NCBI GenBank assembly: GCA_947184155.2
Contig: CAMXCT020002002.1
Coordinates: forward strand, 424,941 to 488,940
From: Cladocopium goreaui
Lineage: Eukaryota; Sar; Dinophyceae; Suessiales; Symbiodiniaceae
Direction of reading: 5' to 3'
DNA: 64,000 nucleotides
This document shows, one piece after another, positions 1 through 64,000 of this stretch. The notes beneath the pieces are model-generated. The model searched no databases, had not been told where the DNA came from, and was given only the letters and a program-made list of their open reading frames with translations. Within the stretch, counting starts at the first letter, position 1; every line of letters begins with the position of its first letter. The position numbers and the translations under genes were made by a program.

Positions 1-2231
1 CTGTTTCGGAACCGCCCGCTAGGACTTCGTTGTGGAGCTGTTTTGAGGGCATGGGAGCTGGCAGCAGCAGTCAACATTGTAGGATTTCAGAACATCCAAT
101 TGCGTGAGCCATTTCCGTGAGTCCGAGTGATCTGATACAAAGTTGTCTTTGAGCCAAGCTTGACAGGCAAAAGCAGTGTGGAGTTCTTTGATGTGCCGAT
201 ATGTGCCGCATTTACGAAGGACAATCTAACAATCTAAATGTCCCCAATTTCATCCCCCAATAGTCAATCAGTTTCAGCCCATACACTAATGCTCCAAATT
301 GTCGTGCCGAGGCAAAAACGAGAGTGATCGGCAGCCATCGGAGCATCTCTCATCGCGCCACATGCATGTGGCTGCATCTTGGTACCCTGTCTCATACGGC
401 CAGTAGATTAATTGTTGCAATCCCAATTGCACTAGATTATACTGTAAACCCATTTCCAATATCCAATCATCAACAAACAGGTGTTTGATATTGTTTTGAT
501 TCATGGTCTTTTGAGTCTTTTAACAAACAGGTGCTTGATATTGTTTGTACCACATTCTTTTCCGGGGTCGGCGGCAGGGGCGGCAGCCCTTAAATATATA
601 TATATATAGAGATTCATATCGATTTATATAGAATCTATAGATTTGCAGTGAATATAAAGCTGATCAAAGCTAGAGGTGTCTAAAGTGGTAAGAATTGGAT
701 TCCAAACAAAGTATCAAATCTGTCCCATGCTTGCGACATTGAAAAGGTCATGGGCCTTGATCGAACTGCCATGCACTGGTCGAGATTCCGGTCGGGTACG
801 GTCCAGTACTGATCCCATCACGACCTGGGAATGTGACATCGCAGCTTGTCCATTCAATCATCTCTGGTCGATTGTTAGGTCAACGGTCCCTTTTTGAATA
901 TTCTAAGGGCAAACCACATGAAGGTGTGCACACACACTCCAGCCTGAAATTGACCATTCATCTCTTCTCAATGTCACCACTCCCCCACACCAAGGCTTGT
1001 ATAGACTCTCTGGCCTGCTCAGATAAAGCCAAGATGCCCAAGGTATTGACCTTATCATTCAGTCAGCATACAAGCCTTTTCATAAGATCTTGTGACAGCT
1101 TGAGCATCTGTATCTCAAGATCTTGTGTCTCAAATTTGAGCTACAGCAGCTACAGCATCACAAGAAGCTCTAGAGGCGACAAGTTGCTGCAATGTAAGCG
1201 CCAGCAATGAAGACAAACCAGCCGGCCAGCACCCAGAGCAGGTTTATGAACTGCTTGTAGACAGATCCCGACCTCTCGGTACACTCACAATGTTTTGGTT
1301 GGGTTGTTTCCACACATGCTACTGCACCTACCACCATTGCTATCCTTGCCTCTCCAGCCAAAAAGCTAGACCAATCAGAAGCGCGATATACCTTGGTGCA
1401 GGGTGGGTCTGCGGAGAATACAATTTCCGGAGAATTAGATGTCTAACTTGGAACTTTGGGTCACTAAACACGAATCGGACGCCGCAAAGCCAAATTTAAA
1501 AGCAGTTGATTGCAGTTGTACAAATCCACAGGGCAAAATTCAGAATCAAAGTCCCTGAGCCCTGAGCCATCCACGTTACAACAGAAGGTTTTGTCCCAAG
1601 GAGTCTTGTAGCATCTTGTAGCTGTGTTTGATAGCTTGATCTGTTCAAGCTACAGGAGGCACACTCCAAGACCGAAAATCCAAGAAATTGCAGTGGTCAC
1701 ACCCACGATGCCCCATGCGGCCAGATTCACAATGATGAAGCCTCAAAAGCAAAACAAACTTCTTGGCAAGATGAGTTTAAGAGGGGAACACGCTTATTAG
1801 CAGTGAAAATGCATCTGAGATGAGTCAGGCAGCAAAAAGGATCGATGAAAAAAGCAAACACTTTGTTTTTTCCAGCACACAATGAACTTTTGATCGGCCA
1901 AAATGAGACATGTTTTATAAAATCACATTTCAGATCATTTCAGCACCTTGCCGCACCATCGCTACATCTCAGGGTTTTTCTCCCCTTTTGACCCTCCCAG
2001 ATCCTCCCAGATCCTCCCAGATCCTCCCAGCTCCCATCGATGCCTAGCCAGCCCAGCACACCAACACCGACACTCTGCTGCGCATCGGCGGAGTCTGCAG
2101 TCGGCTTCACTCCCTGTGCCTCCAAGTTGGGAGCGCTCAGTGATTGGTCAGATTTGACTGTTCAATGAATTGGTCCGGCACAACACCTATGTAGATAGCC
2201 AAGGTTGACCATGTTCTTCATCCTTCACAAG
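1..2231. other. Gene-poor left end, no gene supported
   Basis: No ORF here shows convincing protein character. Visible landmarks are a near-identical 24-bp duplication around 475-546 (aacaggtg[t/c]ttgatattgtt), a short TA run at 592-609, and four tandem copies of a decamer (ctcccagatc type) at 1991-2030. A possible plus-strand coiled-coil-like exon near 1100-1170 follows a CAG acceptor, but the CAG-rich composition makes it unsafe to call. It could be intron or intergenic DNA upstream of the plus-strand exon at 2232. Confidence 0.5.
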
Positions 2232-2454
2232 AAAGTTTGGTGCTCTTCGTCTTCGTGAGACTTCACAAGAGACATGGACACACCGTGCCACCCATGCTCG
2301 AACTTCAGACCACCATGCTAAGAGACTTAAGATTGGGGACGAGATTCTTCGTGAACATTTTAAAGACGAGCTAGGAGACAAACTTGACAGGACAAGCTGG
2401 ACAGCAGCCGCATCGAAATTCCGGCAAGAAGCTACGCGAGAACCACCTCCTTGA
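2232..2454 (+). CDS. Candidate terminal exon, protein not recognised
   Basis: An open frame of 73 codons starts just after a CACAAG acceptor and ends at TGA 2452-2454. The translation is polar and helix-forming (for example HHAKRLKIGDEILREHFKDE and KLDRTSWTAAASKFRQEAT), which is much more protein-like than the other two frames. It has no ATG, so it would be an internal or last exon of a plus-strand gene whose upstream exons I could not identify. No family is recognised. The neighbouring exons from 2.8 kb on are on the opposite strand, so this would be a convergent gene. Confidence 0.4.
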
Positions 2455-2806
2455 TGCTATGAGAAGTAAGAATCCGTACAGTTTTCAGCTGCAGAATAAC
2501 ATTAGTTATAGTTATAGTCATAATAATGTTATCAACTCTCTGCACTTAAGAATGCTCTAGCCAATTCGAAGCCACAATTTGTCTGGCCTTCGTGTTGGAA
2601 AAGATAAAAGACTTGATCCAAATGCGATAAAATTCAAACGGACAAGATCGAAGCCTCCACATCTGATGCTGCTGTCTCCGCCATGACTGGCTGCCTGGAC
2701 CAGAAATCAACATAAAATCATATTGAAACCTAATTCAAATACTGCGAGACGGTCCAATTCCGGGGTCCGTTGCTCGTTACTGTTACTCTCTCTGATCAAC
2801 TTATGC

Positions 2807-5164
2807 CTAAGGCCTAAAGTCAACATTGAATCCATGTGGCTCGAACCAGTCCTTGCAACCCCGTTTGCCCATGCCTCTGCAAACAGAGAACGGTTTGACA
2901 CCAAACTGATCGCAGTCCAGAAAAAGGAGCAGCGGAACAGAAGTTCAATCCAGGTAGCATCCCTCAATACATCCTAGACTTGTACGCATCAAGATCCGAA
3001 ACATGGGGGAATGCACTTGCATGCACTAGACTCCAATCTAAAATCATGCTGCGAAGTAAAGAAAAACACTGATAGATCTGACAGTGAAACGTCGTCTCGC
3101 AAAAGAATCACCAACTGGCAATGCCTGGAACTGAAAGCTACTGAAAGCTACAATCAACGTGGCCTTCACTTCTCACATCTGAGTGCTCTTGCCCTCTGCC
3201 GATGCAGCCGATGCCATCGCATCATGGTGAAAGCGAGAGCGTCAAAGTTGCATCATATTCAGTGCTGAATTGAAACTACAAAATCTCCAAAAACAGTTTC
3301 TGGTTCACCGGATTCAAACCAGGTTTGTCTTGTTCATTCCAAGGCTTTCCAAGGTATTGAGCTGTGCTTTGTGGGATATACAAGAAACATCAAGAAACAC
3401 GTGTGCCTCAATGATAAACTGATAAACGCTTCGAGTCTGCGAAGAGCGTGGAAGTGCGCCACTAGTACTGAGCCAGACTCATTGCTCAGGAAGCACTGAA
3501 GAGATTTTGTACGAATGGAAGCAGACTGCGAATCTGCTGGACAAAATAAACATCATCAACCACACCATATCTTTTTGCCCATTAAGCTGGGAAAATGCAA
3601 TATCCACCCGGTTTTACCAGGCAGCTTTGTTTGGAACAAAGGTGAGACAGAGCGCAAGAAATCAGGTTGAATTCTGCCAATGGACAAAAGCATGCGGTCG
3701 ATATCAATTCTATCTGCCAAGTAAAAAGGTAGCTTGCAAAGTAGCACATTTCGACCCAGGCTTACGCTCATTTGTACTATTGGAGCTCCCTGTTAAATCT
3801 CCCAGTCAAAATGGAGATTGACGAAGCGTATGGAAGCACATCTTCTTGGAAAAGTCTGGAGTCTGGCCCAAATGTTGTCCCTTAAAAGCTTGCAGACCTG
3901 CTGCACAGAGCATGGCGAACTGCTCCTTTGTTTCAGATGCAGCTGGCAGGTACAATAGCAATAGGTCCCGTCAAGGTAATGGAGTGGCCCTTTCAAGCAT
4001 CAAAGCCAAAAACATGTCATTTGCAAGAAATGTACCTGGGCTGATCAGTGAGACTCAGCAAAATGTCAAAGGAACGGATTCTTTGGGGCCCATTTCAGCT
4101 TCTGAGTGCACAATATCTTACAAATGTTGCTGCGCAACTATGCAATTGTGGCCGATGCTGCTGATTTCGTTCATATGGTTGAATTTAAGATAAGACATCT
4201 TGACCTCGTGCTAGTACAATAATTTAATAGATCAAGCAGCGGACCAAAACCCTAGCAGGCTCAACTCATATGCGAATCTTTGGCACTCGTGCAATCAGCC
4301 TTGACCAAGGCATTCTGCCAGTGTGACAGAACAAACGTGCCACAAAGAAGTAGAGAGTAGAGAGTCAAAAACAAAAATTCCTCAGTTTCATGGAGAGGAT
4401 TATTATTGTTTGTTTCTCTGCTCATGATTCTGTGTGCGTCTTTGGTCACTAGATCCATCAAGCTCTTCCGACTTGAACGGTGTCTCTGTCACTTGAACAT
4501 CAGCCACTACTTGAAATGTATTACAGCAAAAGATCCCCGCCACGTGCAACATGGAGGAGATTTGCACAGCCCCAGGAGTGACTGACGAAAGGCTAAGCGG
4601 ATGCTTGATGCGTCGAGACACGAGTGCATGAGCCGGGTTTTAGGCAATTTGTGTGAATCACCTCAGGCAAAGCTCTTCAAAACAACAATTCGATCTGTGG
4701 AACAAACGGCCTCCCCGTGGGCAACAGTCTCTTAGACTTCCTAGAACATATTCAGATGCCAGAGCATAGGCTTTCGAACATAAAAGTAAAAGAGCGGTTC
4801 GACATTTGCCTCGCATGAAGTCTTACATTTCTCCAATTTTCTCCAAACGTGCAAAATGGCAAACATTACCAGCTCCACAGATAGAATGACTCCCCGGTGT
4901 TTTCCCACTGAACTAGTGCAGCTTGGTGACACTTCTGTGGGTACTGAATCCTGAGCATGGCTGCATGATCTAGTGTCTTGAGAATCGTTTTGTAAACTAC
5001 CTCAAAGTTCAGGAAACTATTTGTATGCCCTGCCCTAACAGATTGATTAGTGAGGCTACAAGCGCCAAGTGAATCTGTTTTGTTCTATAGTGGCAAAATT
5101 ATATTTAAGGCCAACTACTTGCAAAGCAACTCCTTTCCCAATTTTTCCTCATTGAAGGCTGCAT
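2807..5164 (-). CDS. Run of candidate small exons, minus strand, unknown gene
   Basis: Reading the minus strand, short protein-like patches behind AG acceptors recur: 5164-5119 (AAFNEEKLGKELLC, GT donor), 5029-5001, 4960-4870 (ends at GTAATG), 4694-4662 (GTGATT donor), 4581-4525 (GTAATA donor), 3942 to about 3806 (SETKEQFAMLCAAGLQAFKG then TPDFSKKMCFHTLRQSPF), 3586-3513 (LNGQKDMVWLMMFILSS) and 2905 to about 2807 (FGVKPFSV, then KRGCKDWFEPHGFNVDFRP). Phases were not reconciled across all of them, so they may belong to one gene or to two, either continuing the gene above or separate from it. Stops at 3808-3806 and 2809-2807 could be real ends. No family is recognised. Confidence 0.35.
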
Positions 5165-5369
5165 CTTTGGGAAAAGCCACACAATCCGTCTCCATGATGG
5201 AAATCCAAGATTCTGATGTAGTTTCTTGCGATTGTCAACCTTCTCCTTAGAGCAAACTCGAAATTGCAGCTATCGCAGACCCATCCACCGCCAATGCTAG
5301 AAGTTTAGACCATAAAATTGGATTCTTGGGACCAGCATGCATCACCCCTTTGCACGGATCTGTGGCCTA

Positions 5370-8300
5370 TCAAGAGATCTTCTTAAAGTCCATCTCAATG
5401 GTTACCTGTATTCTTGGATAAGTTATGATTGGAAACCGCGACGCCGAGCTACCTTCATTTCCTTAAGTTTCTTGCCCCAAGCCGACTCCTGGAACCACCT
5501 GCAGAACAAGAACCTCCTAAAGTTGCTCTTCTGGTTGCAATTCATGTGTCTGATTATCTGATTTCCTAACCTTGTTCTGATCAAGGTTAATGCGAAGTCA
5601 CACCACGTCAAATGTCAGTGTGGTGATATGTGGAGTGTAGCTGTGTGGCTCAGAATTTTTGGCCTCTCAGCAACAGCAGCTCGGAGACGTTCATCAAAGT
5701 CCTCGCTGTCAATGGTGGGCTCCGGAGGCTCTCGAAGCGTGGATGCAAAGTTGTCGCCTGGGCGCCCAGGGAACTCTCGTTGATGGAACTCCCAGGGTTA
5801 TTTTTTGCGTAGCCAGCTGCTTGTGTTTCTTCACATTCAACACAGTACAATGTGGCTCTTTCAATAGCTCAGTGCTTGCACAATGCTTCGATGCAAATGG
5901 CTGTCACTAGGTCAAAAATGATCAAAGAAGCATTTAGTCACGGCTCTGAGCAATGGCTGTTGAGATGTTTTGATTCTTTCTGGCTTCAAATTCATCATTA
6001 GCTCTTCCTTTTTTACCCTTTTCTGGATCAGAGTGAAACGTCCAGAGAATCCTGGGGCCCCTGCGTTGTGGTCTGTAGTTAAAATCTTCAACGAGCAAAG
6101 GTCGCTGAAAGGCACTGACCTTCACGCGCGCAGGATGCGCTCTAAATGGCTGACAGTTAAGAGTGTGCAGAGTGGGCGAGTGATTAAAAATGGGCTGAAG
6201 GAACATCCATGTGATGAAATTCCTGCTTCACTGTGTGGGAACCTTGAAGGACTGTGTGAGAGAGAGTGTGTGATTGAATAGTGATCGAGGAGTGAGTGAA
6301 CAGGTGAGTGAATAAGTACTCGGTGAATAAAATATTTGAGACATATCCTTCGGGTAAATTGCAGCAGTGACGCTACTGAATCGTCAAGTTCTTGCTACAT
6401 TTGGTTTTCAAAGAGCCGGAAACATACCTAGAAGTCCTTGGCGCAGCCACTAAAATGCATTTTTGCTAATTGGAATTACAAACACACAAATGCAGCAGCC
6501 CAACAACACCTTTACACTGCCACTACAAGGCTGCTCAAACCCTTGTAACATTCAATGGAAGTTGCAATCTACCATCGCAGAAAAAGTGCACGAAGCAGTG
6601 TGACACGGAATCTGAATAAGGTCGTTTCACTCTTACCGCGAGCAATCAAACTAGAGTTTTCTGAACCATCGCTTTTTGCCGACACTTGCCGCTTGCCCAG
6701 AACATTTGTGAGTGTGTGTGTATGTGTAGGTTGCTTTTGTCTGTCGCCGACAAAGCATCTTGATTCGAAAAGTATCAGACGCTGCAGAGCGGCAACCTTT
6801 CGTGTTCTCTGTCCCAAAAAAAATAGAAGGTTTTTGGAGTCAAATGATGCAACCAAACTCAGAAGTTTCTGACCATGAAGCAGTGCCATTGTAGGGCCCC
6901 TGAAAGTTGCATGTATGAAAATTAAGCAAGAGAAATCAGCAACACATCAAATTCTCAAGAATTGTTCAACGACACTATGAAACCACTTCCAGTAATGAGC
7001 CACTCCGCATGGTGTTTTTTCTGCCTTGTGATCACTGATTCTCCGGAGATGTTTTCAGGTATGTTGTGTGCCATTCCAAACAATGTTCTTACACTCAAAA
7101 ATCACCTGTGATCAAAGTAAGTGTGCTCAAATTAAAATAAGTGAGTGGGTCATCATTTGCATTTTGAGGCATACCAGACATACCACAAAAAGCATTTGGC
7201 TCCATATCGTCCATATGATGGTAGCTGCTGTCACATATCCAACATAAGCCCCCCCGCTTGGGCACCAGTGGCAACCACCAGAATTGCGCACTAGCAGCCC
7301 CCAGCTACATTTGGACATGCCACATGCCTATGTTTTGAAGAACCATTAGTAACACCAAGAAGATTAGAAAAGACAGCAGCAGCTATCTTATTGTCAAGAT
7401 TAAACTATATTCATTATATAAAGGCTTTGAGAACAAGGCCTCGACAGCACGCAAGTGCTCCCATCGTTCATGCTCTTCTTGCTGCAGCTCCCTTCGCCTT
7501 TCCTCCTCGAGACTGCAGAGCATTCCACAATAAGCGCGTGGCCTATGCATAGACCTGGTATGACATACTCCCGAATATTTCCCTGCTTCTCTGTGGAGAA
7601 TTGCCTAGATGATAGAGGTTGTGAGAAACAAGTCGCATGGCGCTTCAGTCCTGCTGCTGCCGTAGCATCTCAAACCCAGCTTGCACGTCAGATAAACGAA
7701 ACAAGGGCTCTCTCGTGTTCATCTTCTGTCTCATTTCTTGGACCTGTCAGAATGATTGCTTCAGTTACCAGGACATCTGGGACATCTGTTGTTTTTGCTC
7801 AAAACTCACAACACAGAATGAGGCAGGCAGGTTGTGTCCTGTGTTTGCACAATTCAAGACATCTGTCGCAGTTAAAGTGCGTATGATGTACTCAAGGTAG
7901 TGGTTTGTCTTTGCTCATCAGACCCAAAATGTCTGGTGTGCCTGTTTCTTGTATTCATCCTCCTGCTCCTTCATCTTTTTCATTCTCTCCTGAATCAACA
8001 GTAGAGATCTGCTAAGCAGCGCTACCTGGAAGCTGCAAGTTGGAAAGAAAAAACTGAAAATGCAAAGATTCTGCGCATTGCTCCTGGAGCATGGCCTGTT
8101 GGTTTGGGCTCAGTTTTGATGGTCGCACTGGAGCTGATGTTGGCCTTGACCTTCCCTTCTCTACAGCAGCCTGGGACCAATCTCATTGTCCAGGACAAAA
8201 TCTGCAGGAAAGTGAACAATGTCAGGTAAGGAGTAGACCGTGGCGCATGTTGAATTGTTGCTGCCCATGCCATGATACTATCTGCATGGTGTCCCAAGAC

Positions 8301-9281
8301 TGTTCGCAATTTTTTTTTGTCCCTTTGCTTCACTGAATAAAGGACCAAAGCCTGCAATGCTTTGCGCTGCACCAGCTCTTGCTTCGAGGTCTCATCATGT
8401 TTGGCCTGTAAGCCAACCCCGTGCATCTGGAATCAGCCCCGAACATTGCCTTGCATGAAGCAAACCGATATGCATCAACCAGTTCAGAATATCAGAATGT
8501 CATGCCAACTTTGTTCCATGAAATGTTGAAAAGGTATGGACACGTAGAATTAACGCAGTTGTGCAACCCAAAAGCAGGTTCCAGGATTCCAGGGTCCCAG
8601 GGTGCTGTTCCGGTTTTTGGGTTCGGCACAAAACAGCATCCCAAACCAGAGATTGAAACCCAGCAGTCACTGCTGTTGGGAATTCAACAATATAGAATTA
8701 GCTCCACCCGCAGTACAAATGCCTTCGCAGCAATCTCAATTCGCTCATCAAAAGAAAGACCTGCGTTCGAACGTACCTGAAGAATTCATTCAAGCAAACC
8801 ACAACTATTTTTTGCGAAGCACTGGATAGTAAGAGACAGTAAGAGGCCATAAATTGAAAGAACAAACCAATCGAAGTCACTGGACATTTCTTCTGTTCAA
8901 ATTTGTTCCCTGTTGCTCCTGTTGCTTGCCACAACCCCATTTTTCGCATGGACACAAACCCCAGAAATTGTCCAATCTTGAGGTGTGGACTGTCTTGCTG
9001 AGACGGGCTCGAAGTTCGTGTTTCAATGCTTCCTTGCAAACCCGACAGGCAAGATTGAATCACGGCAAGTCAATTACAGAATCTGTATGTGAGCCGTGTT
9101 CTAAACCGTCTGTCATTCCACTATCCTGGTTGATGAATTGGCATTCCCAGTTTATGGATTAGGATAATTAACCAATTAACTTTAGAACGACCACACCCGT
9201 CCACCAACCACTCTTGCACCTTGAATTGAGTGTGGCGACCACCATTGGGAGACACAGGGTCTTCCGATGTCAATCCCATGG
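5370..9281 (-). CDS. Multi-exon host gene, coiled-coil-rich protein of unknown function
   Basis: Twelve minus-strand exons join in phase: 9281-9220, 9032-8960, 8760-8708, 8405-8279, 8201-8165, 8032-7924, 7743-7655, 7512-7446, 7227-7184, 6899-6854, 6808-6752 and 6691-6637. All follow AG. Donors are GT (GTGCAA, GTTTGT, GTATCA, GTCTGA, GTATGT, GTAAGA among them) except one likely GC at 7654. Translation could start at ATG 9279 (MGLTSEDPVSPNGG) and gives about 272 codons. The middle is alpha-helical and charged: ERMKKMKEQEDEYKKQAHQT, then LEEERRRELQQEEHERWEHL. Further exons at 6149-5942, 5788 to about 5642, 5498-5453 and 5405-5370 (ending KKIS then TGA) probably complete the protein, but the joins at 6636-6150, 5941-5789 and 5641-5499 are unresolved. 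I do not recognise the family. Confidence 0.6.
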
Positions 9282-10103
9282 CTGTCTGTGTCACTCAAAT
9301 AAAGCAATGCAAGGATGTGAACTGTTGGATTGTTGGATGTTATTCGTATAAATATGGAAGTAACCTCTTGTTTTCCAAAATTCAAGGTTTGCATGCATCA
9401 CATGTTGCAAGTATGGTCGCAAGCTTGAACAGGTTGTGAAAACATGTGACGGTGCACCGAAAATAAAAAACAACTGATGCCCCAAGGAGAGAAACTCTGT
9501 GCCAGCCTGAGTCAGTTTGAGTATAAATTCTCAAAGTTTGTCAAGTTGGGGCGGGAAAAACAATCATGGAGTCGCAGGTTCAGACGGCCTTCAAAACGCC
9601 ATTGTCATTTCAAAGCATTGGCATGCGGCACAAGCATTCAATCGATTGAAATCAATGTGGCAATTGAAACCGTGTTCGTTCTGCGCTCTTGAATATTTTT
9701 TTAACCACCCAATGTCTGGACAACATACTGTGTACTCTTGCACGAGTTACTCTTGCAAATCACCATTGTTTCAAATCAAAACCACGTGGGAAATTTGAAA
9801 TCATTTTTTTCATGTTGTCGCATTCCTCATTTCTAGCACACGACATTTCTTCCCTTCGGATAATTGAAAAACACACATGCAGTGTTCAATCCACAAAGTT
9901 GTCGAAAAAAACGTTGCAAGGATAAACATGTTTCCCAATATGACGCGAACAATGTCTCATTGCAAAAAAAATACTCCTACCACGCGCGCAGCTATGCGTA
10001 TGTATATACATATATATGTGTATATATATATATATACCTAAAATTTCCATAAATATGCATGTGTAAAAATAGATAAATACACATATAATTTTCATATATA
10101 TAC
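9282..10103. other. Upstream non-coding stretch grading into AT repeats
   Basis: No convincing exon was found upstream of the first exon of the minus-strand gene. From about 9990 the sequence becomes TA/TG-rich (tatatacata type runs) and leads into the large microsatellite. If ATG 9279 is the true start, a promoter or trans-splice acceptor for that gene would lie in this stretch; no specific motif could be identified. Confidence 0.4.
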
Positions 10104-10886
10104 ATATATATACGTATATACACGCATACATACATACATACATACATACATACATACATACATACATACATACATACATACATACATACATTACACACAT
10201 AACATAACAGAACATAACATACCATAACATAAAATAACACAACATAACCTAACATAGCATTAAAAAAACATTTACATACTAACACAAATACATACATACA
10301 CACCACACATACAATACATTACATTCATTACATACATTGCATGCATTACATACATTACATACATTACATTCATTACATACATTACATACATTACATACAT
10401 TACATACATTACATACATTACATACAATGCATTTATACATACATTACATACATTACATACATACAAACATACATACATACATACATTAAATACATACACA
10501 CATACATACATACCTACGTACATGCATGCATACATACATACATACATAAATACATACATACATTACATACATTACATACATTACATGCATTACATACATA
10601 CATACATACATACATACACACACATTCATACATACATACATACATACATAACATACATTGCATACATTACCTACATAACATACAGTACATACATAACATA
10701 CATAGCATGCATTACATACATTACATACATTACATACATTACTTACATAACATGCATAACATACATTACATATATTACATACATTACATACATTACATAC
10801 ATAACAATCAAACCATGCATAACATACATACCATACATCACATACATATCATACATACATACATACATACATACATACATACAAAC

Positions 10887-10917
<31 letters not shown>

Positions 10918-11003
10918 CACACATACATACATTCATACATACATACATACATACTGACTTAACATAACACAACATAACATAACATAACATTACATTACAT
11001 ACA

Positions 11004-11034
<31 letters not shown>

Positions 11035-11095
11035 CATACATTACATTACATTACATTACATTACATTACATTACATTACATTACATCAGAAGAAA
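10104..11095. repeat. About 1-kb compound microsatellite, (TACA)n and ATTACATAC units
   Basis: Nearly all of this kilobase is built from TACA tetranucleotides, with sub-blocks of ACATAACATA (10190-10260) and of the nonamer ACATTACAT (10320-10440, repeated near 10560-10830), ending in ATTAC pentamers at 11041-11085. The strong period-4/period-9 structure leaves open frames on both strands that encode only YIH, THI or YVC repeats. They are repeat translations and not genes. Confidence 0.95.
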
Positions 11096-11203
11096 GAAGA
11101 GTAGAAGAGAAAGAGTCAGAAGAAAAGCAGATGCCGATGCGCGAAAAGGTAGGAAAGTCGCGAAACACTGTGTTTTCCCAATGATTTGGGGCTCCGGAGG
11201 GTC

Positions 11204-11785
11204 TTTTTTTTTCCGCCAGTCGCCTCTTGGCTTTCGCCAGGTCGATCCACACGCTCTATTGGCATGCAACATGTTCCATTAATTCAGGCATTTAATTGCC
11301 ACATTGTTGATGGGCCGCCAAAGTAGTGCTGATGAAGGACCAGTACACAGTCCTATAGGCCGTCGTCATGCAATGAAACAGAAAAGGGGACCAAACAAGA
11401 AGCACAACAGAACAAACAAAAAGCAAAACGCAACAGCAAACAAAAACCAAAACAAGGGAAACATTGCATGCGACAGGGGGCCATATATAGCACACTGCAA
11501 AAGAAAATGGCTTTGCATTAACTAAGATTGGTATGGCGAGAGCAACCAAACAACAAGGAAAAAGCGAACCACCACGAAACAGACTCGCCATACAAGATCT
11601 GTGAGAAAGAAAACAACACAGCACTGTGCGGAAACCAGGGCTCCCCCCAGCCAGGAGCCCCGAGATCACACAGAGCAAGCCCCGTAGGGATAACATCTCA
11701 CAAATCTATAAATTGAGACTAGCAATGACACCGTCACGTAGCCAAAGGGAGGTGAAACGAAGTGTGAAACAGGGCTATGGTGTGA
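11204..11785 (-). mobile_element. SINE-like or truncated non-LTR element, poly(A) at left end
   Basis: A T run at 11204-11212 is the reverse-strand poly(A) tail. The element shares its 3' region (TTTCCG...CGCCAGGTCG next to the tail) and a core (AACCAGGGC[T]CCCCCCAGCC, then a GAGATCACAC block, 11633-11680) with the element at 51808-52469. The middle is A-rich on the plus strand. No matching target-site duplication was found, and the right boundary is set only by loss of similarity. It encodes no recognisable protein, so it is a short interspersed element or a truncated LINE tail of a family with at least two copies here. Confidence 0.55.
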
Positions 11786-11839
11786 AAAATGGACACGCCT
11801 CTACCTCTCAGATTCCACTCAGTAGTTCTTTTCCAAGCA

Positions 11840-12196
11840 TCAGCATCTGCGGGACATTCTCAAGTGTTCTTGGAGCTCATCAAAGTGAGTTGGATCCGGC
11901 AGCTGTGCATAGTGTTCCTCTGAAGAGGTGCTAGAACCTTTCTCAGTGCGGGGCAGTAACAAAAGCGCCTTTTGTGCTTCACTGACTTCATAACTCGCTG
12001 AGATAGTGCAACTATCTAGAATGCAACTCAGTTGGTGCAATTGGCGCGTTGCATTGTCAAGATCAGTTATTCGCTGGGGCGGAACTTCTGGGATGCCCCG
12101 GAGCTTGTGGCACGCTTTTTCTAAAAGTTTGGTGGCGGTTTCTATTTCCTCACTGGAGACTTGGCACAGTGTCAGTTGGGTAATAGCCGTTGCCAT
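11840..12196 (-). CDS. Orphan 118-codon ORF or exon, helical, unknown
   Basis: ATG-initiated minus-strand frame with protein-like composition: MATAITQLTLCQVSSEEIET, a heptad-like helix around residues 20-35, then LDNATRQLHQLSCILDSCTI and an acidic C-terminus. The opposite-strand frames are much less convincing. It may be an exon of a decayed gene together with the patches at 12744-13267, or a fragment of a mobile-element Gag. No family is recognised. Confidence 0.35.
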   Translation of the reverse strand: MATAITQLTLCQVSSEEIETATKLLEKACHKLRGIPEVPPQRITDLDNATRQLHQLSCILDSCTISASYEVSEAQKALLLLPRTEKGSSTSSEEHYAQLPDPTHFDELQEHLRMSRRC

Positions 12197-12265
12197 CGGT
12201 GAACAGCAGCTGTTTCCATCCGAAGATCACCAATGCAGATCAGTGCTAACGTCTGAGAAACCAAA

Positions 12266-12536
12266 CGGCCATCTTAAAGGTTGAAGCGCGGCAGGCGCAG
12301 CGCTTGCCCGTACGGCCATCTTAAAAGTTGAAGCGCGGCAGGTGCAGTGTTGAGAACTCCGTGCGGCCATCCTAAAGGTTGAAGCGCGGCAGGTGCAGCG
12401 CTTGAGAACCCAGTACGGCCATCTTGAAAGTTGACGCGCGCGGCAGGCGCAGCGCTTGAGAACCCAGTACGGCCATCTTAAACATTGAAGCGTGGTAGGC
12501 GCAGCCCTTGAGAACCCCGTACGGCCATCTTTCCTT
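12266..12536. repeat. Tandem repeat, 47-54 bp units
   Basis: Six starts of CGGCCATC occur at 12266, 12313, 12364, 12416, 12470 and 12522. Each is followed by TTGAAGCGCGGCAGG[C/T]GCAG and a variable GAGAACCC[A/C]GTA spacer. A further copy in the opposite orientation (GCGCTTCAACCTTTAAGATG) lies at about 13295-13323, so the array and the single copy form an inverted pair about 0.8 kb apart. Confidence 0.85.
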
Positions 12537-12743
12537 GCATGGCCCCACAAGGGCCAACCACAAACTGAACCCCTGCGACCCCATTGTCAATGTTGAGGGT
12601 GTGTTGATGCTATTGCAAGTAAGAAGTAAATTCTAATTTGAGGATGTGACCTGAGGCAAAATTTCTTTTTGATGGCTATCAGTTCAAAAGGTGAAACTGC
12701 AACATTAAGCCTCCGTCCAACATTGAAGATGGGGCGCAGGGAT

Positions 12744-13267
12744 TTAAACATACGTCAAATCCTCATCTTGGATTTGCAACTGCAAGTCTGGAGTCTGGAA
12801 GCGCAAACATCGACGATTCCCCTTTGCAGGAATGCCGATGTCAGGAACTGTAAATCTGAACACCGCAAGCCGCGTTTGAAGCATCTGTAAATCTCCGAGC
12901 GTCACTCCGGCTTTCGGTGTGTGTAGATAATCCAATCTTCCAGTGAAGAAAAAAGGGGAGCCACAGCAATCATAGCTGAAAGTCAAAGATCGCGTTTATC
13001 TTTCTTGGTGGAGGCTTCAGGTTGGGCTTGCCACTGTGATGGGCGCTGTCCTTCTGCTGCAAGAGCGCTGTTGATTTCCAACCACATTGATGAGAAAGAG
13101 TTCGCTACTGATTTTTTTTCAGCTTTCTTCCATGGACGGGGCAAGCAACGAAATATAGCTTTGTTGGGTTCCTCTGCAAATGTTTCATCTGGGCCCCAAT
13201 GAAGGAGATCCACCCACAGGGCAGTGTGTGCTTGGCACCATCGGCTTCCGCCTTTCCACTGCTCCAT
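12744..13267 (-). CDS. Two adjacent protein-like minus-strand patches, unknown
   Basis: From 13267 to 12983 the minus strand reads MEQWKGGSRWCQAHTALWVD onward and includes KSVANSFSSMWLEINSALAA before a TGA. A second patch from about 12950 to 12744 reads LDYLHTPKAGVTLGDLQMLQ and ends QDEDLTYV then TAA, following a pyrimidine-rich tract and an AG. The tryptophan/acidic composition and clean frames suggest real or recently decayed exons. The splice join between them was not established, and the opposite-oriented repeat copy at 13295 lies immediately upstream. Function unknown. Confidence 0.35.
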
Positions 13268-13326
13268 GTGGAGGCGTCAAATAAAAGTATCCAGCCGCGC
13301 TTCAACCTTTAAGATGGCCGCACGGA

Positions 13327-13514
13327 CTTTTTCGACATCTCAACTTCAAAAAGTGGTCCGAGAATGGTGTGTTTTGTGCATTTTGACTTCGAAATGTGCT
13401 TCGCGCCACAACGGCGTGCACTTTTTCGACATCGCAACTTCCAAAAGTGGTCGGAACCCCTGGTGTTTTTAACATTTTGACTGCCAACGTGGGAGACCCA
13501 CGACTGGCTCATTC
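13327..13514. repeat. Two-copy 94-bp tandem repeat
   Basis: CTTTTTCGACATC starts at 13327 and again at 13421, each followed by (T/G)CAACTTC(A/C)AAAAGTGGTC and a CATTTTGAC block. The copies are diverged. They sit directly against the lone inverted copy of the 12.3-kb tandem repeat. Confidence 0.75.
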
Positions 13515-13591
13515 ACACCCACATATCAATTGCGCGTGCAACCCTACCACACAAGAAATCCCTCAATAATAACCAACATGGGTGACCCATG
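13488..13591. repeat. Pair of short palindromes with shared flank
   Basis: CGTGGGAGACCCACG (13488-13502) and CATGGGTGACCCATG (13577-13591) are both near-perfect palindromes and both are followed by ACTGG[C/T]T. Changes on one arm are matched on the other, so the dyad is conserved while the sequence differs. The function is not visible. Confidence 0.6.
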
Positions 13592-13599
13592 ACTGGTTA

Positions 13600-14619
13600 T
13601 TGCAATTTGTCTCCCCTGCAGACCCCCCTTTAATGTTGACCTAGTCTTGGTTGGGGGGGTGGGGGAGGAAATAGGAAGGCTGTAGTTAGGTCGATGTCAA
13701 AGTACATCTTTGCCATGGCGTTCTTCAACTTTACCTTCGGTTGACTCAGTATTGTGAATGCACTGCCGACACAACATTTGAACTCAGCCTTCCTGCAAGT
13801 TGGTACTGACCTCGACACACAATACCAGTGTCACCATGTTGGGATGCTATGTCACAATGATTTGAACAACGCAGTTTCACGGGGTTCTCAAGTGCTGCGC
13901 CTGTCACGCAAACAAATGGAATCTGTAAAATAATCGTACAAACAAAGAGCCCAACTAAACCCACCGCGCTGTGGCGAGAACACAATTTTGGTGTTGCGGG
14001 CCAGACGGTTTAGTACCCTACTAAACGCTCCGCGCTGTGGCGTGAGATCCATTTTGGCCGGTCAGCTTACATTCTGAGAAACAAAAAATTAGTAGGGTTT
14101 GTTTATCGAATTTAACCAACTATACGCCATACGCTGGCCATGTTTTTCCGCAAATTTCCACGGTTTTCAGGGTATAGTAGTCCAAGTTCATCAACTATAC
14201 GCTCCGCGCTGTGGGAAAACGCACATCCTAGCTTGGCGGCTGTTGTGCTGCTTTCAGCAACCGCTGGCGGCGCTTTGCTGCTGATTTCTGTTCTTTCTTG
14301 TTCTCCGCGATGGTCTCAAGAGGGCCAACATCAGAAAACAGTGACAAATGGCATCTGCAAGCCAAAGCAACACAGTTGAGATGCCTGTCGCAACGCTTTG
14401 CGCTGCTGCTTCAAGTGGTTCAGCTCGCGTACCAGAACCTGCAATAGATTTCTCCGCACATGCTGTTTCCTTTGTGACCCTAGAAACTAGGGCCATAAAG
14501 GACTTTGAACCTCCCTCATGGTACTAAGTACCGCCCTATTCCCAACAGAGAAGCTTTCAATCACAAGACTTTGAGACTTCAGATCCAACCCGCAAGGTAC
14601 CCCCAAATGCGACCCCAGT
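13600..14619. other. Non-coding stretch with a dispersed CGCTCCGCGCTGTGG motif
   Basis: No gene is supported. The motif C(T)CCGCGCTGTGG recurs near 13960, 14022 and 14199, each time close to a run resembling AACTATACG or TACTAAACG. This suggests three degenerate copies of a short repeat about 60-180 bp apart. The short frames here are not protein-like. Confidence 0.45.
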
Positions 14620-14748
14620 CGTCCTCGTGGTGCAGCACTCTTGTGCCGCTGACAGAGTGCCGGTGGTGGTTCGATTCCCCGCTGGTCCGCGAGTAAGACT
14701 CAAGACCGTAGACCCGCCGAAAGGCAACGGGCTCGGACAAAAAAAAAA
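14620..14748 (+). mobile_element. tRNA-derived SINE with A-tail
   Basis: A tRNA-like head contains a perfect polymerase III B box GGTTCGATTCC at about 14664. It is followed by a unique tail (GAGTAAGACTCAAGACC..., GACCCGCCGAAAGGCAACGG) and ends in about ten A residues. Imperfect 11-bp flanks ATGCGACCCCA / ATATGACCCCA look like a target-site duplication with two mismatches. The same tail is present in the split SINE at 22313-22397, which identifies a repeat family. It is not a functional tRNA: the anticodon arm is not foldable in a standard way. Confidence 0.7.
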
Positions 14749-15440
14749 TATGACCCCAACACCATGTCCAGCCACTAACTAAATCACCAGGACACGCCCA
14801 AGAGCCACATGAGCGATATCGCTGCAAGACAACAACAAAACCTACTGCAGCAACCCACCAACCGCCTGCAACCGAACTGCACTAGAAGGCGCACAGAAAC
14901 CAAGTAAAACTCTTGGATTGGGAGCCAGCGCAAAATGTATATCTTCTGTGGGCATTTTTTCACTTTTCTGACGAAGCAGTGAAAGGTGCAAGGAGGAGGC
15001 GCGGCAAACCATGGCTTGACCAACACATGCGGAGCAACCTTGAGGCGTTGCAGCGAAGTCCGCCAACCAAGGAGGCAATAAAGTAGCAAGAAGCGGGCGC
15101 AAGATTGAGCAAATGAGGTTCCAAAACCAGGGCATCAAAACAGGCAGTTTTGCGGTGACGCATGGGCGTACCCCCATGGTACTGTAGCAAGTATGCGGTT
15201 GATTTTCCCATGCGTGAGACTTGACTGTGTATCTTCTAAGATCATCTCCACACGTCCTTGTTTGCGTCTCCGTACAAATTTGGAGCCCCGGATTGCATTT
15301 TGGAACCTGATTTGGGTCCAATTTTGGTCCTTGTTTTGGATTCCATTTTTCGGCCCCGTTTTGTGGCCCTTGATTTTGTTTGATAGTAGGGGTCTAAAAC
15401 GGTGCCCAAATCACGACTCCCTTAGACCCCCGGGAGGGCG
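14749..15440. other. Non-coding spacer
   Basis: No protein-like frame, RNA gene or tandem repeat stands out. One minus-strand ORF at 14842-15321 (159 codons) is cysteine/proline-rich without domain character and is not accepted as a gene. Confidence 0.4.
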
Positions 15441-15726
15441 AAAAATGTACTGTACATTTTTGGTAGTGAAATTACCTGCATTTGGAAAAACGCAAAGTTG
15501 GGCTATAACCATCATAACCCCTCCCCCCTCTCCCTAGGAAATCATAAGTAAGAGGGCTAAAATGTACTGGAACATTTTAGCCCTATACCTAGGCTAAGAA
15601 CAACTTAAGAGCCCCAAAAATGTACCGAACAATTTTGGGGTCTAAATCATTCAACTAAAATATAAGGCCAAAAATTTTCGGTACAATTTTGGCAGCACCC
15701 CAAAAATGTACAGTACATTTTCGGGG
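15441..15726. repeat. Cluster of five palindromes built around AAAATGTAC
   Basis: Five inverted repeats lie within 286 bp: 15441-15461 (AAAAATGTAC, T, then its exact complement), 15553-15584 (13-bp perfect arms AGGGCTAAAATGT), 15612-15640 (arms CCCCAAAA), 15667-15692 (arms GCCAAAAATT) and 15698-15726 (arms CCCCAAAAATGTAC). The cores are related but the outer arms differ, each paired to its own partner. They could be foldback footprints, hairpin-forming RNA or binding sites. Confidence 0.8.
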
Positions 15727-16340
15727 TTTGTGATGGATAGTTATTCGCGTTTATGGATTGATATGATTCGTCTGATCTTGTCTGAGTTGTGCTGCCAGGA
15801 AATGTGCTGGACACTGCTTGACAATTTTTCTCTTCATCGTCGCTGGGCCATCTGTCTTCTGTCATCTTTTTGCACTATGGAAGATGAGCTTTTGCAATCT
15901 TTTTCAACTGGCAGGTCATCATCATTATCATCATCATCATCCATCATCGTTATCATCAACATGTATATCGCAAATCAGCACTGCATTCTTTGAATTGATG
16001 TTCTGCCTCGCTCACCCCCCCTACACTAACCCCCCCCTGTTACTTATTTTGTTTTACGTGTCTACACAATGCTTCATGCATGTTGACATGTACACATAAT
16101 TCATTCTATCTCATGCGCACTCCGCATGGCTCAAGATTAGCATGCAGTCGCCTCTCACTGACCGCAGGTGTTTACTTAGGGTTCCAGGGCTCCCTCAATA
16201 CGGGGATAGCTACCTCAAAGTGGTAGTGGAGCCTGTGCCTTCGCCAAGTCTAGATCCGTGTGCCGAACTGTTGTTCTCTGCATACGCTCCGTATATCGGA
16301 CTTGCGGAGGCAACCTGTAGGTCAAGTTAGAGTAGCTGCC
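15727..16340. other. Non-coding spacer with a CAT/ATC run
   Basis: An imperfect (CAT)n run occupies about 15914-15960 and C-rich runs lie near 16014-16037. No gene is supported. This is the region upstream of the copia relic; no intact LTR was recognised here. Confidence 0.45.
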
Positions 16341-18890
16341 ATGGTCTTAATCCACAACATGGATTCAGATGAAGAACAACTCCAAATTGTTTCTTATGAA
16401 GAGCCGGAAGCATATGCCGCCACCAGTCATTCCGAAAACCGGATGGGCATCAAAATGACACCGAAGGTTCCACCCCAATTTGATGGCCAATCAAGCTGGT
16501 TTGAATATGAAGATTTAATTGATGACTGGTTAGGGATCACAACATTGGATGCAGATAAGCACGGACCATCATTAAAGAATGCCCTCATTGGTTCCGCTTC
16601 TTTTTATAAGTCGATGCTCGATAATGCCTTACTCCGAGATCCGGATCGTGGCCTCTCTCATTTTAAGGACACATTGAGACCATACTTCGTGAAGGGAGTA
16701 AATCATGTGTTCCTTTGGCGATTCCTCCAGATGTTTCGCACATATCGAGGCCAGAGTGAATTCGTGCACTGGATAGGCGATAGGGCTATTTGAGATCGCA
16801 CAGAAGCGTTTGTTGGCTTCTTGGTCCGATCTGCTGGACATATCCGACCCTCCCGAAGCAGGCACTCCGGCATTTACGGCAGCACTCACCGATGAGCAAA
16901 GACTGCAATATAACCAGATAGTAACAGATGAAGATAAGCTAGCTTACCAACAAGAGCTTCGAGAACAGACCATCACAAATAGAAGGACCAGACGTGCACA
17001 GCAGTTTCCATTGTCAGACAATTTGATGTCAATGATTTTCTTAGTTCAAGCAGACCTCAACGAGCAACAACGTGAGCATTTTGTCTCGTCCATGAACATC
17101 CGTCAGATTGCAATGCCTCAGTATACCTATCTCCAAGTGAAACAGCTGTTCTTAGAACTTTTTGCCGTTTCTCGCACAGGTGTTGCCGACCCAAACATCA
17201 CGCACCGCAAGCGGTCCAACTTCTACGTCATCGACATCGACGAGGGCGAGACCGAGGAAAGTGAGTACGGATTTTGGGTCTTTGATGAAGAGACGGGTGA
17301 AGAAGGTTTCACAGGTCTGTACACAGAGAACGAATTTTGGGTTCTCGGTGCAAAGGGTTCATACTCTAAGCGCCGCATCTATGGCAGGTCCTTCAAGAAA
17401 GGTCGACCAAAAGGTTATGGTAAGAAAGGAGGAAAAAGATCAAGACCCGGCTTCCGCCCGAGGTCAAAAGGCAAAGGTTTTGCAGCATGGGAAGATGACC
17501 AGCAAGACACAGCTTTCTGGGGAAAAGGGGAAAAGCAAAGGAAAAGGCAAAAAGGGCAAAAAAGGAATGATGAAAGCAAAGGATTCTTTCAAAGGAATGC
17601 CTTCATGGAAAGGAAAGGGCAAAGGTGATGCCAAGAACAAAGGAGGAAACAATCCATTTTTGTCACAACCTCCACAAGCAAATGTAACACAGCCTGCAAC
17701 ATCTAGTTCATCACAAGCCCCGGAAAAACAAGAAACTGCCCATGCCGAAGAAAGCTGGGGTTATGACTATGACACCTATTGGACAGATGACTGGTCAGGT
17801 TATGAATCCTACTATGGATATGACGGAGATTACTCCCAAGGTGATTGGTACAATTGGTCTTATTCGAGGAACAAGCATTCAGAAGGTGTAGACGTCATTT
17901 CTGAGGACGGACAGACCGACAAGATCAACCGGTTCTGTTTTTCGGCCATTTGCTTGTTCCGATTTTTCGGACACGAACTTGTAGAAGCCTTCGCATTCAT
18001 GCTTCTGTTCGTGTCTCTGATGTACCAGTGCTTTACAGATTTGAACAGGTTCCTATTTAAGAGCATCCGCCAAGTTGAGAAGAGTGTTTCTACCGGAATC
18101 GGTGACCAGCATTCGTTTCAGCCGCACACATGCCCGCTCGATTCCGTATGTACGGAAGAGTGTGTATTTCTCAATTATGATCATGGTGCCCAACAAGCAT
18201 TACTTTGTGAATATGTAGATCTAGGTTCTCATCCGACTTATGTCATCCTTGATTCAGGTTGCACCCGAGCCATGGGATCCCGCTTTGCCATTGATCGCCT
18301 TGTACAGGCTTGCCAACAGCATCCGAAGCGTGACCACATATGGTTTTCCAAGCAGCCGTGTTCAAGTAAGTTTTCATTTGCCAGTGGAGAACAATTTACT
18401 GTCAAAGAAAGATTAGTGATTAGTGATTCACTTTCGTAATGATCGTGCTCAAACTCGTTGGATTACAACATGCGTTGACATTCTGGACAAAGGTAAGGTT
18501 CCTATCCTCTTTTCAGTTGAACAAATGCGGAACCTTCGCTCCTGTAGGTGAGTTCATGACTTGTCCACTGTTCGGAATGCAACGTACCGCATTGGCGGTC
18601 AGCACATCCAACCATCCAGTCCTTGACATTATGGCTCTTGCTACTTCCTGCTGGAAGCCGATGTACTGCTTTCAGTCCGAAGACATCACATGCCCAGCAT
18701 GCAATGGTAAACATCGTCCACACACCAATAAAGAAGGTTGCAAGAGATTTAAGGGATCAGAGCCAAAATCAGCACAAGTGCCGAAAACGGCCAAGTCTGA
18801 TTCCAAGAACCATGTCAAGAAGGTAATTCAGCCTGATAGCAAGTTAGAAGTACCAGTTCAACCTTTTGATCCCGATGAAGAGCCAATGGT
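16341..18890 (+). pseudogene. Degenerate Ty1/copia gag-protease relic
   Basis: The Gag core begins at ATG 16341 (GIKMTPKVPPQFDGQSSWFE near residue 35). A frameshift near 16790 separates it from FEIAQKRLLASWSDLLDISD, and a second shift near 17520 leads into a KGKGKKGKKG basic tract, then a Tyr/Asp/Trp-rich region (SGYESYYGYDGDYSQG). A hydrophobic patch near residues 260-290 of the downstream frame may be a pseudo-membrane segment. The aspartic-protease signature ILDSGCTRAMG is at about 18247-18279. A third shift near 18440 breaks DILDKGKVPILFSVEQMRNL. A CPAC...H...C zinc-binding patch lies near 18690. Integrase and RT are missing. In an intact element Gag packages the RNA and the protease matures the polyprotein. 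This copy is dead. Confidence 0.75.
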
Positions 18891-19267
18891 GGCCTCTGGA
18901 CCAAGTTCCAAGTGATGCACCTGCCCTGTTGCCCATGTACCAGTGTGAGGCTCTTGACCAATTCGCACCACTCGCGCGATGTCCGAGTCTTCATCTTGAC
19001 ACGCATCAGGCCACAGCCGAGCTACAAGGCCAGAGAGGCGCGCAGGGGGTAAGTAGTCTCCTACTCGGTTGAGCGCTCTTAGGCCAAGTGGCCGCTGGAG
19101 TGATTTTTTCCGGTTGGCTGCTGCAGCTCCACTTTAGATAATCCTCCAGGGGTTTGCCTATGGTCACCGACAAAAACAATCAGCGCGGGCTGCTGTATGG
19201 CTGCCAGCGAGGCGATTTCATGGTAGTTGCCATACTGCTGGCTTTCATCCATGAAGGCAAACCACAC
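18890..19267 (-). pseudogene. Inverted internal segment of UPF1-like helicase relic
   Basis: On the minus strand this encodes motif II AFMDESQQYGNYHEIASLAA, motif III VFVGDHRQTPGGLSK and then, through indels, GDYLPPARLSGLVARLWPDA. It aligns to the intact helicase region at about 62390-62750. It lies head-to-head with the next segment, which continues the same gene on the plus strand, so an inversion breakpoint falls at about 19268. Its left edge abuts the copia relic at about 18890 and is approximate. Confidence 0.75.
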
Positions 19268-19270
19268 TTT

Positions 19271-20427
19271 AGAGGCGCTCTCGGTTATGCTGATTGCTAC
19301 GGCGCCAGAGGAATTTGGTATTCCAGAATGTACTGATACTCTTGCAGCAGCTGGCTTGGATTGGTTCCCATAGATGGGGCGTCATCCTGCCAAACAGTTC
19401 GAGGGTCTCTTTGCTCACATAAAAGGCCATAGTTGCGGTACGATACCCGGAACTTGTGATCCATGAACACAAGCCATTGCAGATCGGTCAGTTTGTGTCA
19501 AATGATCAAACGGTGGAACACGGGGGCTTCGTGCTGTCTTCTGGGACGCACCCTAGGACCTCCGCAACACAGTGGAAGATATAGTGGCTTTGCTGGAATA
19601 CCTTCGGTACTATCACCACAACGTCCGTCGGGGGACCACAAGTCAACTCCAAGTGTTGTGCAACCGCACAGCTGTACACAATCAATTACTCCAACATGGC
19701 TTCCAAACAACTTGGAGGGGTGAGTCGTTGAAACAGGGTGTGGTTTCCTCAGCGGAGGGCGGCATGGAGCCACTCTGACGACAGGGAGGACTGCTTTGGG
19801 CGGTTGCATTGACAAGAGCAATCCAGCACACTATATCGTCTCTCCAGTGGACATGGCTGGTCTGATTGGCATGGCGCAGACTCTTGCAGTGTTTCATTCA
19901 GGATATCAACCCTGAAGCGCAGAGAAGTCAGTTTCATGGCACGATGCGCATTCCAACTGATGCTGCTGCAATCCTTGAATGGGGACCCACCACTTGCCAT
20001 TGCTATGATAGCCACAGTAGATGGATCCCGCTGTTGGAGACGATACCGGCTAGTAGTAGCCCAAAAGTCAAAGAGCTACACCTCAGTCCGGAAGTTGCCA
20101 CAGCGTTTGCCTCACGGACTGATCACCGCCTCACTGCGAGTGGATTCTTCCCGTGCTCTATTGATAGAGAATTCCTCTATGGCTGTGCAGCAGATGGTTA
20201 TCGATCGCCCTTATAGATATGTGCTGCCTATGATGGAGCTCCGATATCAAGCCATTCACGATAAAAAGATCATAGCCATTCCAGGCATTCACTATTTTGA
20301 TGCACATCAGCCAGAAGCACTCCTGCTAACTGCCTCTGAGCTTCAGCTTCACCCTCGGCTTGTGTCCTATTTAGATTGCAAAGGCTTTGTTCTCACAAAT
20401 GCACCTCTCCCATTCTTCTGCAAGTGA
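19271..20427 (+). pseudogene. C-terminal part of UPF1-like helicase relic
   Basis: Plus-strand frames broken by several indels read ALSVMLIATAPEEFGIPEC, ILPNSSRVSLLT, AIVAVRYPELVIHE, GTTSQLQVLCNRTAVHNQLL, PPLAIAMIATVDGSRCWRRY, SGFFPCSIDREFLYGCAADG and KKIIAIPGIHYFDAHQPEAL, ending at TGA 20425-20427. They follow the intact copy at 62821-64000 in order. The final 50 or so codons (to APLPFFCK) lie beyond where the intact copy leaves this window, so this relic shows where the family's protein ends. Helicase motifs V/VI are lost. Non-functional. Confidence 0.75.
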
Positions 20428-22297
20428 TCCTGTCTGGCGGTCCGCCCACAGCTGGTGGTGACCACGTTTAGGCTCCCTGTACCATTGGTTCCAAACCGCT
20501 CTGTGTGACCATTGGTCTTTTCAATTTATACAATCAATTAACAACGGAATTGACTGAAAAGTCGTGATTCATGTTCTTTCTGGACTGAAAACTTCCGTAG
20601 GAGTCTAGAGAGGCAAGGGAGGCCAACAAGGGCCAGTAGAGGCTTCAATCCAATTAAATGGAAGCTGGCCACCTGCGCGAAAACCCACAAACTCCGCAAC
20701 AATAAGAAACATCTCAAGGAATCACCACCAAACGCTGCAAAAGGCTGATGAGCTTTCTTTTAGCGGCAAATCAAGCCACCAGACGCAACGAAATCGGATG
20801 ACGTTTTGCACTGATGTGCCATTTTTCGTGTGCCGCGCCGACAGTTTGGCCCTGCCGGATCCCATTGTCTGGGCACGCAAACTGAGTCTGTTGACCTGCA
20901 TGATTCTGACGACAGAGCTAAGTCATTACGACCCTCGCATTGTCACATTACGATCCGCCAATCCCCTTGTCTGTCACACATTATGACCCTCACACTTGAA
21001 ATTATGATCCGTGCGCTCTCAAATTGCGACCCGCTAATCACCTTGTCTGTGACAGATTACGACCCTGTCGCCGCTTTGGCGTATGCAATAATATTTACCA
21101 AAACGCAGAAAGGAGTGGAGTGGCCTCTTTCCATTTCACCTAAGCACAGCTGGATCCATCTACTTGCTTCGGCAGGCACGGCCCCGCCACAGAAAAGACA
21201 CTTTCCGAGAAAGATGCGGCCAAGGAACATGGAGCTCACGGGATTACTCCCAAGGAACACCGATGTGGTTGGAGGAAAACCACGATTTTGAGCCCCCAAT
21301 CCGGGAACCGCCCAAACACTTTAGAACACCCCGGCATTGCGACAATGCGGCACGATGCCATGTAATCTCGAAGCAGAGACCAAGTCGAAAGTAGGAACGG
21401 CAATTGTCCCAGACGCAGAATGACAATCCCAATGGCTTTGACAGATTACGACACTCGCACTTGTTTCAGAGCAGGGCTGCCGTAGTACAGTTTTGTTTCA
21501 CGATTTGCCGATTGTATTAAGGCACCAAGGCGTTTCATGATTTTACTCTCTTGTCCCAATGTTAAGACCGAGCCTCAGAGCGATATCGGCCGCAACAGAG
21601 GAAAAAAAGTCTATCTCCAGGACAGCGGTCAAGGAAAGAAGCAATGGCATGAGGACCGATCGAATTCACAGTAAGACAACATTGCATGGAAACCATGTCT
21701 CTTTGTGTCTGCTGCCAGGAAAGGGCTGAGGCGTGTTTGCATCTGCGTGAGTCACATGCTTTGGCAAGGACGTCGTCCAGAAAGCTGACTTCCATCGGAG
21801 GTGTTTGTTGGAGAGGTGCAAGGTGGAATTGTCCTCACAAGACCGAAACATCTCATCACACAAACTCTCAGACAAATAAGATGAGCAAATCTGGTCATTG
21901 TCCTCACAATGCCAATGCATCTCAATGTCCAAAACTCAAAGTAAGGTGTATTCTCCCCACCAGACATTCCAGCTAAAAATCAAACTCTTCTCCAAGAGCT
22001 TCCAGCTGTAGGTTCTCATCACTTGGAAAGGATAAACTGATCAGTGTCAAAGACACAACAAGAAATCTCAATGTCAAGCCAATGTGGGTATCTTCAGCTC
22101 AAGCAATAAGCTGTACCAGACCCAAGTAAGATCCAGAATAAGATGTAGAACTGATCAATACACCACATTCCAGGTCAACATTGATCACTGACACTTCTTG
22201 AAGTGTCATAAAAGACTGTAGACTCAAAGACATATCTCAGTGTCTCAACTACAGGTTCAAAGACAATAGAATACTGTGACCAAACTTCTGGTCCATT
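20428..22297. other. Non-coding spacer with degenerate ATTACGACCC repeats
   Basis: Between 20923 and 21066 and again near 21440 a degenerate unit (ATTACGACCCTCGCA-type, then TTGTCTGTGACAG) recurs five or six times at about 25-40 bp spacing. A GACACTTCTTGAAGTGTC palindrome lies near 22190. No gene is supported; the short frames lack protein character. Confidence 0.45.
21562..21607 (+). mobile_element. Short 3' end of a poly(A) element
   Basis: ACCGAGCCTCAGAGCGATAT followed by CGGCCGCAACAGAGGAAAAAAA matches, on the opposite strand, the 3' end of the element at 22398-23929. It is a severely 5'-truncated copy of that family. This supports target-primed retrotransposition and gives the family's orientation independently. 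Confidence 0.55.
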
Positions 22298-24083
22298 CCA
22301 CAGATTTCTTCATTTTTTTTGACCGGCGCCCTGTGCCTTTCGGCGGGTCGCGGTGTATTGAGACTTACTCGTCTACCACGTCACGATCGCGGCCCCGTTT
22401 TTTTTTTCCTTCGCGCTTGGCCGATGTCGCTCTGAGGCTCGGTCCTTAGATGAGCATAAGCTGTCAGAAAGACATTTGTACAAGGACACAGTTGGTCCAT
22501 AAAAGCAGGCAAATCAAAATCAACCAAAAAACCACACAGGGCCAACAACCACGACGACCCGCAAATCCCCCAGCCAGATTTGCGTTTCGTCAAAAAGAAA
22601 ACAGCAAACCAGACAAAGACGGGGCAAGGCCCAAACAAACAACAACCACAAAAAGGATTTGCCAAAGGACACAGCGGATTTACCACTGTGCCACTCCACA
22701 AAAGCTTGCAAAATGAATTATCCACCGCGACATTCCGTGAAACGTGAAGATCGAAGCAAAAATGAGTGGCTTCGATATCAAGAATGGAAAACTGTACATT
22801 GAGCTTACTTAGATTGCCTCTCTCAGCGTCCGCTCAGATGTGCTCGTCCAGAAGGTCATAGTTCGCAAAGGACAGTGAGGTATCCAGCCTCTGTTGGTAG
22901 TAATGTCGCGGTGGTTTGATGTACCAAAGACCCCCCCAATCAGGGGGGGCAAACGGTAGTGGCGTTGAGGAAGATCTGCAGACCAGTTGTAGAAAATCCT
23001 TACAGCCATTGCAAACAGGTGCACAGTGTCCCAAGTTTCATAGGGGTAGATGTGCACGCACCCAACCACAGCCCGGGCACTGCTAGCCGGGAGCCGCCGC
23101 CGCGGGCATAAACTCAAATGTCAGGGGATCATCTTAAGAATTCGACAGGCATGCAGAGTGTAATAAGCCAACGGGCAAGGTGGCTCTACACTTAGACAGT
23201 AGACTCATAAGGCAAGCAAAGTGACTTCGTCCCAGCTAGCAAGTCGCACCGTCTTCATTTTCGTCAAACAAAAACTCTGGTTATGCAAGGGTTCGTTGCC
23301 AAACAAAAAAGGATCAGCAGCAGAACTGTTCAGTACATTCCAGGGCGTCATCGTCCCTGAAAAACCCGCAGTGCAGTGCTGTGGGCGAAGCAGAAGTCAG
23401 CAGTGACCTCCAATCCATTTTCCACTCACCCATAGAGTGGGCATGTGATAGAGTCACAGATTCTCATCCGCCAACGAACGAGCCATGTAGGCAGACTTTG
23501 CGCGGGCGCCCCAGGCTGTCCTACAGGGAGCACCACTGGATTGCTCCAATGAGACTCACTGCAGCGCAGCCTGGTCCATGGCTCCGGCCGGCTACCCTAC
23601 TGCCCCTCTCGGAACAACAGCAGAAACGACCAGGCAGGGCCACGGGTAAGCCACCCAACCTAAACAAGAAACCCCCGAAACAAGACAAACAACAAATTAA
23701 GGTCATGACACCCACCACCAGACAGGGAAAAGGAGGTACCAGGAGAGGGTACAAGAAACCTTAGGGGCACCGACTCTTCAGGCCTGAGTAACCCTAGTCA
23801 GCAAAATGCTTTCCTTGGCTTGTGTTTCAACATCAGCCGCCGCCTTAGACACACCATACAACACAAACGAATAGAACTGGGCTCCAGACTGTTTTCGCCG
23901 CCTAAGTGAAGGAGGAAGAAATTGCACTGGTCACGATCGCGGCCCCGTACCCGGGGGGAATCGATCCACGGCTAGCTATCTATGCACGGTCCTGAGACGG
24001 GCATTATACCACTACTCGACGGGGTCGTCTATTTTCTTTTTTCCTTTTTCTTTTCTTTTTCTTTTTTTCCACAGATTTCTTCA
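22298..24083 (-). mobile_element. tRNA-derived SINE with 15-bp TSD, split by a second element
   Basis: Target-site duplication CCACAGATTTCTTCA occurs at 22298-22312 and 24069-24083. On the minus strand the SINE starts near 24027 with a tRNA-like head (GACCCCGTCGAGTAGTGGTA, B-box-like GGATCGATTCC, closing CGGGG). It is interrupted at 23947/22380 and resumes with the tail GAGTAAGTCTCAATACACCG and GACCCGCCGAAAGGCACAGG, ending in an A-tail (T run 22313-22320). The tail matches the SINE at 14620. The head may derive from a tRNA with a GACCCCG acceptor strand; the anticodon loop is degenerate. Confidence 0.8.
22398..23929 (-). mobile_element. 1.5-kb poly(A) element inserted in the SINE, 18-bp TSD
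   Basis: The 18-bp sequence GTCACGATCGCGGCCCCG flanks it at 22380-22397 and 23930-23947, and a T run (22398-22407) marks a minus-strand poly(A) tail. These are hallmarks of target-primed reverse transcription. No RT or endonuclease domain is encoded. The longest minus frame (114 codons, ending at 22381) is cysteine/phenylalanine-rich and unrecognised. It is likely a non-autonomous or 5'-truncated non-LTR element. Its 3' end recurs at 21562-21607. Confidence 0.75.
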
Positions 24084-24774
24084 GCAACAAGTAAAGTGTT
24101 GTCGACCAATATTCCGTGCATAAACTGTACCAAGATGATTAATGACATGTCGCTTCACCCTTGCCCAAAGGGTGCTCCCACAGGGTGCCAAATTTCCATA
24201 GTTACAGACAATTTTTGTTCTTTGGCGTATGCTGGAGGAACATATTGAAGCTTGAGGCGCCATCACATCTGGTGCAATGGAGGCGGACTTGCGTCAAGAG
24301 GCGCGGTCCATCATAAGTGCAATCCGCCATTCAATGAACGCGACATGTGTTTGGAATGATTCTGTTTTTTGGGAGCGTGAGAGTTCACATACTTTAGAAA
24401 AGATATGGACAAGAGTTCATTTCACAGTAAGAGAAATTTGGTCACAAGACTCTTCGCTCGGCAGGAATCTTCTTCAATGGCCAAGCTTAATGACGAAGAT
24501 CTAGCGCAAAACGTAAGACATGGCTGGACTTGGGGTAAGCAGGAATGATTCACCATTTGTTTTTTGTTCAAGTGCCTATGTTCTTGCACGTGTTCCGTTC
24601 CAATTTGTAAGTGTGCGCAAGTACGCCAAATGCAAACAAGGGCCTACAAGGGCACGTCCAGCTTCTTCTTCTGCTTTAGGTTTGCGGCGCCCCACGATTC
24701 TCAAAATGTCACTGGCCCGCTGAGCAAATTGCTATGCAGTCCGCAGGTGTTGGACACTGGCAATTTTCGGCTCT
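24084..24774. other. Spacer before the B-type helicase copy
   Basis: The pre-insertion host sequence of the SINE resumes here. A plus-strand frame opens at 24564 but its first 70 or so codons (cysteine-rich) have no counterpart in the other family copies and may be non-coding read-through. Similarity to the helicase family starts at about 24775. Confidence 0.4.
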
Positions 24775-25734
24775 TTTTTGCCGAAGTCAAGACAGGCCTA
24801 GCAGCTCAACATAAATGGATTCCTGTTCAGAATCTCCCGTTCCCGGAAGTTGTCCTGTATGCCTGTGCGGCTGATCGCACACCCTTTCCCACATATGTAT
24901 GCCTGCCTTCAGGATTGTACAAGGCGCGTACTGGGCAGGTTGTGGCGCAGACCGGCCCAGATCAGGAAATCCTACCCTTGTCAGGTATATACTTCTTTGA
25001 TGGATGGCGGGTGCACCCAACGCTACCAATCCCCAGCCACCTGCCACGCACTAAAGAAGCGCCAGTCCAAGATATCGCTCCGACTGCACCTGCACCTGGT
25101 ACAGAACCAACTCGGTCGCCGGAAGAAGAAGCGAGAGACATCCTTGCGACAGCCGCTAAGAATCAAGCCGAAGATGGGCCAAATACAAGGAGGGCAGCAG
25201 TCCGTGCATGCAAGTACTTAAGGGCCATGGTCAGCCAATATGAGTCCACCATACAAGAAGTGCACAAGGCGGCCCGCATCCACACACATATGAGCAAGGG
25301 CACAGCAGGGGCAACTGCTGATCATCGACCACAAGGAGGGGCGCTCCCAGTTATATCCCCAGAACTAACTTGAGAGTTACTGCATTCCTTATCCACGCTA
25401 CCCGACCCATAGGCCCTGGCTAAGATCACGATCGATATGGAGAAACCAAGCCAGTGGGTTTCCAAATTGTGCCGACTCTACTTTGCTGACGAATATGCCA
25501 GGCGAACAGTCGGTTTGCCCTCGGCTACACATGTCCCAGACATTGAGACAGCGCTCCCGGCGGTCCAGAAAATCCTCCCAAAGCTTGAAGCAAGGATGAT
25601 TGAATTTTTGGCCGAATGGTCAGTCACCTTCCTGATACCAGCAACGCACGTATTGGAAGTGAGGGCACCTCATCTTTCCTTTATGTTGCTCAAAGAATAC
25701 TGTTTTTTTTTTTTGCTTGCTCGACGGACATGTC
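24775..25734 (+). pseudogene. B-type giant-protein copy: C-terminal-like domain and pre-helicase region
   Basis: The frame to TGA 25371-25373 carries EVKTGLAAQHKWIPVQNLPF, CLPSGLYKARTGQVVAQTGP and GIYFFDGWRVHP, then a charged helical linker (SPEEEARDILATAAKNQAED, RRAAVRACKYLRAMVSQYES). After the stop it resumes as AKITIDMEKPSQWVSKLCRL and ARMIEFLAEWSVTFLIPATH up to FMLLKEY. A T14 tract at about 25702-25715 then precedes the helicase. The whole segment is duplicated at 27597-28505, on the far side of the helicase. Stops and shifts indicate a pseudogene. Domain function is unknown. Confidence 0.6.
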
Positions 25735-27510
25735 TTGGGTACACTCTGTGCAGTTACAATGGCGTTGCTCACCAATCGGTTAGACCTGTGTATCCAAGGG
25801 CTTTTCGGAGCAGGCAAGTCGAAATCGATGGCAATCCTCATCCTGGCCTTGATTGAAATCGATGCTACTGACAGCCTCAAAATATTATTCATCTGTAAAG
25901 AGAACTCCGGTACTAGATCCTTTGCTGACCTCCTCCTATGGCTCGACCCCCCGTCGGGGGTGTTTGGGCGCATAGGTAGGCTAGTGGGAGACCAAGAACG
26001 TAACAAAAGTAGTTACTCCCACACGAAATTCGACATACACCCAAGAGAAAGAAGGCAAATGCTGAATAAGTGTCAGTTAATTTTAGCCACCGGGGGAACG
26101 GTAGCCCAGGATCTTACCATGCAATGGTCCACAATGGGAGGCTTTATGCAAGAGCTCTCCCTCCTGGTCATTGATGAAGGCCAGCAATATGGTACTGACC
26201 GAGAAATTGCAGTCATCAGCCTGCTGAGACAGCAACCCCTGGTCCTGTGGACAGGAGACTCTGAGCAGACACCTGGCGGCATTGATCGTGCAGCTCGCAA
26301 CGCAAAACGATCACGACAACTCCTGTTGGCCAAGAAGCATGGGCTGCGAAGCGACCGCAATTATTACATGCCAGCTAACCTTGCCGATGCAATGATCCAA
26401 CTGCTGGACGGTTCTGCCAATGAAGGTTTAGCGGCTCTTAGTCAAATCCTCAAACGAGGACAGCCCACGTTAGGTCAGCTATGGACAAGTCACCTCTCGC
26501 CGCAGGATGTGGAAGACCTCAGGGCAGCCAGCACTGTTCTTCCAGGCCTCAAAGCCCAATTTGAAGCCGCCCAGCCAAATATGCAAAGGCACTCCCGATT
26601 TGTGGACTCAGAACTGCTGGCAGGTACCGCTATTAATTTTCCACGGTCCCTCGTGCGCCTTGCCTGGATCTTGCAACATGCCGCTACTCTCCTACCCATG
26701 GCTGGCGACATACAAGCAGTTTTAAACTCCCAGACCGCCGGAGTGAGTGACATCCATGCTTGGGGGTTAATGCTTCCCTCCAGTTCTAGGGTTAGTCCTG
26801 TGACATACCATGCAGTGGTTGCAATTAGATATCCCGATCTTTGCAGGCAGATGAATGGCCTATGGGAACTGGGAAGTTTTGCCTCGGGAGGACTTCCCGA
26901 CAAGCCACCAGGGTTCCAATTAGCGCTTTGGGATACTAATGCTAGGATTAACGGGTTGGTAGCGACAGATCTAGAGACTCTTGTGTCAGAGGTACTCACC
27001 CCCTTCCCACACAATGCTGGATTTGCAGATGGACTTTTTATAATGACCACAGCAACTGATCACAAGAACAACTTGAACCGCTCCGTGCTCAAATGGGATT
27101 ATGTCCGCACCCTGCGTGTCGAAACAATAGCCAATTCAGCAGGACGAACAGCACAGGTATCAATCGTAGCTCAGCCCAGTATTGGGTTTCTAAACACCAA
27201 ATACTACTCCAATGGCTCCCTACAGAAGATACCGAAGACTGCCTTGGCAGAATCACTGTCGGACTCACCCGGTCCAAATCGTTAACCTTGCTTGTCTCCC
27301 CGCTGGACATGATGGGGCTCATGGGCATGGCGCAGGTGATTGCGACAATTGCATACGGCATCCGGGGCCTCCGGAGAGGAGAAACGACATGGAGGTGGCC
27401 AGACTTTGATCCTGACCCAGTTCAAGAGAATCTAGCACAGTTAAGCCAATTCGGCACCAACCTGGGAGTTCCCTCCCCTTGCAATCGCCAATCAATACTA
27501 CGATCAGCAA
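25735..27510 (+). pseudogene. B-type UPF1-like superfamily 1 helicase
   Basis: The main frame is open to 27285. Motif I (Walker A) is QGLFGAGKSKS at about 25795, motif II LLVIDEGQQYGTDREIAVIS at about 26167 and motif III LVLWTGDSEQTPGGID at about 26238. A frameshift near 27215 moves motif VI (RITVGLTRSKSLTLLVSPLD) into the next frame, where it runs to MAQVIATIAYGIRG. The DE-x-QQ and GD-x-x-Q signatures are typical of UPF1-like ATP-driven RNA/DNA helicases. Upstream it joins through DGHVLGTLCAVTMALL, and downstream PPLAIANQYYDQQADEVKRA begins the C-terminal domain. It differs from the C-type copy at 61765 by far more than indels, so it is a second subfamily. Motifs are intact but the frameshift makes activity unlikely. 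Confidence 0.75.
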
Positions 27511-28505
27511 GCCGACGAAGTGAAGCGAGCGAGATACCGTCTGATACTGGTGCGCGGGTCGGACCTTCGCTGGCTAAGCAGGGAGCGCCTCCAAGAAGTT
27601 AAAGCAGGCTTAAAAACTCAACATAAGTGGCTCCCCGAGCGGAATCTCCCTTTCTCTGAAGTCGTCCTATATGCCTACGCGGCTGATCGCACACCCTTTC
27701 CCACCTACGTGTGCCTACCCTCAGGACTGTACAAAGCCCGCACCGGGCAAATAGTAGCGCAGACGGGCCCAGAACAGGAGATCCTGTCCCTGCCTGGCAT
27801 ATACTTCTTGGACGGATAGCGATTACACCCGAAGTTGCCGATCCCAGACCACTTGCCGCGCGCAAAAGAAGCGCCAGTCCAAGGCACCGCTCTCAATACC
27901 TGATACGGAACCCAAACGGTCGCCTGAAGAAGAAGCGAGAGACATTCTTGCAGTAGCTGCCAAGAATCAGCCCGAAGATGGGCCAAACACAAGAAGGGCA
28001 GCTGTCCGCGCATGCAAGTACTTAAGAGCTATGGTCAACCAATATGAGACCACCATCCAAGCCGTGCATATAGCCGCCCGCACCCATACGCAAAAAAGCA
28101 AGGGCACGGTAGGACCTGCAGTTGACTATCGCCCGCAAGGAGAAGCCCTCAGAGTTATCTCCGCAGACCTAACATCCGAATTGCTGCATTGTTTGTTCTC
28201 GCTCCCAGACCCATGGCCCCTGGCCAAGATCACCATAGACATGGAGAAACCGAGCCAGTGGGTCTCAAAGTTGTGCAGACTTTACTTTGCTGACGAGTAT
28301 GCCAAACGAACAGTTGGACTGCCCTCACGTAGGCATGTCCCGGACATTGCGGGCGCACTACGAGCAGTCCAAGCCATCCTCCCCAAACTCGAAGTCAAAA
28401 TGATTGAATTTTTAGCTGAATGGATGGTCACTCTTCTAATGCCAGCCTCGCACGTATTGGAAGTGAGGGCACCTCACCTTTCCTTTATGATGCTCAAGGA
28501 ATACG
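27511..28505 (+). pseudogene. B-type C-terminal domain, linker and second pre-helicase block
   Basis: RYRLILVRGSDLRWLSRERL, YKARTGQIVAQTGPEQEILS and GIYFLDG (stop at 27817-27819) form the domain that follows the helicase. After further stops the frame at 28031-28505 resumes with the charged linker, DMEKPSQWVSKLCRLYFADE, EVKMIEFLAEWMVTLLMPAS and FMMLKEYA. It is a direct duplicate of 24775-25711. At 28505/28506 the next residues expected (GDGHVL and helicase) are replaced by a C-type hydrolase segment, so this is a recombination or deletion junction. Confidence 0.6.
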
Positions 28506-29655
28506 CTCCACCACGTTCTCCCAGTTATAGGACTGCGTGTCCATGCAAAGCTTCCTCCTTCTCCGCTGTCGTATCAGCAACTAGTGGCGTTATTAGGTTT
28601 GTGGGAGCGAAGACCTGCCCTGGGAACCCCTTGCCGTGCTCAGGCTGCTGTGCTCGCATTTAGTCTTCCGACAGCCTTTCGAGCACCATAGGAGTGGACA
28701 ACATCAGTAAAGGGAGAAGTCTTTGATCTCGTACAGTGCTCCCAGCGGATCTATACGGGAGAGGCAGCCAACACATCGCAAGCTCCTCATTCTCGGGTTG
28801 ACCGGCCGAAGAGATGGGCGCAGTGGATCTTCTCGATGAATAACCTGTGGCAAGAGGACTCCCCTATGCCAGATCGACCTCTCACTGTACATTGCAGTGG
28901 ACTGGGAGGCGGACTGCTAAGCCCTGATCATGAATACGACCTGTTCTTCCAGAACCATGCGCAAATGAAAGTGTATGGCCCTTCGCTGGCAATGACGGAT
29001 GACTGGGAGCAGCACATCACCCAACTCGGGTTGACTAAAACAACGCATGAGTATGCAATCCACCAGCTTCTCTCCACTGCAGTGGGATGGGGTGCATGGA
29101 AGGAATTTCTGCCGGACAGATTTGCGAACCTCAAGCTTTTGATCACCCGTGCTATACGGCTGTTGACGGCTGCTACCATACGGCCGGCACATGCGAGACC
29201 TCCTCACCCTACATGGGTCACAGCGGTTCGTCAAATCTTTAGATGTTACCATCCACAGGGCAAACTGCTGTTGGTGCGGGCGTGTTTCCCCCATCTTGTG
29301 ACAGCTTCCATCCCAGACGGCATAAGAGACATTGATGTTCTTGGATTCTCGGCTGGATCATACACTGGACTGGCTCTCCACAAAGTGCTCAATGAATTCG
29401 GTTGCTTCCCAGGTACCACAAAGGTTGCTGCCATTGCTACTCCACCAGAAATGTTGAGGCTAGCAACTGGGGAACGAAGAGTTATTCTTCTCCACTGCCT
29501 TGAAGATCGACTCTGCGTGTGGCGTCCGACCACCCTTACAGACCTCAGCTATGATGTCGTACTCATTGATGGGCAGCCTTCCTGGGGTGGCAGAGCGCGA
29601 CATTCTTATGGGCATCTATTGTTTACATCAATTGAAGAAGGCACCTATCATATTG
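28506..29655 (+). pseudogene. C-type giant-protein copy, hydrolase region, interrupted by copia
   Basis: It begins at HHVLPVIGLRVHAKLPP, equivalent to 59630 in the better copy. After several stops there is a clean frame from 28836 to 29655: HCSGLGGGLLSPDHEYDLFF, GFSAGSYTGLALHKVLNEFG (GxSxG nucleophile elbow), VAAIATPPEMLRLATGERRV, ILLHCLEDRLCVW (acid strand) and RARHSYGHLLFTSIEEGTYH (candidate catalytic His). It stops dead at the copia insertion (TSD TATTG 29651-29655) and resumes in frame at 52628. The fold resembles an alpha/beta hydrolase; the substrate is unknown. It lacks the glycosyltransferase-like N-terminus. Confidence 0.7.
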
Positions 29656-30469
29656 TGCGAAAATCCAACAGGACCTAATTACAACCACTAGTCGCGCTCC
29701 TAACGTCGCAAGGGGTCGGCTTAACTCCGCGTCGAGCGTTTAACAAATTAAACACGAATTCCCCAAAACACGACAACTTCACTGCGAACTCTCAAATCCT
29801 TTTTCCACACAGGAAAACACGAAGGCAAGTTGTCTGTCATGCACATGCAGCATGTTATAGTTGGACTTCTTCTGTTTCAGCTGCTTTGCCTTTGCAACAT
29901 GCAACGGCGGCGGTAGACAAACATCATCAACATGTTGGTGAATTCATTGGTGATGAATTCACCATCTTTCCAAAAATAAATCTGCTTCACTTCCATCTTC
30001 TCTTCAAACGCACTATTTGCACGAAGTCCAAAAACATCCAAACTGTTGACAAAAATAGTTGGCAGCTTCCGAAAATAAAACGCATCATGCAGAAAACAAA
30101 TCCAGTCAAGGTTGTGGTTGAAAACGCATGCACATGTGTTTGAAAAACAACGTTGAGCTTGTTCAGAAAGTCGTCGATACCAAAAATCATCTCCAAATTC
30201 ATTTGCAGTCCAGTAAAACTCATTGCAAATGAATTTCCATCACAAAAACATTCTTCTTCTCCACCAAGTTGACGAAAAACATTCACATGCACATAAAACG
30301 CATCTTCACGGTATTGTAACCAATTCCAGTTGTTCTCAAACCATTCTGCATCAATTTCAGAGTTCTGCCCAAATAAACCATTGACAACATCATGTTGTAG
30401 CCACCATGCAAGTTACCTCCAGAAACGTAGCACATGCAGTCCATATGCACAGGAGTGTATATTTCCATA
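29656..30469 (-). repeat. 3' LTR of the copia element
   Basis: 814 bp, the intact LTR. On the minus strand it begins TATGGAAATA immediately after the polypurine tract and ends GGATTTTCGCA against the TATTG duplication. It matches the 5' LTR in three blocks (49998-50210, 51354-51807, 52489-52622), with about ten substitutions and small indels. The start with TA instead of the usual TG is fixed by the TSD and the PPT, but could be off by one base. Confidence 0.85.
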
Positions 30470-30481
30470 CCCCCTTTTGCT
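30470..30481 (-). other. Polypurine tract
   Basis: On the minus strand AGCAAAAGGGGG directly precedes the 3' LTR, the position and composition of a plus-strand-synthesis primer. Confidence 0.75.
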
Positions 30482-30891
30482 GCGTTTCCCATCCATAGAC
30501 AGCCAAAAATCCAGAGAAGTCTCAAAGGCTCTCATGCCACACATATGTATAAAGCGGTCATCTGTTCAACCTCCAGTGAGGACTTGCACACGAAGTCGCA
30601 TCTTCACACCAGTTGCAGATGTATTGCAAAAATACTTGTGTACTTGAATTAGCCTTGTGTTGTAATCCATTGACCGTGTCCACATACTCATTGATGTAGA
30701 AAAATGAAAAGGTTGTGCAAGAATGCCACATTGAAATTGCTCCACAACGAATTCCCTGCAGTCCAGCTCATCACCAAGGAAGCCCAAAGATTCTGCAGAA
30801 AACATTCATCGTAGCAAATTCCAGGCACATTGCACATGCAAAACCAAAAATCGCCACATCCAGCTCCACATTGGCATCCGCAATCACTCCA

Positions 30892-32484
30892 TTAACGCCA
30901 AGAGAATTCACGCTGGTAGACATAGCCGGCATTGAGGAATGCGTCCACCCTGCAGTGAATTAAGAATGCACAGAAATCCGGACCCTGTGTCCTCGGCGTT
31001 GGAGTTAATTTCTTGCGGAACTGGCCAATCATCTTCTTTGCGTAGCGGCACTCCTCCATGCTTTGGTTGAAGACCCTCACAACAAAATCATGGTAGGTGA
31101 TGGGCTTTTCGGCAAAACGGCCCATCTTGAGAAGCGTGCATGACCAATGATATGTATCTTTGATCCATGCAGGCTGTGGCACATTGAAATCGACCTCTTC
31201 ATAGTCGATGGTGGCATCCTTCCAGTTTGCATCCCACTTGTGGGTTGCTGGCAGCCCTGACTGCACCTTTGGAAATAGTGGCGGGGAGTCGCCGGTGTCG
31301 GAGATGAATGAAAAGCTCCCCAAAACGCTGCTGGCACTCTCTGCATCCGAATTTGACTCGACAGCTTCATGCCGTCTCTTGGAGCCATCGGTCATAGCGC
31401 CATTGTCATGCATTTTGTTCGAATTGCCTTCCACAATCTCCGGAGGCTCTTCGGAGATGCGTGCACACTTCGAACCAGAAGCTTTGGGAGGAGGCAGAGT
31501 TGGTCCTTTAGGACCCTGCTTCCCCTTCTCTCCTTCCTTTCCTTTGAATTCACCTTTGAATTCTCCCTTTGCCACATTCTTGCCACCTTTATCATCTTTG
31601 CCACCCTTCTCATCTTTGCCACCTTTCGCAAATTCAGGCTTGCCACCTTTGACATTGTCAGGCTTACCACCTTTGTCATAGTTCTTTCCTTTGCCCTTCT
31701 GCTCCTGGAATGCTTTCTCACTTCCAATTGCAGACGCAGGCAAAATCGGTGGGTCTGCCTTCGCTGCAGGAGGTAGAGGAACCTGTGCATTGAATTTTGG
31801 AAATCCTGCAGACTGTCCATCAGCATCGGCACAGTAGCGGTTGGCAATCTCAGCAATGGCCGCAGCCGCAGCTTTAGCCTCTGCAATATCCGCATTCTTC
31901 TGCACCACATTTCCAAAAAGTTGTATCACAGGCTTGTCATTCTTTGGGTCTTTGACATCATCCTCAATCCAAGGGTCGTCATTGGGATCATATGGCCTGT
32001 CTTGCAATTTCTTGTGGTATTCACGTGCATCGACGATCCCTGAATTCCCTCCAGCTTGCAAAGTAGGCGGCGGTGTTGTCGGAGGCACCTTGTATGCATT
32101 CTGGCTGTAGGCATCCGGCCATAGGGCACCAGGTGGTGCAGCCGATGCAGCAGATGAATTCGAGCCTGTCGGAGCATGCACTTTGGAGGGACTTGGAGGC
32201 ACATGCGATTCCATGCAGTCCTTCCAATCATCATCATCTGGTGGATATGGTCTGTTCATAGGTGCGTTCTTGACCTCTTTCTTGTGGACGGTCAATAGTT
32301 CATTCATTTTTCCACCAGCTTCTGCTTTGCGCATCAACTCGCGCAATTGGTCCCATTCTCCCTGTGTCATGTCCGTTCCCAAGACTGGGTCACTTGGGTT
32401 GTAAGGCATCGAATTCTCTCGTCTGTCGGTACCATCCAGAAGCATCACTATGCCATTGCTGTGGTTTTGAAGCCATGGCGTCAC
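30892..32484 (-). CDS. Extra copia ORF downstream of pol, 530 codons, unknown
   Basis: It lies between pol and the 3' LTR, where copia normally has no gene and Sirevirus-like lineages may carry an env-like ORF. The N-terminal third has proline/acidic repeats (PYPPDDDDWKDC, DRPYDPNDDPWIEDD). Next is an alanine-rich helix (AEAKAAAAAIAEIANRY), a lysine/glycine tract of GGKxxKGG repeats around residues 270-330, and a C-terminal globular part (DATIDYEEVDFNVPQPAWIK, RFAEKPITYHDFVVRVFNQS). No signal peptide or membrane segment is visible, so it does not look like an envelope protein. The start is uncertain: the frame opens at a GTG, and MASKPQQWHSDASGWYRQTR in the neighbouring frame looks like its true N-terminus lost by a 1-nt shift. 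It may be nucleic-acid binding through the basic tract (inference). Confidence 0.6.
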   Translation of the reverse strand: MTPWLQNHSNGIVMLLDGTDRRENSMPYNPSDPVLGTDMTQGEWDQLRELMRKAEAGGKMNELLTVHKKEVKNAPMNRPYPPDDDDWKDCMESHVPPSPSKVHAPTGSNSSAASAAPPGALWPDAYSQNAYKVPPTTPPPTLQAGGNSGIVDAREYHKKLQDRPYDPNDDPWIEDDVKDPKNDKPVIQLFGNVVQKNADIAEAKAAAAAIAEIANRYCADADGQSAGFPKFNAQVPLPPAAKADPPILPASAIGSEKAFQEQKGKGKNYDKGGKPDNVKGGKPEFAKGGKDEKGGKDDKGGKNVAKGEFKGEFKGKEGEKGKQGPKGPTLPPPKASGSKCARISEEPPEIVEGNSNKMHDNGAMTDGSKRRHEAVESNSDAESASSVLGSFSFISDTGDSPPLFPKVQSGLPATHKWDANWKDATIDYEEVDFNVPQPAWIKDTYHWSCTLLKMGRFAEKPITYHDFVVRVFNQSMEECRYAKKMIGQFRKKLTPTPRTQGPDFCAFLIHCRVDAFLNAGYVYQREFSWR

Positions 32485-33172
32485 GTCAGAACCTAATTCC
32501 TAATTGTGAACTGTTTCAACCCTCACACACACACACGCAGGAGTCGAGTGCAGCAGTTCAGCTGTTTCAGGGGTTCCTAAGTGTCCGCAACTGCTGAGTT
32601 GGGCGTGTGAGTGAATTCTGAAACCTGACATCCTTAGTTCTCCAGGCAGTGTTCTGACTTGCATTCTGTATCCAAAACGTTGCAAACGAAAACAAACTTC
32701 TGTCCAACCCTGTCCACATCAGTCCAATGCAAAATCAACTGAACATGCAGACATGACTGAACATGCAAAAAAATCACTGTGTTTCTACATCAATGCAGTT
32801 CTTTGACAACAACTGTCTCTCACATCAAAAACTGTGTTTCGCGTACGCCAGTGCTTCGCAAAAAGAAAACAACTGTGCTTCACATGACTGCTGTGTTCCA
32901 CATCACTGTCGTTTGGTTTCAAATTTGTTTGAAATAAGACATGCAAAACATCTTTGGTTCCCACATGCCAAAAAAACCTTTCCTTCACACATCACACGTC
33001 CCCCTTTTAAACTGGCGACGTCCGGAGACGTGCAAAGCAAAACAAAAACAGTTCCACCTGCCACGCACATTTCTTCAAGAAAATCATGCATCATGCAGGT
33101 CAAAACAAAACAAAAAAAACGTTTGTTTGGTTTCGGTTGTTCCATGCGGCATGCAAAAAAACATGAACATGC
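32485..33172 (-). other. Copia internal spacer between pol and the extra ORF
   Basis: About 690 bp without a protein-like frame, containing repeated CTGTG(C/T)TTCACAT-type motifs and a short AC run near 32523. It could hold a splice acceptor or subgenomic promoter for the extra ORF; none was recognised. Confidence 0.4.
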
Positions 33173-36100
33173 TCAGGGGTCCTTTCGTCCAGCACGAACT
33201 GCGGCCAAAATGGCCTTTGCCAGTTCTTTGTTATACACACCGGTTGCTGTCCAGTTGACATCGTACATCCCTGCATGTTTCTCACACTCGCACCAACCAA
33301 AACGCCTTGTGAGCAAATTGCAAAAACCAGCTGACGCACTACAAAAGATAAGCACTTTACCGATAGGCAGTCCATTTGGTGCTTGCATACCGGTTTGACA
33401 TAAAAACACCTCAGCATCAAACTGCAAACCACATTGTTTCAGAACTCGTTTGGTCTCTTCGCGTTTCCATATGTTGTTGTTTCGGGGCAGTTCGAAAGAC
33501 CTCGAATTCCCAAGCAACAAATACTTAGAGACGTTCTCCATGATACCTTTCCATGACCTGTCTGCCTCTGATTCAATCGTTGCAGAAAAATTCTTGAGTG
33601 GCGACCCTGAGCTACAAGGAGTAGAAGCGTGCACATGCACCCAACGGTAGCCTAACTGTTGATGAACCTCCACAAACTCTTTCACCTTTTGAAACATGTC
33701 CGGAGTTTCCATTCGTTTGACTATACCGATATAGGGCATGCGTGCAACTTTGCAGGCTTCTCTCAAAGCTGAATTAGTCCCACAACAAACTTCCACAAAC
33801 GCAACATCTTGCTTGTGATCAACCCTACTGTTGATGAGCATGACATCACGAACTCTGTGCAGGTCTTGCATAGGCACTTCAGGAGTCTCAAACCCTAAGC
33901 TTGTGCGATGTCTCAGGAAATCTTTGGTCCCCAAACATTTGGTAAACAAATCTGCCACATTGTCCGTTCCGGCCCTGTGTTCAACCAAAAGTTCATTTGA
34001 GCTAATTTTAGCTTTCATCCAGGCCATACGGATTTCCACATGTCTACTTCGTTTGGGTATATCCTGTCCGACCAACAATTGCAAGGCTGAAGAGCTATCT
34101 GACTCCAGCAAGATTTGTGGCACATCTCCCTCTCTCATTTCACCAATCCCTGTGTAAACACGATGGCAAAAATTGCTAAACGCAACAGATTCTTGGGCAA
34201 CCATTTGCAGTGCATACAATTCTGCTTCACAAGAGGACAATGACACAGACTGCTGTTGTCTAGCCAATGACCTAACCAATGCACCTTCACAAAACACAAC
34301 TCCACCAGAAATTCCTTTTCTACCATTGAATCTGTATGGGGCAAACGTTGCATCAGAGAATGAATGCAAAATTGAATGTCTTGCAGGCCCAATCATCAAA
34401 TTCTCGTATTCTGGGGATGGTAACCTCAAACATGTTCCCACATCTTCAAACAGAAATCGCAACAAAGAACGAATGGCAGCTTCAGTGCCTTGGTTGGGCT
34501 TTGCTTGCTGACTTCCAATTAGACTGAGATATAGTTTCAGGTCGTGCCTAGACTGCGCCATCCACAGAAGCTTGCCAAGTGCTCGGCGAAATCGTGAATA
34601 TGCAGAGGGAGAGAGTTCTTGCAATTGATTCTTGTCGCCCATGGCCTTGTCCAAAATGCCGGCCACATCCGGCACCGATGCAGATCCTTTTGTGATGTTG
34701 AATTCAGTAAAGGTCGTATCCAAAAACTTCGGATCCACGCCAATTGTCAAAGAGTCGTCATCAATTCCACGATGCACATGCCTGCCAATGAAAATTAAAC
34801 GTCCACCTCCATGTCGTGCAGGAAGGATGATTCCGGTCTCCTTCAAGGGCACGGCTTTGCCAATTGCTTTCTCCACAATCTTCTCAGCTTTCTCAGATTG
34901 GCAACAAAGGAGTAGGTCGTCCACATATGCGACAAGCAGTGCAAGTTCTCCATTCACGACACCTTGATAAATGCATGGTTCGACCTCGTCAGAAGTCAAT
35001 CCAACACCACGGATGCTGTCACTCAGCAAATTCAGCCAGTGCAGCGATGCATCTCGAAGACCATTCAAGGCTTTATAGAGCAACAAGTAGGCTTGTGAGC
35101 CATCTGGCATAGAGACGGAGAGGGGCAGTTTCAGCACAATCACAAGTCCATGAGGAAGGGGTGAATGCATGAAGGCATGAGAAACATCAAGTCCTTTCAG
35201 TCGAAGAGCACGTTGGGCAGCAAGAGTGAGAACGAAATGCAGGCCCTCAATGCTTGGTGTTGGGCTCGAAATTCCCAGCTTTCGTGCACTAATTCCTTTA
35301 TTCAGGTCCTTTGCAACTATTCGGACTCTGACTCGTGATTCACTTTTGTATGCTGAAACCCATCTACTTGGAATCACACGCATGAGCGGGTGTTTCTTTT
35401 TCAATGCATCAACCTCTGCCTGTCCTATGACTCTACCAGCACCACATTTCTCTAAATTTCCAATTTCTTCTTTCATACCCTCAAAACCTAAGTCCACATC
35501 AAGTTGCATGAGCGAGCTGTCATCAATCACTTCATCTGGTTTCCATAGCAGCACTTCTGAACCACCAAGTTTCACCTTCACACACTGGTGATCCTTCCCA
35601 TGTGCAAACTTAATTGAATTAAGCTCGGCATCAAACAACTCAGGACTCGTGGCTCGTGCATTCTCTGGTCCTTGTTCCAAACACCATGCAACAGGTCCTA
35701 AGGCATGACATGCATTGTCCATGTGAAAAAGATCAAGAGTCATGGGTTCTTGAGTTCCAGCTGCACGTTCAGCAGCCATCTCATCCTCTAGATCTTGCAC
35801 AGACTGTTCTGCTTCTCTCTTCACGCCTGAACCTTCAGTGTCCATACTTAGACCAACCTCTCTTGAACCTGCGCCAACCGGAGTTGGGCCATTCTCAGTC
35901 TCAACCTCCATATCTTCATGCCTTACCTCAAGTCTCGGTCTTGCAACATTAGGCACAACATCTGGCATTTCAACGGGAGTTTCACTCGCCTCAAATGCAG
36001 CACGTTTTCTCTTACATTCAGCATTATGCCTAATTCCAGGTACATCCATTCCAGAATCACATGCAGGACACCGGGGTGTCTTTGGGAAAACACGCACATC

Positions 36101-36319
36101 TGACCTAGCAACATCTGGAGACGGAGACGGAGACTTTGGTGACACTTTCGGAGACGCTTTAGGCAATGCAGGTCCATCAGAAGTAGATGCACGAATTGGG
36201 TCTTGTCTGGCAATCTTCAATTCACCTGGCTTTCTCGGTTGAGATGGAGCTGACTCCACAGGTCTCTTCTTGGGCATAGGGGCTCGGAAGCCTGGATCAG
36301 GTTCTTTCATTTCTCGCAC
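33173..36319 (-). CDS. Copia reverse transcriptase-RNase H with C-terminal methyltransferase-like domain
   Basis: 1,048 codons opening at GTG 36319. A CPAC...H...C zinc-binding motif is near residue 85. The RT spans about 290-530: VAKDLNKGISARKLGISSPT, LKGLDVSHAFMHSPL (first catalytic Asp) and LLVAYVDDLLLCCQ (YVDD near residue 460). RNase H spans about 650-830: SFSDATFAPYRF, SSCEAELYALQMV, ESDSSSALQLL, KRSRHVEIRMAWMKAK. Residues about 840-1048 add AFVEVCCGTNSALREACKVA (SAM-pocket-like), VHVHASTPCSSGSPL (PC motif) and SFELPRNNNIW (ENV-like position), resembling a divergent C5-methyltransferase. The PC cysteine is present. It would copy the RNA into cDNA in the cytoplasmic particle. It is one base out of frame with the upstream ORF at the TAG/GTG overlap. 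Confidence 0.85.
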   Translation of the reverse strand: MREMKEPDPGFRAPMPKKRPVESAPSQPRKPGELKIARQDPIRASTSDGPALPKASPKVSPKSPSPSPDVARSDVRVFPKTPRCPACDSGMDVPGIRHNAECKRKRAAFEASETPVEMPDVVPNVARPRLEVRHEDMEVETENGPTPVGAGSREVGLSMDTEGSGVKREAEQSVQDLEDEMAAERAAGTQEPMTLDLFHMDNACHALGPVAWCLEQGPENARATSPELFDAELNSIKFAHGKDHQCVKVKLGGSEVLLWKPDEVIDDSSLMQLDVDLGFEGMKEEIGNLEKCGAGRVIGQAEVDALKKKHPLMRVIPSRWVSAYKSESRVRVRIVAKDLNKGISARKLGISSPTPSIEGLHFVLTLAAQRALRLKGLDVSHAFMHSPLPHGLVIVLKLPLSVSMPDGSQAYLLLYKALNGLRDASLHWLNLLSDSIRGVGLTSDEVEPCIYQGVVNGELALLVAYVDDLLLCCQSEKAEKIVEKAIGKAVPLKETGIILPARHGGGRLIFIGRHVHRGIDDDSLTIGVDPKFLDTTFTEFNITKGSASVPDVAGILDKAMGDKNQLQELSPSAYSRFRRALGKLLWMAQSRHDLKLYLSLIGSQQAKPNQGTEAAIRSLLRFLFEDVGTCLRLPSPEYENLMIGPARHSILHSFSDATFAPYRFNGRKGISGGVVFCEGALVRSLARQQQSVSLSSCEAELYALQMVAQESVAFSNFCHRVYTGIGEMREGDVPQILLESDSSSALQLLVGQDIPKRSRHVEIRMAWMKAKISSNELLVEHRAGTDNVADLFTKCLGTKDFLRHRTSLGFETPEVPMQDLHRVRDVMLINSRVDHKQDVAFVEVCCGTNSALREACKVARMPYIGIVKRMETPDMFQKVKEFVEVHQQLGYRWVHVHASTPCSSGSPLKNFSATIESEADRSWKGIMENVSKYLLLGNSRSFELPRNNNIWKREETKRVLKQCGLQFDAEVFLCQTGMQAPNGLPIGKVLIFCSASAGFCNLLTRRFGWCECEKHAGMYDVNWTATGVYNKELAKAILAAVRAGRKDP

Positions 36320-36579
36320 TAATCACCTGGAGCACCATCTGGATACTCAACAACATCATCATGCATAGGTTGCTCAACATTGGCATCAGGTAATCTTGGT
36401 CTTTCAACATTCGGGGCAGCCGGCTCAATGCGAATTCCTTCGCGTGCTGGCAATGGTTCTCCTTGAACTTGTCCACCTTCAATCTCAGAAAACAAGTGAT
36501 CACCAATGACTTGATTCCACACGATTGGTGTGATTGGCTTGACATTCCTTGCAACAAAGCGCTTCAGAACTAATTCACC
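36319..36579 (-). CDS. 3' continuation of copia gag-protease-integrase frame
   Basis: Once the 36580-45566 insertion is removed, codon D1462 of the upstream ORF is followed directly by GELVLKRFVARNVKPITPIV and continues in frame to TAG 36321-36319, ending EYPDGAPGD. This is the linker between integrase and RT. The stop overlaps the GTG of the RT frame (TAGTG). One missing T (GAT-TAG from GATTTAG) would fuse both frames, so it is probably a mutation, not a natural gene end. Confidence 0.8.
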   Translation of the reverse strand, partial: GELVLKRFVARNVKPITPIVWNQVIGDHLFSEIEGGQVQGEPLPAREGIRIEPAAPNVERPRLPDANVEQPMHDDVVEYPDGAPGD

Positions 36580-36954
36580 TTATCTCCACATTAGCAAATC
36601 GCAGCACAAGCCCGGCAAGGACATAGATACGATTTCTGGACAATCTTCTGACATGTTAGTTGATACGTGTATGTCTCATGTATATGTATAACTGTATATA
36701 ATTCGCCGCGCTATGTCGGGTTACGTCGTTGCGCCAACAGGTTCAGGACATCGAAAAAACAATAATCACTCAAAGGAACATGTACAACTGGCAGCAAACT
36801 CGACACAGCTGGGTTCACATTGTGAAATGATAGAACATGCAACATGTGAACTGTTCCAAATGATTCCAAACGGCAGCACCTTTTTTCATCGAGGACAATG
36901 GGGAAAAGTCTCAGGATTGTATGCTGGAAGCCCAGGGAGATGGGCTTTGGTTTC
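36580..36954. repeat. Split direct repeat A1 (375 bp)
   Basis: Starts TTATCTCCACATTAGC and is apparently identical to 37412-37786. It forms the left outer end of the element on the plus strand, that is its 3' end in coding orientation. A unique 74-bp spacer (36955-37028) separates it from B1. Confidence 0.9.
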
Positions 36955-37028
36955 AAGGCTACGTGTGAAACGTAGTTGTAAAAAATAAAAGGATTCATAA
37001 AAAGGGTGGGATCATGATTGGGCGGGAA

Positions 37029-37411
37029 TTTTTGTGAATCCTCATGAAAATGTTTGAGGAACCCTACCCACCCACACCTTGAATGGTAGAAGTTGCGGTA
37101 AGATATAACTTAACATCATGAAAGGTTGATGCAAGTGACGCAACAAATGATTTGGATTGATCACATTGTGATGACTGACTGAATTGGCAAAAAATGTGTA
37201 AACATTTCAACATGCCAAACACTTGATGTCACAGATGTTTGTGATTTAAGAGTTGTCTGAAGATACTTATGTCAGATCGAGTCAGACAATCTCTAGAGAA
37301 AATGCCAGATGCTTGAGCAGCTTTTTTGTGAGCTTCCGCTTACCGAGTAAGCAACACAAAAATTTGCTTGCTTTGGAAATAAGGCTTTCATCTTCTTCGA
37401 AGAGTTTCAGC
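37029..37411. repeat. Split direct repeat B1 (383 bp)
   Basis: Starts TTTTTGTGAATCCTCATG, ends AAGAGTTTCAGC, and matches 45184-45566 without visible differences. The B1/A2 junction AGTTTCAGC|TTATCTCCAC reproduces the join of the element's two outer ends, as expected if cDNA synthesis or recombination passes through a circle. Confidence 0.9.
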
Positions 37412-37786
37412 TTATCTCCACATTAGCAAATCGCAGCACAAGCCCGGCAAGGACATAGATACGATTTCTGGACAATCTTCTGACATGTTAGTTGATACGT
37501 GTATGTCTCATGTATATGTATAACTGTATATAATTCGCCGCGCTATGTCGGGTTACGTCGTTGCGCCAACAGGTTCAGGACATCGAAAAAACAATAATCA
37601 CTCAAAGGAACATGTACAACTGGCAGCAAACTCGACACAGCTGGGTTCACATTGTGAAATGATAGAACATGCAACATGTGAACTGTTCCAAATGATTCCA
37701 AACGGCAGCACCTTTTTTCATCGAGGACAATGGGGAAAAGTCTCAGGATTGTATGCTGGAAGCCCAGGGAGATGGGCTTTGGTTTC
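37412..37786. repeat. Split direct repeat A2 (375 bp)
   Basis: Second copy of A1, contiguous with B1. The RT-RNase H ORF terminates inside it at 37743. Confidence 0.9.
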
Positions 37787-40700
37787 CAGTACACCCGAAG
37801 CCACCCCCTGTTTCCTCAAAGTGTACTGGAAGTTGGATCTTGGTTCTGCTGCAGTTCTTCAAGAGAGGATCGCTAAAGTCTAAGCGTGAAGGTTTGTCAG
37901 AAGGATTGCTATGGCTCGGTACTCGTCCGAACCATGATAGGACTCTCAAGCGGCTCTCAAGCTCGACAAATTTTTCAGTGAAAATTTTTGCAAATCGTGT
38001 CGCTCCGACACCTTGGACGTAGGCCGATCTGGCCGCGTCATTATCTAAATAAAATATCACAGGCGCTCCTGAAATGTAGTGGCTCCAGGCACTGATCGCT
38101 AGAAGTGGAGGAAGAACTTCTAGTTCATATATTGGATGCTGTGAATCAATCAATAGTTCTTCTGTCAGTGCACGAGATAGCTCTTCTCCAAAATATGATG
38201 TTGCCACACCGCAGGGGCTGATGAGTATACCACCCACCGTCGAAGGATGGTCAGATTCGGGTTCATAAGCTCCGTCAGTGAAAATGACCCAAGTGTTGCA
38301 CAAGGCTTTACTGATTTCCAGTGGTCGGCTGTCAACAAGCAAGCCTTGCAAACGTGCAAGAGCTCTTCGCAACTCCCCCGCCAAACGCAAGGATTTCTCT
38401 GTGGAGTGACAAGCAAGGGAGAGGGTTCTGACAGCGTGATTCATCTTTCTTCCAAAAACAAATGCATTAAACCATACAAGCCTACCATGCAAACGTTCAA
38501 GTTCTTTTGGCGTGGTGTTCGCCTTGTCCAGCAGGGCTCCAATCGCGGTCACCAGTTCAGACCTACGACTTTCAGTGTGTTGTAAACGGAAACTTCCGAT
38601 GCAAAGGTTCTTCAAGTCAAACTCAAGACCCAATGTCTTGAACTCTTCTTTGAACGGTGGCGCTTTGTCCCCTTCAGTTGCAAAATCAATGCCAAGCATG
38701 CGAAATAAAGACTCGATGTAAAATGTCACGTTATCCTCTTCAGTATCAGCGCATATAGCGATGTAGTCGTCGAAAAATGCCGACCAGATGATATCCAGCC
38801 CATGGTGTCCAATGTGCGCTATCGCATTTGAAACCCGGAGAAAACTTGTCACACTTCCAGTGGCCCCAAAAGGTAGGGCAGTTACCCCAAATAATCCATG
38901 GCCTCCAGCCGGGTTCTTGACACAAACTTGCAAGAAATCGCTGTGCCATTGGTCGACTCCAAACTGCTTGTAGGCCGAACGTAAGTCAAACGTTCTGCCC
39001 TTCATCTTTGGAAGGTCACCAGGTTGGTGATCATCAAGCAAAGTAGCAAGGTAAGCGCAGAGCTCATCCACTGCTTGCACTCGTAGTCTTTCTCGCATGC
39101 CATGGGTGTGATTTATTCTGCTGACGCTAAAATCGTCAATCATCCTGATCTTCGACTTCTGTTGCAAGCCAAAGCGTTTGGCAACAAAGCAGTTCTTCGA
39201 TGAAGAGGCTGGTTTCAGCCATCCCTTGTCAACTTCAGCCCACGTTTCGGCCCAGACGTGATCCGTGGTTTGGTCTGCAGGAGCTTCTTCAACTGACCTG
39301 ATGACCCGAGCATTTATGCCTGGTGCCATTTTGACAAGCTGTTCGACTGAGAGTTGTGGGCGACGAACATCAGGATCGAATACGCCAGTTTTAGGCGCCC
39401 ATCCAGTGAGCTTGAAACCTGATACTATATCATCAACTACTCCAACATCTGGATATTGCAAATCTGTCAGAATTTCTCTGAGCAGCAGGAGGCGTTTCCC
39501 TTTGAGGATCTTGCGCAAGTGCAGTGGCATTTGTTGATGTAGCCTTTCTTCGTCTGATCGTAGTTCCAAGGAACACTTCAACCATCTCTTCATAAAGGCA
39601 GCACGCTTGGCAAAGCGTCTCTCGGGCTTTCCATGCACCAAATCTTTCAACAACGCTCGCACAGTTGCTGGCACTTTCGCAACAACATCTCTAGGATGCC
39701 CTTTCGAAATGGCTTCTCTGATGAAGTCTTCTGGTTCTCTTGGAATACCAAAATGCAAAATCTCTCCAGCTTGACCATCAACCCAACTGTCATGTGCTGA
39801 AAGACCAGCCTCCTTTGCAGAATTGTCATCCCAGGAAATGCCCCCATTGGTGAGAGATCGATGACAAATTCTTGAACCTTTTGGTAGGTCTTGTAAAAAT
39901 TTTTGAATGACATGTTCGGAATTCAATGGAAAAAGTACAGAACGATAAGCTTGAAATTCAGAAACCAACGGCCTAAGGCGTTTGCCTCGGGGCTGTGTTG
40001 TAAAAATCTGTCTTTTTGCCACATTCGGATGTGTTTGCAGCTGCTCTGTCAAATCATTCGGAAAATGGAAATTGTGCTTGGACGCTTCTTCTTTGAGGAT
40101 GCAAGCTATACGGTGGCACAACAACTCTGGGTACGCAGCTTCGCCCGCCGTTGGAAAAACCTGTTTGCCAGTTTCATCGATGTAAGGTGCCCAGCTGGCG
40201 TGTTGATGTTGCTGGTCGCACAATAAATGCAATGATTCAAACATGTCTCGCTCCAGTTCACGAGGATTGCAACTCAACCAGTGTGTGAATTTGTTACGTT
40301 TCCCTCCATGCATGCAGTGCTGAAACTCACAAATATGAAACCGAGGCAAACCATCCAGAAACTCACGCACAAAAGAACACTTCCAGAAAAGTGAGTTCTT
40401 TGGGTTTTCAATACTGATGCTAATGTTCAAAGAAATCACAAACTTCGCCAAAGTCAACATTGCAATATAACTTTTGTTGGCAGCAATGACCCTTGCTTTA
40501 TTTTGCTCGCTCAGCCCTGGCAGACCGTCTGGAAATGCGTCTGACCTCAAGGGTGGCGGTCCAGGCGCTTTTTCACGTGCCCTGGAAGCTGTTCCGCAAC
40601 TAGGTGCGAAATGCACATGCAACAGCTCTTCCGTTTCAGCCTCGATGTATTGCAAAAGTAGTGCAAGGTCCTCTGAGTTGGTGACATCGCACTTGTAAAT

Positions 40701-41021
40701 AGCAAAATTTTCTGCCCTTGTTTCATCTTTGTCAACTGCCGTCACTCTGAAGCCAGCATCTCTACACGCTCGAGAAAGTCGGCAGCTGCCGGAAAAAATT
40801 TCCAAGACAAGGCAGGATCGCTTTGAATTCTGTGTAGGTGGCTCCTCGCTAACAAACTCAGTCGAGGGTCCAAAAAACTGCCCTGTGGAGGCGGTTGACT
40901 CACTTTGTTGTACAACGCAACCACCTTTCAACTCCTCGCCATGAGGTTTCGGCTTGGAGTCCAAGGCACCATGCATTGGTGTCTGATCCACTGAGTCCTG
41001 CGTACCCAACGGCTTGACCAT
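37743..41021 (-). CDS. Methyltransferase-like, reverse transcriptase and RNase H polyprotein
   Basis: 1,092 codons. Residues about 65-230 resemble a C5-methyltransferase: LVLEIFSGSCRLSRACRDAG (motif I-like), VTAVDKDETRAENFAIYKCD, HFAPSCGTASRAREK (in place of the catalytic PCQ loop) and SISIENPKNSLFW (ENP motif). RT spans about 560-830: IRMIDDFSVSRINHTHG, TFDLRSAYKQFGVDQW and WSAFFDDYIAICADTEEDNV (FDDY in place of YxDD). RNase H follows: VIFTDGAYEPE, YELEVLPPLLAI, FYLDNDAARSAYV. The methyltransferase lies before the RT, whereas classical DIRS elements carry theirs after RNase H. It reverse-transcribes the element RNA; methylation of element DNA is inference. The Pro of PCQ appears as PSC, so activity is uncertain. 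Confidence 0.85.
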   Translation of the reverse strand: MVKPLGTQDSVDQTPMHGALDSKPKPHGEELKGGCVVQQSESTASTGQFFGPSTEFVSEEPPTQNSKRSCLVLEIFSGSCRLSRACRDAGFRVTAVDKDETRAENFAIYKCDVTNSEDLALLLQYIEAETEELLHVHFAPSCGTASRAREKAPGPPPLRSDAFPDGLPGLSEQNKARVIAANKSYIAMLTLAKFVISLNISISIENPKNSLFWKCSFVREFLDGLPRFHICEFQHCMHGGKRNKFTHWLSCNPRELERDMFESLHLLCDQQHQHASWAPYIDETGKQVFPTAGEAAYPELLCHRIACILKEEASKHNFHFPNDLTEQLQTHPNVAKRQIFTTQPRGKRLRPLVSEFQAYRSVLFPLNSEHVIQKFLQDLPKGSRICHRSLTNGGISWDDNSAKEAGLSAHDSWVDGQAGEILHFGIPREPEDFIREAISKGHPRDVVAKVPATVRALLKDLVHGKPERRFAKRAAFMKRWLKCSLELRSDEERLHQQMPLHLRKILKGKRLLLLREILTDLQYPDVGVVDDIVSGFKLTGWAPKTGVFDPDVRRPQLSVEQLVKMAPGINARVIRSVEEAPADQTTDHVWAETWAEVDKGWLKPASSSKNCFVAKRFGLQQKSKIRMIDDFSVSRINHTHGMRERLRVQAVDELCAYLATLLDDHQPGDLPKMKGRTFDLRSAYKQFGVDQWHSDFLQVCVKNPAGGHGLFGVTALPFGATGSVTSFLRVSNAIAHIGHHGLDIIWSAFFDDYIAICADTEEDNVTFYIESLFRMLGIDFATEGDKAPPFKEEFKTLGLEFDLKNLCIGSFRLQHTESRRSELVTAIGALLDKANTTPKELERLHGRLVWFNAFVFGRKMNHAVRTLSLACHSTEKSLRLAGELRRALARLQGLLVDSRPLEISKALCNTWVIFTDGAYEPESDHPSTVGGILISPCGVATSYFGEELSRALTEELLIDSQHPIYELEVLPPLLAISAWSHYISGAPVIFYLDNDAARSAYVQGVGATRFAKIFTEKFVELESRLRVLSWFGRVPSHSNPSDKPSRLDFSDPLLKNCSRTKIQLPVHFEETGGGFGCTGNQSPSPWASSIQS

Positions 41022-41057
41022 GGGTCTGCAAGGACTGCGGCTGCGCTCTCTCGCCTG

Positions 41058-42269
41058 TCATGAGGCTTTTTCTCCATGGCAATCTGCAGCGCCATGGCCA
41101 GGCTTCAAACACTTCATACACGTGTGATACCCCAAACGGCATCGACCATTCTTGGTCGCATTGCGGCATCCTTTTTTCATGTTCTTGTGCCAGCAAATGG
41201 GCTTTCCATCCTTGGTTTTCGTATGAAGTCCTTGCAACTCAGCTGGCACCTGACTTGGTGTTTTGGGTGTATCCACTTTCTGCTTTTTGTTGAAGTTGTT
41301 CTTGTTCGGAGATCCCTGCAAAGGCGCCCCAGCCGGCGCAGCTCTCTTCTCCATCCTCTGAATTGGAGTGAGGTGCACGTTGATCCTGGGATCATTCATC
41401 AAGCGACGCACTTCTTGGTCAAGTGGAGGATCCTGGTCTACCGATGCTGCCTTCAAAGATCCGGTGTGCTCTGCCGCAAGGAGGAGGAACAATTCCTGGT
41501 CTGCTCTCAGCAACTGGTCAATCGATATGGGATTGAAGTTCGGCACAGCGTCGGCCATGAGTGCCCTAAAGAGTTTGTTGCTCCACTCATTGTGGGTGTC
41601 CCATGACATAAGACCCACCAGGTCAAATGCCAACCCACGCCTTTGTAGGGCGTACATCAATCGCAATTCCGTCCCAATGTCAACAGAAGCCAAAATTGGA
41701 TTGGCGACAGCTTTCAAGGCTCCCTGTTCGATGGTAACCAGTTGCTTTTGTTTCGTCTTTGCATCCTGTTGTATTTCTTGATCTCTGGACCCGCACTTCG
41801 ATGGTGCCAAGTACACCAAGGATCCATTTTCCACCATCTGAAAGCACGCGTCAATTAGCGCGTGTGACGCTTGTTGCTCATGCCGATGGCTAATGCCTGT
41901 GATCTTCGCCTGCTGCACGGCCAGTCGCCGTTGTTTTTCCACGAATGGAAGACTTCGCCCAGGTTCAGAAAGGTCCTGGGCTGTTGAGTGTTGTTGTATG
42001 TCAACCATGACCAGGGTGACCGCCTCAAAGTGAATGCGCTTGACCACAGACAAGTCGGCCAAAGTGGCCGGTCCACCCATCAAACGGTCTGTGAACCTTT
42101 GCATTTCATCGTCAGCTGGCGCACTCTGCGGTGTTCCCACTGCAAAAGCTAATGTAGAGAAGGTTGTAATGCCAGCATCACTGAAGACATCATGCAGACC
42201 ATCATGCAACTCATTGCAGCGTTTCTCAAACGATGCTGCTGAGTCTACCAGGGCCATGTTTTGTCGCAC
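41058..42269 (-). CDS. Gag-like protein with zinc knuckle
   Basis: 403 codons, ending 36 bp upstream of the polyprotein start. The body is mainly helical with no obvious catalytic motif. The C-terminus carries a C-x8-C-x5-C-x3-H-like finger (CWHKNMKKGCRNATKNGRC, then LGYH) followed by a classic CCHC knuckle CMKCLKPGHGAADC. It is expected to bind element RNA in the particle. The compact spacing to the RT ORF and the element boundaries support one transcription unit with two or three ORFs. Confidence 0.8.
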   Translation of the reverse strand: MRQNMALVDSAASFEKRCNELHDGLHDVFSDAGITTFSTLAFAVGTPQSAPADDEMQRFTDRLMGGPATLADLSVVKRIHFEAVTLVMVDIQQHSTAQDLSEPGRSLPFVEKQRRLAVQQAKITGISHRHEQQASHALIDACFQMVENGSLVYLAPSKCGSRDQEIQQDAKTKQKQLVTIEQGALKAVANPILASVDIGTELRLMYALQRRGLAFDLVGLMSWDTHNEWSNKLFRALMADAVPNFNPISIDQLLRADQELFLLLAAEHTGSLKAASVDQDPPLDQEVRRLMNDPRINVHLTPIQRMEKRAAPAGAPLQGSPNKNNFNKKQKVDTPKTPSQVPAELQGLHTKTKDGKPICWHKNMKKGCRNATKNGRCRLGYHTCMKCLKPGHGAADCHGEKAS

Positions 42270-43118
42270 AGCGTGTACGATGGGTGCTAATCTGAAAGTC
42301 TTGTAAAATGAAGCATTTTTCTATGTGAGGTTTTTTTAAGAATTCTAATCACTCCAGAAAAGACCTTTGGGTTTTGAATCATAAATATTTTTTTTTACTG
42401 AACTAAGAAAGTTCAAGACGTCAAACGAATGATCAACTAAGATTACGCGACTGCAGGGTCCGACTAGTTTCGCGCGACAACAAAACAGTCTTATTGATGT
42501 CAGATAAATTCACCAACATTAGAGGCCCTTACTGTTGATAAATTTCTGTCTGCGTATGGCCCACTATGACCCACTATCATCTTATTGACGTCAGATAAAT
42601 TCATCAACATTAGAGGCCCTTACTGTTGATAAATTTCTGTCTGCGTATGGCCCACTATGACCCACTATCATTTCCCCTTTCCAAGGCGTGTGAAAAGAGT
42701 TGAATGTCTGGTCACAGCCTTTTGGCGTTAATTCATGACTTCGATGGAAACATGTTTCACATATCTTGTTGATGGCTTGTCTCCCCGGTTTATTTCCGTC
42801 AGCACTACAGTGCCTGAAAAAACGGTCCGAGCATGCGCAATGAGTTTCGAGTGATGTCCAAGTGTGTCAAAATGTCTAATCACAACTCAAACGTTCAGAA
42901 TGCAAAAATGTCCACAGGAATGAAGTGACAATCACAAAAAAATCAGTTTGGTTCAAAGTTTGGAGATGGTCACTGCCCATGATGCCTCCAGGAACCAATT
43001 GAATTTCACTTCACGTGTGGTCTTTGCTGAACTGTTTTTGAGAGTGCAACTGAGACACAAGGTTGACACCAACTTCACAAACTCATTTTTTGTCCACAAG
43101 CGCAAGTCGACAAGCAGT
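42270..43118 (-). other. Internal spacer of the YR element
   Basis: Non-coding stretch between the recombinase and Gag ORFs. It contains the duplicated 91-bp unit at 42489-42670 and may hold the 5' UTR, promoter or splice signals for the Gag/Pol ORFs; none was recognised. Confidence 0.45.
42489..42670. repeat. Two tandem 91-bp units with internal hairpin
   Basis: Units at 42489-42579 and 42580-42670 differ at about two positions. Each contains GATAAATTCA[C/T]CAACA and, 15-20 bp on, TGTTGATAAATTTC, which can pair as a stem. The position between recombinase and gag suggests a regulatory or replication-related structure (inference). Confidence 0.8.
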
Positions 43119-44990
43119 TCAAGATTCATATTCTGTCTTACGTTTCCAACACTGGTGACAACAAGGCGTGTCGAATCGCGCCTCACCTGCAGCATCATAT
43201 CTGCCCTGCACCATGGCTCGACCACAAAGCATGATCTTTTCGTTTTGTTTCTCCATCAAATGCAGTGTCTTGTACTTTGTATGCTGAATGAGCTTCAAAG
43301 AGTCTGGAACAGTAGGCAGCCGCATCAAGCGTGATGCACCGGTGCACTGAGCCCCTGCTTCATCTTCACTGGACGAAGTTGTAAGCGCATCAGAGTCTGA
43401 ACTGCTGTTTTCATGGCTCTCTGTTTTGACTTCGTTTGCATCGTTTTCCTCGAGGTCAATGACGACTCTGGCAGCATCAGTCTTGGACTCCGGCTGCAAA
43501 CTGAACAAATCCAAACCGCTGTCAGCAAAACTCAACTCTGCAAAATCGCTGCCAGTTGCGGCATCACCAGTTGGGATGTCCTTGAATCGTCCACTCCTAG
43601 ACTCGTCAGGACAAAAACGACCAAGCCTGATGTCTTGCAACAATTTTTCCATAACCCTGATGGGTCTTGCCATTGCATCTCGACTGTAGACAATCGCTGA
43701 TTTCATGAAGGAGACATGCCCACCTAAAGCCATGCGGTCTGCCCAATCATCACCATGCTTGGCCAACCAACTCAACAACGTGCATTTGCAGCTGTGTGAC
43801 GTCAGACGTCGTCCATCAAGACTCAGCCCTTTGGAAGTGAAAACCAGTTGCAGCCAATGTTTCATCTCATCTGTGCTCAATGGCCGCTTGGTTGGAAGCC
43901 CATCTGAGTTGGGAGCTGGCAACGTCGGCAGACCCAAGTTGAAATCAATCCCAAGTCGTGTCCTGACATCCAGCCAAGCCTGAATCCAAGGCTCTGCAGT
44001 GATTCCCAAATTTGGGGCAACAGCTGTCAAAAAAGTGTTTCGAAAAGCTGTGGACTCCTGACATTTATGAACTGAAATGTGCAACTCCACATAGACTGCA
44101 AATCCAGTGAAATCTGTGTCCACTTCCATGGTCTCTGCATGTTGCATGTCCATCCACCGGCTTCTGCTGTAAACTGCAAAAAGCACTGTCCCTGCAAAAA
44201 CTCGGTTCCATGGATCTTCATTCGTGTCCAGCAAAACTGAGTGAAGCACGAGTAGCTCACTGACTGTGAACGGATGTGCCTGCCTTTTTGGCCCAACATT
44301 TCTCGTGCCTACAGCTCCTATGCATCGTCTTGAGGTCGTGACAACTGTGAGTTCAGGCAGTCCCACAACATGTTGCGCAAAATTCAAAGCCTGCACAACA
44401 CTCTGCAAATTTGACGTGGACGCACCTGCATCACGAAGACGGCAAAGGAAACCGTAGAGGCCCTGCTCAGTGCCTGGGAAAGTCTCTCCAACGTCCTTCA
44501 AGTGGCAAACGAATCGCAAAAAGGAGTGACAACGTGTGAGCAAAGTCTGTGGCGCCTTCTTTGCAAAAATATCACGTAACATCCTCAACTGATGAGAAGT
44601 GTCTCCAACCTGTTTCAATTGAACAACTATGCCGCAGTTTGGGGGAAGCTGCAGAAGAACGTCAAGCCATCTTCTGAGAGCAGTCTGAAACTTCGAGTCC
44701 CTCATTTCCGTCCAACTGTCTTCACAACCGGATTTAACAACTTGGTGCCATGACGTAGCAACAGAAATCTGAGATCTATGCCGTTTGTCATGGGGATGCT
44801 GATCTCCAGGCGAACTGCTGTAAGCAATTGGAGGAGGAAGAGGACGCTTCAAAACTGCAGGTTGTACTGTAAAGAGGCTCTTCCCAGCTACAACATGTTT
44901 CCAACAACCTCTATCCCAGGGCAATACCACAGGTGACTCAGCAGGAAGTTGACTCCAAGCTTTGGCAAACGTCAACTGAAAACCGTTCAT
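43119..44990 (-). CDS. Tyrosine recombinase of the YR retrotransposon
   Basis: 623 codons. The C-terminal catalytic half shows YSRSRWMDMQHAETMEVD (first Arg), RRLTSHSCKCTLLSWLAKHG (the H-x-x-K/R helix, with Lys) and ALGGHVSFMKSAIVYSRD (candidate nucleophile Tyr), then PIRVMEKLLQDI. This matches the R-H-x-x-(K/R)-Y pattern of DIRS/Ngaro recombinases. The acidic/serine-rich C-terminal tail (residues about 500-580) is probably disordered. It would integrate the circular cDNA without target duplication. It is the first ORF in coding orientation, upstream of gag, instead of last. Confidence 0.85.
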   Translation of the reverse strand: MNGFQLTFAKAWSQLPAESPVVLPWDRGCWKHVVAGKSLFTVQPAVLKRPLPPPIAYSSSPGDQHPHDKRHRSQISVATSWHQVVKSGCEDSWTEMRDSKFQTALRRWLDVLLQLPPNCGIVVQLKQVGDTSHQLRMLRDIFAKKAPQTLLTRCHSFLRFVCHLKDVGETFPGTEQGLYGFLCRLRDAGASTSNLQSVVQALNFAQHVVGLPELTVVTTSRRCIGAVGTRNVGPKRQAHPFTVSELLVLHSVLLDTNEDPWNRVFAGTVLFAVYSRSRWMDMQHAETMEVDTDFTGFAVYVELHISVHKCQESTAFRNTFLTAVAPNLGITAEPWIQAWLDVRTRLGIDFNLGLPTLPAPNSDGLPTKRPLSTDEMKHWLQLVFTSKGLSLDGRRLTSHSCKCTLLSWLAKHGDDWADRMALGGHVSFMKSAIVYSRDAMARPIRVMEKLLQDIRLGRFCPDESRSGRFKDIPTGDAATGSDFAELSFADSGLDLFSLQPESKTDAARVVIDLEENDANEVKTESHENSSSDSDALTTSSSEDEAGAQCTGASRLMRLPTVPDSLKLIQHTKYKTLHLMEKQNEKIMLCGRAMVQGRYDAAGEARFDTPCCHQCWKRKTEYES

Positions 44991-45183
44991 GAACGTGTCA
45001 CAAACTCACAGCAATGCGCTCCAAGCCAGTCACTGTAGCTCTGCAAGGCCAGCATGAAAGGCTCGCAGTAGGAACTTCCCGGCAGGTGCAACTGTTTAAA
45101 ACTGGAAGTTCTGAAAAAGGATGAAATTTGACAGTCTCTTGTCACACACAACAAAACTTCAAACAAACAGAACCCCCATGCAG

Positions 45184-45566
45184 TTTTTGTGAATCCTCAT
45201 GAAAATGTTTGAGGAACCCTACCCACCCACACCTTGAATGGTAGAAGTTGCGGTAAGATATAACTTAACATCATGAAAGGTTGATGCAAGTGACGCAACA
45301 AATGATTTGGATTGATCACATTGTGATGACTGACTGAATTGGCAAAAAATGTGTAAACATTTCAACATGCCAAACACTTGATGTCACAGATGTTTGTGAT
45401 TTAAGAGTTGTCTGAAGATACTTATGTCAGATCGAGTCAGACAATCTCTAGAGAAAATGCCAGATGCTTGAGCAGCTTTTTTGTGAGCTTCCGCTTACCG
45501 AGTAAGCAACACAAAAATTTGCTTGCTTTGGAAATAAGGCTTTCATCTTCTTCGAAGAGTTTCAGC
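45184..45566. repeat. Split direct repeat B2 (383 bp)
   Basis: Second copy of B1. It forms the right outer end on the plus strand (5' end in coding orientation) and abuts copia sequence at 45567 without any duplication. Confidence 0.9.
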
Positions 45567-48500
45567 ATCAATTCTGACAGCACCTTGCACAACTGGTCCC
45601 GTATCCAAACCTGAATGCACAAATGCAGCTTCAATACTTCTCGTCTCATTCGGTGATTGGGCTCGCATGCTGCTGGGCAATTCGGCAAGGACAGTTTGAC
45701 CAAACATTGCAAAGGAAGGTCGAGACAACTTCCGTTGTGTGGAATATTCCAATGGAGAAAAGTCAGTTCCATGAGCTTTGGAAAAATGGTTGTGGCTCAA
45801 TGCAATGTAGGTTGCAACATCTTGCAGTCCACGTGCAGTAAAACAGACATCAGCACCACCTTGGTTCATCTCAGCACGCAACACAGCAAGGGATTCCTTA
45901 AGTCTTCTCACAGCTCGTTCAGCTCCTCCATTGCTTTGGTGTTGTTGAGGTCGTGCACGGCGAACCAAGAAGGTATATTTGTCAGAACTGGTTCCAACTA
46001 ATTCAGAAACTGCACGCTCGGCATCAGTATGCAGGACGACCGACGAAGTCGATGACGCAAGACCGAAGTGGTCTAACCATTTTTGAATTAAACTCTTCAC
46101 CGATCTTGCTTCTGGTCCCACAACAACATAGCCCACACAGTTTGTAGACAATTCCGTTAAAGCCAAAATCTTGATAGTTCCGTCTGCTTCGTCCTCAACC
46201 AATTCTCCACGAGTGGTTAGAAAACCAAAATCGGCTTGTACCTCAGTCTCAAGCGCGCCTTCACGACGGCGTCGATGTTGAAAGGTCGATTTTCCTCGTG
46301 CACATATTGTGCACCTTGGATCATAAGGCACATGTCCCTGCAACCTATGGGCTTCAAGCGCAGCTTCTGCCGCTCTGCTCAATGGATTCAAATTCCCATG
46401 CACCGCATGCAAACCCTCTGACATGATGAATTCATCATCATGCCGTGCAGATCCATCAGAATCACTGTACATCCATGCAGGGTCAAGTTTAACCCATGGA
46501 CATCCACCAAAGTTGCAAATGTTGTCAAGTCTCAGACCTGACGCAAGATGAGTAACCTCGGCACCTTCTGGATTCTGATTGAATTCCCATCCGCACTCAC
46601 AGAGAGTGTTGGTTGAAATGATGTTGTGGCTGATGCCACCAACCAAGCACTTCAACTTTGCCTGTCGGTACACTGGGAATCTTCCCAAATTATCATTTTT
46701 CTTCTTGAATCCAACCCAAACAGAAACAGTAGTTGATCCATCTATGTTCACCTTACTGCCATTTGCCGCTCGGAAGCGGTCACTTTGTGAATTAACAACC
46801 CATGCACCATACGTCACTCTTGACGCAGTGGCCATAACAGTTGCAGCCGCACCGGAGTCCAGTAACCACCAGTGCTGGCTCTCATCACCCATCATGATTT
46901 CTGAAAGCAATGGATGCAAAACAGGTGAGTATCTATGCAGTTCAAACTCATGAGAAACAGTATCTTGCACGTTCAGAAAAGTCGAAGTTCCAACTGTTTG
47001 CAACTGAATTCGATGACAGTTTGAAGAAATCAAGTCTTGGGAAACCTCAGCATCACCTTCTACCTCTACACCTTGCAAACCATAATCAAAGGCCACCGGA
47101 CGATGTAGGGCTCCATGCAACGTCCCTGAACTGTCAGTGGTCCCTGAAAGGTCGGTGTTTCCTGCTGAAAACATGCCACACAGCAAATTGGAATCTACCT
47201 GTGGTGTTGATTCATGCAACCATCCAAAGTTTAAATTCCAAAGTTGACACGTTTCCGTTTCCGTTTCACTGTCACTGTCATCAAACTCGTCTCCAAACAT
47301 GGTGTCCATGACAACCGAACATGCAGATTCACTGTCAGAAAATGGAACGAATTCTCCACTGATGAAAAACTCAGGTTCAGAAATAAAACATGCTGGTGGC
47401 AACCTGTTGAAAAAGAGTTTCAGTCTCACGTTTCGAAGTTGGCAGCACTCTAAGTTCGCTGCAAAATCATCACTAATAGTCATGCAGTTTTGACACGTGC
47501 AGAAAAGTCGATTCGACTCTAAACACTGCAAACCTGCAATTGAGACATGAAAAACAGTTTCATCGGTTGAAAAATGACTGCAAACATCGTCAAAAACGTC
47601 TGAAATTTCAGTTTCAAGTGTCAAACCTGTCGAAAAACCTGAAAACATCTCGGAAATCAAGGGACTCAGCACTAAGGATTGGACACCCTGAGTCGTTCCA
47701 CCTGCACTCGCACTCTGCTGCTGATCATCCGTCGCAGGCCAACTCCAAGATTCGTCCCAATTCTCCTGTCCTTCTTGCCACGTGCAATCCCAAGATTCAT
47801 TCCAACTGTCATTCCAGACCTGTGCAGTTTCATACCATGACTGGTCCTCCCACCAAGAACCATCGTCATGCCACCACATGTCCGCACTGTCCCATTCTTC
47901 ATCGTATCCTACTTCGTTCATTTTTCCTTTCTTGCCAAAACCTTTACCTTTGCCTTTGCCTTTCTTCCCTTTCTGCTTTCCTTTGCCCTTAATTACTCCT
48001 TTTCCTTTCTTTCTCTCTGGGCAATTTGCAGAAATGTGGCCAAATTTCTGGCATTTGAAACACTTCAGTTTTGACAAATCAACATCACATGCATTTGAAC
48101 TGTGTCTCCTACTTCCACAGGTACCACATCGCACACCCCCTACTGCATCTAAATTCCAGTTTCCATCACCGTCACTTGCAGACATATCATATTGCACAGT
48201 GGATTCATCTGAACCTTCCACCTGGGTGACCTGGTATAGATTTTTCTTGGGGTGGAACTCAGCGAAAGCACGCTGCTGCTGTTCCCATCTCAGTGCTGTG
48301 GCCCTAAAAGCTTGGTACGACTTACCTCCAGTGTGATGCAAACAAAACGTCCTGACTGCTTCAGGCAAACTACGTAGCAAAACAGCTACCAAGTCAGCTT
48401 CGGCTACATGCAACCCTGTGGCATCAATTCTACTTGACAGTGTTCCCAGCAACTTAGAATACCTGGCCATTTCAAAGTCTATCTTTCTGATTGTATCTGT

Positions 48501-49952
48501 CACAATCGTACTTGCACTCGTTTCGTTTCCATGCAGTGCAAAAGACTTTCCTGCCAATGCCGTTCTAAAACTAAGTGCCTCACTCCTCGTCCTGATGCTG
48601 TACTCCAGGGTCAGCTGTCTCACCAGCTCAAAGCCATTCGAAGCTTGCAACTCTGCATTCACACCAACATCCGCATTGCACAAGTTGATTCCTTCACTGA
48701 ATGCATTGATCAACGTCAAAGTTCTCGGGTGATTTCCAAATGCACTTCTCAAAATAGCAAGCAACCTTCTGCTTCTTGCACGTTGCGGCACAGCTAATTG
48801 ATTCCAGTGCAACGGATCTGGCCATCTACAGGCATGCTCGATTTCACTTCCGAACTCAAGGCTGGCTTGCATCGCCCAGGCTGTTAAATCATAGATGTAA
48901 GCTTGCCACCCTAGGATTTCTGCTTCTCTACTGGTCCACTTTGCACAATCCGGTGTTGGAGGCGTTCCCAACCATTTCTCACTTTTAGCAAATACGTCAC
49001 CTACGTATTCCCCGGATGTTCCTGGTACGTGCATTGGATCCATACTCTGAGGAAACCCATTTGTGGCCCTTTGTCCAAACATCTCAGGTACACCTCTAGC
49101 CTGGCCAACCTGTTCACCTATCACCTGCCTGACTTGCATTAACTGCATCGGTTCCAAACCTCCCATCAGCCTCAGCACATCTTGCAACCTTTGATTCTGG
49201 GGTGTTACTACGCCAATGTCCTGTCCCATGCACATGCCTCCATTTTGACCTTGTCCTACCTGACCTTGTCCTCCTTGACTTGGGGCACCACCGCAATGAC
49301 CTGACATCCATGGCATTCCATAACATGCACTCCCCTGTCCTGGTTCCTGACTTCTACCTGTGCTAGCTTGGGCACTTTGACCTGCAGTTCCCATACAACC
49401 TTGTCCTGGCATCCCTTGTCCGTGCAGACCTTGTCCTACCTGACCTTGTCCTGTCAGACCTTGTCCTCCTTGACCTTGTCCGAACTGACCTTGTCCTAAC
49501 AGACCTTGTCCATGCACACCCTGACCTGGATACCCTTGACATGCAGTACAACCACTACATCCATGACCTTGACATCCCAGAAAACCCTGGTTTTGACTGT
49601 AGTTTCGTGGGTCCATCAAACCACCACGCATCGGTCCATATGACCCAAAAGTATTCCATGCAGGAGGTAGCATCTGTCCAGTTCCAACTAAGCTTCCAGC
49701 TTGACCAACTAAGCCCGGAGCCGCTTGTGTCGCTGCTGTCCCAGTTCCTACTGCTGCTTGCGTGTTGCCTTGCATCGCAGTACCTGTGGGCGAATTACCT
49801 GCAGCACCTGTGTTTCTTTCTACGCCTTGCTCACCTCCTCCTTCCATTCTGTTCATTGTTGGCGACCCTACTGGTCCTACATGCAGTGAGTTCATTCCTA
49901 GCGCACTTCCTTGGCCATTAGGTCCTTGTCCCTGGTTACTTCCTGGCATCAT
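45567..49952 (-). CDS. Copia Gag-protease-integrase (5' part, interrupted)
   Basis: 1,462 codons up to the insertion. Residues about 1-260 are rich in GQG repeats. The Gag core is about 330-600. A first C-x2-C finger (CGTCGSRRHSSNAC) and a canonical knuckle CFKCQKFGHISANC lie at about 608-643, followed by a KGKGK basic tract and a Trp/Asp/Ser-rich region. The protease signature WWLLDSGAAATVMA is near 1028. Integrase: HRLQGHVPYDPRCTICARGK (HHCC-type finger, about 1200), VQADFGFL (first Asp, about 1236), HTDAERAVSEL (second, about 1306) and GGAERAVRRLKESL (Glu, about 1342). The domain order is diagnostic of Ty1/copia. The frame is broken after Asp 1462 by the YR element and continues at 36579. 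Confidence 0.9.
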
Positions 49953-49980
49953 CGCGTCTACTTACACTACGCGTGGAGCA

Positions 49981-49997
49981 CAACCGCTCCGCTACCA
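49981..49997 (-). promoter_or_regulatory. Primer-binding site
   Basis: Immediately after the LTR end TTTTCGCA the minus strand reads TGGTAGCGGAGCGGTTG. TGG at this exact position is standard for a PBS complementary to a tRNA ending in CCA. The donor tRNA was not identified. Confidence 0.7.
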
Positions 49998-50210
49998 TGC
50001 GAAAATCCAACAGGACCTAATTACAACCACTAGTCGCGCTCCTAACGTCGCAAGGGGTCGGCTTAACTCCGCGTCGAGCGTTTAACAAATTAAACACGAA
50101 TTCCCCAAAACACGACAGCTTCACTGCGAACTCTCAAATCCTTTTTCCACACAGGAAAACACGAAGGCAAGTTGTCTGTCATGCACATGCAGCATGTTAT
50201 AGTTGGACTT

Positions 50211-51348
50211 CCCGCCGGACCGGAAACCGTTCCCATAAAACGCACATTTTTAAAAAAAAATGTGATTTTACCACAGTGCCGTGCTGATTTGATGATTGGA
50301 AATCCTGGAAAAACTTGGGGCGCGTTTTTTCGTTTTTCAGCGTCATCGCTGCAACGCATGCGTAGTAAACAGCTGGCAGTCAGCATTCTTGTGAATGCAT
50401 CTCCATTGCCAAGCTCTAGCATACACCATCAAGAGGTCACTTTTGGCACTCAAGTTGCTGGGAATTGACTTTTTCATCAGATTCCACATAGAATCTATGG
50501 TGCCAGTGTGGCAGCTGAGATTCTGCGGGTTTCTGGTAACCTTTTTGAAAAAGCTACCCTGAGAGTGACTGACTTGTGCCAACAACACATCACATTCGGA
50601 TGCAATGCGGCTGTAGCATTTTGCAACATCAGTCATCAAAACTGTCTTTTGTCCATTCAGCTTGGACATGAGAAAATTTAACGCGCCTGCTCGCTGGATT
50701 CGAGCATAAGATTCTGGAGGTGGTTTGCCATGAGACTCACTACGTGCCAGAGATCTCAGCAGCGTAGCAACATGTAACGTAGTAAACGATCACAGAGATC
50801 TCAGCAGCGTAGCAACATGTCACGTAGTAAACGATCCCAGAGATCTCAGCAGCGTAGCAACATGTAACGTAGTAAACGATCACAGAGATCTCAGTAGCGT
50901 AGCGACATGTAACGTAGTAAACGATCTTAGAGATCTCAGCAGCGTAGCAACATGTAACGTAGTAAACGATACCAGAGATCTCAGCAGCGCAGCAACATGT
51001 AACGTAGTAAACGATACCAGAGATCTCAGCAGCGTAGCAACATGTAACGTAGTAAACGATCTTAGAGATCTCAGCAGCGCAGCAACATGTAACGTAGTAA
51101 ACGATACCAGAGATCTCAGCAGCGCAGCAACATGTAACGTAGTAAACGATACCAGAGATCTCAGCAGCATGGCAACATGTAACGTAGTAAACAATCCCAG
51201 AGATCTTAGCAGCATGGCTATATATCATGTACGAAGTACAAGGAACGTTAACATGCCCCCCCACCCCACCCCACCCCACCCCACCCCACAATCGCGATAT
51301 TCAAAAACGTGCGTTTTACGGGAACGGTTTTCGGTCCGCAGGCATAAA
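50211..51348. mobile_element. Non-autonomous TIR element with internal satellite
   Basis: Terminal inverted repeats of about 36 bp: the left end CGGACCGGAAACCGTTCCC and the reverse complement of the right end CGGACCGAAAACCGTTCCC, followed by [A/G]TAAAACGCAC[A/G]TTTTT on both. The 5-bp flank GACTT is present on both sides (50206-50210, 51349-51353) and once in the empty 3' LTR. There is no transposase ORF. The long minus-strand frame at 50740-51291 is only the 45-bp repeat (15 codons per unit). Confidence 0.8.
50749..51240. repeat. 45-bp tandem satellite, ten units plus a partial
   Basis: AGAGATCTCAGCAGCGTAGC starts at 50749 and recurs every 45 bp up to 51199, with alternating spacer types (GATCAC, GATCCC, GATACC, GATCTT). 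It is wholly inside the TIR element. There are no unique spacers, so it is not a CRISPR array. Confidence 0.95.
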
Positions 51349-51807
51349 GACTTCTTCTGTTTCAGCTGCTTTGCCTTTGCAACATGCAACGGCGGCGGTA
51401 GACAAACATCATCAACATGTTGGTGAATTCATTGGTGATGAATTCACCATCTTTCCAAAAATAAATCTGCTTCACTTCCATCTTCTCTTCAAACGCACTA
51501 TTTGCACAAAGTCCAAAAACATCCAAACTGTTGACAAAAACAGTTGGCAGCTTCCGAAAATAAAACGCATCATGCAGAAAACAAATCCAGTCAAGGTTGT
51601 GGTTGAAAACGCATGCGCATGTGTTTGAAAAACAACGTTGAGCTTGTTCAGAAAGTCGTCGATACCAAAAATCATCTCCAAATTCATTTGCAGTCCAGTG
51701 AAACTCATTGCAAATGAATTTCCATCACAAAAACATTCTTCTTCTCCACCAAGTTGACGAAAAACATTCACATGCACATAAAACGCATCTTCACGGTATT
51801 GTAACCA

Positions 51808-52469
51808 TTTTTTTTCCGTCCAACGCCATGTGGCTTCCGCCAGGTCGTTCAACAGCTTTCCAAGCCTGTTGCAATTAAGATTAATTATTTAATTCGCACA
51901 GGGGCCGATGCTGTAGTGGCCGCAAAAGTAAACTGGAAGAGGACCGATACATAGTCCAGAGGCTTGTCATGTTCCAGGGTTTAAAAACGGAGAAACAAAA
52001 CCGAAAAGCAAAGAACCAAAGCAAAACAAACACACAAAACAAAAACAAACAACAAAAAAAAAAACACACAAACAAAAACAGCCACAAGGCCACAAAACCG
52101 TGACGTGACAGCTTCCAGTTTAAGGGTGAAACAGATCTGTTGAGGCGAGATGTGATAGCTTGTTATCATCTCAGCGCATGCAGGTGACACCTTGTGTGTC
52201 ATGTTGGCAGGCCCATAAACAAAAAAACAACAACAAGACCAAAGAAGAAATAACCATGGGCCACTTGAAGGGTGTGGGAAGCAACAAGGCTCAATGCGGA
52301 AACCAGGGATCCCCCCAGCCAGGATCCCCGAGATCACACCGAGCAGCCTTCATGGCATGACATTCAACACCCTGACACTTTGAAGCAAACACCAACAACG
52401 CCGGGTCACAACAAAGTGGTGAGAAACTACCGCAGTGAAGCAGGAGAGTGAAACATGATCTGAGATGAA
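51808..52469 (-). mobile_element. SINE-like element in the 5' LTR, 19-bp TSD
   Basis: The target duplication CTTCACGGTATTGTAACCA flanks it at 51789-51807 and 52470-52488, and the 3' LTR has a single copy. A T run at 51808-51815 is the minus-strand poly(A) tail. It shares the CCAGGGATCCCCCCAGCCAG core and the tail-proximal CGCCAGGTCG with the element at 11204-11785. It encodes no recognisable protein. Confidence 0.8.
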
Positions 52470-52622
52470 CTTCACGGTATTGTAACCAATTCCAGTTGTT
52501 CTCAAACCATTCTGCATCAATTTCAGAGTTCTGCCAAATAAACCATTCACAACATCATGTTGTAGCCACCATGCAAGTTACATCCAGAAACGTAGCATGC
52601 AGTCTATATGCATATTTCCATA

Positions 52623-54485
52623 TATTGACCACCTCCAGATAACGACCCCTGAGGTCATACCACATGGAGTACTGAGGAGGTACACTCATTAGTCTCCAGG
52701 ATCACAATACTTTCCAAAGCTTGAATTAGATTCAACGAGCTCCCCCCTGCCCCCAAGACCAATGTTGATACAAACATAAACGTGAAAAATCGAACGCGCC
52801 GGTGTGCGATCAATCTAAGAAGCTTCTCGCTTGCACAACATCCAATATTAAAATTCTGGGGCAAGGGGATACACATAGAGTAAAGATGAAATCTAAAGCC
52901 AGCAGCCAGACTACTGACGCAGTAGTTGCTGAATGGCAATCTGCCTGTGAGACACATGGATTTGCCATTCTCTCTCAAACATTGAGGTCTGTGCTAATGC
53001 TTCCGGCAACATGAGCAAGCATCAACCCGCCCGGAAAAGACTCAAGAAAAGCACGCTGGCTGCCAGTACTCTAACATGCTGTGTTTTCATATGTACAAAC
53101 CTCGAACAAACTCGGAATACACGTCCCATCGGACACTTTACAATGGCAGGAACACTTCAAGTGGCAAAGCTCTGGCATGCTGGTTTTTCATATGTACAAA
53201 CCTCAAGCAAACCTTGTTCAAACCTCAAATCTATGGGGCCGGACGATGCCAGCAGGTGCGACAGGATTTTAAAGGAAAGTTCAATTAATTTCTTTTTTTT
53301 GCGCGCGGCAAATGTAGGTTTCGTCCGCTGCCTAGAATTGAGGTTTGATTGGGGTTTGTACAATGAAAACACAGCAGATCGAAGGTGTGGTCATGGCATG
53401 GCTTTCTCCAATAGAATGCGCAGCACAGAGATGTTTTCAAAGTATGCCTGGAGTTTGTACATATGAAAACACAGCACATCGAAGGTGTCACCAAAAAGTG
53501 CTCATTCCTCAGTGAAATGAGCTGCGCGCAGACATTAACAAGATTTGTTTGGGGTTTGTACATATGAAAATACAGCAGAAGGAAGAGGAACAAAGCATTG
53601 CAAACAAAAACGACAGGTAAAGAACAGATGATCAAGACGTAGGGGGAGCGAGCTGCATGCAGATCCGCCTGCATGGATTTTTGCGGTGCAAGCATGCAAC
53701 TCCAACTACATAACCTGAAAGCAAATCCAAATCATTGACACGCTTGTCGCCAAATTTCGTAAAGCCCATGATGCCACGCCACAGCATGACACTTTCAAGA
53801 CACCGAAACAAGCTTCTCCAAACCCCAGCAACTTTGGAGACACTTGGAAGTACCTCTGCAGTACGGTGCGAGAGGCTCCTACGAGTGCTCTCATGGGTTA
53901 GCTTTGATCTCCCTGACCACTGCAAACGGACCCTCAGCTCACTTCTGCTGCTGGCCAGGGATGTGCGGATCTGCATATGGTGCCATGGGATGACAGGGAT
54001 GTCTGTGACAATCCTATTGCCACAGAGATCTCCGACAAATCCTGATTGACATGATCCCAATTCCTGGGCAGGCGAATGCAGAAGGTGGAGCCCTTATGCG
54101 AAACCTGCTTATTATTTTGATCCTGCCCAGGACTGGCCGCGACCTATTGACGAAACCATGACTATGGCAGTTGTGCTGGAAGAGCTGGCCTTCTTAGGTG
54201 ACACCAGAAGCCGACATGAACTCCGAATATTTGCACAAGCTAACCAGTCGCGCTTACCCCTGACGATGGGCATTGTCCAGCCCATGGCCAGCGAACGCAA
54301 AACACAGCTGACTGCATTAGTCAGAATCTTGAGCCGCTTCCTTACACCAGCTACAGTCCCTATGGCAGAGGCCTATGATAGCTACTATCGGGAGTATCTC
54401 ATCCCACTGGCAGCACACGGCGATGGACACGTGCTCACGGTCACAATTGCCATGTTGTTGGCTATCCTTGTGAAAAATCATCCTA
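52623..54485 (+). pseudogene. C-type giant-protein copy, continuation after the copia
   Basis: After the second TATTG the frame of 28836-29655 resumes: DHLQITTPEVIPHGV to 52671, then (after the TA-flanked element) RCERLLRVLSWVSFDLP from 53864. This matches 60768-60890 of the better copy. A large internal deletion follows near 54110. The frame then reads FDPAQDWPRPIDETMTMAVV, ELAFLGDTRSRHELRIFAQA, NQSRLPLTMGIVQPMASERK and AAHGDGHVLTVTIAMLLAIL, ending at TAG 54494-54496 just before the expected helicase Walker A. It is a truncated copy that lost its helicase. Confidence 0.75.
52672..53861. mobile_element. TA-flanked TIR element, 1,190 bp
   Basis: TA is present on both sides (52670-52671, 53862-53863) where the intact gene has one. 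The ends are imperfect inverted repeats: CTGAGGAGGTAC...GTCTCCA and, reversed, CTGCAGAGGTAC...GTCTCCA. The size and TA target suggest a non-autonomous Tc1/mariner-type element. Inside, the 19-mer TGTTTTCATATGTACAAAC or a close variant occurs near 53082 and 53185 in one orientation and near 53353, 53451 and 53552 in the other. No transposase is encoded. Confidence 0.7.
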
Positions 54486-55697
54486 TGTATAGCTAGCGTA
54501 GCGATCTTGTGCTTGTACTTAGGTAGTTGTTAGTCGCTTTGTGGTTGTAGTTTGTGGACTTGCGTAGTTTGGACTTTGTTTTGTAGTTAGCAGGTGATCG
54601 TGATGTAGTTAATCGATCTTATCTCATTCCGTCACAAAGAGTTGTGACGGAGTTGCCATTTTTCGTTTGTAGTTAGCCGTTTTTAGGTTTTTTGCACGTT
54701 GTAGGTTATTCCACACGAGAACCAAACTGCACGAAACCAATCTTAGGTTTTTGCCATGTAGAAGTTTTTTTTGCACGTGTCTAGATTTGTAGAATCGTTT
54801 CTGGAACTGCTATGACCCAACGTAAACGTTGGCTCAAGACCCGCGAGTTCGAAAAGGGTGAGTGTGTCGCCGTGAGACGGCCTGGGAAAGTTGACACAGA
54901 CAGAAACGCGAAACGACCACCGTTTGTTTGTGTTTTAGTTGGGTTTACTTTGTGCACGAGAGGTTTGAAAGCGGTTTTCGCGATCTAACTTTGTGTGTCA
55001 AAGTTTTGTGGTAGCGGAGCTTGTGTGCTCCCTCGATCTGGCACGCCTGTGTGCGTCTTGTGTGTGCCTGGTTCCAGCGAAGTTGGTGTGAGTTGCGTTT
55101 GACTGTCGTGTGTTTGACTTCGAGGTGTCAGAAATCCCTCACCTTGAGGATGCAGGACGTGAAAAGACGGTAACTATACTAGATGGTCTGCCCGTTCAGA
55201 GATCAGTCAAAGTCGATTAGAGTGCAACAGTTGGGAATGCTTGTAATACTTTGTTTATGGTATTTTTCCATTGCACTCATGCAGGAGGTGTCTTTGGTGA
55301 GCATGAGGTCTTTTGCCACGATGACCGATAGAGGGCCTGCAATTGGTTGTGTGCTCAAATCAAAGCACCGGATTTCTGATCTTCATCAACGCTTCCATAT
55401 GCAAGACAAGTCCCATACTAGCTAGATTACCGGACCTGTTAGGCCTATGTTGTCACAGACAGGCTCTACAGCACTCGTCTGCAGCATCTGCATGGCTGTT
55501 ATGCATAATCTGTGCTGTCTGGCATGTCCATGAGACCATGCAGTACTTATTCCATCTGTGACCTGCGCAGCAATTCTGGCTCAACTATCGAGGGTCAGAC
55601 CTTCTGTTGACAGTTATACTTTTAGTATGCCCCTCATCATCCTTCTTAGCCCCTGCTTATACGAGTTTTGTGTTTCAGTCATAAGTGCGAGGCCTCT
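54486..55697. other. Non-coding stretch upstream of the Ubl/ankyrin ORFs
   Basis: G/T-rich at first (GTAGTTAG-type words). A strong hairpin CCGTCACAA-AGAG-TTGTGACGG lies at 54629-54650. No protein-like frame was found. It could hold the promoter and leader of the downstream ORFs, but no conserved motif was identified. Confidence 0.45.
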
Positions 55698-55715
55698 CTG
55701 GCTAAAGACTGTCAG
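55698..55715 (+). repeat. Hairpin motif copy 1
   Basis: CTGGC-TAAAGACT-GTCAG. The 5-bp stem has a G-U pair at the variable position. It is followed by a pyrimidine-rich tract and then, 32 bp on, the start of the ubiquitin-like ORF. See the four copies at 57325-57879. Confidence 0.6.
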
Positions 55716-55746
55716 GGTTGCCTCCACCCCCTTTTTACGGGGTAAG

Positions 55747-56011
55747 TATGCGACTCCGTGTCCGCCATGGGATCCTTGGTGAAATTGCCCTGACGATTGA
55801 GGTCTCAGAACCGACAACTCTGGGATGGGATATCATGAAACAGACGGCGATGAAGCTTAGGTTGGATTCACCCTTCCAAGTGGTCCTCTACGCAGACAGC
55901 TCGTCAATAATCCAGTCGCCACTCAGGGCTGTTCAACTTGACACTGTTACAAATGAGGCAACCCTATGCTATGTAGTTCAATCAATGCAAGTCCCATCAG
56001 CACAGCAATAT
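55747..56011 (+). CDS. Ubiquitin-like N-terminal domain ORF
   Basis: 88 codons from ATG 55747 (MRLRVRHGILGEIALTIEVS), ending at TAA 56012-56014. The alternating hydrophobic pattern of the first strands, a central helix (DIMKQTAMKLRL) and FQVVLYADSS suggest a ubiquitin-like beta-grasp fold (inference from pattern, no diagnostic Gly-Gly). It is in the same frame as the ankyrin ORF that starts 6 bp after the stop, so the two were probably one Ubl-ankyrin protein. Such pairings are common in Symbiodinium-type genomes in my recollection. It may be an adaptor or scaffold. Confidence 0.5.
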
Positions 56012-56020
56012 TAAGACCTC

Positions 56021-56866
56021 ATGACAGCCATTCATCACAAAGACGTGATGGATGTAAGCTATCTTCTTAGCAAAGGCTTGGGCCTTATGGACGTGGCGAC
56101 GGAGGGAGGGCATACCAGCACTTTAGTAGCTTCTGCTATTCTTCGAGACCATTCTGCTGATCCGTATGCTTGCCAGCCTACAGCTGGCCACTGCTTCCCT
56201 CGATATGGAGCCAGTTTAACGTATCTACTGCTACAAGCCCAAGCTGACCCCAATATTATCCCGCCCACAAGGCCACCTACCACCATGTTAGAATTAGCAG
56301 TTGAGCTGGGCAGCTCACAGCTTGTTCAAACTTTGCTTGAGGCTGGTGCCTCGGTGACACCCGTACAAGGAGCGCTACCACCTCTCTTCCTTGCTGTCCT
56401 TCATCGGCACAGGACGAATGTGCAGTTGCTCCTAGACGCACAAGCGGACCCGAGGCAGGAGATTCCGATTGCTTCCGTGCTTTGCCATTCATTGCAATGG
56501 TATGGTCACCCTGCCCGAAAAGAAGTCTTCAACGCTGTACAAGCTGCTGCTGCGCAAAGTGCTGAAGACACGGTCATTGATATGCTACAGCAAGGGTGTG
56601 GCGCCGTAGACGATTGCAGAAGTGAGCAGTCTTCGCTGTCGCGAGTGGAACCCACAACTCTGACAGATAGGGCCACCGCAATCATGAATCGAACTGTCTG
56701 GAAATACCAACATATCATTGAGAAACAGTCTCGACAAACAAACTTTACTACATTTCGTTGGCGCAGAATACTTGAAGGACTGTACTTACCAGAACGATTA
56801 CGAAATGAGCTGCAATCACCCCCGGATCTCGACCGGGAAGCAGCACTCCTGCACCAAATTGACTAG
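56021..56866 (+). CDS. Ankyrin-repeat protein (C-terminal part of Ubl-ankyrin gene)
   Basis: 281 codons. Ankyrin repeats are visible at residues about 7-40 (DVMDVSYLLSKGLGL), 60-84 (ASLTYLLLQAQADPN), 86-117 (TMLELAVELGSSQLVQTLLE, AGASVTP) and 118-147 (PPLFLAVLHRHRTNVQLLLD, AQADPRQ). The rest (about 150-281) is helical without a known motif and ends DREAALLHQID. Ankyrin repeats mediate protein binding. ATG 56021 could be a start, but in-frame continuity with the ubiquitin-like ORF across one TAA makes a premature stop, or two genes, equally possible. It lies 1.1 kb upstream of the giant gene on the same strand. Confidence 0.65.
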   Translation: MTAIHHKDVMDVSYLLSKGLGLMDVATEGGHTSTLVASAILRDHSADPYACQPTAGHCFPRYGASLTYLLLQAQADPNIIPPTRPPTTMLELAVELGSSQLVQTLLEAGASVTPVQGALPPLFLAVLHRHRTNVQLLLDAQADPRQEIPIASVLCHSLQWYGHPARKEVFNAVQAAAAQSAEDTVIDMLQQGCGAVDDCRSEQSSLSRVEPTTLTDRATAIMNRTVWKYQHIIEKQSRQTNFTTFRWRRILEGLYLPERLRNELQSPPDLDREAALLHQID

Positions 56867-57952
56867 TGGTGTGCCCTAGATGAACCTTTTCCCAGTGAGA
56901 GGCTGGCACCAGGTCAAGGCTGTATTCCGGCCTATTTGAGATCCGAGAAGAAAATGAACGGGCAGCGCACACACAGTCGCATCTCTCAGTTGAACCATGA
57001 TGTCCTTCAATAGGCAAGTTTTGTGTGCTCAGCTACATTGCTACCGCTTCCGGCGTCTCTTTGGCTCAAATGCAAAGCAGCAGACAGACCAGCTGTCTCA
57101 GCATAGTTCCAGAAAAAGGAAATATAGAGCACCTCGGGGAGGGATTCATATCACTAACCTTTCCGATTCTCAGACAAGGGTTCTGCTACAGACTTTTATT
57201 GTCACACCACAGTTTATTTCCTGATTTTTCGTGCATTAGGATCTAATTTCGCGATAGTGCCCCTTGCTACGTTACATCCCTTACCTGACTCATCTTTCTC
57301 CGTCCCATTTGGCATCTGGTTTCTCTGGCCAAAGACGTGCCAGGGCTACCAGTGCTTCTTCCACCACCCTTTTCCCCCCTCTGATTGGTTTGTGTGTGGT
57401 TTCTTCCTTTTCTGCTCTTTGGTTCGGAGTGCCTTGCTCCCTCCCTTTCTCTCTTCCGTTCTTCTTGTTCACTCTTGTGCCTGGATTTTCTGACTAAAGA
57501 CTGTCAGGGCTTCCAGCTTTTATTGATCCCTTTCTTCCCCCCCTGATTGCGCCTGTTTCCCCACTGCTGCGTGCGCCGCCTGACTCGACTGCCGTGTATT
57601 TATTTGTGGGTTCGGGCTTTCTTGCTTATCCTACTTCGTGTCAAGGTGCTTGAACTGCCTGGCCAAAGACGTGCCAGGTTTTTCAACACTCTACCCTTCC
57701 CCCCTTCTCTGTTGTTTTGTGTGGTTTGGTTCGGTGTCCGTTCTCTTTTTCTGTGTGTTGGTTTCCGTTTGTTTGTTTTTCTGTGTTGGTGGTCTTGCTG
57801 TGTGTCCTCCTACTCATCTTTGTGTTTGCCATTCAATACTGATTGAAGTGCTTGAGTCTTCTGACCAAAGACGTGTCAGGATTCTCAACACCTCCCCCCC
57901 ACCCCACTTTACCTCTACACCCTGAACAGCTACGCAGGAACTGCACAGTGCG
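56867..57952. other. Pyrimidine-rich intergenic region with four hairpin copies
   Basis: From about 57240 it consists of repeated blocks: T/C-rich run, an 18-19-nt hairpin, then a run of Cs (CTTCCCCCC type). This could be intergenic spacer, a leader or a degenerate tandem array. The short frames here (for example 57264-57497) are just pyrimidine-run translations. Confidence 0.5.
57325..57879 (+). repeat. Four hairpin motif copies with compensatory changes
   Basis: 57325-57343 CTGGC-CAAAGACGT-GCCAG; 57490-57507 CTGAC-TAAAGACT-GTCAG; 57659-57677 CTGGC-CAAAGACGT-GCCAG; 57861-57879 CTGAC-CAAAGACGT-GTCAG. The fourth stem pair is G-C in two and A-T in two, so both arms changed together while the AAAGAC loop stayed constant. 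Spacing is about 165-200 bp, and each copy is followed by a C-rich run. Confidence 0.7.
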
Positions 57953-60733
57953 ATGTCTCTGCTTTCCAGAGAACAAGTTGTGAAATCCTGGTATGCAAAG
58001 AACCCTAACGTCAGCTTCTTTGATTTGCTCTTTGCGCTTGAACAGCATAAGAGCATTTCGACTGAGTATGGGCTGAATGTATCCATTGAGCAGCACTGGA
58101 GGCTTGGAGACCCCCATAAGAAGACCGCTGCACCAGATCGACATGACTATGAAATTGCAATGGTAGGTGGGAGAGAAACCTTACCTGGGCCTGACTGGCA
58201 TAAGTTGTACCGATGGTTGGTTAGTCAAAGCCCTGCTTTCTTGCCTTACCACACGGTATATTTGGTGACGGACAATCGGGATTTGCAATCTGATAAGGTC
58301 AAGTCTGAGCCTGGACTCAGTCATTGGCCAATGGTCGCTGCTTGGTGGAAAGAACGGTTACGCTATGTCGGCCCATATGGAGAACTCACCACAGTTGTCT
58401 TTGTCCACATTTCAGCTGACACTGGTCTCCATAAGGTACACCCGACATGGGCAGGGACGTACATCCTTGATGCGTGTGTGTTCCTCTTCCCGGCCATCAA
58501 CTTTGCATTGATTGACAGCGATTGTGTGCCAGTGACTCTCCTCGAGATACGGGAACTTTGGCTGGCGAGCACTGACCCAACCCATTCAGCTGCATCAAGC
58601 ACAGTTGTCAAGAGCAAACTATCAAGCCCCATTGCGTCATCGCACAAACGTGCGCGATCTGTGGACACGGGAAGGGACATGCAGCAGCCTGGTCCACCTT
58701 CGAAGCTGTCTAGATCGCATAGCGCGGACCATCTTGCTGTTCGAAAAGCAGATCCACTGCGAGCCCCTCCGTTCACCTACGGTGCCAATTTGGCAGACGA
58801 AGTAGACTATGGTGATTCGCCAGACCCGAGTCCCCGAATGTCTCGTCGAGTGACGTCCAGCAGCGATGACTCTTCCCCGTCTGGGTCAGCTAAACCCACT
58901 CGGAAGGACAAAGCAGCCGTGGATGAAACTGCCACTGCGCCTAGGCCCAAAGGAGTCATCCTTGTGAGTGAGGCTTTCACTGAAATCAATGCTGGTCTGG
59001 TCATTGTATTGGCTTCGGGTCATGAGAGTCCTGTACCTGTTACTGTCTTGGAGGACCCAGACACAGATCCTGACGAAATTGCCCGCGTTATTACCATTGC
59101 TTACCACAGACATGTCGAAGCCTACCTAGCTACTACATATCCACCTGCAGATGTTGAGAGAGCAGTCGCTAGTGGATTACTTGGCTCTCCTCTGCTTGGC
59201 ACGTCCACACGGGTTACTGCAGATTGGTGCCATGCGTGGAGCTTGCTAGGCCAGTGGTCTGGACTAGTTACGTTTCCTGTCCCAGCCTCTGGAGTCTGGC
59301 CGCGCCATGGTCATTTACGGAAGATCCTTGATGGCTACCAAGGCAGGCAACCAAACTTCCATAAATGGGCTAGGCCCGCCTACGAGCAAGGGGCCCTTCC
59401 GACCCTTAGCCTGCTGCCCGGCGAGGTCACTGTACGAGTGCTACCAGGAGACAAGATGTACCAAGCCATGGCAATCGAGCCACAGTACATGCGGCCTGTT
59501 ATCCTTCATGGATTTGGCACCATTGCCAAGAAAAGAATGCCGAACAGTCTCGCTGACCTCGCCCAATTTGGCTGGTTGCCGCTGGCTGCTGCTTTATTTG
59601 GCACGAATGAATGGAAGCCCCAATGGCTACATCACAATTTCCTTCCAGTGGTTGGACTGCGGCTGCATGCCAAAGTGCCACCTCCCCCTCTCTCCCAAGC
59701 CCAACTGATCTTGCTGTGTGGATTGTGGCAACGAAAGGAACAATCGGAACCCTCATGTACATCGCTTCAGCAAGCAGCTCTCCTGAAGTTTGGTCTTCCG
59801 TTACCTTTCCGAGAAATGGCTAAATGGGAAATCACTGTCAATAAGCAGACTATAGATGTTGGAGAACTGTCCAAACAACGCTACATAGGAAGACAACCCG
59901 AAGCTGAGATGCCTGCTACACTCAAGGACTCGGTTGACTGGGCATCCTGGGTCTTTTCCCTTGCAGAAGTCTGGCAAGATGACGCCCCGATGCAAGACCG
60001 ACCCCTTGAAGTGCATTGCAGTGGATTAGGAGGTGGCCTGCTTAGTAGCGAACACGAATATGATATTTTCCTGCAAAATCTTGCGCAAACAAAGGTGTAT
60101 GGCCCATCGCTTGCGATGACAGACAATTGGGAAGAACATATCACCCAATTGGGCCTTACCAAAACAGTGCACGAATATGCTGTGTACCAGCTCCTTTCCA
60201 CTGCTGATGGATGGACAGCTTGGCGTGATTTCCTCCCTGAACAGTTTTCTGATCCACAGCTGCTGCTCACGAGAGCGATCCGCCTCATTGAGGCCGCGAC
60301 CATCCGGCCAGCCCACTCCAGGCCACCACATCCGACCTGGTCAACCGCGATTATGCAGATCTTCCGTTGTTACCATCCACAAGGGAAACAGCTTTTTCTG
60401 AAGTCATGTTTTCCACACTCGGTCACTACAGGGGACAACAGAGTGAGCAGGGACATTAACGTGTATGGTTTCTCGGCAGGGTCCTATACGGGCTTAGCAG
60501 TCCACGAGATCCTGAGTGAATTTGCTGCGTTCCCTGGCCTCACTAAAGTTGCTGCGATTGCGACGCCGCCAGAGATGCTGCGACTTGCCACAGGCGAACG
60601 CAGAGTCACACTGGTGCACTGCCTGGAAGACCGGCTATGTGTGTGGAGACCTGCTTCTCTGACTGAATTTAGCTATCAGGTTGTTCTTATAGAGGGGCAC
60701 CCCACTTGGAGTGGGCGTGCCAAACATTCCTGG
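57953..60733 (+). CDS. Giant multidomain protein, part 1: glycosyltransferase-like and hydrolase-like
   Basis: ATG 57953; the frame as read ends at TGA 60751, but a 2-nt deletion near 60731 marks the true junction. Residues about 1-200: SFFDLLFALEQHKSIS, FLPYHTVYLVTDNRDL, GTYILDACVFLFPAINFALI and DSDCVPVTLLEIRELW, where the DSD after hydrophobic strands resembles a GT-A DxD motif. Residues about 205-320 are Ser/Arg/Pro-rich and disordered (SHKRARSVDTG, SSSDDSSPSGSA). About 320-650 is of unknown fold. About 680-930 is alpha/beta-hydrolase-like: VYGFSAGSYTGLAVHE (GxSxG), VTLVHCLEDRLCVWRP (acid strand) and GRAKHS (His). Homologues at 28506 and 52623 confirm conservation. Enzymatic roles are inferred from motifs only. 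No membrane anchor is visible. Confidence 0.75.
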
Positions 60734-61766
60734 CCACTTGCTCTTCATTGACCTTGACGAAGGAGTCCACGAAATCCAGAGGCTACAAATCACCACCCCG
60801 CAAGTTATTCCACATGGGGTACGGTGCGAGGGATTGCTGCGTGTACTCTCATGGGTTAGCTTTGACCTTCCTGAGCACCTTAAGACGACTCTAAGTGATT
60901 TGCTAGTAGCAGCAGGAGAAGGGAACATGGAGCTACAGAATATACCCATCGGTGGACGGGACATACGGGATGGTCAGCCTGAAACGGAAGCTGACCTACA
61001 AGCAGCTCTGATTGCGATGATCCCCACACCGGGAGGCTCCCACGATGAGGGTGGGTTGCTGGTTCGCAACCTACTGGCGGAATTCCTGCGTGGGTTCTCA
61101 TTACGAACCCTCATCTTCCTACTGGACATGGTTCTTCCGCAACTAGACGCTTACCATGTGGGACGGCAGCTCCAGCATCTCCAGCCCTGGGTCAGTGTGG
61201 AACTTGCGCAGCAGAAGAAGCGAGGACAAACAGGAACACGCTTGCAGCTCACCTACCAATACGAGGCTTATGCTGGGTTTCATGTTGTTCACCTACATAC
61301 TGATGGTGCCCCGCTCCTGCTGTTTAGTGCACCGTCGGATGTTCCAATGACCTCGCCGCGAGAACTCTGCGAGGCTGGGAATCTAGGCAACTTAGAAGCC
61401 AATGTGATGGCGGGCAGAGCATTACTGGGTGTCCTCCAGTTGCCAGATACTCAGCATCGGTGTGTCATAGTACTTGTACATGAAAAGGTGATGTCTAGCG
61501 GAACCAGTAAGAACCCTGCTCAGCGAGCTATCAAGCGCATTGCCCCGAAGTTGCTGGAGGTCGTTATCGTCTCGCTACCCATTGCTCGGACCTTTTGTGG
61601 GCGGCTCTTGGACCAATATCTCAAAACAATGGGTTACTTTGATCCTGCAAAGGACTGGCCGAAACCCATCGAAGACTTTGCGTCCATGACCGTTGTATGG
61701 GAGGAGCTAGCTTTTCTGGGAGACACACGCAGCCGCCATGAACTCTTAGTGTTTGCGCAGGCTTAA
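60733..61766 (+). CDS. Giant multidomain protein, part 2: linker to helicase
   Basis: It continues part 1 one frame over, after a 2-nt deletion near 60731: the copia-split copy has CATTCTTATGGGCAT where this has CATTCCTGGCCAC. It reads GHLLFIDLDEGVHEIQRLQI, GVRCEGLLRVLSWVSFDLPE, RTLIFLLDMVLPQLDAYHVG, HRCVIVLVHEKVMSSG and VVWEELAFLGDTRSRHELLV, ending at TAA 61764-61766 in GCTTAACC. The paralogue at 54249 has GCTAACC, so a single extra T creates the stop and the real protein continues as NQSRLPL. No known domain is recognised in this part; the homologous block is well conserved. Confidence 0.75.
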
Positions 61767-64000
61767 CCAGTCGCGCTTACCACTGGCCATGGGCATCGTG
61801 CAACCGCATATACCTGTTCGCCGCATGGCCAGCGAGCGCAAAACGCAGCTGACGGATGCATTAGTCAGAATATTGACACGGTTTTTGACACCAGCCACAA
61901 TATCAATGGATGGGGCCCATGACAGTTACTACTGTGAATATCTCCTTCCTTTAGCAGCCCACGGTGATGGACATGTCTTGACAGTTTCTATTGCATTGTT
62001 ACTGGCCATTCTGACAGGAAGATCTGACTTATGTATTGCCGGGGTTTTTGGTGCTGGCAAAACGCGGTCCCTTGCGGTCTTGCTCATTGCCCTGAGCTGC
62101 GAACTCAAGGAATTTGTTGCCATCATCTATACGAAAGAAAATGTAGCTGCCAAAGCACTTGCGGATCAATTGAGTGATCTCGCGCCCCCCACCATCAAGA
62201 GCTTTGGTAGGCTCATTGGACGCATGGAGGAAGGCAAAGGTGAAGCATATGCCTCCAAGAGTGACGTTCGATGCAGTGATCGCAATAGAATCATCGCTCA
62301 CAAGAATGTCCTCATTGCAACAGGTGGCTCGGCCACGGCGGAAATGGCGATGCGTTACTCCAGCTTTGGTCATTGGATCTCTCGCACCTGGCTTGCCTTC
62401 ATGGATGAAAGTCAACAGTATGGCAACTACCATGAAATTGCAGCTCTCGCTGCTATTCAACAACCAACCCTAACTGTTTTCATTGGTGATCATAGGCAAA
62501 CCCCAGGCGGATTGTCAAAAGGCCGAGCAGCTGCTGTCAATCGTCGCAAACTGTTGCAACGGCCGTTAGGGCTCCGAGCACTTGATAAGTCAGGAGACTA
62601 TCTCCCGCCGGCACGAATGACAGCACTTATAGCGCAGCTTTGGCCTGATGCGAGCCAAGATCCGGAGTCTGATCTCTTCAGTTTGCTGCGCCTTGCAAAT
62701 AAGTCGCATAGTGGCCCATGGACATCCACTCCGCAAGACTACGAGCTGCCTGCTGCCCTGGGGCGTGTGCTTCACAGCCGAATCTCGTGCCAGCTGGATG
62801 CACACAGCAGCCTGGTTGCGGCAGCTCTAGCAGTCCTGCTGATTGCCACAGCACCAGAGGAATTTGGAGTACCTGAGTGCACCACAACCCTTGAGGCTGC
62901 AGGGTTATGTGGTCCTCACCGGTGGGGTATCATTCTCCCTAACAGCTCACGGGTCTCAATGCTGACTTACCAAGCTATTGTTGCAGTTCGATATCCTGAG
63001 TTAGTCCTCCACGAGCCCAATCACATCTACATTGGACACTTCGTGCCACATGAGTCCACTGTGGCACAAGGAGGCTTCCGGACAGTACTGTGGAAGGCAC
63101 CTAAAGATCTACGAGCTGCAGTCGAGGACGTCGTTGCTTTCTGCACTTATCTGAAGAATTATTATCGCAACTTGCAACAGGGAGCGACCTCGCAGCTGCT
63201 TGTCCTATGCAATCGTACGGCGGTGCACAACTTGCTGCTCCAACATGGTTTCCAGTCCGCGTGGTATGGTGGGCTTAGAGTCTCCACCACTTCCTCTGCC
63301 GCGGGAGCAACAGCACGCATTGCGGTCATTGTTCAAACAGGCGTTGGGTTTCTAAGTGGAGGACGTCGGGATGCAACAGCAGATGAGCGCGAAGACTGCT
63401 ATGGGAGAGCAACTGTAGCGCTCACAAGAGCCATTGAACATACCTATATTGTTTCGCCTCTTGATATGGCAGGCATGATTGGCATGGCTCAGACACTAGG
63501 AGTGTACCATTATGGCTACTTCACTCTGAAAGGCCGCGACATTCAGTACCATGGCCCTTCACAATATCCCAGTGACAAAAGTGCCATACTGGACTGGGGA
63601 TTGGTGGACCCATTTATTTCCCAAGATAAACCCCCCCTTGCTATTGCCATGATAGTGACCACCAATGGCACGCGAGTGTGGCGACGATATCGGTTGGTTG
63701 TGGCATGCAGAGACAAGCTACGGCTACCCCCTGATGTCCTTGCAGCATTAGAGTCCCGCACACGTGATCATGTGCTGACGACCAGCGGGTTTTTCCCCTG
63801 CTCGATTGATCGGGAATACTTGTATGGTTATGCTGCTGATGGGTATAGATCACCTCTCTGGATCTGTGCAGCCTATAATGGGTCCCCAGCACTTGTTCAT
63901 CGACATCGAGGCCACAAGGTCTTTTTTCACGTGGGTATACAGGATCGGCAACTTGTCGTAATACCGGGTATCCACTACTTCGATGCCCATCGGTTGCAAC
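61765..64000 (+). CDS. Giant multidomain protein, part 3: UPF1-like helicase, runs off window
   Basis: Read in full codon by codon: open from AAC 61765 (first ATG 61789) to the window end with no stop, more than 740 codons. Motif I GVFGAGKTRSLAVLLI (62041), Ia-like VAIIYTKENVAAKALADQL, motif II AFMDESQQYGNYHE (62398), motif III TVFIGDHRQTPGGLSKGRAA (62473), and motif V/VI region VIVQTGVGFLSGG then RATVALTRAIEHTYIVSPLD (63409). DESQQ and GDHRQ fit UPF1-like superfamily 1B helicases, which translocate on RNA or DNA with ATP. A C-terminal domain follows (PPLAIAMIVTTNGTRVWRRY, SGFFPCSIDREYLYGYAADG, VIPGIHYFDAH). The relic at 20427 suggests about 50 more codons beyond the window. Confidence 0.85.

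Follow-up and report, generated by a model that had tools for sequence, protein, structure and literature searches.

A dispersed giant protein in a dinoflagellate genome very probably belongs to the 3' part of a 34-kb LINE-type retrotransposon

Results

The giant protein encoded at one end of the window (the 64,000-bp stretch of Cladocopium goreaui DNA analysed here) very probably comes from the 3' part of a LINE-type retrotransposon that measures about 34 kb in this dinoflagellate genome. Some ten ORFs of the element can be read from pieces of several copies. ORF1 has cytosine-methyltransferase motifs, and another ORF encodes a reverse transcriptase (RT); besides six smaller frames there are a ubiquitin-like/ankyrin ORF and the giant ORF with its GT-A, hydrolase and helicase regions. 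This map is a composite, joined from pieces of C1842, C6131, C3413 and others. From spliced-leader start to poly(A), three copies measured 34,076, 33,970 and 36,191 bp end to end. Among ten same-strand pairs, the distance from the end of ORF1 to the giant ORF was 15,712 to 15,723 bp in four, and the remaining six had other spacings (13.5 to 33.0 kb).

The RT ORF comprises 2,027 codons, with a Pfam RVT_1 match over the cut-off (1.7e-9) and, among PDB sequences, matches to R2 retrotransposon RTs (E = 2e-4). Ahead of the RT, Exo_endo_phos_2 was matched under the Pfam cut-off (E = 0.048), and the motifs QETRW, GGDFN, ALDR and SGH occur in that order, which we take to be those of an APE-type endonuclease; an RNase H-like match in the same ORF (RVT_3, E = 0.03) is likewise under the cut-off. 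ORF1, of 2,271 to 2,272 codons in 14 of 98 ORF1 frames, contains five methyltransferase motifs in order together with a DNA_methylase match under the Pfam cut-off (E = 0.024), and its methyltransferase piece gave no relevant match to PDB sequences. The endonuclease, RNase H and methyltransferase are putative assignments based on motifs. In multi-copy comparisons, the dN/dS ratios of means ranged from 0.05 to 0.34, and the ORFs tested, extra downstream ORFs included, show purifying selection.

A sequence-only reading of this DNA had described the giant protein and its copies, and the observation itself proved real, the window locus being one end of a larger element. The copy in the window is 5'-truncated (55136..64000, forward strand). 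It is preceded by the left copy of a 16-bp target-site duplication (55120..55135, forward strand) and continues for 4.2 kb past the window edge to its poly(A) end at C2002:493170 (window-equivalent 68230), after which the right copy of the duplication lies outside the window at C2002:493171; the insertion is ∼13.1 kb long. The window copy has no RT because the truncation at 55136 took the RT ORF away. The earlier statement that no RT is encoded was thus an effect of the truncated copy, since in one contiguous copy the RT ORF lies upstream of the giant ORF. A 10-base spliced-leader core at 57060 was considered as a relict leader and rejected, as it sits within the leader of the giant ORF. Scanning the window for Rfam families and tRNAs gave no matches.

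Within the window copy, the ubiquitin-like/ankyrin ORF (55748..56866, forward strand, 372 codons) has an in-frame stop at codon 89 and shares 94.6% identity with the C1842 copy, in which Pfam Ank_2 was matched at 1.4e-8; its N part appears ubiquitin-like from its sequence. The giant ORF follows at 57953..64000 on the forward strand, in frames A, B and C, which are separated by two frameshifts with A/B and B/C overlaps, and it runs past the window. Its GT-A-like glycosyltransferase region (58241..59590, forward strand; DSD at about 58508) corresponds to residues 28-477 in a structure model of window 58160-59809. The alpha/beta-hydrolase-like region (59627..60751, forward strand; GxSxG at 60467) extends into frame B and corresponds to residues 559-936 of P0112, a homologue collinear with frame A. 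An SF1-type helicase with motifs I to VI occupies 62041..63432 on the forward strand. The three domains named in the sequence-only reading are thus supported, and structure modeling makes the GT-A and hydrolase folds likely, with neither model (the GT-A region, and the hydrolase region of P0112) having a significant match in Foldseek on its own. Comparison of the helicase-family profile with PDB sequences gave no match, and the helicase query found no relative among viral contigs.

That this is an amplifying element with many copies, as the same reading had suspected, is borne out by the helicase part, for which a first look gave 3,586 candidates, and the copying apparently went through RNA. 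Among the 60 candidates that were scored, the giant ORF was open across 2,533 to 2,534 codons in 16, and many of its copies are 97 to 99% identical. The window itself holds pieces of other copies: a hydrolase-region fragment with 63% amino acid identity (28509..29609, forward strand), the part of that fragment lying beyond an insertion (53858..54469, forward strand), a helicase part of a distant subfamily with about 32% identity (25723..27825, forward strand) and a helicase fragment with an internal inversion (18927..20310, no strand assigned).

All 13 copies whose 3' ends were read share one stop point, followed by A's (at least six) and then by unrelated flanks, while the start points of 5'-truncated copies vary. 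The six element 5' ends that were read all open with two to four tandem relict spliced leaders, and the relict leader is the dinoflagellate spliced leader as published (PMC6050394, PMC6616646). The start of C3591 was rejected as an element 5' end, being a truncation. Of the eight copies with both junctions read, three have target-site duplications, of 16 bp in the window copy, 14 bp in C3413 and 20 bp in C583 (both ends present); no duplication was found in the other five. Some copies are nested in or adjoin one another (C3413, C3335, C1842). Twin priming was rejected for an inverted RT segment beside C3413, which probably belongs to an older neighbouring copy, given its identity of 83 to 89% versus 98% for the plus part and the insertion junctions. 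The terminal features proposed for inspection in the sequence-only reading were found in part, namely poly(A) and, in 3/8 copies, target-site duplications. Long terminal repeats are absent: no match between the 5' UTR (C6131) and the 3' region (C3413) exceeds 40 bp, and the significant ones fall at hairpins.

These covarying hairpins are of one kind and recur in the 5' UTR, in ORF leaders in the middle and in the 3' region of the element, and the remaining 55 kb of the window has none. In the window copy, all on the forward strand, one with the loop TAAAGACT (55698..55715) stands ahead of the ubiquitin-like/ankyrin ORF, and four lie in the leader of the giant ORF, with stems CTGGC/GCCAG (57325..57343 and 57659..57677) or CTGAC/GTCAG (57490..57507 and 57861..57879). 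A role of the hairpins as expression signals is conceivable, if somewhat doubtful.

Discussion

We consider it highly probable that the element is a giant non-LTR retrotransposon (LINE), about 34 kb long and autonomous. Its closest counterpart among the systems compared is the dinoflagellate LINE SymbioLINE-Dnmt (de Mendoza et al. 2018, PMC5890265), described as having a cytosine-methyltransferase ORF upstream of an endonuclease/RT/RNase H ORF, with target-site duplications, conserved UTRs and many intronless copies under purifying selection. Going by that description, the first two ORFs of the giant LINE are alike, and it shares the target-site duplications and conserved UTRs. Unlike the two-ORF SymbioLINE-Dnmt, it adds about eight ORFs and reaches ∼34 kb; its 3' ends carry A's (13/13), whereas SymbioLINE-Dnmt is described without poly(A) tails, and it has a 5' spliced leader and recurring hairpins. 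The CpG depletion reported for SymbioLINE-Dnmt was not seen here (0.55 to 0.63 in three element parts versus 0.58 and 0.65 in two other window stretches). Terminons, the giant Penelope-like retroelements of rotifers (up to 40 kb, PMC6431247), are likewise described as multi-ORF, with accessory enzymes including an esterase (GDSL in Terminons) and many 5'-truncated copies. They differ, by the same account, in an RT lacking the endonuclease and in attachment to telomeric repeats, whereas the giant LINE ends in A's followed by varied flanks, with poly(A) at dispersed sites. The RT class apparently differs too: that of Terminons is of the Penelope/Athena type, and the PDB sequence matches of the giant LINE's RT are R2-type.

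Dinoflagellate retrogenes are described as carrying relict and tandem DinoSL at their 5' ends, interpreted for the most part as repeated trans-splicing and retroposition (PMC6050394, PMC6616646), and the giant LINE resembles them in this respect (6/6). Those retrogenes are host genes copied in trans, whereas the giant LINE RNA encodes an RT. The earlier idea of a retro-copied gene family is thus retained as to the leader-tagged RNA and abandoned as to the source of the RT. A spliced-leader cycle of the element is, in our judgment, probable. The element would be transcribed, host trans-splicing would add a spliced leader to the 5' end and the RNA would be polyadenylated; by target-primed reverse transcription, the element's own RT would then copy this RNA at a nick in the target DNA. 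An event that reached full length would take the leader into the genome, and the next cycle could prepend another, so that tandem relict leaders would arise because each full-length round can add one in front. Alternatively, they could stem from tandem leader genes, as discussed in PMC6616646. The hairpins, lying in pyrimidine-rich leaders, might allow many proteins to be made from one long RNA, as trans-splice acceptors or by internal initiation, or might instead serve as marks by which the element's own proteins find the RNA. The helicase may aid the handling of a very long template, and the glycosyltransferase and hydrolase may act on host molecules. More speculatively, and with the odds somewhat against it, the single 34-kb leader-tagged, polyadenylated RNA could be a capsid-less, virus-like polycistronic replicon, expressing about ten proteins through hairpin and pyrimidine-rich signals, handling template and host with its methyltransferase, helicase, glycosyltransferase and hydrolase, and counting its cycles in tandem leaders.

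The most serious rival holds that two units are involved: a LINE comprising the ORFs for methyltransferase and RT, and downstream of it a distinct multi-gene or host transcript that was retrocopied in trans, or joined to the LINE by read-through, and moves with it in some cases only. For the published relative, only the first two ORFs are described, together with conserved UTRs, the RT check covered a minority of the scored giant-ORF copies, and six of ten same-strand pairs deviate in spacing. We nevertheless regard two units as improbable, given the four pairs with spacings within 11 bp, the three copies running 34 to 36 kb from spliced-leader start to poly(A) (one with a 20-bp duplication), the one hairpin kind in the 5' UTR, middle and 3' region, and purifying selection on the extra ORFs.

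An endogenised RNA virus or RNA replicon mobilised by a LINE would fit the long polycistronic layout, the repeated RNA hairpins and an SF1 helicase with a weak viral-helicase match; it is most improbable with an RT within the element's own unit and Pfam scans of the ORFs revealing no RNA-polymerase or capsid family. Dispersal solely by segmental or tandem DNA duplication, raised as a doubt in the sequence-only reading, finds some footing in the nested and adjoining copies, and we give it almost no chance: the common 3' end with its A's, differing flanks, variable 5' ends and target-site duplications answer against it, and as a main process it is refuted by the copy junctions as we read them.

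Judged against the published description, the giant LINE goes beyond SymbioLINE-Dnmt in its downstream genes, length, leader and hairpins. The giant retroelements covered in a review of giant eukaryotic transposons (PMC6431247) belong to classes other than LINEs; here the giant would be a LINE, ∼34 kb long and with its additional genes under purifying selection. LINEs of Symbiodiniaceae have been described as highly diverged remnants (PMC8045281), in contrast to the many giant LINE copies that are 97 to 99% identical. If our reading is correct, reverse transcription can copy a template of ∼34 kb in full length, a LINE can use host trans-splicing for its own 5' end, and tandem relict leaders would form a record from which rounds of retrotransposition can be read; what public databases list as a large unnamed protein family would then be a transposon protein.

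Gene content and length of the element

In the contiguous copy on C1842, the giant ORF is preceded, in turn, by the last part of an ORF, one ORF of 2,027 codons, ORFs of 135, 167, 284, 258, 155 and 429 codons, and the ubiquitin-like/ankyrin ORF. Lengths are stop-to-stop distances, and certain small ORFs may not represent genes; those of 284 and 429 codons are paralogues (E = 3e-13). The 2,027-codon ORF scores above the Pfam cut-off for a reverse transcriptase (RT; RVT_1, 1.7e-9) and matches RTs of R2 retrotransposons (PDB sequences, E = 2e-4). It also contains the motifs of an endonuclease and of RNase H in order, with Pfam scores of both domains below the cut-off. The ORF preceding it is the C-terminal part of ORF1, a frame of 2,271-2,272 codons that was present at this length in 14 of 98 scored places and that contains five cytosine-methyltransferase motifs in order (Pfam E = 0.024, below the cut-off).

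In ten cases, ORF1 and the giant ORF lay on the same strand of the same contig. With the giant start set 3,807 bp 5' of the helicase match, as in C1842, the distance from the ORF1 end to the giant ORF was 15,712-15,723 bp in four pairs (C1842, C5542, C6131 and C3335) and about 13.5, 16.76, 16.77, 17.8, 25.9 and 33.0 kb in the remaining six. From end to end, the copies measured 34,076 bp (C6131), 33,970 bp (C3335) and 36,191 bp (C583); the middles of these three lie outside the sequence read, and the gene map is a composite of pieces from several copies.

Ends of the copies

Each of the 10 copies compared on the 3' side of the giant ORF terminates at the identical point, 2.7 kb past the ORF; all share their closing sequence and end in a run of A's, after which the DNA differs. 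Three additional copies show the same pattern. On the 5' side, some copies stop at differing points. The window copy begins at position 55136, with a perfect duplication of 16 bp on its two sides (55120-55135 and, right after the A's, C2002:493171). The copy on C3413, truncated and nested inside another copy, has a 14-bp duplication, and that on C583, with both ends present, a perfect 20-bp one. Duplications were thus found in three of the eight copies with both junctions read, being absent from C3591, C5965, C3323, C6131 and C3335. On the minus strand of the window, 22400-22654 and 23466-23584 are remnants with 77-79% identity to the 3' region of the element.

Alignment of three copies revealed a common 5' point, and at this point and at three further 5' ends the sequence opens with CCGTAGCC, or a variant of it, and (T)TTGGCTCAAG. 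The published dinoflagellate spliced leader is DCCGUAGCCAUUUUGGCUCAAG, and the available parts of its descriptions take tandem relicts to reflect trans-splicing and retroposition in repeated cycles (PMC6616646, PMC6050394). After this first leader, all six ends carry one to three further relicts, and the element's own first bases come next. Since tandem leader genes are also offered as a source in the part of PMC6616646 available, the number of relicts suggests, rather than proves, how many rounds took place. Five of the six ends have the innermost relict in common, as inheritance would predict. A relict also occurs at locus L025 (C4535, 4870-4888), where another leader-like stretch comes next and then sequence unlike this element; it perhaps marks a host retrogene or another element.

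The giant ORF and its relatives

In the window copy, the giant ORF lies in three frames that overlap (57953-60751, 60711-61766, and 61753 to the end of the window). Because homologues continue across both junctions, these are a single ORF disrupted by two frameshifts. Searching the assembly of the window (G000, 6,202 contigs totalling 1.17 Gb, with the window at C2002:424941-488940) yielded 3,586 first-look candidates, the best 60 of which were scored, so that the figures are not a verified count and do not describe a random sample: the ORF was uninterrupted over 2,533-2,534 codons in 16 of these 60 and had a stop within the matched part in 3. Among public proteins, 108 relatives of the helicase part and 28 of the N-terminal part were found at E ≤ 0.01, none bearing an informative name; certain clusters represent hundreds of sequences.

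A distant subfamily with long ORFs (30-40% identity, like the proteins P0133 and P0076) is present in the same genome at locus L041 (C2004:60003-63149) and at 25.7-27.8 kb of the window, suggesting that several related giant families may exist. The helicase copy of this subfamily in the window is flanked by a 79% identical direct repeat (24783-25700 and 27595-28504), probably the overlapping ends of two partial copies from this subfamily. An older element copy is split by one or more insertions at 29656-53838, which include a copia-type RT ORF (33173-36319; RVT_2, 2.4e-15), a zinc-knuckle/gag-like ORF (45543-49952) and two pairs of direct repeats with 99% identity resembling terminal repeats (29656-29869/49998-50211 and 29864-30322/51349-51807). 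The window also contains a long ATAC-like simple array (10106-11086) and 10 copies of a 45-bp tandem repeat (50747-51213).

Selection on the ORFs

Selection was measured by comparing copies and dividing their mean dN by their mean dS. This ratio was 0.16 for the 258-codon ORF (6 copies), 0.22 for the 155-codon ORF (7 copies), 0.17 for the 429-codon ORF (5 copies) and 0.34 for the ubiquitin-like/ankyrin ORF (9 copies, one with a stop). Within the giant ORF, it was 0.13 for the first 330 codons (11 copies), 0.32 for the last 155 codons (10 copies) and 0.05 for the helicase (the 5 of 8 loci passing the filter). The RT gave 0.09 between C1842 and the older copy neighbouring C3413, and the ORF1 start gave 0.05 and 0.06 in two pairs and 0.29 in a third with just two changes. 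Individual values are rough because dS is small (0.03-0.09, except 0.41 for the RT); between the window copy and the fragment of another copy at 28.5 kb of the window, dS was saturated.

A recurrent hairpin

A hairpin with a 5-bp stem and the loop YAAAGACG(Y) recurs along the element: the 5' UTR of C6131 has seven sites in 1.26 kb, the non-coding sequence of C1842 has nine and the 3' region of C3413 has two. When the 18-kb stretch from C1842 was shuffled by mononucleotides, the mean was 0.2 sites and the maximum 2. All nine C1842 sites fall within the 30% that is non-coding, 49-630 bases 5' of the next start codon, and the hairpin is absent directly 5' of the RT ORF and of two small ORFs in this copy. 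A tenth C1842 site, with a different stem, lies within the ankyrin ORF, and a same-loop hairpin with the stem CATCA/TGATG is found inside the start of this ORF in the window (56033-56050), C1842 and C3413. On both strands of the window's other 55,135 bases, the hairpin is absent and 35 loop words are present.

Across the 18 sites (12 distinct), two pairs changed on both sides, in eight cells. No shuffle reached eight covarying cells, and 137 of 500 matched the number of pairs with two-sided change (2); picking sites for full pairing biases both the paired share and this covariation score. A sequence-based search allowing mismatches recovered the same sites. The 60 bases after the sites contain 58-85% pyrimidines, versus 51% across C1842, and the 60 bases before them contain a similar 52-85%, so the leaders are pyrimidine-rich throughout.

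Relation to known elements and mode of copying

The element's first two ORFs follow an arrangement similar to that of SymbioLINE-Dnmt, but the latter, in the available part of its description, has two ORFs and lacks poly(A) (PMC5890265). On this comparison by published description, we do not assign the element to SymbioLINE-Dnmt. In its mode of working, the element resembles Terminons and other giant multi-gene retroelements, but it lacks the telomeric 3' end given for Terminons in the available part of their description (PMC6431247).

The poly(A), duplications, 5' truncation and spliced leader show that the element is copied via RNA. Its own RNA would be trans-spliced and copied by target-primed reverse transcription, the hairpins may serve as expression or recognition signals, and we infer roles for the accessory enzymes. 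The RT lies inside the unit, whose copies share common ends and whose genes are maintained.
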